Source: an uncultured Acetobacteraceae bacterium (GTDB taxonomy: Bacteria; Pseudomonadota; Alphaproteobacteria; Acetobacterales; Acetobacteraceae). From it: a DNA stretch of 35,780 nucleotides. Location: contig CALMAB010000646.1 of the NCBI GenBank assembly GCA_937858325.1, positions 1-35,780 on the forward strand, given 5' to 3'. Every line of letters starts with the position of its first letter. The stretch's first letter is position 1. Shown one piece after another: positions 1-35,780 of the stretch. The notes beneath the pieces are model-generated. The model was not told the DNA's origin. It did no database searches and saw only the letters and a list, made by a program, of their open reading frames with translations. A program made the translations under genes and the position numbers.

Positions 1-913
1 GGCCTGTTAGCCTTTGATCCAATCGATGGCTGCGGCCATGCAGAGAACGCCCATGAAGGAGTTTGCGGTCCTCTCGTAGTGCGTGGCGACCGCGCGCCAT
101 TCTTTGAGCCTGGCCCAGAGCCGCTCGACCTGGTTGCGGTGCGTGTAGATCCAGTCCGGGCAGGCTACGGGCGTCTCGTTCCGCTTGGGCGGGATCGCGG
201 GCCGTGCGCCCAGGTTCCAGATGTGCTCGCGGAAGCCGTGGCTGCTGTAGCCGCGATCAGCGACCACCCAGCCGGGCACGTCCGGCAGTTGGTCGAGCAG
301 CGCCACGGCATGCGGTGGTTCGTGCGCCTGCCCCGGCGCCAGGACGAAGGCCACGGCCCGGCCGATCGCGTCGGTGATCACGCAGGCCTTGGTGCCATAG
401 CCGCCACGAGACCGGCCAAGTCGGCGTTTCGCGAAGCGAAGGCGCCTGGCCTCACGATGGTCTCGTTGCGCTGAAGTGCCGCCGTTTTGGCCGCCCCGGC
501 CGCCTTCTGGTGCGCTCGCCGAAACGCGTAGCGTTTGCGGCTGGGATGCTGGTGCCGTCGAGAAAGGTCATTCCAAGCTGCACGCCCTGTTCCGGGACCA
601 GCGTCAGCAGGCGTTCCCAAACATGGAGACGGGACCAACGGATGAAGGTCTGTGCCGCCATCCACCATGGTCCGAGTTCGGCCGGCACCGCGCGCCACTT
701 GGCGCCGTTGTCGTGCCGCCACAGCGAAATCCGGAGGATTTGCGCGGGATTGCGCTGATCGTGCGCCGTAGATGCTGGGGCGGCACCTTGGCAGGCGGGC
801 GAACCGCTTCTATCAACGGGTCCAGCACCGCCCATTGCGCATCCGTCAGCATCCAGCCCACCAAAAGGCAGGACAATGCACCGGCAGGCGAAAAGTTCAG
901 ACGCTAACAGGCC
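1..913 (-). mobile_element. IS5-family insertion sequence (degraded), bounded by 11-bp perfect terminal inverted repeats
   Basis: Left end ggcctgttagc (1-11) is the exact reverse complement of gctaacaggcc (903-913). Internal - strand frames match IS5-type transposase text (MLTDAQWAVLDPLIEAVRPPAKVPP..., LWRHDNGAKWRAVPAELGPWW, WVVADRGYSSHGFREHIW, NQVERLWARLKEWRAVATHYERTANSFMGVLC). Confidence 0.85.
7..876 (-). pseudogene. IS5-family transposase, split over at least three reading frames
   Basis: N-terminal part in ORF 604..876, middle in 452..835, a junction piece in 378..722, C-terminal part in 7..381. More breaks than the single programmed frameshift some IS5 members use. Confidence 0.7.
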
Positions 914-990
914 GTAATTCCAAGTGCTGCAGCCGTTGCATCCTTGTGCGGATACAGGCGCGGCGTTCGCCAGCCGTGCCGCCGCCTGTT

Positions 991-1802
991 ATGCCTGCCG
1001 GCATGTTCGTTCGCCTTCTTCTCGTCTCGGCGCTCCTCGCGGCCCCTGCCCTCGCCTTCGCTCAAGTGCCGGCGTGTCCGCAGTTCTTCGCCGGTGGGCA
1101 GCCGCCGGCGCTGCTCAATCCCAAACTGGGACAGCGCACCACGTTGCTGTGCAACGATGCATATGCCGTGCTCGCGTCCGGCGTCACCGGTGGCGCGCTC
1201 TGGTCCGCCGAGCATCCGACCGCGGCGAGCCTGGACGCAGCGCGCGAGACGCCCCGTGAGGGTCAGTTCCATGTGGAGGACCGGCTGCCGCCAGGCGATC
1301 AGGCGCGGCTTGAGGACTACCGCCGGTCCGGGTACGACCGCGGGCATATGACGCCCTCGGGCGACATGCCGGATGCGCAAAGTCAGCAACAGACCTTCTC
1401 GCTCGCCAATATGGTGCCGCAGGCAGCCGAGCTGAACCGCGGCGTGTGGGCCGGCATGAGACGGCGGTCCGGCACCTGGCGCAGCGCCGCGGCGAGTTGT
1501 TCGTGGTGACCGGGCCGGCGTTCCAGGGGCAGGCATTGGAAACGATCGGCCCTGACGCCGTGCTGGTCCCGTCCGCAACGTGTAAGGCCATTCATGATCC
1601 GCGGTCAGGCGGCACGGGCGCTTACGTCTGCAGCAACGCCGCCGCGCCGCGGTGCGGAACCATGTCCGTCGCGACGCTGGCTGGCACGGTCGGCATCGAC
1701 CCGTTCCCGGCGCTGCCGGACGGCGTGAAGCAAACGGCGATGGCGCTGCCGCGCCAAGGCGAGCCCCTATGGTCGCGGGCGTCCACGCCGCCAGGAGGTC
1801 CC
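991..1802 (+). pseudogene. DNA/RNA non-specific endonuclease (NUC family, DRGH motif), frameshifted; signal peptide-like N-terminus
   Basis: MFVRLLLVSALLAAPALAFAQ leader, then YRRSGYDRGHMTPSGDMPDAQSQQQTFSLANMVPQAAELNRGVWAG in frame 1. Homologous text continues in frame 3 (RGELFVVTGPAFQGQALETIGPDAVLVPSATCKAI). The break is near 1457. Confidence 0.75.
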
Positions 1803-2057
1803 ATGACCAAGCTCAAGCCGTTCGCTGACGACGCCGCTTCCATTTCGGTGGGTGAGCTGACCATCGAGAGTGGCCTGGAGCGCATCGCCCTTTATGGATC
1901 GCTTGATTTGACGCGCGACAAGCAGGGCCTCGCCCATGCGCGTGCCCTGGCGGCACTACTGGACCAGGCCATCCAGATCCTGGAAGCTGACCCGTCGCTG
2001 CCAGACGCGGTGCCACCGCCGGTCGCTCCAAAGACGGTCAAGAACCCGTTCGAGTGA
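1803..2057 (+). CDS. small conserved hypothetical protein (MTKLKPFADDAASISVGELTIESGLERIALYGSLDLTRDKQGL...)
   Basis: ATG at 1803 preceded by an aggagg ribosome-binding-like site; coherent 84-aa protein ending at 2057. Confidence 0.55.
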   Translation: MTKLKPFADDAASISVGELTIESGLERIALYGSLDLTRDKQGLAHARALAALLDQAIQILEADPSLPDAVPPPVAPKTVKNPFE

Positions 2058-2804
2058 CGCTCAGAGTTGGAGCCTACTCGGTAGCTCAATCGGGGCCGCT
2101 CCAATGGGCATGTTATTCAGAACGCACAAGCCCTTGCCACCAAAGCGTAGCCACAACGAAGCAGGATAACAATCTTTGATGTTCCATACCGGGCTGGGCA
2201 CTATCATAACCGAAGCGCATGGCTGATAATCACATTATGCTAATGAGCCTCGACAGCCAGCCAATTTTGAGTTTGTCCTTCCATGCTCCACTCACCACGT
2301 AGAGCACAGGAGGCAATTCCGCCACCAATCATGCCTGCAACTCTAGCCTGCTGCGCATGATGGGAGTTTAGGTGCCGCTCCTGAAGCTTCCTTCTTGCCC
2401 GAACGGGGGCGTCTACAGATGGTGTATGGAGGTGGGCGGATGGTCTGGCCTGACGAACTGGGCTACTCGGTCCCATGCCCTTCAATCGCAACGCCGCCCG
2501 ATACTATCGCATCCCGCGCACCCGCTATCGCGTCACGAATTGGCCGACGCCGTGTAGATTGGAACAATCACGTGCCGCGCCCAACCCCCTGCACCAACGC
2601 CACGGATAACCGAATGACCCTGCATATCGGCACCCCCCTTGTGCGCGGACTACAGACGCGGGCAACGCCTGGGCTGTAGGGGAGCGAATTGTACAACGTT
2701 CATAATCCATCACTGTGTCGCGCACAGTTGGTCGGACTGGTCGCGTTCGCGGGTGATGTGGCCATCGACGATCACGGAGTTACGCAAGGCGGCATGGGAG
2801 CCGC

Positions 2805-5800
2805 ATGTTCGTAAGCGTCAGGACTTCAAATGGCGTCGCGCGCGGATTGGCGAAGCTCATTGGCCGCGTCGGAGACCGCGTCTCGGTTGAATTCTTCAGT
2901 GCGCCGACCTTGCCGCCACGGGTGGAAGAGGTCGACCCAACGCTGGTCGATCCGATCACCTTGCCGGAACAGACGCGCCTCTATCACTTCAATGAACGGC
3001 TGCAGGCTTGGCGCATCGGGCGCTTGATTGACGACCATGGCGATTCGCAATTCGTCAAGTTTTCCAATGGCCAAAGCGCTATGTTTCCGGTGGCGAATGT
3101 GTTTGTGCGCTGCGGCGAGCCTGTTGCCGATCCGACCCCGTTCCTGGCGGCCAAGATCACCGAAACCCCGCGCTTCGCCGATGCGCGAAGCGCTTTTGTG
3201 TGCTCGGTTGTGGCCCAACGCGGCGCCTCCAAGGGTATGTCGGCGCTGCTGTCATCGGCCATCGAACTCGAGGCGCACCAGGTCGAGGTCGTGCGGCGCG
3301 TGCTGCAGGACCCGATCCAGCGCTATCTCCTGGCCGACGAGGTGGGGCTCGGAAAGACCATCGAAGCCGGCATCCTGATCCGCCAATGCTTTTTGGATGG
3401 GGGTGAAGAGACCCACGTCGTGGTGCTCGCACCCGCCGCCTTGGCACCTCAGTGGCGTGCCGAACTGGCGACGAAGTTCTTCCTGGGCGAGCGGCTCGAT
3501 TCGTCTCTGCACGTGCTCTCGCTCGACCAGGAGCAGCAGGTCCTTCTCCATTTAGCGAGTGCGACCATGCTGGTCATCGATGAAGCGCACCATCTGCGGC
3601 GCGAGGGCGAGGGGAGTCATGCGAGCCTCTTCGATCACGTAGCCGCCGCTGCCGCTCGCCTTGATCGCGTGCTGTTGCTCTCCGCGACGCCGGCGCTGCA
3701 CAACACCCGCGGCTTCCTCGAGATGCTCCACCTGCTCGACCCGCAGACCTACGGGTTGGACGATGAACCAGCACTGCGGGCGCGGATTGAGAGTCGCCAA
3801 GCCTTGGCGGAGATCGTCGCCAGCCTGACGCCTGACAACGCGCTCTATCTCGACCATTCGCTAGACCAACTGGTCGACCTGTTTCCGCATGACGCCCTCT
3901 TGCAGGGGCAGATCTCGACGCTTCGCGCCTTGTCCGACGCAATGCCGGACGAGGAGGACACTGACTTCGTCGAAGCCCTCAGTCGAGTGCGGGCGCACCT
4001 GAGCGAACTCTACCGATTGCACCGCAGAGTCCTGCGTCACCGACGACGCAGTATCGGCGGGCTGACGCCTGACCGCGCCGGAGCCGAGGTCATCGACTAC
4101 CTGTCCGCCGAAACGGCCGACCTGATGGCCGACTTCGACGCTTGGCGGGTCGAAGATCTGGCGCCGAACGGAGGCGGCGCGATGGGGTTTGCAGCGCACG
4201 CTGCCCTGTTTCGAGAGCGTCTGGGTCGGCATTTCGAGCACGCGTTGCAGCCCGCATCGCGTTCACTCGGGCAGGACCGAGGCGATCGCGTCACGGTGCG
4301 TCTAGGCGGAGCCGAAGCGTTCGGCGCGCGGCTCGCCGCACTGACCGAGGCCCTACGCCCACGCTTGGGCGCACGTCGCCAGTTCATCGTCTTCTGTTCC
4401 GACCCGGCCAGCGCAGACCATCTCGCTCACGGGTTGGCGGAGATGTTGAGCGTCCCTGTCGATCGGCACGATCCGGCCGACAGCGGCTGGGAAGCGTTCC
4501 GGATCGACTCCAGCCGTCCGATCCTGATCTGCGATCGCCGAGCGGAGGAGGGTCTTAACCTCCAAGGCGGCCACAAGACGATCGTTCATTGGGACCTGCC
4601 GTTGGATCCCAATCGCATTGAGCAACGGCTGGGCCGGGCCGATCGATACGGCTCCGGCGAACACATCGGCTCGCTCCTGCTTCGTTGTGCCGGCGATCCC
4701 TACGAGGCCGCCTGGATCACCTACCTGAACGCGGGCCTTCAGGTCTTCAGCCGCTCGATCGCGAGCTTGCAGTACCTAATCGACGACACGTTGCGCGACC
4801 TGGGTCCTGCCCTGCTCGAGGGAGGCGCTGAAGCCTTTGTCGACCTCACCCAGGCGAGCGCCGGTCCCGATGGGCTCATTGATCGGGAAATCCGCAATCT
4901 CGATCAGCAAGACGCGCTCGACGCTTTGGGGACGCCGCCCAGCGCCTTGGTGGACGCGCTCACCGACATCGACGAGGATTGGCGTGCCCTGGAACGCGAC
5001 GCCACTGTATGGCTCGAGACCACGCTAATGTTCAGACGCGTTCGGGAGCGGACCGAGAACAAAGGTCCCGAGGCGCCCTTCCGCTATGAGTACGTCACTC
5101 AACAGCCACATACGCTTGTCCCGTTGGAAGCATTTTTTACGCATTGTCGTGACGCCATAAGCTTCAGGCCGGCGCCGCAACGCTCACGCGCGGTGCGCAC
5201 CTACCCCCAGGCCTACCGACGCCGCACCGTGCTGAGCCGCCGAGGCCGCGAAATGCAGACACGGCTGTTGCGTTATGGCGATCCGCTGCTGTCCGGCATC
5301 TATGACCTCGCCCAGGCCGACGACCGTGGGCGGTCCACTGCGATGTGGCGGTATATACCGACCCACCGAGCGGAAACCGTGGCCGAGGTGTTCTTTCGCT
5401 TCGACTTCGTGGTCGAGGCGGATATCGAAGCAGCGCTGCAGGTTCTGCGCGCGGCGGGACGATCGACTCCGGCGGCCGCCGCCGCCATCCGACGGCGGGG
5501 TGACATGGCGCTGGCGCCGTCCTTTCACACGCTCTGGCTGGACGCTGAGTTGTGCGAAGTCGTGCAAGCCGATCGCCTCGCGATGCTGGCCGCACCCTAT
5601 CGGCACGAAGCGATAGACGGCGCCGGGCGGGACTACAACCTCAATCCGCAGCGCTGGCGGAACCTGGCGCGTCTTGAACTCCCCGAACTGGCCGATTGGG
5701 GGGAACTCTGTCGCGCCGCGCGTCGGAACGCTGAAGAGGAATTGCGACGGCGCTCGGCGCTCACGAAAGATCTGGACTCCGCGGCGCGGGCCAGGGCGGC

Positions 5801-6008
5801 GGTCGATTATGGCCGATTGGCCCAACTACGTACGCGTTCCGAGCGCACCGGAGAGGGGGCGGAGTGCGCTGAGTTTAAGATCGAGACGATGCTCTCGGAG
5901 GCTTTGCTCGCCGGCGTCCGCCAGCCTGTGGTTCGCCTGGACGGCATTTTGGCGGTTTTCCTATCGGGTGATCCGCGCGCCTCGCGGATCGTAGACGCCG
6001 ACGCATGA
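2805..6008 (+). CDS. dpdE: DpdE-like SNF2-family DEAD/DEAH helicase
   Basis: Walker A LADEVGLGKTIEAGILIRQ, DEAH box LVIDEAHHLRR, LLLSATPALHN, motif VI HWDLPLDPNRIEQRLGRADRYGSG; first gene of a dpd-type operon. Confidence 0.85.
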   Translation: MFVSVRTSNGVARGLAKLIGRVGDRVSVEFFSAPTLPPRVEEVDPTLVDPITLPEQTRLYHFNERLQAWRIGRLIDDHGDSQFVKFSNGQSAMFPVANVFVRCGEPVADPTPFLAAKITETPRFADARSAFVCSVVAQRGASKGMSALLSSAIELEAHQVEVVRRVLQDPIQRYLLADEVGLGKTIEAGILIRQCFLDGGEETHVVVLAPAALAPQWRAELATKFFLGERLDSSLHVLSLDQEQQVLLHLASATMLVIDEAHHLRREGEGSHASLFDHVAAAAARLDRVLLLSATPALHNTRGFLEMLHLLDPQTYGLDDEPALRARIESRQALAEIVASLTPDNALYLDHSLDQLVDLFPHDALLQGQISTLRALSDAMPDEEDTDFVEALSRVRAHLSELYRLHRRVLRHRRRSIGGLTPDRAGAEVIDYLSAETADLMADFDAWRVEDLAPNGGGAMGFAAHAALFRERLGRHFEHALQPASRSLGQDRGDRVTVRLGGAEAFGARLAALTEALRPRLGARRQFIVFCSDPASADHLAHGLAEMLSVPVDRHDPADSGWEAFRIDSSRPILICDRRAEEGLNLQGGHKTIVHWDLPLDPNRIEQRLGRADRYGSGEHIGSLLLRCAGDPYEAAWITYLNAGLQVFSRSIASLQYLIDDTLRDLGPALLEGGAEAFVDLTQASAGPDGLIDREIRNLDQQDALDALGTPPSALVDALTDIDEDWRALERDATVWLETTLMFRRVRERTENKGPEAPFRYEYVTQQPHTLVPLEAFFTHCRDAISFRPAPQRSRAVRTYPQAYRRRTVLSRRGREMQTRLLRYGDPLLSGIYDLAQADDRGRSTAMWRYIPTHRAETVAEVFFRFDFVVEADIEAALQVLRAAGRSTPAAAAAIRRRGDMALAPSFHTLWLDAELCEVVQADRLAMLAAPYRHEAIDGAGRDYNLNPQRWRNLARLELPELADWGELCRAARRNAEEELRRRSALTKDLDSAARARAAVDYGRLAQLRTRSERTGEGAECAEFKIETMLSEALLAGVRQPVVRLDGILAVFLSGDPRASRIVDADA

Positions 6009-8584
6009 GCGCAGGTTTCGACTACGCAGCGCTCCAGGCGACGCTCGAAGATTGGCCGCGGGTCGCGCCGGGAGAGGCGGCGTTGGACGGCGTCCTGGAG
6101 CGCCTGCGCCAGGTCCTCGCACTCGCCTTGGCGGGCGGTGTTGCGCGGCTGCCGCCGGCGGGCGACACCGCGCCGCTCCTTCGCCATGTGCTCCGACGGG
6201 AAAGCTTGCGGTCAGGAACGACCGCGCGCCTCCGCGTTCCTCGGAGTGGAGGGTGGCCGGATTTCGCGGCATGGCGCCGCCATGGGATCCTCGCTCAACC
6301 GCTTGGCTCTGCACATCTTCTCCTAGAGGCAACGCCCTGGAAGCCCGACTGGCTCGCGCCCGACGATCGGCCCGTGTTCGAAGACGCGTTCGCAGAACGT
6401 CAGGCGCGGCACGACAGCCGCCGGCCGATGGACCCCTTTCTGCAGGACGCCAGCGGCTACGACGCTTACTTCTCACCTGGCCAGCGGGAGGCGGTGCGCA
6501 GCGCTTTTCTAGGGGTGCCCGGCGAAACCCTCGTCGTGGCGTTGCCGACCGGATCAGGGAAAAGCTTTGTCGCCCAGGCGCCGCTCTTGGTGCGCGGACC
6601 TGAAGCCGGGCTAACGCTCTGCATCGTGCCCACCACGGCCTTGGCGCTTGACCAGGCCCGGATCATGGCGGGCTTGCTGAGGGCGCGGCAGCCCAGTGTG
6701 CAACCATCGTCGCTCGCGTGGCATGCGGGCCTTAGCGCCGAAGAGCGCCTGGCGATCAAGCGCGCCATTCGGCAGGGGCGGCAAGGCGTCCTGTACTGCT
6801 CGCCCGAAGCGGCCACAGGCGCACTGCTGCCCGCCCTCTTTGACGCCGCCTGCGCCGGCCTGCTCACACACCTCGTCGTTGATGAGGCGCACCTCCTGGC
6901 CCAGTGGGGCGATGACTTTCGCCCGGCTTTCCAAATGCTAGCCGGCGTACGCCGCGGGCTTCTGGCCGCGTGCGCAGGGCCGAAATTCCGCACGATCCTG
7001 ATGTCGGCAACCCTCACGCCAGAAACGGTGAAGACCATCGACGCGCTCTTTGGTCCAGCCAGCACGGTGCAGATGCTGGCTGCTATCCATCTGCGTCCCG
7101 AGCCGCAGTACTGGATCCACCAAGAGGACGATGAACCCGCCAAGCAACGAAAGGTCCTCGAAGCCCTCCGGCACGCGCCTCGGCCCTTCATCCTCTATGT
7201 GACGAAACGAGACGACGCCCGACGGTGGTTGCAAATCTTGCAGGGCGAGGGTCTGACGCGGATCACCTGCTTTCATGGAGAGACGCGAGACGAGGAGCGG
7301 CGTCGGATCATTGACGCCTGGGCTGACAACCGCTTGGACGGCATCGTGGCCACCTCCGCTTTTGGCGTGGGAATCGATAAACAGGACGTCCGCACGGTGA
7401 TTCATGCGACGGTTCCGGAAACTCTCGATCGTTTTTACCAGGAGGTCGGTCGCGGGGGGCGCGACGGGAGAGCCTGCAGCTCACTGCTTCTCTTCTCGCA
7501 CCGCGACCGCGAGCTCGCCGAGGCGCTGAGCGCCCCCACTTTGATCAGCGACGAATTAGGCTTCGAGCGTTGGTCGGCGCTCGCCGCATCCGCCAAAGCG
7601 CTGGACGCGCTTGGCTTTGTCCTGGAAATCGATCTCGACGTTGTGCCACCGCGGCTCAGCCAGCAGTCGGACTATAACGCCGCTTGGAACATGCGCACCG
7701 TAATCATGATGGCCCGCGCAGGCTTGTTGGAACTCCAATTCGCGCCTCCCTCCGATCTCGAGCGGTTGCCAGACGAGAATGATCTTGAGTTCAAAGTGCG
7801 CAGTGAAGCTTACTGGAAGGGCTACTTCCGCAAGGTAGTCGTGCGCCTGCACTATGAGAATTATCGGAGCGAGACCGTCTTCAATGCACGCATGGGACTG
7901 GAGCGGTCCCGCGCGTTCCAGAACGCCCAGGCGAGCAGCGCGCTCTTGGGCCGCCTTCTGCTTGGCCGCACCGAGGTTTCGGCTCTTCTTGACGACCTCT
8001 ACCGCAGCCACGCGCCCCGGCGCTCCGTGGTCGTCTCTCGCGCGTGCGGCGGATGTCCCGAGCACCGACGCTCCAGCGTACCGAAGCTCGCTTATGCCGA
8101 ACCCTTGCCCTTCGGAATTGAAGACGTCGTCCCGCCGGATCTCACCGCCCTCAGGGCACGGTTTCCGCATCTGAAGCTTGCCAGGCCGGTCATCCTGCCG
8201 CTGCCGGCCCCATGGGGCGAAAACGTCGCCATGGCGATCCTTGATAATCTGGTTGCGAGCTTCGGCGTTCGTGAGATCGCAGTTCCGGACCAGGTGCGGC
8301 GCCACCCCGTGCTGGCCCGTCTGCACTGGCGCCTGGCGGATCGTGTGTTGCTCGTGCAATCGGTCGAAGAGGAAGCGGCTTGTCCGAGCGCCTATCCGGT
8401 TGCGCGTGCCACGCTGCTCGTCGAACCTCGCGTTCCGCCGCATCTCTGGCTGATGGAGCGGCCCGTCCACTTCATACTGGCGCCGGCGGATACACCGGAT
8501 GCCCAGCACCCGGAGCGCTTGCTCGCTGACACCGGCGGCAATGTTTTGAGCTACGAGGTCTTCATGCAAGGGCTTCGCGCGTGA
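6005..8584 (+). CDS. dpdF: DpdF-like RecQ-type ATP-dependent DNA helicase
   Basis: VALPTGSGKSFVAQAPLL, VVDEAHLLAQWGDDFRPAF, ILMSATLTPETVKT, FGVGIDKQDVRTVIHATVPETLDRFYQEVGRGGRDGRA; Cys cluster CGGCPEH; 4-nt overlap with dpdE. Confidence 0.85.
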   Translation: MSAGFDYAALQATLEDWPRVAPGEAALDGVLERLRQVLALALAGGVARLPPAGDTAPLLRHVLRRESLRSGTTARLRVPRSGGWPDFAAWRRHGILAQPLGSAHLLLEATPWKPDWLAPDDRPVFEDAFAERQARHDSRRPMDPFLQDASGYDAYFSPGQREAVRSAFLGVPGETLVVALPTGSGKSFVAQAPLLVRGPEAGLTLCIVPTTALALDQARIMAGLLRARQPSVQPSSLAWHAGLSAEERLAIKRAIRQGRQGVLYCSPEAATGALLPALFDAACAGLLTHLVVDEAHLLAQWGDDFRPAFQMLAGVRRGLLAACAGPKFRTILMSATLTPETVKTIDALFGPASTVQMLAAIHLRPEPQYWIHQEDDEPAKQRKVLEALRHAPRPFILYVTKRDDARRWLQILQGEGLTRITCFHGETRDEERRRIIDAWADNRLDGIVATSAFGVGIDKQDVRTVIHATVPETLDRFYQEVGRGGRDGRACSSLLLFSHRDRELAEALSAPTLISDELGFERWSALAASAKALDALGFVLEIDLDVVPPRLSQQSDYNAAWNMRTVIMMARAGLLELQFAPPSDLERLPDENDLEFKVRSEAYWKGYFRKVVVRLHYENYRSETVFNARMGLERSRAFQNAQASSALLGRLLLGRTEVSALLDDLYRSHAPRRSVVVSRACGGCPEHRRSSVPKLAYAEPLPFGIEDVVPPDLTALRARFPHLKLARPVILPLPAPWGENVAMAILDNLVASFGVREIAVPDQVRRHPVLARLHWRLADRVLLVQSVEEEAACPSAYPVARATLLVEPRVPPHLWLMERPVHFILAPADTPDAQHPERLLADTGGNVLSYEVFMQGLRA

Positions 8585-9486
8585 GAGTTCTCAACCAGGC
8601 GAGCGAAGGTCTCTACACGCTGCTTATCCTCCTCGTCCGCGCGCACGTTCGCATGGGGCCGATGTCGCGAGAGGATCTCCTGACCGCCTGCGGCGCGGAC
8701 TTGGATGTGGTGGACGCCGGGCATCTCACCCGAACCCTCAACCGCTGGACCGAGCTCGGCCTCTTCACCATCCACAACAACCTCGTTGTGCTGACCTCAC
8801 CGTATGGCGATGCGCTCGGCAAGACCCCCGACCAAGCGGAGGCGCGCCTGCCGAAGATCGCCCGGACGATCGCTTTGTCGGCGGAGAACAACGCCCGCAT
8901 CTGGGAAGCGGAGGCCGCAAAGAGCGCAGATCTCTGCCGCGCTCTCTCGTGGCTTTTGGCCCAGGATGTCTACGCCATCGACACCAGCGCGCCCAAGGCG
9001 ATCGCCGGCCTTGAAATCGATCAGTTAGCTGACGCCTCACGCTGCATTTTCCAAAATGAGACCCGCTGGAATGGCCTGCGCGCCTGGATGCCCTATCTTG
9101 GCTTCGCGCGCGAAGGCGCCCAGATGGCCATAGATCCGACCGTAGCGGTGCGCGACGCCTTGTCCGAGGTGTTCGCCGCGACCTCAAACCTCACCGCGCG
9201 CCAGTTTGTCGATGCCCTGGCGTGCGTACTGCCGGTGCTCGACCGCGGCGCCTATTGGACACAAGTGGAAACTTTCCTGAACCCTGCCCGCTGGCGCAAG
9301 CCGGCGGACGGACAGGTCTCCACGGCACTGTCGCGAGCTCTGCAGCGCCTCGAGTTCGAAGGCCAGATCGCTCTCGAACGCGGCGCCGACGCCAAGGAGG
9401 GCATGATGCTCACCGGCGCCGGCGGACGCATATGGCGAGAAGTAACCGATGTGCGCCGGTGCGAGCAAAAGGGCGCCAAGCGGTGA
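8581..9486 (+). CDS. dpdG: DpdG-like protein
   Basis: GTG start at 8581 (gtgagagttctcaac), 301 aa; operon position between the dpdF-like and dpdH-like genes; 4-nt overlaps at both ends. Confidence 0.7.
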   Translation: MRVLNQASEGLYTLLILLVRAHVRMGPMSREDLLTACGADLDVVDAGHLTRTLNRWTELGLFTIHNNLVVLTSPYGDALGKTPDQAEARLPKIARTIALSAENNARIWEAEAAKSADLCRALSWLLAQDVYAIDTSAPKAIAGLEIDQLADASRCIFQNETRWNGLRAWMPYLGFAREGAQMAIDPTVAVRDALSEVFAATSNLTARQFVDALACVLPVLDRGAYWTQVETFLNPARWRKPADGQVSTALSRALQRLEFEGQIALERGADAKEGMMLTGAGGRIWREVTDVRRCEQKGAKR

Positions 9487-12400
9487 AATTGGAACGCTAC
9501 TGGCCAGGGGCGGCCGAGGTTGACGCCTGCATCAAGAACGAAGCGGAGACGGCCGACGTCGCGGTCTTGCTCGCTGTGCACCAGCCCTCGCCGTTGGTCG
9601 CCCGCAGCGCCGGCACGCTGCATGAGACGCCGGCCAGCGAATCGGATCTTCTCGCAGCCTTCCTCACGGACCATGTGCCAGGCGGAGCGCTGATGCTGCC
9701 GATCACCGGCCCCTCCGGGGTCGGCAAATCGCACCTGATTCGCTGGCTCGACGCCCAACTTCGCCGTTCTCCCAAGCGCAACAAGCTGCACATCATCAGG
9801 ATCCCCAAGAGCGCCAGCCTACGCACCGTCGTGCAGTTGATCTTGGCACCACTGGCCGATGATCCACGCTACGCCCAGGCGCGCGAGAACCTCACCACGG
9901 CGGTGGCGGCAATCAGTCTGAAGACCGCCGTGGTAACCTTCCGGGCCGAGTTGGAAAACGTCTTAAGCCTCAAGGGCGCGGAGTTGGCGGAGGAACTCCG
10001 CGAAACTCCTGAACAACGCGAGCTTAAGCCGCTGATCGGGCATACGCGCATGCTACCGCGCCTCTTCACCGACGCGGCGCTGGATCAGCATTTCTTAGAC
10101 CACGTGCTGTCGCGCATCGTATCGCGGGCCGTCACGGGTCGCCACGGCGACACCCCGGACCCGGACGATGCGAGTGTGCCCCAATTCGTTCTCGGCGATC
10201 TGCGCATCCCGGACGAGGTAAATGTCAACCAGGCGGCCCAAGCCGTGCAACAGTATTACTTGCGCAATGTCGCTGTTGAGGACGATCGCCTGCAGCCAGC
10301 GATCGATCTCCTCAACAGCGTCGTCGATGCAGCCATCGCCAAAGTCTTCCGGCTCGAGGAGAACACAGGCGGGCCGACGCTCCAGGACATCATTCTTGCC
10401 GTCCGCGAAAATCTGCTACAGGACGGCAAGGAACTGGTGCTCCTTATCGAGGACTTCGCCGCCCTGGCCGGCATACAAGAGGTCCTGCTTAACGTCTGCA
10501 TCCAGGAAGGCACGTACGAAGGTCGCCAGGTACGCGCAACCATGCGCACAGCGATAGCTATCACCGATCGCTATCTGGCCTACCGCGACACGATCCTGAC
10601 ACGCGCCCAGCGCGAGTGGGTGGTTGGCGGCCTGCCGCAGAGCGACGAACAATTAAAGCAGGGGGTGGTCGATTTGGTCGGCTCCTACGTGAACGCGGCG
10701 CGTTGGGGCGAAACGGAACTGCGCCGGCGTTTCCGACCAATCGAATCCGAAGAGCCGCTGACCGATTGGTTGCCGGCCTGGCGCGATGAGGATCTCGATG
10801 ACGACGCCGATACGGCGCTGCGCGCGTTTGGGACCGACACCCGCGGTCACCCCCTATTTCCTTTCAATAGACGCGCCATCGAGTATCTTGTGGGCCGTCA
10901 TCTGCGCGAAGGGGGTCGCCTTATCTTCAACCCACGGCGCGTAATCAATGAGATTCTGCGCAGTATCTTGTTCCTGCGGCCCACCTACGAAACACGGGCT
11001 TTTCCCCAGGCCGACTTTCAGCAGGCGCGGCCAAACACCTTCGTCGCCAACTGGGTGCGCCAGACGCATCGGCCTGAGGCGGTGCGCGGACGCTTAGGGG
11101 TCCTGCTCACGGTCTGGGGCGGAGCACCGGCTGACGAGGTCGGCATAGGCCATGTTCCGCCGGCGATTTTTCAGGAATTTGGACTTCCAACGCCGACCGA
11201 GTTGGCCAACATCGTCTACGTTCCCGAGCCTGCAGAGCCCGGCACCCCGGCCACGCCGGAGATCCGGCCGTTAATGCCGGCGCCGGCGAACGATCCCACC
11301 CTTGAGACGTGGCGCACGAGACTGGATGTTTGGGCCGCGGGAGAACAGCTTGGACAGGCCGAAGCACGCGACTTGCGCAACGCGCTTGCCGGCATGGTTC
11401 GCGATGCGATCAGCCGGCCTTCTCTGCGCGTCCGCGAGTTCGACGTGAAGGCGACGAGCATCTTCATCCCGAACGCCCGTAACAATCCGCAGTCCAATCG
11501 CATCCGAGTCTGCGACGACCCTGCGGATCTGGACGGCACGATTCGGGCTGGGCTGCTGGGGGCGATCCGCTACTTCTACCTAAAGGGCAAACGCTGGACC
11601 TATCCGGAAGCGGACGACGACTACGTCGCGAGCGCCGCAATCATCGACCGGCTCATCGCCCAGTTCACGCCGGTCCTAGTGGAGGAGGCGACGTCGCAAG
11701 CGAGCGCGCTGGCCAAGGGACTCATCACCCAAGCGCGCCTTGCGGGGTTCGGGCCGCCGCTGCGCGGCAGCGAGCCGCGCCCGCTGCTGGAGGCGCTGTT
11801 CAAGGTCTCGGAACCAGCGAACCCCCGGGGGGAGGAGGCTTGGGACCGCGTCCGCGCGGCGGCTTTAGGGCTGGCCGGGTCCAAGGTCGCCCGAGACCTG
11901 CTTCAGACCGAGTTCCTGATCCGCACCGCCAGCTTCCAGGGTACGGGCGCCAAGCCCTACGCCCTCGACATCGCGCGCATTCTGGACGCGGTGAGCGGTG
12001 CTGGCGCCGACCTCCCATTCGAGGGCCTTCCTGATGAATTGAAAACTTTCCTGCGCTCGATCTCAGACCAACGGCTTTGGTCGCAACTGCAGCCGGTCAT
12101 CGCCAAGCTGCGCACATTCCAAGCGGAGGTTGGTGAGTTCCTGGATGAAAGTTTCAACAAGACGCAGTTCGTGGCCGACCTCCAGGAGATCATTCCCTTG
12201 CTAGCGGCGACCTCAACCGCGCCTTCGGGCCTTCGCCTTCAAGACTACGCCCCGCGGGTCACCGGATTTCAGGTGAGTCCCGTGGTGGATCTGGTGAAAT
12301 CTGCCGAAGTGATCGTCGCCGAAGCTGACAAGGCACAGATGCCACGGTTGCTGAACGCGCTCGGCAGGTTGGACCTCGGTCTGATCGCGCAGACGCTGGC

Positions 12401-12566
12401 CTTCTTGGCGGACACCAAGACCCTGCTGGCCGCCGCCGAAATCAACGTGGCGCGGGCGGAAGCCAATAGCAGCCAGGTGGATCCGGCGGTGATGGTGGGC
12501 GAGATCGCCAGCCTTTTGCGCCGGGTCGCTGCCTCAGCCCCTGCCACCCTGGAGCCTGCACAATGA
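9483..12566 (+). CDS. dpdH: DpdH-like large P-loop ATPase
   Basis: GTG start at 9483 (VKLERYWPGAAEVDACIKNEAETADVAVLLAVHQPSPL); Walker A ITGPSGVGKSHLIRW; candidate Walker B LVLLIEDFAAL; about 1027 aa. Confidence 0.75.
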   Translation: MKLERYWPGAAEVDACIKNEAETADVAVLLAVHQPSPLVARSAGTLHETPASESDLLAAFLTDHVPGGALMLPITGPSGVGKSHLIRWLDAQLRRSPKRNKLHIIRIPKSASLRTVVQLILAPLADDPRYAQARENLTTAVAAISLKTAVVTFRAELENVLSLKGAELAEELRETPEQRELKPLIGHTRMLPRLFTDAALDQHFLDHVLSRIVSRAVTGRHGDTPDPDDASVPQFVLGDLRIPDEVNVNQAAQAVQQYYLRNVAVEDDRLQPAIDLLNSVVDAAIAKVFRLEENTGGPTLQDIILAVRENLLQDGKELVLLIEDFAALAGIQEVLLNVCIQEGTYEGRQVRATMRTAIAITDRYLAYRDTILTRAQREWVVGGLPQSDEQLKQGVVDLVGSYVNAARWGETELRRRFRPIESEEPLTDWLPAWRDEDLDDDADTALRAFGTDTRGHPLFPFNRRAIEYLVGRHLREGGRLIFNPRRVINEILRSILFLRPTYETRAFPQADFQQARPNTFVANWVRQTHRPEAVRGRLGVLLTVWGGAPADEVGIGHVPPAIFQEFGLPTPTELANIVYVPEPAEPGTPATPEIRPLMPAPANDPTLETWRTRLDVWAAGEQLGQAEARDLRNALAGMVRDAISRPSLRVREFDVKATSIFIPNARNNPQSNRIRVCDDPADLDGTIRAGLLGAIRYFYLKGKRWTYPEADDDYVASAAIIDRLIAQFTPVLVEEATSQASALAKGLITQARLAGFGPPLRGSEPRPLLEALFKVSEPANPRGEEAWDRVRAAALGLAGSKVARDLLQTEFLIRTASFQGTGAKPYALDIARILDAVSGAGADLPFEGLPDELKTFLRSISDQRLWSQLQPVIAKLRTFQAEVGEFLDESFNKTQFVADLQEIIPLLAATSTAPSGLRLQDYAPRVTGFQVSPVVDLVKSAEVIVAEADKAQMPRLLNALGRLDLGLIAQTLAFLADTKTLLAAAEINVARAEANSSQVDPAVMVGEIASLLRRVAASAPATLEPAQ

Positions 12567-13291
12567 CCGCGTCGTTGCCGCAGCGCGCGGCCGAGCTCAA
12601 AGGGCGCTTGTCGCGACTGTATGACCTCTCGGCGAAGGTGCAGGAGGCGTCCGATCTCGAACGCTTGCGCCAAGATTTGAGCCGCCAGGTCGAAAAATTC
12701 GAGCCTCAGGTGCAGAAGCAAGCCCTGCTACAGGCGAACGCTGTCGCTGTCGCCTCGCCGGCCAGGGTGGTGAAGATGGCGCGCCGGGCGGCGGGCCTGC
12801 ATGAGAAGTTTCAGGTGGAGCCCACTGCAGCCACGCTGAAGAAAGGGAAAACCTGGCAAGCATTGCTCGACGAACTCGACGAGGCTGGCAGTGAGTTCTG
12901 CGAGGTCGTCTTGACAGCTTGGCGCCGCGCCCGCCGCGACTTCTTCGCCGGCGATACGCCCGCGACCTTGCGCGGGCGTTTGGCACGCACGGCTGAGAAC
13001 GATCGCGCGCTCGATCAGTACCGGACGTTGCACCAGGCGCTCGACACCGCGTTCTCGGCCGCCCCTGCGGATCAGGCAGCAATCGATCAGATCAAGCGAC
13101 TGGCCAAGCAACTCGAGATGACCGCCCAGGCCTTCGACTTCAACGTCCCTGAAGCGGTGAAGAGGTTCCTCGAATCGGTGCAGTCGATGGGAGGCGCTTC
13201 GCTCGACCTGCTGACGCCCGAAGTGATCGACTGGCTGAAAGCGAACCACAGCTTTGACGCCTATCGCATCATCGCCAAGAGCCGCACATGA
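12563..13291 (+). CDS. dpdI: DpdI-like protein
   Basis: 242-aa helical protein between dpdH-like and dpdJ-like genes, 4-nt overlaps both sides; assigned mainly by synteny. Confidence 0.65.
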   Translation: MTASLPQRAAELKGRLSRLYDLSAKVQEASDLERLRQDLSRQVEKFEPQVQKQALLQANAVAVASPARVVKMARRAAGLHEKFQVEPTAATLKKGKTWQALLDELDEAGSEFCEVVLTAWRRARRDFFAGDTPATLRGRLARTAENDRALDQYRTLHQALDTAFSAAPADQAAIDQIKRLAKQLEMTAQAFDFNVPEAVKRFLESVQSMGGASLDLLTPEVIDWLKANHSFDAYRIIAKSRT

Positions 13292-16200
13292 CCGCCGACG
13301 AGGCGCTGCTCGTCGCGGCCCTAGATGAGATTGAACAACGCGAGGCCCGGCTGCTGACCTGGGGCCTTGTCGATGGATTTTTGACCGCCGGCGAGGCGGC
13401 GGAGATCATCGATGCGCTGCTCGACAACCCCCGCTTCGCCGTGGCCGACTTTGCGACGCCCTTGAATTTCCTCAGCGCCGCAGACGTGCTGGCCGCGCTC
13501 AAGGCGCGTGCGCTCGTCTTGGACGTCTCCGACGGGAGCGAGCCCCGATACCGCTCGCGCATGGCCGAGGCCGTGCGCCTCCTGTTTCGCCTGCGCCAGC
13601 TTTTCCCCAAGCACCAGGGCCCGACAGGCTGGCAGAGCGCGCCGACACTGGTCGCCGATTTCCGCTTTCTCTGGCGCCGCCGCCGATATCCAGACCGTTG
13701 CTTGGCCCCCGCCGACGTCCTACCGCCCCTCAATGATGTCCTCGACGATGCAACCGCACGTGAGGCTCTGGCGGAACTCCTTCGCAGCCACGGTCCGGCT
13801 TTTCGCCTGGCGCGGTTCCAGATGGAGGCCAGCCAACGAATCCTCGGCGGCCTCGGAGGGGAACGCTCACAAGCGACATTGGTGAGCGCCGGAACCAGCA
13901 GCGGCAAGACGCTCGCCTTCTACCTTCCGGCGCTCACGCGCATCGCCGCACACGTGCGGCGCGACGCGCCCACGAGCCGCTGGGTGAAGGCGCTGGCGCT
14001 CTATCCCCGTAACGAGTTGCTGAAGGACCAACTTGTCGAGGTCTATGGCGAGGCACGGCGCTTGGACGGCTGGCTGCGCGCGCACGGTCGCCGCAAGCTG
14101 CTGATCGCGGCCTTGTTCAGCTTCACGCCCAATAGCGCCGCCGTGGCGTCCGATAGCAAGGGGTGGCGGGCGCATGCCCGTGGCCTCGTCTGCGAGTACA
14201 TCCGCTGTCCCACCGAGGCCTGCGGAGGCGACATGCTTTGGGCGGATGACGACCGGTGGGCAAGCCGCGAACGCCTGGTCTGCCTGCAGTGCCGACGCAC
14301 GATCGAGGGCGACGAGGTGATCCTCACCCGCGAGCGCCTGCAGCGGGAAAGCCCAGACATCCTGTTCACGACCACTGAGATGCTGAACCAGCGGATGGCC
14401 GACAGCCGTCTGCGGCATCTCTTTGGCTTGGGCCGGCGCTGTGAGCGCCCTGTCGAGTTGATGCTGCTCGACGAGGTCCATACCTTTGTCGGATCAACGG
14501 GTGCCCAAGTCGCCTTCCTGCTGCGGCGCTGGCGGCGGCTTTTGCGTACGCCGGTCAGCTTTGTGGGCCTCTCGGCCACGCTCCGTGATGGGGCACGCTT
14601 TTTTGCGCGCCTGACAGCCTTGAGCGAGCAGGTCTCGGTGGAGGTATCGCCGGCAAGCCGCGACTTGATCAGCGAAGGCGCGGAGTACCTCCTCGCCTTG
14701 CGGGGCGATCCCGTGTCGCGGGGTGCATTGCTGTCGACCACCATTCAGACCGCGATGCTGCTGGCACGGATGATGGATCCGCCGAGTTCGGGCAAGAGCG
14801 GCGGGCTCGTGGGTGAGCGCCAGTTCCTATTCACCGACAACATCGACGTTATCAACCGCGTCTACTTCGCGATGCTGGACGCCGAAGGCCGCAACAGCCG
14901 GGGTAATGTCGACCTCCAGCGTCATCGCAACGGCGGTCTGGCAGCGCTTCGCGTTCCCATGCCCAATCGTCTGCGCAAGTTGCACGGGCAAGACTGGGAA
15001 GCCGCCGTCGAGGTCGGACACAGCCTGCAGTCGGGCGATCGCAAGACCGTGGGCCGCGTCATGGCCCTCGATCCCGGGGTTGGCGCCGGCCTGGATATCA
15101 TCGTGGCGACCGCCTCCTTGGAGGTGGGCTTCAATGATCCAAAGGTGGGCGCGGTTATCCAGCACAAGGCGCCGCGCGATGTCGCCCAGTTCCTGCAGCG
15201 CAAGGGTCGTGCCGGGCGCTCGCGCCAGATGCGGCCGTGGACGGTGGTGGTGCTCTCCGACTACGGCCGCGACCGAGTAGCCTACCAAGCTTATGACCTC
15301 TTATTCGATCCAGAACTGCCGGTCCGGGCGCTCCCGATCGGTAACCGCTATGTGCAGCGCATCCAAGCCGTCTATGCGACGATCGACTATTTGGGTCTGC
15401 AACTGGCGGGGGCCGGCGAGGGTAGCGTCTGGACCAATCTCGCTGGGCCGGCGGGCACGCCGAACCAGCGGGCGCGCCAAACGGTCTTGGCCCGCACGAT
15501 CGAAGAGATCCTTGCTACCCCGTCCGAACGCGACGCCTATGCCGCTTTTCTCGGCCGCGCTCTAAAGCTCTCAGATTCGGAAGTGGCATCCCTGCTCTGG
15601 GAAGACCCACGGCCATTGCTGCTTGAGGTGTTGCCGACCGCACAGCGGCGTCTCGAGACCCTCTGGCGCGATGTCCGCGGCGGGGTGGAGCGCCACGTGG
15701 GTAATTCGCCACTGCCAGAGTTCGTGCCGCCAAACCTGTTCAGCGACCTGAATCTACCGGAAGTGGTGATCACCTTGCCGCCCATGCGGGGCGTGATTCC
15801 TGACCCGGAGATGATGCCCATCGCACAGGCGATGCGCGAATATGCACCGGGCCGGGTCTCGCGACGCTACGGCCTCAGTCATGCCCACGAACGCCATTGG
15901 CTCTGCACCAACCTTGATGTGGCCCCGATCCAGGCCGTGCCGCTTGAGGGCCTTGTCGATACCCAGGCGCTGGGCAACTGGCGCATCGATGGCGATCGGG
16001 GTCCCATTGCGATCCCGATTTTTCGCCCTCGGGCGCTGCAAGTCCAACAGACCCCGTCCAACATCCTGGACACCTCCAACGCGCACCTGCGCTGGCGAAC
16101 GCAGATCATTGGCCGAGCGCCGGGTCTTGTGCTGGAAGCGCCGCAAGGCTCCCCATGGACGTCGCTGATGGTGGACGTCCGGTTTCATACCCATCAGGGT

Positions 16201-17850
16201 TTAAGTCCGGTCGAGGTCCGGCGCATGGCGCTGGGCAGCGAGGCCAGCCTGCGCTTTAGGGACGGCAGTTCGGCCACTAAACGGTTCGATTTCGAGAAGA
16301 ACGGCGCAGCTACGGCCTTGGGCTTTTCGCTCTCGGTGGACGCTTTTTGCTTGCGCCTGCGGTTTCCAGAGTCGTTGTGGGCCAATCTGGGAGATGAGAC
16401 CGGGGCACGCTATCGGGCACTCCGCACCGTGAGATTCCACGATTTGGCGCGCATGGGGCCGCAACTCGCCATGGTCGACAATCCGTTCGCCCGGGCTTGG
16501 CTGGCGCACCTGTTGCTCGCCGCGCTCAGCAACGAAGCGATCGCCAAGGCCATTCCCCTGGAAACGGCGGCGGAGAGTCTCGCTCAAGATCGGGGCGACC
16601 TGACGCTCGAGCAGACTCTCGACATCTTGTTCCAGTCCGCAGTCGTCGACGACGCCGACGGCCAAACCAATCGGCAGGACAAGCTGCGCCAGGATCTTAC
16701 GCACTTGATCGCCGACCCGGCGGTCAAAGCCGGCCTTTTTGAATTGGCGGCCATTCTGTGGACTCCGATCAGCGCGGACTGGGAGCCTTGGCTGCGCGAC
16801 CGTTTCACGGCCACGGTGGGCGCGGCCGCACATCAGGCCTTGCTGAACCTCTGCCCCGAGCTCGACGCCGACAGCCTGGTGGTTGACCTTTATGCCGGGG
16901 TTCGGGAAGCGGACGATCAACTGGCCGGCGAGGCGAGCGCCGAGGTTTGGATCAGCGAGCTTGCGCCCGGCGGCAACGGCCATATCGAGGAGGCGCTCCG
17001 CCAATACGCCGAGGATCCGCGGCGCTATTTCAGTCTTATGACCGCCGCTCTGCGCGACAACGATTTTGCGCTGAGCGATTACCAACTGCAGCGGTTTCTG
17101 CAAACCGTGGTGGAGACGGCCCCCAGCAGCGAGCTTGCGGAGGCAACCGCCGAGCTTCGCCGGTCCGAAGGGGTCGAGGCTACCCATCGCAGCTTGATGG
17201 CCTTGCGCCATACCTTGGCGGCCGAGGGCTTCGTCACTTTCCACAGCTTCATGGTGGCGTTGGCAAACCGGGTGCTGCGACCGGGCTCAACGTTCGAGAG
17301 TGATGCCTTCTTCTTGAGCGCGATCCGCGAATGGTCAGCGCAGGAGGCGCGGCTCGGCGTCGAACTGGATGCCCGCGTCATCGCTTATCGCCTATCGCGC
17401 CGGGCCGACATCGACGCTGCCCTGAACTTCGCCGGGATCGACACGCCGACGATAAATCCGGACCAGTGGCGCATGGGAGTGGTCTATGGCCTGCTCTGGC
17501 CCCGTGGTGCGCAAGTGCGCCAATCGGGGCTGCAACTCTACTCGCCGTTTGTGGACTTACCGCCCCCGGAACCGCTCCTGCTGCGCCCCTACCTCGAGGC
17601 GGGCCACCGCCCAATCGACCTGGGCGACGCGGAATGGCGCGCTCAGTGTCTCGCGCGGCTCGCCGAGACGGGGGCGGTGACGCTCGTTTGCCCAGTGAAG
17701 GAGGTCGAGCGTGTCGCGGGGGCCTTCAATTTCCTAGCCACCAACCCGGTCCAGACCGGTTACCTGTCAGTGTTCGCACGCGTGCACGCGATGCGACGCG
17801 TTCAAGATCAACACCTCGTCGAGGTTGACATTCCGGAGGCATTGCAATGA
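13288..17850 (+). CDS. dpdJ: DpdJ-like giant DEAD-box helicase (1520 aa)
   Basis: SAGTSSGKTLAFYLPAL, LMLLDEVHTFVG, FVGLSATL, IVATASLEVGFNDPKVGAVIQHKAPRDVAQFLQRKGRAGRS; internal Cys-rich segment. Confidence 0.8.
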   Translation: MTADEALLVAALDEIEQREARLLTWGLVDGFLTAGEAAEIIDALLDNPRFAVADFATPLNFLSAADVLAALKARALVLDVSDGSEPRYRSRMAEAVRLLFRLRQLFPKHQGPTGWQSAPTLVADFRFLWRRRRYPDRCLAPADVLPPLNDVLDDATAREALAELLRSHGPAFRLARFQMEASQRILGGLGGERSQATLVSAGTSSGKTLAFYLPALTRIAAHVRRDAPTSRWVKALALYPRNELLKDQLVEVYGEARRLDGWLRAHGRRKLLIAALFSFTPNSAAVASDSKGWRAHARGLVCEYIRCPTEACGGDMLWADDDRWASRERLVCLQCRRTIEGDEVILTRERLQRESPDILFTTTEMLNQRMADSRLRHLFGLGRRCERPVELMLLDEVHTFVGSTGAQVAFLLRRWRRLLRTPVSFVGLSATLRDGARFFARLTALSEQVSVEVSPASRDLISEGAEYLLALRGDPVSRGALLSTTIQTAMLLARMMDPPSSGKSGGLVGERQFLFTDNIDVINRVYFAMLDAEGRNSRGNVDLQRHRNGGLAALRVPMPNRLRKLHGQDWEAAVEVGHSLQSGDRKTVGRVMALDPGVGAGLDIIVATASLEVGFNDPKVGAVIQHKAPRDVAQFLQRKGRAGRSRQMRPWTVVVLSDYGRDRVAYQAYDLLFDPELPVRALPIGNRYVQRIQAVYATIDYLGLQLAGAGEGSVWTNLAGPAGTPNQRARQTVLARTIEEILATPSERDAYAAFLGRALKLSDSEVASLLWEDPRPLLLEVLPTAQRRLETLWRDVRGGVERHVGNSPLPEFVPPNLFSDLNLPEVVITLPPMRGVIPDPEMMPIAQAMREYAPGRVSRRYGLSHAHERHWLCTNLDVAPIQAVPLEGLVDTQALGNWRIDGDRGPIAIPIFRPRALQVQQTPSNILDTSNAHLRWRTQIIGRAPGLVLEAPQGSPWTSLMVDVRFHTHQGLSPVEVRRMALGSEASLRFRDGSSATKRFDFEKNGAATALGFSLSVDAFCLRLRFPESLWANLGDETGARYRALRTVRFHDLARMGPQLAMVDNPFARAWLAHLLLAALSNEAIAKAIPLETAAESLAQDRGDLTLEQTLDILFQSAVVDDADGQTNRQDKLRQDLTHLIADPAVKAGLFELAAILWTPISADWEPWLRDRFTATVGAAAHQALLNLCPELDADSLVVDLYAGVREADDQLAGEASAEVWISELAPGGNGHIEEALRQYAEDPRRYFSLMTAALRDNDFALSDYQLQRFLQTVVETAPSSELAEATAELRRSEGVEATHRSLMALRHTLAAEGFVTFHSFMVALANRVLRPGSTFESDAFFLSAIREWSAQEARLGVELDARVIAYRLSRRADIDAALNFAGIDTPTINPDQWRMGVVYGLLWPRGAQVRQSGLQLYSPFVDLPPPEPLLLRPYLEAGHRPIDLGDAEWRAQCLARLAETGAVTLVCPVKEVERVAGAFNFLATNPVQTGYLSVFARVHAMRRVQDQHLVEVDIPEALQ

Positions 17851-18392
17851 GCGAAGGCTTCGCCAGCCGCCGGATCTTTAAGAGCGCCGTTACCAGCCAA
17901 AACCTGATTCGCGAACTGCTGCAATTAATGCTGCTCAGCGAATTGGTTGCGCCGGGTGGCGAGCGCGTCTGGCTCGTCAGCCCGTGGATCAGCAATGTTG
18001 CCATCCTCGACAACCGCACCGCGGGCTTCAATGCCGTAAATCCCGAATGGGGTGCGCGCGAGATCCGTCTTGTAGAGATCGCCGTCGAGTTAATGATACG
18101 GGGCTGCCCACTCGGGATCGCGACCAGCCTCGATGAGCACAACGGGCCTTTTCTGTACGCGCTCACGGAGGCCGCGGCGGAGGCCGGGCTTAGCGAGAAG
18201 CTCACGGTGGTGCGGCGCAAGAACCTGCACACGAAGGGTATCTTGCTGCGCCGCGGCCTACTCACCGGGTCGATGAACCTCACCCATCGCGGGCTCGAGT
18301 TGAACGATGAGACAGTAACCTACGATACGACCACCCAAAGCCTGGCTCAGGCGCGTATCAGCTTTGAGTCCTATCTTGAGGCGTCGCCGTGA
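17847..18392 (+). CDS. dpdK: DpdK-like phospholipase D-like protein
   Basis: Single PLD-type motif NLHTKGILLRRGLLTGSMNLTHRGLELNDE; 181 aa; operon position. Confidence 0.75.
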   Translation: MSEGFASRRIFKSAVTSQNLIRELLQLMLLSELVAPGGERVWLVSPWISNVAILDNRTAGFNAVNPEWGAREIRLVEIAVELMIRGCPLGIATSLDEHNGPFLYALTEAAAEAGLSEKLTVVRRKNLHTKGILLRRGLLTGSMNLTHRGLELNDETVTYDTTTQSLAQARISFESYLEASP

Positions 18393-20635
18393 TCGCCGAT
18401 CTGCCGCCTCACGAGACCGCCTGGCTGGCTACATTCTTTGCTGCCCCTAATGAGCTGACCTGGGCGATGCTCGAAGCCAATACGGCACCCGCGCTCACTG
18501 CCCAGGTGAGGCCATGGCTCGACGAACTTGTCCGCAAGCCCGAGACGGCAACCGTGGTCCTTCCCCTGGTGCGGGCGGGCGGGCCCGTCGGATGGTATGC
18601 GGCGAGCGCCGACCCGAGGAGCAGCGACGTCTTGACCTCGGAACTACGCGCCTGGTTCGGACCCTCGTATTTGGCCCGCTTCGAGCCCGCGCTGGCGGGA
18701 ACCCGCGACGCGCGAGTCCGGGCGCTGCGCTCGCGCTTTGCAGGCGGCGTCCTTCTCTTCAGCGGCGCGACCGCCGCCGGCAACGCCAAGATCGCCGAGC
18801 GCCTCATCGCATTCGCCAACCTGCGAAGCCTACGACCGCCAACGTGGCGTGAGATCCCCCGGCCTGTGGGCCGCATCCGCGCCGACTTCGACCGCGCCTT
18901 GCTGGCGCAAGATGAACATGGCGCCACCGCGATGCTCGCTGAGTTGCGCAGCACCGGACGGCTAAATGAAGAGAACCTGCGTTACCTCGAGGTGCGCCTA
19001 CAAGCGGGCCTCGGCTATTGGCCGCAGCTTGCCCGCAACCCCTGGCTGATCACGACCCTTTCGGACCTGGGGCCACCGCCGCAGACACTGGCCGACCTTG
19101 TTGAAGCGCTTTATCGCACCTTCGTCGAACCGCTTGAGGCCAGCGGCGGCTCCGATCAACTGCTACAAGCCTTCGAAACGGCGATCGCGCGACCTTACCC
19201 ACGCCTTTTCGCCTCGCGGCGGGGTGTGCGCACCACGCGGGTGGTCAAAGCGTTCCTGCTGTTCGAGCGCCTGCGCCCTCAGCCCACCGCTGCGATCATC
19301 GCCGAACTGCGGGACCTGTTGCCGGAGTCTGAACATCGCTCGCCGCTGTTTGCGGCGCTGTCGGCTGATATCGCATCCCCGCCGGGGGCGCCGGAGGACG
19401 TCGGGGCCGAAGCCGACACGGCCTTCGACGACGGCGAAGTCGATCGGGCCTTCGAGCTTTATATGGCCACGCCCATAGGGCGGAAGACCTTGAACCGGCT
19501 CCTGCTGTGTGGCGATCAGATCGGCGTTGACGGCCGGCAGCGCCTTCTAGCGCGGCTCGACAGCGTGGATCCTGGTCTGCTTGCCGAGTTGTCCGCTCCG
19601 CAGCAGCGGCGGTTCACCGAGTTACGCGCAGCCACGACTGGCGCTCCGGAGTCGGCGCCGCAAAATCCCTGGATCGCTTGGGCAGAGCAGTTGCGGCAGG
19701 GGCGCGATCTGATGGCAGCCGAGCGCGCGGTCGGCCAAGCGCCCGTCACCTGGGACATTGCCGAATTCCACGCCAGCGAAGCGTTCAGTTCGCAATTCGC
19801 CGAACTGATCGGCAATCTCAACGGCGAGGCGGCCGTCGTCGCTCGCCAGTCGGTCGCCGCCCTGATTGCGGCTTTCTTCCCACCGGCCCTCCCCCCGGCG
19901 GCGGCGCTGCGGCCAGTCGCGGCCGTGTTATTCCTGCTTTTGGCGATGGACGACCCGCTCTCGCACGCCGACCTCGAACTCTTGGCGCAACTCGTCGGCC
20001 ATCGCCTGGAACTGGGGCTCACCGCTGGCGACTACGCGGAAATGGTGCGCGATTTGCGCGACGTGCGGGAGCGCGTCGCGTCCTACGCCAACCTCCCGTG
20101 GAGCCTTGACCTCTGCGAGGCCTTGGCCCTCGCTCCGGCAGCGGGCGCCGCCGCCCAGGAGACACGGCTCGGCTTCTTCATGGCGGTGCTGGGCGAAGCC
20201 CAAAGAATGAGCCACCGCTTGCAGCCGCCTGACCTGTTCACACTCGACCTTCTCGCCAAGGACTTCCATGTCGAGGACGGGGCGCTTGGATGGTTGCAGC
20301 AGGTCCGCACCAAGGCTGAGGCAAGCGACGGGCCAAACCTCGCCGGCAAGCGGATCGGCATCTACACTTTGGCGGAGGCGGCGGGCGCCCGCGCCAAGGC
20401 GGCGCTGGAAGCAATGTATCCTGCGTGTCGCGTCGAGGTAAACTCAGACCTCGTCTGCAGCGCGCAACTCGCGAGCCTCGCCGACGGAGCCGATCTGTTC
20501 GTCTTCGCCTGGAAGAGCAGCAGCCACCAAGCCTTCTACTGCGTGAAGGATGCCATGGCCCCGCGCGAGCCGGTTTGGGCATCGGGCAAAGGCACCGCGA
20601 GCATTCTGCGAGCGGTGGCCGATAGCTTCAACTAG
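18389..20635 (+). CDS. dpdD: DpdD-like protein
   Basis: 748-aa last gene of the operon (GTG start at 18389, gtgatcgccgat); assigned by size and synteny with dpd clusters. Confidence 0.65.
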   Translation: MIADLPPHETAWLATFFAAPNELTWAMLEANTAPALTAQVRPWLDELVRKPETATVVLPLVRAGGPVGWYAASADPRSSDVLTSELRAWFGPSYLARFEPALAGTRDARVRALRSRFAGGVLLFSGATAAGNAKIAERLIAFANLRSLRPPTWREIPRPVGRIRADFDRALLAQDEHGATAMLAELRSTGRLNEENLRYLEVRLQAGLGYWPQLARNPWLITTLSDLGPPPQTLADLVEALYRTFVEPLEASGGSDQLLQAFETAIARPYPRLFASRRGVRTTRVVKAFLLFERLRPQPTAAIIAELRDLLPESEHRSPLFAALSADIASPPGAPEDVGAEADTAFDDGEVDRAFELYMATPIGRKTLNRLLLCGDQIGVDGRQRLLARLDSVDPGLLAELSAPQQRRFTELRAATTGAPESAPQNPWIAWAEQLRQGRDLMAAERAVGQAPVTWDIAEFHASEAFSSQFAELIGNLNGEAAVVARQSVAALIAAFFPPALPPAAALRPVAAVLFLLLAMDDPLSHADLELLAQLVGHRLELGLTAGDYAEMVRDLRDVRERVASYANLPWSLDLCEALALAPAAGAAAQETRLGFFMAVLGEAQRMSHRLQPPDLFTLDLLAKDFHVEDGALGWLQQVRTKAEASDGPNLAGKRIGIYTLAEAAGARAKAALEAMYPACRVEVNSDLVCSAQLASLADGADLFVFAWKSSSHQAFYCVKDAMAPREPVWASGKGTASILRAVADSFN

Positions 20636-20712
20636 TGGTCCGAGTTGGAAGTGGCCTTGCATTTTGATGAGTTCGGCGGGACGGTGAGGCCGTCGAGCAC
20701 CGGAGGTGCGTC

Positions 20713-20901
20713 GTGCCGCGAGGATCCAAGGCTGTCGTGTTGCAGGTGTCTGAGGCCGAGCGGACCGAGTTGCGACGGCTGCTGCGCTGGCGCGGCGTTG
20801 GGCAGGTTTTGGCGCAGCGCATCCTGGTGGTGCTGGCCTGCGCCGAGCCCGGTGCGACTGAGATGGTTCCGCCTCTTCGGACAGTTTGGCGGCCTGGTTA
20901 A
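20713..20901 (+). pseudogene. IS630-family transposase, N-terminal fragment
   Basis: GTG-initiated VPRGSKAVVLQVSEAERTELRRLLRWRGVGQVLAQRILVVLACAEPGAT resembles IS630 N-termini; recognisable text ends near 20862 and the frame stops at 20901. Confidence 0.65.
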
Positions 20902-20944
20902 GCTCGGCCCTGGTTGTTGTCAGGTCGCCAGTTTCGCCATACCC

Positions 20945-21652
20945 TTAGTTGGGCCGGCTTTTGAGGACGTGCGTAGCCCACCCTTGCGCTCGAAGTTTGC
21001 AAGCTGGGCAGGTCCCGCTGACCCAGCCCCAGGAGTGTCGGTGTGCGTCGTCGCCGTTGTAACAGGTCTCGGTCTCGTCCAGGACCAGGTCCACAAGGGC
21101 GTCGCCGCCTAGATCGTGAGCCAACGCCCAGGTTTCTGCCTTGTCGCGCCACATCAGAGGCGTGTGGACCACGAAGCGCGTCTCCATGCCCAGGTTGAGC
21201 GCGACCTGCATTGCCTTCACCGTGTCGTCCCGGCAATCCGGGTAGCCGGAGTAGTCCGTCTCGCACACGCCGGCGACGAGGTGCTTGAAGCCGCGCCGGT
21301 AAGCGATGGTCGCGGCGAAGGTGAGGAACAGCAAGTTACGGCCCGGCACGAAGGTGCTGGGCAAGCCGTTCGCCTGCATCGTGATCTCCGCGTCGCGGGT
21401 CAGCGCCGTCTCGCTCACCTGGCCGAGCACGCCCAGATCGACCATGTGATCGTCGCCCAGCTTGCTTGCCCACGCGGGGAACGCCTGGCGCAACGCGTCC
21501 AGCACCTGCGGGCGCACTTCCAGTTCCACCCGGTGGCGCTGGCGGTAGTCGAAGCCTACTGTCTCCACGCGGTCATACCGGTCCAGCGCCCATGCAAGGC
21601 AGGTCGTGCTGTCCTGCCCGCCGGAGAACAGCACGAGGGCGCCGTCACTCAC
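20945..21652 (-). CDS. queC: 7-cyano-7-deazaguanine (preQ0) synthase QueC
   Basis: PP-loop [65 protein letters not shown]-terminal [33 protein letters not shown] start at 21652 overlapping the queD stop. Confidence 0.92.
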
Positions 21653-22026
21653 GTGCTGCTGCCCGGCCCGAAATAGGCACAGCTCTCGCCGTTGCTGTCG
21701 CGATGCACGACCACTCGGGCGAGGCCGGGGCAGGCGGGGCACACGGCGCGCCAGATCCAAGCGGCCAGGTTCTCCATGGTGGCCGGGCCAAGTCCAGTCA
21801 CCTCGTCGAGGAAACGGTGGTCGAGCCCGTCGCGCGCCCCTTCCAGTGCCCGCTCAAGCAGACCGAGATCCAGCACCATGCCCGTGGCCGGGTCAGGGGT
21901 GCCGCGCACGACGACCTCGGCGCGATAGGAGTGGCCGTGGATGCGCCGGCTTGGCTCGGCGTCCATCGCCCGCCCGGGCAAAGTGTGGGCCGCCTCGAAG
22001 CGGAACTGCTTGGCGAGCTCAAACAC
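21649..22026 (-). CDS. queD: 6-carboxytetrahydropterin synthase QueD
   Basis: [18 protein letters not shown]...[27 protein letters not shown]...DHRFLDEV. Confidence 0.9.
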
Positions 22027-22029
22027 GGG

Positions 22030-22665
22030 TTAGGGTATCCCGATTAGCTTGTGGGTCTGCAGGCTCAGCCGCCAACCAGGGTGTGCCAGGCAGTAGGCCA
22101 CCGCGGCTTGCGTGTTGGCAGCGCGGTCAGGCCCGTCCATGGGCTGCAACCAGCGATGGGCGAAGTGCAGGTCGTGGGGCAGCGCGTCCGGTTCCAGCCC
22201 AGGCTGCGGGTAGATCAGCTTCAGCTCCGAGCCCGCGCGCAGCCGCCACGGCGCGCCGGCCTTGGGGCTGACCGTCACCCAATCCAGCCCCGGCGGCGGG
22301 TCGAGCGTGCCGTTGGTCTCCACCGCCGCTTCGAAGCCGCGCGCGTGCACGGCCTCGACCAGGGCCGCGTCGAGCTGGAGCAGCGGCTCGCCACCGGTGA
22401 ACACGACGTAGCGTTCCCTGTCCCCGCCGGACCAGGCCGCCTCGACGGCCTGCGCCAATGCTTGCGCGTCCGCGAAGCGGCCGCCGCCGGGTCCGTCAAG
22501 GCCCATGAAGTCGGTGTCGCAGAAGCGGCAGGCCGCTTCCGCCCGGTCTTCCTCGCGGCCGGACCAAAGGTTGCAGCCGGCGAAGCGGCAGAACACGGAT
22601 GCCCGCCCGGCCCGGGCACCTTCGCCTTGTAATGTCGCAAACAGCTCCTTGACGGCGTAAGTCAC
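22030..22665 (-). CDS. queE: 7-carboxy-7-deazaguanine synthase QueE (radical SAM)
   Basis: KELFATLQGEGARAGRASVFCRFAGCNLWSGREEDRAEAACRFCDTDFMGLDG (CX14CX2C-type cluster motif); YVVFTGGEPLLQLD; likely GTG start at 22665. Confidence 0.9.
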   Translation of the reverse strand: MTYAVKELFATLQGEGARAGRASVFCRFAGCNLWSGREEDRAEAACRFCDTDFMGLDGPGGGRFADAQALAQAVEAAWSGGDRERYVVFTGGEPLLQLDAALVEAVHARGFEAAVETNGTLDPPPGLDWVTVSPKAGAPWRLRAGSELKLIYPQPGLEPDALPHDLHFAHRWLQPMDGPDRAANTQAAVAYCLAHPGWRLSLQTHKLIGIP

Positions 22666-22681
22666 CGGCCGCCCCTCCCCC

Positions 22682-23797
22682 TTAATCACCCGCCGTGCGA
22701 AACAACGGCGACTCAGCCAAATCCGCCGTCCGCCTCGCCCGGATCGCATGTCGAACCAGCCCGATTAAGTGCTGCGACAGCACCGCGATGTCGCGCGGGT
22801 TGTTCTGGATTGCCCGCCAGTGCCGTACGTCGCCGCCGCCGAAGTCCCACTCGCCCTCGGTCCAAGCGGCCTGGTCGGCCAGGCAGGCCAAGCCGTGCCG
22901 GAAGCCATCGCAGGTGTCGGCCCCTTCCACCTGGTAGAGCAGATCCATGACGTGGCCCATCGCCACGATGCCGGCGCCATGCACCAGCCGCGACGTCTTG
23001 GGAGTCTTCCGGTCCCACGCCACGTCCGGGAAAGTAGCGCGCACGGCCCAGAAATATTCGGCGAGCACGCGGTAGCACGGCTCGGCCCCGCCCGCGCGCC
23101 GCGCCAGGTCGCGCATTGCGCCGCCGCCCGCAAGCGAGTTCATCACCACCCGTTGCAGCGCCGTGTCGCTGACCACGCCTCCCGGATTGGTGTGCTGGTG
23201 CACCTTGCCCTCCAGCGGCGAGCCCTTCTCCCAGTTCAGCCGCGCGGCGAGATCGGCCGCCAGCGCACGGTCCGATAGGCGCCGCGGCAGGCCGCCCTCC
23301 ACCGTGGGCAGCAACTCGTAGATCAGCGACTTGGGCAGCGGTCGGGTATTGTTGATGAGCACGAACTGCCGGCGCAACTCGGCCTCGTCGGCGCAGACCA
23401 GGGCGGAGACGAACACCTCGAAGCGCTTGCCCTCGATCTGCGAGAGCGCGGTCAGGCGCTGCTGCCCGTCCACCACAAAGCCCGGGGGACCGTCGGACAA
23501 GTCCACCGTCACCCGGCAGGTGCCGGCCGGCCCGTCCTCGACCGCCATGCCCCGGGTGAAGGCGACAACGACCGGATTGGGCAGCACGGCGTGCTCCGTT
23601 TCCAGGTAGTCGCGGATCTCGCGGATGTGGGCGGCGATCTGCGGCCGCTGAAAGCCGCTCAGCCGCCCCTCCCCGTCGCGGCCCGCGCGCTCGATGACGG
23701 CGAAGCGCATCAAGTCCTCGGCGCTAGCCACGAAGGAGAGGACCTGGTGCCGCGGGCTCTGACTGGCGCGGATGGCGGAAAAGGTCAGCTTGCTCAT
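22682..23797 (-). CDS. dpdB: DpdB-like DGQHR-domain protein, paralog 1
   Basis: FVVDGQQRLTALSQIEGKRFEVFVSALVC...QFVLINNTRPLPKSLIYELLP; located between dpdA and queE. Confidence 0.8.
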   Translation of the reverse strand: MSKLTFSAIRASQSPRHQVLSFVASAEDLMRFAVIERAGRDGEGRLSGFQRPQIAAHIREIRDYLETEHAVLPNPVVVAFTRGMAVEDGPAGTCRVTVDLSDGPPGFVVDGQQRLTALSQIEGKRFEVFVSALVCADEAELRRQFVLINNTRPLPKSLIYELLPTVEGGLPRRLSDRALAADLAARLNWEKGSPLEGKVHQHTNPGGVVSDTALQRVVMNSLAGGGAMRDLARRAGGAEPCYRVLAEYFWAVRATFPDVAWDRKTPKTSRLVHGAGIVAMGHVMDLLYQVEGADTCDGFRHGLACLADQAAWTEGEWDFGGGDVRHWRAIQNNPRDIAVLSQHLIGLVRHAIRARRTADLAESPLFRTAGD

Positions 23798-25097
23798 CGG
23801 GGCGGGTGCCCTCCTCTGGGCCGGGCAGGTCGTTCACGAGGGTCTTGAAGACGGCAAGGTTGTGAATGCCCCGCCTCTTGTTGCGGTTGCTGCCGCGGAA
23901 CACCAGGGCTTCGATGCCCAACTCGCGGCACACCCGGCAAGCGCAACGTTCCCAGGGCCGCTCGGTCAGAGTGCGCCGGTAGCGGTTGCGCAGCGCCGGG
24001 TCGCCGTCCGCGGGGTGGGTCGCCCGGCGCAGCAGGCCCGGCTCGTCGTAGGCCATCACGGCGTCGAGCGCCTCGTCCAGCCCTGCCTCCCCGCGGCCGT
24101 AGGCGCGCAGCGACTCCAGCGCCCGGCGTTCCAGGCGCTGCAGGTCCTCCTGCCGCACCTTCCCCTCCTTGGCCAGGCGCTGCAGCTTGGGGTTCTCCGT
24201 CGCTTGCGGCACCCGCAGCGCGGTGTAGTAGTCGAGCCCGGTGCCGGGGCGGCGCAGGTAGTAGTTGCAGCGCGCATCCTTGAACGCTCGGCGCAGCGGC
24301 GAGGTCGTGTCGAAGCTCGTGATGCCGAACGGGACAAACTCCTGGATGTCCTCGGCCTTGGCGAAGCCGAGCACGTGCATCGCCGCATCGTGCGGGATCG
24401 CGTCACGGACTGCGCGCAGGCACGCTTTCACCTGCGGCGTGCGCAGCGGGACCGTGCCGCCCACGGCGAGATAGCGATAGCCCATCCGGCACAGGTCGCG
24501 CGCGGCTTTTGCCATGCTGACCGGCGACCAGCCTTGCACAACGCCGAGCGGGGTGAAGCGACCCTCCATCGGGCGGCTCGCGCGCAGGAAGGTTTCGGCG
24601 TTGGCCAGCGTGAGGTCGAAGCGCCGCCGCGCCTCGTCCCGTGCCATCGCGGACGGGAAGCGGGCCGGGTCGTCATCCTCGTGGAACTCGAAGATGATGT
24701 GATCCACCGAGCAGCCATGGGTGAACTCGCCGTCCTCGTAGAAAGCGAGCATGTCTTCGGGCGTATAGGGCGGCGTGCTCTCCTTCACGTAGGCGAAGGC
24801 GCCGCAGTCGCCGAACACCGGCATGTGTCGGAAGCGCGGCCCGTCCAGGCGCAAGAAGGCGCGGGCGCCCGCACGGCGAAAGGCCATGGCTTGGGCTTCG
24901 CTATACTTGCCGCCGCCCAGCCGACCCTTGCCCACCGCGGCGCGCGAGACCAGCATGCCGTCGTAGGGCGGGGTGTCCATGTGCTCGTGCGGGTATTCAT
25001 CATCCCAGTAAGCTTGTCTCCCGGGGGCATTGCGGTCCCCCTCGAAATCGAAGCCAGGGTCCACGTAGTCCATCGTATCGGCGAAGATGAACTTCAT
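23724..25097 (-). CDS. dpdA: DpdA, TGT-like DNA-guanine transglycosylase
   Basis: MKFIFADTMDYVDPGFDFEGDRNAPGRQAYWDDEYPHE; FGDCGAFAYVKE; GVVQGWSPVSMAKAARDLCRMGYRYLAVGG; TGT-type zinc motif CACRVC...GIHNLAVF. ATG at 25097 overlaps the upstream stop by 4 nt. Confidence 0.9.
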   Translation of the reverse strand: MKFIFADTMDYVDPGFDFEGDRNAPGRQAYWDDEYPHEHMDTPPYDGMLVSRAAVGKGRLGGGKYSEAQAMAFRRAGARAFLRLDGPRFRHMPVFGDCGAFAYVKESTPPYTPEDMLAFYEDGEFTHGCSVDHIIFEFHEDDDPARFPSAMARDEARRRFDLTLANAETFLRASRPMEGRFTPLGVVQGWSPVSMAKAARDLCRMGYRYLAVGGTVPLRTPQVKACLRAVRDAIPHDAAMHVLGFAKAEDIQEFVPFGITSFDTTSPLRRAFKDARCNYYLRRPGTGLDYYTALRVPQATENPKLQRLAKEGKVRQEDLQRLERRALESLRAYGRGEAGLDEALDAVMAYDEPGLLRRATHPADGDPALRNRYRRTLTERPWERCACRVCRELGIEALVFRGSNRNKRRGIHNLAVFKTLVNDLPGPEEGTRPDEQADLFRHPRQSEPAAPGPLLRG

Positions 25098-26260
25098 CGG
25101 CCGGCCGGAGGACGCCGCGACAGGTCGCGGTCGATCTGGGCTAGGTGCTCGCCCAGACGGGTGACGTGCTGCGGAGTGCTCTGCACCTCGTTCCAGCGCC
25201 AGCCCAGCCCCTCCCACACGCCCTCGGTCCAGCGGCAGTGCGGGGCAATGCGGGCGAGTGAGGCGTGCACCTCAGCTTCCGGGTGCGGCGAGCTGTCCGC
25301 CCGGAGCATGATAGGGTCCATAAGCATACCCATGGCCCGAATGCCGGCTGAGTGCATTAGTCGGCTTTCCGAAGGTGGGCGGCCCCAGGCTTCCGGAAAG
25401 GCATTGCGCACTGCTGCCCAGTAAAGCACCAGCGTGTGCAGCATGGCGGCGGTGTCCCCGGCGCGGCTTTGCCCACCGCTCGGCGGGCAGTAAGGCCGCA
25501 ACGCCCCCGTATGGCCACGTAGGTTGCGGCGGATCGCCTCAGACAGCGCAGTATCAACGACGATGCCGCGTGCGTCCGGACCGTCCGATTCTCGGCGGAT
25601 CAAACCGTGGAACGGTGAGGCCGGGTCCCGGCTCAGGGCGTTGCAGAGTTCGCTCGGCAGTCGCCGCGCTGCCAGATCGCGGGGCAACTCAGTCCCGACC
25701 TCAGGCAGCAACTCGTCGATGAGTCGCGTCGGCAGGGGCTTGGCCTTGTTGACCAGAATGAACTGCTCGCGCTGGACGGCGAGGTCGGGGGCGACGAAGC
25801 CCACCACCGGAACGGGGAGCAACTTCGCCCCTTTTGCGCGTGCGAGCGCGAGTGAGCGTTGCTGCCCGTCCACGATCCAGGCCGCACGTTCACCCTCAGC
25901 GCGCACGGGCAATACAAGGGTGCCTGCGTCTGCCGTCGCGGCCATCCCGTCCGGGCGCGGACCACGGCTGGAACGGAATGCCACGTCCGAGGAGAGCGCG
26001 AGAACGATGGCGTTCGGAAACAATGCGGGGCCGCGGCTGAGGAATTCGGCGATTGACTTGACGTGCGCGCGCACCTCCCTGCGCTGGAAGCCGCGCAGGT
26101 GCCCGCCATCCCGGCGGATGCGGCTGATGTCGGCGACGCGCGCGACGTCGGGGCCGAAGAGGAAGAACGAGAACACGTCCACGCCGCCCTGCGCCGTTTT
26201 GAGGGCGCGCACCACAAGGCGGTCGGCCGCGGCTTGCAGCGCGGGAACATCGGCCTTCAT
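25094..26260 (-). CDS. DpdB-like DGQHR-domain protein, paralog 2
   Basis: AWIVDGQQRSLALARAKGAKLLPVPVVGFVAPDLAVQREQFILVNKAKPLPTRLIDELLPEV; shares HLRGFQRREVRAHVKSIAEFL, VVDTALSEA and SRLMHSAGIRAMGMLMD blocks with the protein at 22682..23797. ATG at 26260 gives a 4-nt overlap with the upstream gene. Confidence 0.8.
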   Translation of the reverse strand: MKADVPALQAAADRLVVRALKTAQGGVDVFSFFLFGPDVARVADISRIRRDGGHLRGFQRREVRAHVKSIAEFLSRGPALFPNAIVLALSSDVAFRSSRGPRPDGMAATADAGTLVLPVRAEGERAAWIVDGQQRSLALARAKGAKLLPVPVVGFVAPDLAVQREQFILVNKAKPLPTRLIDELLPEVGTELPRDLAARRLPSELCNALSRDPASPFHGLIRRESDGPDARGIVVDTALSEAIRRNLRGHTGALRPYCPPSGGQSRAGDTAAMLHTLVLYWAAVRNAFPEAWGRPPSESRLMHSAGIRAMGMLMDPIMLRADSSPHPEAEVHASLARIAPHCRWTEGVWEGLGWRWNEVQSTPQHVTRLGEHLAQIDRDLSRRPPAGR

Positions 26261-27207
26261 GCGGGTGCCCCGGCGCAGCGGCATTCGGCCGCGGCTTGGA
26301 AGAGGCGGGCGAAGCGCCGCTGTTCGCAGGCGACACCAAGGCCGTCACGCAGCAAGCGCAGCATCTGTCCCGATCGTCCGCCCGCAGCCCCCCAGTTTTG
26401 AACCACTAGGGCGATGATCTCCGCGTCGGTCGCCTTGCCCCGATCGACGCTCACCCGGAGTTTAAGGCCGGTCATGGCACGCTCGACGGCAGCCCAGTGC
26501 GCCTTGGACGTCGCGGTGGGTCCGCTACGAGGCAGGACGGTTCGAGCAAAATGGCGCATCGCGCGCTGTGCGAAATCCGATCGCGTGCCGGGCAAGGGGC
26601 TATCCGGGCCGTCGAAGCGGGCGTCGTAGGGCATTATGGTCTCAACGAGGCGAGAGGGCAACCCGGCCGGGGGCGCGGCGCAGAACAGGCGCAAGTGGTC
26701 CCCTATCTGGTCCAAGAAACGCTCGAGGTCGCCAGCGAGCATCTTCAAGTAGGCGCTCGGCAGGGCGGCAAGGACCAACTGGCTGTCGCAGCGCCGCACG
26801 ATGTCGTCCAGGCCGGCGTGGAATGGTGAGTTCGCCGGGCCTGCCCGCCACCAGTCGGCCACCGACGCGGCTTCGTCCACCAGGCTCAGCACGTCGTCGC
26901 TGGCGCCTGGTGCGACCGTGAGGCTGTAGGTCGGGACGGTGGCGTCGGCGTGGACGATTCCGAGGCCAGCGGAGGCGATATATAGGTCCGCGCTCCCCGC
27001 GGCGGCCCGTGCCTCGCCGAAGCCGCGCCCCGCGTAAAGATCGCCCGCGCGAATGCTCGGCGAAGCGCGCCGGAGCCTAGTGAGCCAGCACGAGGCGACC
27101 GCCGAGAGCGATCCTGCCGGGAGAGAAGCAGCCCGCAACTCGGCCGGTGGCACGATTCGCTTTCGGTTGGTGCAGGCTGTCAGGATGATAGGATTAGACG
27201 TGTCCAT
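26257..27207 (-). CDS. dpdC: YaaA/DUF6884-like protein, candidate DpdC (dPreQ0 to dADG conversion)
   Basis: IILTACTNRKR N-terminus; LYIASAGLGIVHADATVPTYSLTV; first gene of the modification operon. Assignment to DpdC is by fold resemblance and synteny. Confidence 0.6.
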   Translation of the reverse strand: MDTSNPIILTACTNRKRIVPPAELRAASLPAGSLSAVASCWLTRLRRASPSIRAGDLYAGRGFGEARAAAGSADLYIASAGLGIVHADATVPTYSLTVAPGASDDVLSLVDEAASVADWWRAGPANSPFHAGLDDIVRRCDSQLVLAALPSAYLKMLAGDLERFLDQIGDHLRLFCAAPPAGLPSRLVETIMPYDARFDGPDSPLPGTRSDFAQRAMRHFARTVLPRSGPTATSKAHWAAVERAMTGLKLRVSVDRGKATDAEIIALVVQNWGAAGGRSGQMLRLLRDGLGVACEQRRFARLFQAAAECRCAGAPA

Positions 27208-27447
27208 GTAGTTTCCCGGTTAGCCCAAAACGGGGATACACGCAGTTACTGCTGCCAATCTCAATTCCAGACAACCGTAATAACCGATGAGCCTAATGCT
27301 CGAAGCGGATTCTAGGCGAGTGTGGCGTTTGAGCTGCACTCCGTGCTGCCCCACGTCCAATCGCAGCTTGCTTTTCTGCCGATCCAGTATTTCACAGACC
27401 GTCAAACGTCCGATTGGGTTTGTAAAAAGCAGTGTTGCCTGCAAGCG

Positions 27448-27467
27448 TGATGTCGTATAGGACATCA
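27448..27467. promoter_or_regulatory. 20-bp near-perfect palindrome, candidate TA operator
   Basis: TGATGTCgTATAgGACATCA; ends on the A of the PIN-gene ATG at 27467. Confidence 0.5.
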
Positions 27468-27892
27468 TGCCGATGCGGGTGCTGCTCGACACTTCCGTGC
27501 TTCGGGCAGGCTTCGTCAGCGGTGCGGGCGCGTCCCGCCAACTGCTGCGGGCCGCCCTGATGGGGAGGATCATCGTCATGGCGTCGACTGCCCTCATGTT
27601 GCAGTACGAGGAGGTCCTCCTTCGCCCCGAGACTTTGCGACGGGCCGACGTCGGGGCGCACGACGCGCTCGATTTCCTGGACGGTCTTTGCGCTGTTTGC
27701 CGGCCCGTGGCGGTTTGGGTCCGCTGGCGGCCGCAGTCTCCCGACAGCGGCGACGACCTGGTGATTGATGCGGCGGTAAATGGCCTCGCCGACATCATCG
27801 CCACGTTCAACCTGCGAGACCTGCGCGCGCCGGCGGCCCGCTTCGGCATCATGGCCGAGCTGCCGGCCGACATCCTGAGGAGGATACGGTGA
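27467..27892 (+). CDS. PIN-domain toxin, putative TA toxin component
   Basis: MRVLLDTSVLRAGFVSGAGASRQLLRAALMGRIIVMASTALMLQYEEVL...DLVIDAAVNGLADIIATFNLRDL with conserved PIN acidic residues. Confidence 0.8.
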   Translation: MPMRVLLDTSVLRAGFVSGAGASRQLLRAALMGRIIVMASTALMLQYEEVLLRPETLRRADVGAHDALDFLDGLCAVCRPVAVWVRWRPQSPDSGDDLVIDAAVNGLADIIATFNLRDLRAPAARFGIMAELPADILRRIR

Positions 27893-28149
27893 GCACTTTT
27901 CCTTTTCGCATGCCCGAGGATCTCAAGGCTGCCGTCACCGCCCAGGCCGAGCGGGCGGGTGTCAGCCTGAACCAGTATCTGCTCTCCATCGTCGCGGCCC
28001 ATGCCGGCTCTCAGGCAGAGGCCGAGCGCTACTTCGCTGCCCGTGCGGCACGCTCCAGCCCCGCGCGGGCATTGGAGATCCTGGCCCGCGCCGGCCAGGG
28101 GCAGCCGCCCGAGCCGGGCGACGAGCTGCCGCCGGATCTCGCGCCGTGA
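27889..28149 (+). CDS. antitoxin-like small DNA-binding (RHH/HicB-like) protein
   Basis: FPFRMPEDLKAAVTAQAERAGVSLNQYLLSIVAAHAGS, an Arc/HicB C-terminal RHH-type signature; GTG start overlaps the toxin stop by 4 nt. Confidence 0.7.
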   Translation: MSTFPFRMPEDLKAAVTAQAERAGVSLNQYLLSIVAAHAGSQAEAERYFAARAARSSPARALEILARAGQGQPPEPGDELPPDLAP

Positions 28150-28863
28150 GCGTGAACCGCTTTGTCGCCTACTACCGCGTCAGCACCGACAAGCAGGGCC
28201 GGAGCGGTTTGGGCCTGGAGGCGCAGCGCGCCGCCGTCGAAGTTCACGTCGCCAGCGCCCGCGGCGCGGTCGCGGCCGAGTTCGTCGAGGTGGAGAGCGG
28301 GCGCAAACGCGACCGCCCCCAACTCGCCGCGGCGCTGGCTGCTGCTCGCGCCCGCCGCAGTGTGCTGGTGATTACCAAGCTCGACCGATTGGCGCGCAAC
28401 GTCCACTTCGTGTCCGGGCTGATGGAAAGCGGTGTCGAGTTCGTCGTAGCCGACATGCCGAAGGTGAACCGTGTCACTGTTCATATCCTCGCTGCGGTGG
28501 CCGAGGAGGAGACGCGTATGATCTCGGTGCGCACTAAAGCGGCGCTTGCCGTGGCCAAGGCGCGCGGCTCGGCAACCCCAACCTGGCCACAAGCTCGCCG
28601 GACCAGGTGCGCGCTCTGCGAATGCTTTGAAGACCGGGCGGGCGCAGATGCGGGCGGCCGAGGTGCTGCCGATCATTGAGCACGCCCGGCGGGCCGGCGC
28701 CACCACCTTGCAGCAACTCGCCGACGCGCTCGCCGCACGCGACGTGCCGACGCCCTCTGGTCGTGGCCAGCGCTGGCGCCCGATGCAGGTGGCCCGCATC
28801 GTCGGGCGGTATCGGACGGCAACTGGCACATCTGCCGGGGCGTTTACGGAAAGCGCGGCGTGA
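28146..28863 (+). pseudogene. serine recombinase/resolvase family protein, disrupted by frameshifts
   Basis: FVAYYRVSTDKQGRSGLGLEAQRAAV...SVLVITKLDRLARNVHFVSGLMESGVEFVVADMP...EEETRMISVRTKAALAVAKARG, then LGNPNLATSS in a second frame and ALKTGRAQMRAAEVLPIIEHARRAGATTLQQLADALAARDVPTPSG in a third. Confidence 0.75.
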
Positions 28864-29136
28864 GCCTGCCCTCGCTCGCCTTCCACCGACAGTTCATGTC
28901 GGAATTCATTGCGAAAGACCTGCCCTGTCTCCTGCTCGGTTTAATCGAGGTGAGGAACACCCGATACGCGCTGGTCGCGTTGCGCCCGGAAGGGGTATTG
29001 CCCGTGAGCATCACGGCCGGCGGTTTCGGGTCGGCGATTCGCTGCGCAGCGCCAGCAGTTGGGTGGGAGTCCACTTCACCCTCACGAACCTACGCTGGAC
29101 CGGCCGCTTCAGAGCGCGCACAAAGAGCTGTCGTGG

Positions 29137-30426
29137 TCAGGACAGCAATCTCCGTTGTAGACCTCTGGAGTAGGTTTCGGCCGCGGCGAGGAGCACCTTC
29201 CGCTCGGAGGACAGGTCCGACGGCAACAGACCAGCCCGCGACGCAGCGAGCAAGGCTGCGCTGGCTGCTCCTTGTAGCCCCATACGCCCTCCCAATGCGT
29301 TCAGGTCGGATGTGGCTCGCTCAAAGCGCTTCTGGTGCAGACGCCGGTAGGCCTGCTCGGCCTCGAGCCGCTGTAGCCAATCATCTATAAGCGGCACCCA
29401 AGCTGCTTCTGCCCGTGCCCGTGCGGATCGAAACCGCCTGCCTGATGCCGCCGCTTGATCCATCATGGTGCCGAGCACCCGTGCGCAGCCCGCGCACCAC
29501 GTCCCGACCGCTTCTTCCAGGATGGTAGCTTCCGCCCGCAACAGCACATGGCGTTTCACGATGCCTGCCACTGCCCGGCCGCTCCTGTAACCGACTGCGC
29601 TGGCGAAGACGGGAGCAAGTATCGCAGGCCAGCCACCTAGCGCGGCTGCGGCTGCGAGACCAACCGCCTTACCGGCCATAGCGCCAGCTAACCGAGCGGA
29701 ACCGTCGATTGCAACGTTGCCAGTGGCCCCTTGCAGATCGGTGTTCCGTTTCCACAATGCCCACCCATTACGGATGACGGAGAGCGCTGGCGCAAACTGT
29801 ATCATGGATATGTCGAGCATATCGGCGGCTGCATTAAGGCTACGGTCGGTCTGGTTGCGCACTAAGTCACGGGTGATGCCGCCGACAACCAATACACGGT
29901 CGTCGTGCAGGAAGTGTGAAGCGAGTTCCTCGTTCACAACTACACGACGCACATCGGGATATCTCTCAAAATGCTCTTGGACAAGGCGGGGAGAAAGGCC
30001 ACATTTTGCCTGTACCTCTTCGCCATTTATACGCAGATCCCAACCTGGATTGGTCGCACTCTCTGGCAACTCCACCACCGCGCCACTCTGACGTAGAGCC
30101 GCTGCCGCCATGCTCTCGAACACGTAGCCTTGCAGTCGGATGAAACGTCCCTCGTCGGTTCCGTGGATCCCATCTAGCGTCGTGTGTGCCCAAGTTGCCA
30201 GATTATGGATGTCGCCGACAGCAGGCTTATGGACAAACTCGAACGCTTCCAAAGCTTTCACATCGATGCTTACTCGATCGTAGACAAGTTCTCCGAGGGT
30301 CATGCTAATGTACGACACCGTTTCAGCACCCCCGAGCAGGGCAGCAACACGCGAGCCAGCGCTGCTGGAAGCTGCCGGACGACGCAGGATTTCCGGAACA
30401 TCCGCTTGGTTGGACATGGCCATCAT
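29137..30426 (-). CDS. putative membrane-associated PD-(D/E)xK nuclease-like protein (429 aa)
   Basis: GYVFESMAAAALRQSGAVVELPESATNPGWDLRINGEEVQAK resembles an E...D-x(n)-QxK Mrr-like core; followed by hydrophobic LAGAMAGKAVGLAAAAALGGWPAILAPVFASAVGY. Confidence 0.6.
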   Translation of the reverse strand: MMAMSNQADVPEILRRPAASSSAGSRVAALLGGAETVSYISMTLGELVYDRVSIDVKALEAFEFVHKPAVGDIHNLATWAHTTLDGIHGTDEGRFIRLQGYVFESMAAAALRQSGAVVELPESATNPGWDLRINGEEVQAKCGLSPRLVQEHFERYPDVRRVVVNEELASHFLHDDRVLVVGGITRDLVRNQTDRSLNAAADMLDISMIQFAPALSVIRNGWALWKRNTDLQGATGNVAIDGSARLAGAMAGKAVGLAAAAALGGWPAILAPVFASAVGYRSGRAVAGIVKRHVLLRAEATILEEAVGTWCAGCARVLGTMMDQAAASGRRFRSARARAEAAWVPLIDDWLQRLEAEQAYRRLHQKRFERATSDLNALGGRMGLQGAASAALLAASRAGLLPSDLSSERKVLLAAAETYSRGLQRRLLS

Positions 30427-31424
30427 ACGGCCAAGCAGGGGTAAGTTGCCTGTATGATTGTCTTGTCCCGCCGATCCGCCCTATCAGCCGTGGCCTGAGC
30501 TTGCGCCAGGCAGTCGGCTAGCGCGCACATGTCTGTTCCCGGTGATGCTTCCGCCCCAGCCAGAACCGCCGTCGCCACCATGACTGGCAGCAGCCGATCC
30601 CGCATTTGCCGGTTGGCCTTGAGCACGAGCGCCCCACCGGCGATGAGGGCCAACGGTCCTGTCACTAACGGAGTTGCGGCAAAGGCCAGCATCGAAGTCG
30701 CTTTCACATAAACCGCAAACGAGAGGTGAGTGCCGAACACCCCAGCGATGGCGGCAATGGTCGAGGTCAGGGTCGTGTATGCCGCAAAGCCCGTCATGCC
30801 GACCGTGCCGACGATGGCGCCTCCGATCGCGGCAATCGCACCCGTACGCTTCAGGGCGTCGGTCGAGAGCTCGGCTAAGTCGGCTTCATGCCGAATGCGC
30901 TCGCGCACGTCTTTCGGCAGGTCAGCCAGTGCGCGCAGGATGCCGGCAGCTATCCGCTCCTGCTCAGCAGGTGAACTCTTTGCAAAGCCGGCATCCAACT
31001 CTTCAAATAGGCGCCGCATCACGTATTGAGCGAGTTGGGCGACATCGCGCCCTTGAAAGGGTGCTTGTCCCTTGCTGGCCTTGCCCGGCCCCTGTAGTTG
31101 GACGAGCAGACTTACTGCCTTCTCCTCCGCCTCTAGGCAGAGGTCCAGCAACTCTGCAGCGGTAGGCGCATCATCGAACCGAATGCTCAGGTGCCGCAGC
31201 ATGCGGGCAAGCTTGGCTGCTCGCCAATTGTCGGCGCTCATGGGTATCACCAGGCCGTCATCCCGTGCGTGCCGAAGGGGGTCGGACGGCATCTCCGTCT
31301 GTGAGCGCAACACACGGCGGTTGACTTCGCCGAGTACCGTGGCGTGGTCGAACGCCCAGACCTGCCCACGCACAGCCTCGACATTTTCTGCCCGCAGCCC
31401 GTCTAACAACTTGCTGCGGATCAT
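30423..31424 (-). CDS. putative membrane protein (333 aa), partner of the downstream nuclease-like gene
   Basis: Hydrophobic block GAIAAIGGAIVGTVGMTGFAAYTTLTSTIAAIAGVFGTHLSFAVYVKATSMLAFAATPLVTGPLALIAGGAL; 4-nt overlap with the next gene. Confidence 0.6.
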   Translation of the reverse strand: MIRSKLLDGLRAENVEAVRGQVWAFDHATVLGEVNRRVLRSQTEMPSDPLRHARDDGLVIPMSADNWRAAKLARMLRHLSIRFDDAPTAAELLDLCLEAEEKAVSLLVQLQGPGKASKGQAPFQGRDVAQLAQYVMRRLFEELDAGFAKSSPAEQERIAAGILRALADLPKDVRERIRHEADLAELSTDALKRTGAIAAIGGAIVGTVGMTGFAAYTTLTSTIAAIAGVFGTHLSFAVYVKATSMLAFAATPLVTGPLALIAGGALVLKANRQMRDRLLPVMVATAVLAGAEASPGTDMCALADCLAQAQATADRADRRDKTIIQATYPCLAV

Positions 31425-31782
31425 GTCTTATCTCGAATCGTTCACTGAGCCAATTGCTAAACGATAGCAAAAATCGGGAAGGAACGTTTGTCAGGAATGG
31501 TAACAAAAAGCTCAGTTTACTGCACAAACTTCCCAGTCACACGTTCTGGGTTCAGTGGGGAGCAAAGCAACAAGCCGCCTGTGGTCGGTCAGTTCGCACC
31601 TGTCGAGGCCAGGATCGCAGCTTTATCCACAGAAACCGGATACTCTTCCATAACTGGTGCCTCGAAAGCGTGAAAATGTGATCAGGCTGCGCCGGAAGGT
31701 TGGACAGCCTTTCCCCGTCTCACTATCCGAACACGTGCAGGGCATGGCTGGCCTGGTCCAGCGCCTCGGCCTGGCGCCGTGC

Positions 31783-32034
31783 CTAGTCCGCCTGATCGGG
31801 CCGTCCTGCCCGCTCCAGCTTGTCCCAGTTCAGGGCGTAGCGGCTGGACGTCACGGCGCACCAGCAGCGCAGCTCCTGGATCAGCAGCACCAGCCGGTCC
31901 GGGGCCAGGTCACCGTGCGCCTCCCACCACCAGCCGGCAGCGATGAGTGATGCGCCGTGCGCCACCTCGTCCGGGGACGCGCCGACTTCGGCCAGGCTCT
32001 CCAACCGGCACAGCGCGTTAAGGATGTGATCCAC
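31783..32034 (-). CDS. small hypothetical protein
   Basis: Compositionally coherent 83-aa ORF (MDHILNALCRLESLAEVGASPDEVAHGASLIAAGWWWEAHGDL...), 8 nt downstream of another small ORF on the same strand. Confidence 0.45.
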   Translation of the reverse strand: MDHILNALCRLESLAEVGASPDEVAHGASLIAAGWWWEAHGDLAPDRLVLLIQELRCWCAVTSSRYALNWDKLERAGRPDQAD

Positions 32035-32042
32035 GGCAGCGC

Positions 32043-32306
32043 CTACTCCGTCGGGCCAGTCGGGCCGGGATCAAGATGCGTGAGGTCGCCTGAAGGCGGG
32101 CGTTTGCTGACGACGAATCCACTCCGGGCCAGGTGGTCCGCTAGGTGCTCGGCGGCGATGCGGGCCATGAGGTCGTCCGCATGGTGGGTGCGCTTGCGCC
32201 CGGTGAACCGCAGCGCGAAGGACAAGCTGCTGATCAACTCCTCCCGCGTGGCGGGTGAAAAGTCGTCCTGGGCCAAGCTTGTGCACCTCCGTTCGTGGGT
32301 GCGCAA
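32043..32306 (-). CDS. small hypothetical protein
   Basis: 87-aa ORF (DDFSPATREELISSLSFALRFTGRKRTHHADDLMARIAAEHLADHLARSGFVVSKRPP) with protein-like composition. Confidence 0.45.
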   Translation of the reverse strand: MRTHERRCTSLAQDDFSPATREELISSLSFALRFTGRKRTHHADDLMARIAAEHLADHLARSGFVVSKRPPSGDLTHLDPGPTGPTE

Positions 32307-32775
32307 ACGCTAGATCGGGTTCTGGAGCAGATCGAGAACCAACTGGTCTCCGCCCAGCACGGGGCAAAGGAGCAGGCCGGGCAGCTTGGCGCATCCAGCA
32401 AGCGACGCCGGACAAGCAAAGGGCCATCCTGGACCACCCCTCCCCACCCTGGACAACATGCCTTGAAACGCCGGGTTGGGCTGGAGATGGTGATGAAAGC
32501 ACCCGGCGCCTTCCTTGCCATTTCCACCCGGCTGATCGGCCCGGCTGCCGCACGGAGGGTCCATCCGTCGAAAAGCGAAAATCGCAAAGCCATGACGTTG
32601 CAGATTGTTGAGGAACAGCTGACTGCGGATCGGCGGGCAGCGGCGCCTACTGACCGACCACAATGACGCAAGGAAAGTGACCTCGCTCAGGGTTGAGCAG
32701 TAACTTCCATTGCGAGGAGCTTCTGGTCAGCACTGCAGACGTCTTCTGAACCGACAGCAAGAGCCTCTAGACCCC

Positions 32776-32791
32776 GGAACGCTATCGTTCC
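32776..32791. repeat. short hairpin ggaacg-ctat-cgttcc, possible terminator element downstream of the GntR gene
   Basis: Perfect 6-bp stem with a 4-nt loop; no clear T-tract. Confidence 0.25.
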
Positions 32792-32956
32792 AGAATGGTG
32801 TAAGCAACCACAATGGCACGGGGAAAGTGTTCCACGCCGGCGTGCCGTTGAAGTGAACCCCAGCGGAGCGGTGGCGGATAGGGAGAAGCCTGGCGTGCCC
32901 TCCTCGCAGAGGGTCGTTTATCTACCCGCTTGTCCAAGCAGGGTACGGCACCGGCG

Positions 32957-33718
32957 CTACGCACGACCCCGCTCCAGGCGGCTGGACGCGGTGAAACGGC
33001 CGGCCGGGTGGATCGTGTCGGAAATCTCGAACACCTCGCCCGCGGGGTCGAGATAACGGCGGACCACGCGCAAAGCAGGGGAACCGGCCTCGGCCCGCAG
33101 CGGTTCGGCGAGGCGGCCCGGCAGCGCCACCGCGCCAACGTCCTGGTGGACTTCGGCGATCTGCCGGCCGTAGCGTTGCTCAACCAACGAACTGATCAGG
33201 GTAGCGGGCGAGGCGCGCGCAAGCGCCGGCACCTCCGTGTAAGCCGGATCGAGGTACACGTCCGTCCACCCGACGGGCGGGACGCCCGGCCGTCCGTTCA
33301 GCCGGAAACTGGAAATCTTCAACCAGCGTGACCCCGCCGGGCACCCGAGCGCCTTGGCCAGCGCCGGGTCGGCCGCCAGCTCGCCCGTTTCCTGCACCAC
33401 TCGGACGTGGGCGGCGCCGAACTGCACCAAATCCTCCAAGGAGGTGAGCGACTGGCGGTAGCTGCCCGGCGGCGTCCGGGCCTCGACGCGGGTGCCGGCC
33501 CGCTTGCGCCGGGACACCAGCCCCAATTCGGCCAGCTCGCCGATCGCGACCCGGACGGTGTGCCGGCTCGCTCCATATAGGTCGCACAGCTCGAACTCGG
33601 TCGGCAGCAGGGAGCCGACCGGGAAACGGCCGGAGGCGATGCCTTCCATGAGGTCGCGCGTGACCTCGGCGTGCCGAACGGCCGGCGCTGGATTCTGCTT
33701 GACGTTATGTTCGGACAT
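32957..33718 (-). CDS. GntR-family (HutC/UTRA-type) transcriptional regulator
   Basis: RDLMEGIASGRFPVGSLLPTEFELCDLYGASRHTVRVAIGELAELGLVSRRKRAGTRV winged-helix text followed by a UTRA-like C-terminus. Confidence 0.88.
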   Translation of the reverse strand: MSEHNVKQNPAPAVRHAEVTRDLMEGIASGRFPVGSLLPTEFELCDLYGASRHTVRVAIGELAELGLVSRRKRAGTRVEARTPPGSYRQSLTSLEDLVQFGAAHVRVVQETGELAADPALAKALGCPAGSRWLKISSFRLNGRPGVPPVGWTDVYLDPAYTEVPALARASPATLISSLVEQRYGRQIAEVHQDVGAVALPGRLAEPLRAEAGSPALRVVRRYLDPAGEVFEISDTIHPAGRFTASSRLERGRA

Positions 33719-33745
33719 ATCCTAAGCCTCTTTTGTCCGAACATA
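33706..33745. promoter_or_regulatory. paired dyad sites in the gntR-lyase intergenic region, candidate GntR operator
   Basis: tatgttcggaca (33706-33717) and tgtccgaacata (33734-33745) are exact reverse complements, 16-nt spacer; the left copy contains most of the gntR start codon. Confidence 0.65.
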
Positions 33746-33788
33746 TCTCAAAGGTCTGTCCGGCGCCAATAACTGGGAGGATACGTCT

Positions 33789-35162
33789 GTGGCCCTTGCC
33801 AACCACGCCACCACCGTCTTCGACTCCGCCCTGTTTCGCGACGCGTTCGGAACGCCCGCGATGCGGGCGGTGTTCTCCGACCATTCCTTGATCGCCCGTT
33901 CCATCGAGGTGGAAGTCGCCTTGGCCCGCGCTGAGGCGCGCTGCGGCGTCATCCCCACCGAAGCCGCCGAGCAGATCGCGGCGCGGTCGGACATCGACGC
34001 GCTGGATTGGGAGACGCTGCGGCACGAGACCGACAACGTCGGCTACCCCATTCTGCCGCTTGTGCATCAGCTCGTGGAGCAGTGCGGCGAGGCGGGGCGC
34101 TACGTGCATTGGGGCGCCACCACGCAGGACATCATGGACACCGCCGACGTGCTGCGCGTCCGTGCCGGCCTGGAGATCATCGAGGCGGACATCGCCGCCC
34201 TGCGCCGCATCCTGGCCGGGGTGGCGGAGAAGCATCGCGACACCCCGATGGCCGGGCGCACCCACCTGCAGCAGGCACTCCCCGTCACCTTCGGCTACAA
34301 GGCCGCCATCTGGCTTGCCATGTTCGATCGCCACGCCGAGCGCCTGCAGCAGCTCAAGCCGCGCGTGCTGGTCGGCGAGTTCGCGGGCGCCGCGGGCACC
34401 CTGGCCTCGCTCGGCGACAAGGGCCTGGAGGTCCAGGAGGCGTTCTGCAGGGAACTCGGCCTGGGCGTGCCGGCGACCACCTGGCACGTGGCCCGCGACG
34501 GCTTTGCGGAGGTGGTGAACTTCTTGGGCCTGGTCACCGGCTCCCTGGGCAAGGTCGCGCTCGACGTGATGATCATGGTGTCCACGGAGTTCGGGGAGGT
34601 TTACGAACCCTTCGTGCCCGGCCGCGGCGCCTCCTCCACCATGCCGCAGAAGCGCAACCCGATCTCGTCCGAGCTGATGCTGGCGGCGTCCAAGGGGGTG
34701 CGCCAGCACGCCGGGCTGATGCTGGACGCCATGGTCCAGGATTTCGAGCGGGCCACCGGGCCGTGGCACGCCGAGTGGATGGCAATCCCCGAGAGCTTCG
34801 TGCTGACCGCAGGCGCGCTGCACCAGGCCCGGTTCGCCCTGAATGGCCTCATCGTGGACGAGGCGCGGATGCGGCAGAACCTCGCGGTCAGCAAGGGGCT
34901 GATCGTGGCGGAGGCGGTGATGATGGGCTTGGCACCGCACACCGGCCGGCAGCAGGCGCACGATGTGGTTTATGCCGCCTGCCGCGAGGTGAACGAGGGC
35001 GGCGGCACGCTGGCCGAAGCCTTGGCGCGGCACGAGGAGGTCACGCGCCACCTCGACCGCGCTGCCATCGAACGGCTGACAAACCCGGCCAACTACCTCG
35101 GCATGGCGCCGCAGATGGTGGACCGCGCCGTCGCGGCGTCACGGCGGCAGGCCCGGGCTTAA
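33789..35162 (+). CDS. fumarase/adenylosuccinate lyase-superfamily protein (PcaB/ADSL-like)
   Basis: VHWGATTQDIMDTADVLRVRAGL, GRTHLQQALPVTFGYKAA, superfamily signature RGASSTMPQKRNPISSELM. Confidence 0.88.
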   Translation: MALANHATTVFDSALFRDAFGTPAMRAVFSDHSLIARSIEVEVALARAEARCGVIPTEAAEQIAARSDIDALDWETLRHETDNVGYPILPLVHQLVEQCGEAGRYVHWGATTQDIMDTADVLRVRAGLEIIEADIAALRRILAGVAEKHRDTPMAGRTHLQQALPVTFGYKAAIWLAMFDRHAERLQQLKPRVLVGEFAGAAGTLASLGDKGLEVQEAFCRELGLGVPATTWHVARDGFAEVVNFLGLVTGSLGKVALDVMIMVSTEFGEVYEPFVPGRGASSTMPQKRNPISSELMLAASKGVRQHAGLMLDAMVQDFERATGPWHAEWMAIPESFVLTAGALHQARFALNGLIVDEARMRQNLAVSKGLIVAEAVMMGLAPHTGRQQAHDVVYAACREVNEGGGTLAEALARHEEVTRHLDRAAIERLTNPANYLGMAPQMVDRAVAASRRQARA

Positions 35163-35263
35163 CAGGCCTGGCAGCCTGGCCATCCATCCCCCCGGCCAAC
35201 CCCAAGCGCCGGGCGAGGCGTGGCCCTCGCTCAAGAGCGCGTCGTGATCCCTGGAGAGAAACG

Positions 35264-35780
35264 ATGTCCATCACCGGTGCTGCGGCTCCGTCGCTCCCGA
35301 CCAAGGCCAAGACGCCGCTGTGGCGTGGGCTTGGCTTCCAGATCATCCTCGCCATGGTGCTCGGCGCCGCCGTGGGCTTCCTGTTCCCCTCCGTCGCCGT
35401 CCAGCTCAAGATCCTCGGCGACATCTTCCTGCGGCTGATCAAGACCGCGGTGGCGCCGCTCGTGTTCCTGTGCGTGGCCGCCGGCATCGTCTCGGCCGGC
35501 GACTTCAAGCGCATCGGCAAGGTGGGCCTCGTGGCCATGCTCTACTTCGAGGTCGTGTCCAGCCTGGCGCTCGCCGTGGGCCTGCTCGCCGGCAACCTGC
35601 TCGGCGTGGGGCACGGCATGGGGGCGGCGACCGAGGCCGTGCGCGGGGCGAAACCGCCCGTGCCCACGGGCCAGCCGCATTCCACGCTGGACTTCATCCT
35701 GAACGTCTTTCCCGACAACTTTGTTGGCGCCTTCGCGCGCGGCGAGCTGCTGCAGGTGCTGGTCGTCGCGATCATCTTCG
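35264..35780 (+). CDS. dicarboxylate/amino acid:cation symporter (DAACS), truncated by the window end
   Basis: LGFQIILAMVLGAAVGFLFPSVAVQLKILGDIFLRLIKTAVAPLVFLCVAAGIVSAGDFKRIGKVG; no stop before 35780. Confidence 0.88.
   Translation, partial: MSITGAAAPSLPTKAKTPLWRGLGFQIILAMVLGAAVGFLFPSVAVQLKILGDIFLRLIKTAVAPLVFLCVAAGIVSAGDFKRIGKVGLVAMLYFEVVSSLALAVGLLAGNLLGVGHGMGAATEAVRGAKPPVPTGQPHSTLDFILNVFPDNFVGAFARGELLQVLVVAIIF

Follow-up and report, generated by a model that had tools for sequence, protein, structure and literature searches.

The DpdA enzyme of a Dpd DNA-modification defence island from an uncultured Acetobacteraceae bacterium is flanked by two different DpdB proteins. These belong to two lineages that arose by an old duplication and that many proteobacteria have retained together, each at its own place beside dpdA. 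The pair is genuine and ancient, but it is the usual layout in this branch of Dpd and hence not unusual. In the reading favoured here, at a probability of roughly 0.55, DpdA works with the downstream copy (DpdB2, or B2), and the upstream copy (DpdB1, or B1) is a second, paralogous NTPase subunit that pairs with DpdB2.

Organisation of the dpd island

The DNA analysed, referred to here as the window, is a stretch of 35,780 nucleotides (contig CALMAB010000646.1) that holds a complete Dpd island. The genes dpdA, dpdB and dpdC and the restriction genes dpdD-K are all present, with dpdI falling under its curated cut-off. The minus strand has the order dpdC–dpdB1–dpdA–dpdB2–queE–queD–queC; the plus strand carries dpdE, F, G, H, I, J and K, and then dpdD:

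26257..27207, minus: dpdC (PADLOC DpdC, E 6.5e-89); ATGA overlap with dpdB1
25094..26260, minus: dpdB1, upstream DpdB paralogue, DGQQR protein of ~388 aa (NF041060, 421.9 bits; B1 clade, support 100; AlphaFold2 pLDDT 87.6)
23724..25097, minus: dpdA, TGT-like DNA guanine transglycosylase of ~457 aa (NF041059, 539 bits, cut-off 200; DpdA tree)
22682..23797, minus: dpdB2, downstream DpdB paralogue, DGQQR protein of 371 aa (NF041060, 375.5 bits; B2 clade, support 100; AlphaFold2 pLDDT 91.1)
22030..22749, minus: queE, preQ0 synthesis, start probably near 22665 (TIGR04508, 338.7 bits)
21649..22026, minus: queD, preQ0 synthesis (Pfam PTPS, E 4.8e-29)
20945..21760, minus: queC, preQ0 synthesis, true start internal to the listed ORF (TIGR00364, 201.9 bits)
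2805..6008, plus: dpdE (NF041062, 941 bits)
6005..8584, plus: dpdF (NF041063, 901 bits)
8581..9486, plus: dpdG (NF041064, 298 bits)
9222..12566, plus: dpdH, as the listed ORF, the match beginning at residue 93 (NF041065, 771 bits)
12563..13291, plus: dpdI (NF041066, 130 bits, below the curated cut-off of 150)
13288..17850, plus: dpdJ (NF041067, 1798 bits)
17847..18392, plus: dpdK (NF041068, 195 bits)
18389..20635, plus: dpdD (NF041061, 519 bits)

The genes dpdB1, dpdA and dpdB2 overlap serially on one strand. An ATGA is shared by dpdC and dpdB1 (26257-26260) and another by dpdB1 and dpdA (25094-25097), while the start of dpdB2 precedes the end of dpdA by 74 bases. Overlaps of a stop and a start codon usually indicate that translation is coupled and that the proteins are made in similar amounts. 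The start of dpdB1 is the ATG at 26260; the list of ORFs also permits one at 26284. Only these two DpdB genes were found in the genome assembly of the window, which is 67% complete, with the PADLOC DpdB model used for the genome searches.

Upstream of dpdE, a DNA/RNA non-specific endonuclease (PF01223) extends over two overlapping frames on the plus strand (772-2057), possibly owing to a frameshift. Beyond dpdC, the minus strand between 28029 and 31424 holds ORFs of 285, 429 and 333 aa that lack a Pfam match; the ORFs of 429 and 333 aa also lack a match in NCBIfam and PADLOC.

Identity of the two DpdB proteins

Both proteins match NF041060, the NCBIfam equivalog model for DpdB, over nearly their full length and above its curated cut-off of 300 bits. 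The PADLOC DpdB model recovers them with E-values of 3e-125 (B1) and 8e-119 (B2), and both also exceed the thresholds of the broader models: 52.2 and 37 bits for Pfam PF14072 DndB (gathering cut-off 29.1), and 200.6 and 139.4 bits for TIGR03187 DGQHR (cut-off 58.85). Each gene is linked to dpdA by overlapping it on the same strand. The two proteins align with 36% identity over 356 columns (E 5e-50), so that their resemblance is not due to chance. A sequence-only reading of this DNA had described two clearly diverged, DpdB-like DGQHR proteins flanking dpdA in one operon, and the NF041060, PADLOC and PF14072 matches, the overlapping minus-strand genes and the level of identity all uphold that description. 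The motif blocks it named are likewise present: VDGQQR, GFQR, QFxLxN, ELLP and SRLxHxxG are common to B1 and B2, and rank with the best-conserved positions of the family.

The DGQ[HQ]R domain is shared with DndB (PF14072) of the phosphorothioation systems. However, those systems differ from Dpd in their modification chemistry, and a repressor role has been described for DndB. With the dnd DGQHR model the window proteins reach only 48 and 33 bits, far under its cut-off of 450.

Sequence searches of the PDB found a homologue for neither B1 nor B2, and matches to apolipoprotein and interferon were dismissed as chance. AlphaFold2 models were built with input alignments drawn only from the window and related loci, and reached a mean pLDDT of 91.1 for B2 and 87.6 for B1. 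The best fold match of the B2 model in the PDB is a ParB N-domain, with an E-value of 8.3e-4 but low TM-scores (0.28/0.38). For B1 the best match, SspE, is not significant (E 0.14), and PadC is also among the leading matches; SspE and PadC belong to the same superfamily as the ParB-type match of B2, again without significance for B1. DndB has been described as a ParB-superfamily NTP binder (PMC12704722, PMC10853773), and binding of ATP as well as GTP was seen with a DndB-like protein (PMC12704722). DpdB itself is reported to be a ParB-like ATPase that serves in the insertion of preQ0 (PMC12839542). The core motifs and the possible ParB-like fold are consistent with a DpdB that may act as an NTPase for preQ0 insertion by DpdA.

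Prevalence of the DpdB pair

The survey of loci anchored on DpdA comprised 93 loci, from plasmid records with a DpdA match and from a genome scan with a DpdA alignment; the genome part consists of the best 80 of 232 loci and is biased towards DpdA proteins like that of the window. Within this set, with its genome part limited to the best 80 of 232, the order C-B-A-B was found in 83 loci and B-A-B without a detected dpdC in 2 more, giving 85 of 93. The others were C-A-B (2), C-A (3), A-B (1), B-A at a contig end (1) and A alone (1). The B-A-B loci span 62 genus-level units of alpha-, beta- and gammaproteobacteria, and in 84 of the 85 the stop of dpdB1 overlaps the start of dpdA by 4 or 1 bases. 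The plasmid records contributed nine alphaproteobacterial C-B-A-B islands and two C-A islands without B.

Small unselected genome samples were also searched (399 of the phylum, 369 of a class and 397 of the order). Strong matches to DpdA or DpdB came from six genomes. Four of them, the window's own included, have two DpdBs; one is of the E. coli type and has a single DpdB; and the last, a Novacetimonas, has B2 and a decayed B1. Thus, in these small samples, two DpdBs occur in 3 of the 5 islands other than that of the window.

The sequence-only reading had treated a second DpdB as out of the ordinary, and had itself named a survey as the check that could overturn this. Two copies proved to be routine in the window's branch, and a 2025 preprint (PMC11888242) had previously put the number of extra dpdB copies across dpd islands at 801. 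A literature search for dpdB1 returned an unrelated paper only, and papers on the Salmonella system may still mention a paired dpdB.

Comparison with known systems

The Dpd island of E. coli, Salmonella Montevideo and Enterobacter (dpdC-dpdA-dpdB plus dpdD-K) has dpdA, dpdC and the restriction genes as in the window. The E. coli and Enterobacter DpdB belongs to the same NCBI equivalog family as the window's two, and Enterobacter DpdA is 41% identical to that of the window. The difference is that the E. coli-type island has one DpdB, downstream of dpdA, whereas the window has two. The single-dpdB layout noted in the sequence-only reading was confirmed: there is one place for DpdB in 159 of 159 E. 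coli genomes, and likewise one in an Enterobacter plasmid.

The two-DpdB islands of Agrobacterium vitis (CP146243), Sinorhizobium americanum and Skermanella rosea have the gene order of the window, dpdC-dpdB-dpdA-dpdB-queE-queD-queC, and both copies are annotated as DpdB by NCBI. The window is no different in kind: it is an ordinary member of the common two-DpdB group, to which it adds a member of the Acetobacteraceae with a full dpdD-K arm. What is known of Dpd biochemistry reportedly comes from the single-DpdB island of Salmonella, and this makes the role of the second DpdB modestly interesting.

Two DpdB lineages with fixed positions

The present survey further resolves the upstream and downstream genes into two ancient clades of orthologues, each of which always holds the same place. 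When 138 DpdB proteins were placed in a tree, all 65 upstream genes formed one clade (B1, support 100), and the 65 downstream genes formed a second together with one Variovorax orphan (B2, support 100), with no swap of position among the 65 + 65 genes. This phylogeny, which the sequence-only reading had proposed as a check, places both ORFs of the window within the DpdB family and in separate clades. The copies are two fixed lineages rather than interchangeable duplicates, and it is to the single-DpdB branch that the characterised system belongs.

The single DpdB of the E. coli type falls outside both clades. Its branching order relative to B1 and B2 gave p-values of 0.45 and 0.44 in the AU test, and rooting of the DpdB tree to pick its orthologue favoured neither of them. 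Position is the sole basis for regarding B2 as the true orthologue of E. coli DpdB.

Six single or orphan DpdBs served as a reference for the conserved residues: of the positions conserved there, 58 are retained in B1 and B2 alike, 14 in B1 but not B2, and 19 in B2 but not B1. Since the core motifs GFQR, VDGQQR, QFxLxN, ELLP and SRLxH all lie within the shared 58, neither copy appears from its sequence to be an inactive enzyme. Missing from B1 are the TNPxG loop and the lysine that follows PLP, which is K181 of E. coli DpdB and K156 of B2; in B2, the glutamate after GFQRP is changed to glutamine. Both clades have invariant residues of their own. Their rates of change are similar, with a mean identity of 55.6% for B1 and 55.0% for B2.

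Where one copy has been lost, it is B1. In Novacetimonas maltaceti (L070:9747-10103, a contig shared with L148) a decayed remnant of dpdB1 lies beside dpdC, dpdA and dpdB2, and in L065 B1 is absent; both islands retain dpdA and B2. The possibility that the remnant ORF in L070 is a retained C-terminal domain was rejected, as conserved residues are missing and it looks like a decayed gene. Islands with B1 alone were not found among the surveyed loci, contig-end and frameshift cases aside. Three islands of Acetobacter and Methylorubrum (L019, L020 and L092) have dpdC-dpdA without a nearby DpdB.

Possible roles of the two copies

Pairwise divergence between gene products was compared over 51 islands, and partial correlations given all other genes were taken as medians of 300 half-samples. 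They were 0.72 for A-B2, 0.43 for B1-B2 and -0.09 for B1-A; the test was exploratory and was picked once the data had been seen, and shared transfer or similar rate patterns can give such correlations. The value for B1-A is close to zero despite the adjacency of these genes; adjacency alone would lead to a higher value for B1-A than for B1-B2. The correlations suggest contact between DpdA and B2 and between B1 and B2. Together with the losses of B1 in L065 and L070, they point to DpdA-B2 as the core and to B1 as a partner of B2.

In the proposed mechanism, DpdA would swap guanine for preQ0 in DNA, aided by a ParB-fold NTPase. DpdB2, which sits where E. coli and Salmonella have their single DpdB, would be the direct partner of DpdA, and DpdB1 would pair with DpdB2 as a further NTPase subunit. 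The enzyme would probably be an assembly of DpdA, B2 and B1, produced in roughly equal amounts via coupled translation. DpdC would then convert preQ0 to the amide, and DpdD-K would restrict unmodified DNA. In favour of this model are the C-B-A-B order, the B1 and B2 clades without swaps, the stop/start overlap, the shared core with its differing losses of residues, the divergence correlations, the losses confined to B1, the ParB N-domain match of the B2 model and the published accounts of DndB and DpdB. Against it, islands persist without B1 (L065, L070), the dpdC-dpdA islands of Acetobacter and Methylorubrum, whether functional or not, have no DpdB nearby, and the fold matches of B1 fall short of significance.

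It is tempting to go further and regard DpdB1 and DpdB2 as an obligate hetero-oligomeric NTPase with divided roles, in which DpdB2 contacts DpdA and DpdB1 acts through DpdB2. This stricter version is tentative, with somewhat less than an even chance of being correct. If true, the two-DpdB islands would represent a form of Dpd with a mechanism of its own, widespread among proteobacteria, beside the single-DpdB Salmonella model. The sequence-only reading had raised a heteromer as one option; the data are compatible with it, and the position lock, the stop/start coupling and the divergence correlations lend some indirect support to this putative heteromer. Its other options, distinct sequence specificity or a split of preQ0 delivery from DNA recognition, gained no specific support in this analysis.

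The full set of core motifs suggests that both copies may be active NTPases, and they change at similar rates. Both features would also fit an arrangement without a joint B1-B2 complex, in which each copy pairs separately with DpdA to give two modification complexes for different target sequences or conditions. However, the divergence of B1 is uncorrelated with that of DpdA once B2 is accounted for and is correlated with that of B2, a single dpdA is always shared, and B1 without B2 is seen only in the contig-end and frameshift cases, which makes two separate complexes unlikely. The loss of B1 in L070 and L065 could also mean that it stands outside the modification enzyme as a regulator, as proposed for DndB in the dnd operon. 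This appears slightly less likely again: B1 is inside the operon, and its overlap with dpdA in 84 of 85 loci suggests amounts similar to those of DpdA, while published work gives the related single DpdB a part in base insertion (PMC12839542). One DpdB suffices in E. coli/Salmonella-type islands, and the second could in principle be a redundant recent duplicate without a separate role; the age of the two lineages, their separate conservation over many genera and their clade-specific invariant residues argue so strongly against this that it is highly improbable. Under the favoured reading, with DpdB1 as a partner of DpdB2, the modification enzyme of two-DpdB islands may be a three-protein machine.

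Other contexts of DpdB

A B-A-B island on a contig from a viral collection (L143:2595-7074) has an upstream DpdB in the B1 clade and a downstream one that groups with an orphan DpdB from actinobacteria. The faecal 'bacteriophage' contig L147 (MT835580.1), which is unverified, carries a whole dpdC-B-A-B-queE-queC operon close to the alphaproteobacterial ones, and could be bacterial DNA that was misassigned. Some DpdB genes have no dpdA in their vicinity (L135:7995-9140, L136:7980-9086, L137:8001-9098 and L146:3734-5140); they come from Euzebya, Nonomuraea, Variovorax (adjoining type I-E cas genes) and Myxococcus phage Mx4. Finally, about eleven islands have a third, more distant protein of the DGQHR family (~50-121 bits with the DpdB profile) within 10 kb of dpdA: L010:16039-17127, L028:15002-16027, L039:13095-14303, L066:14573-15805, L078:14945-16168, L085:7027-8313, L089:3746-4981, L098:6270-7805, L100:16257-17762, L101:14094-15305 and L149:13235-14467.
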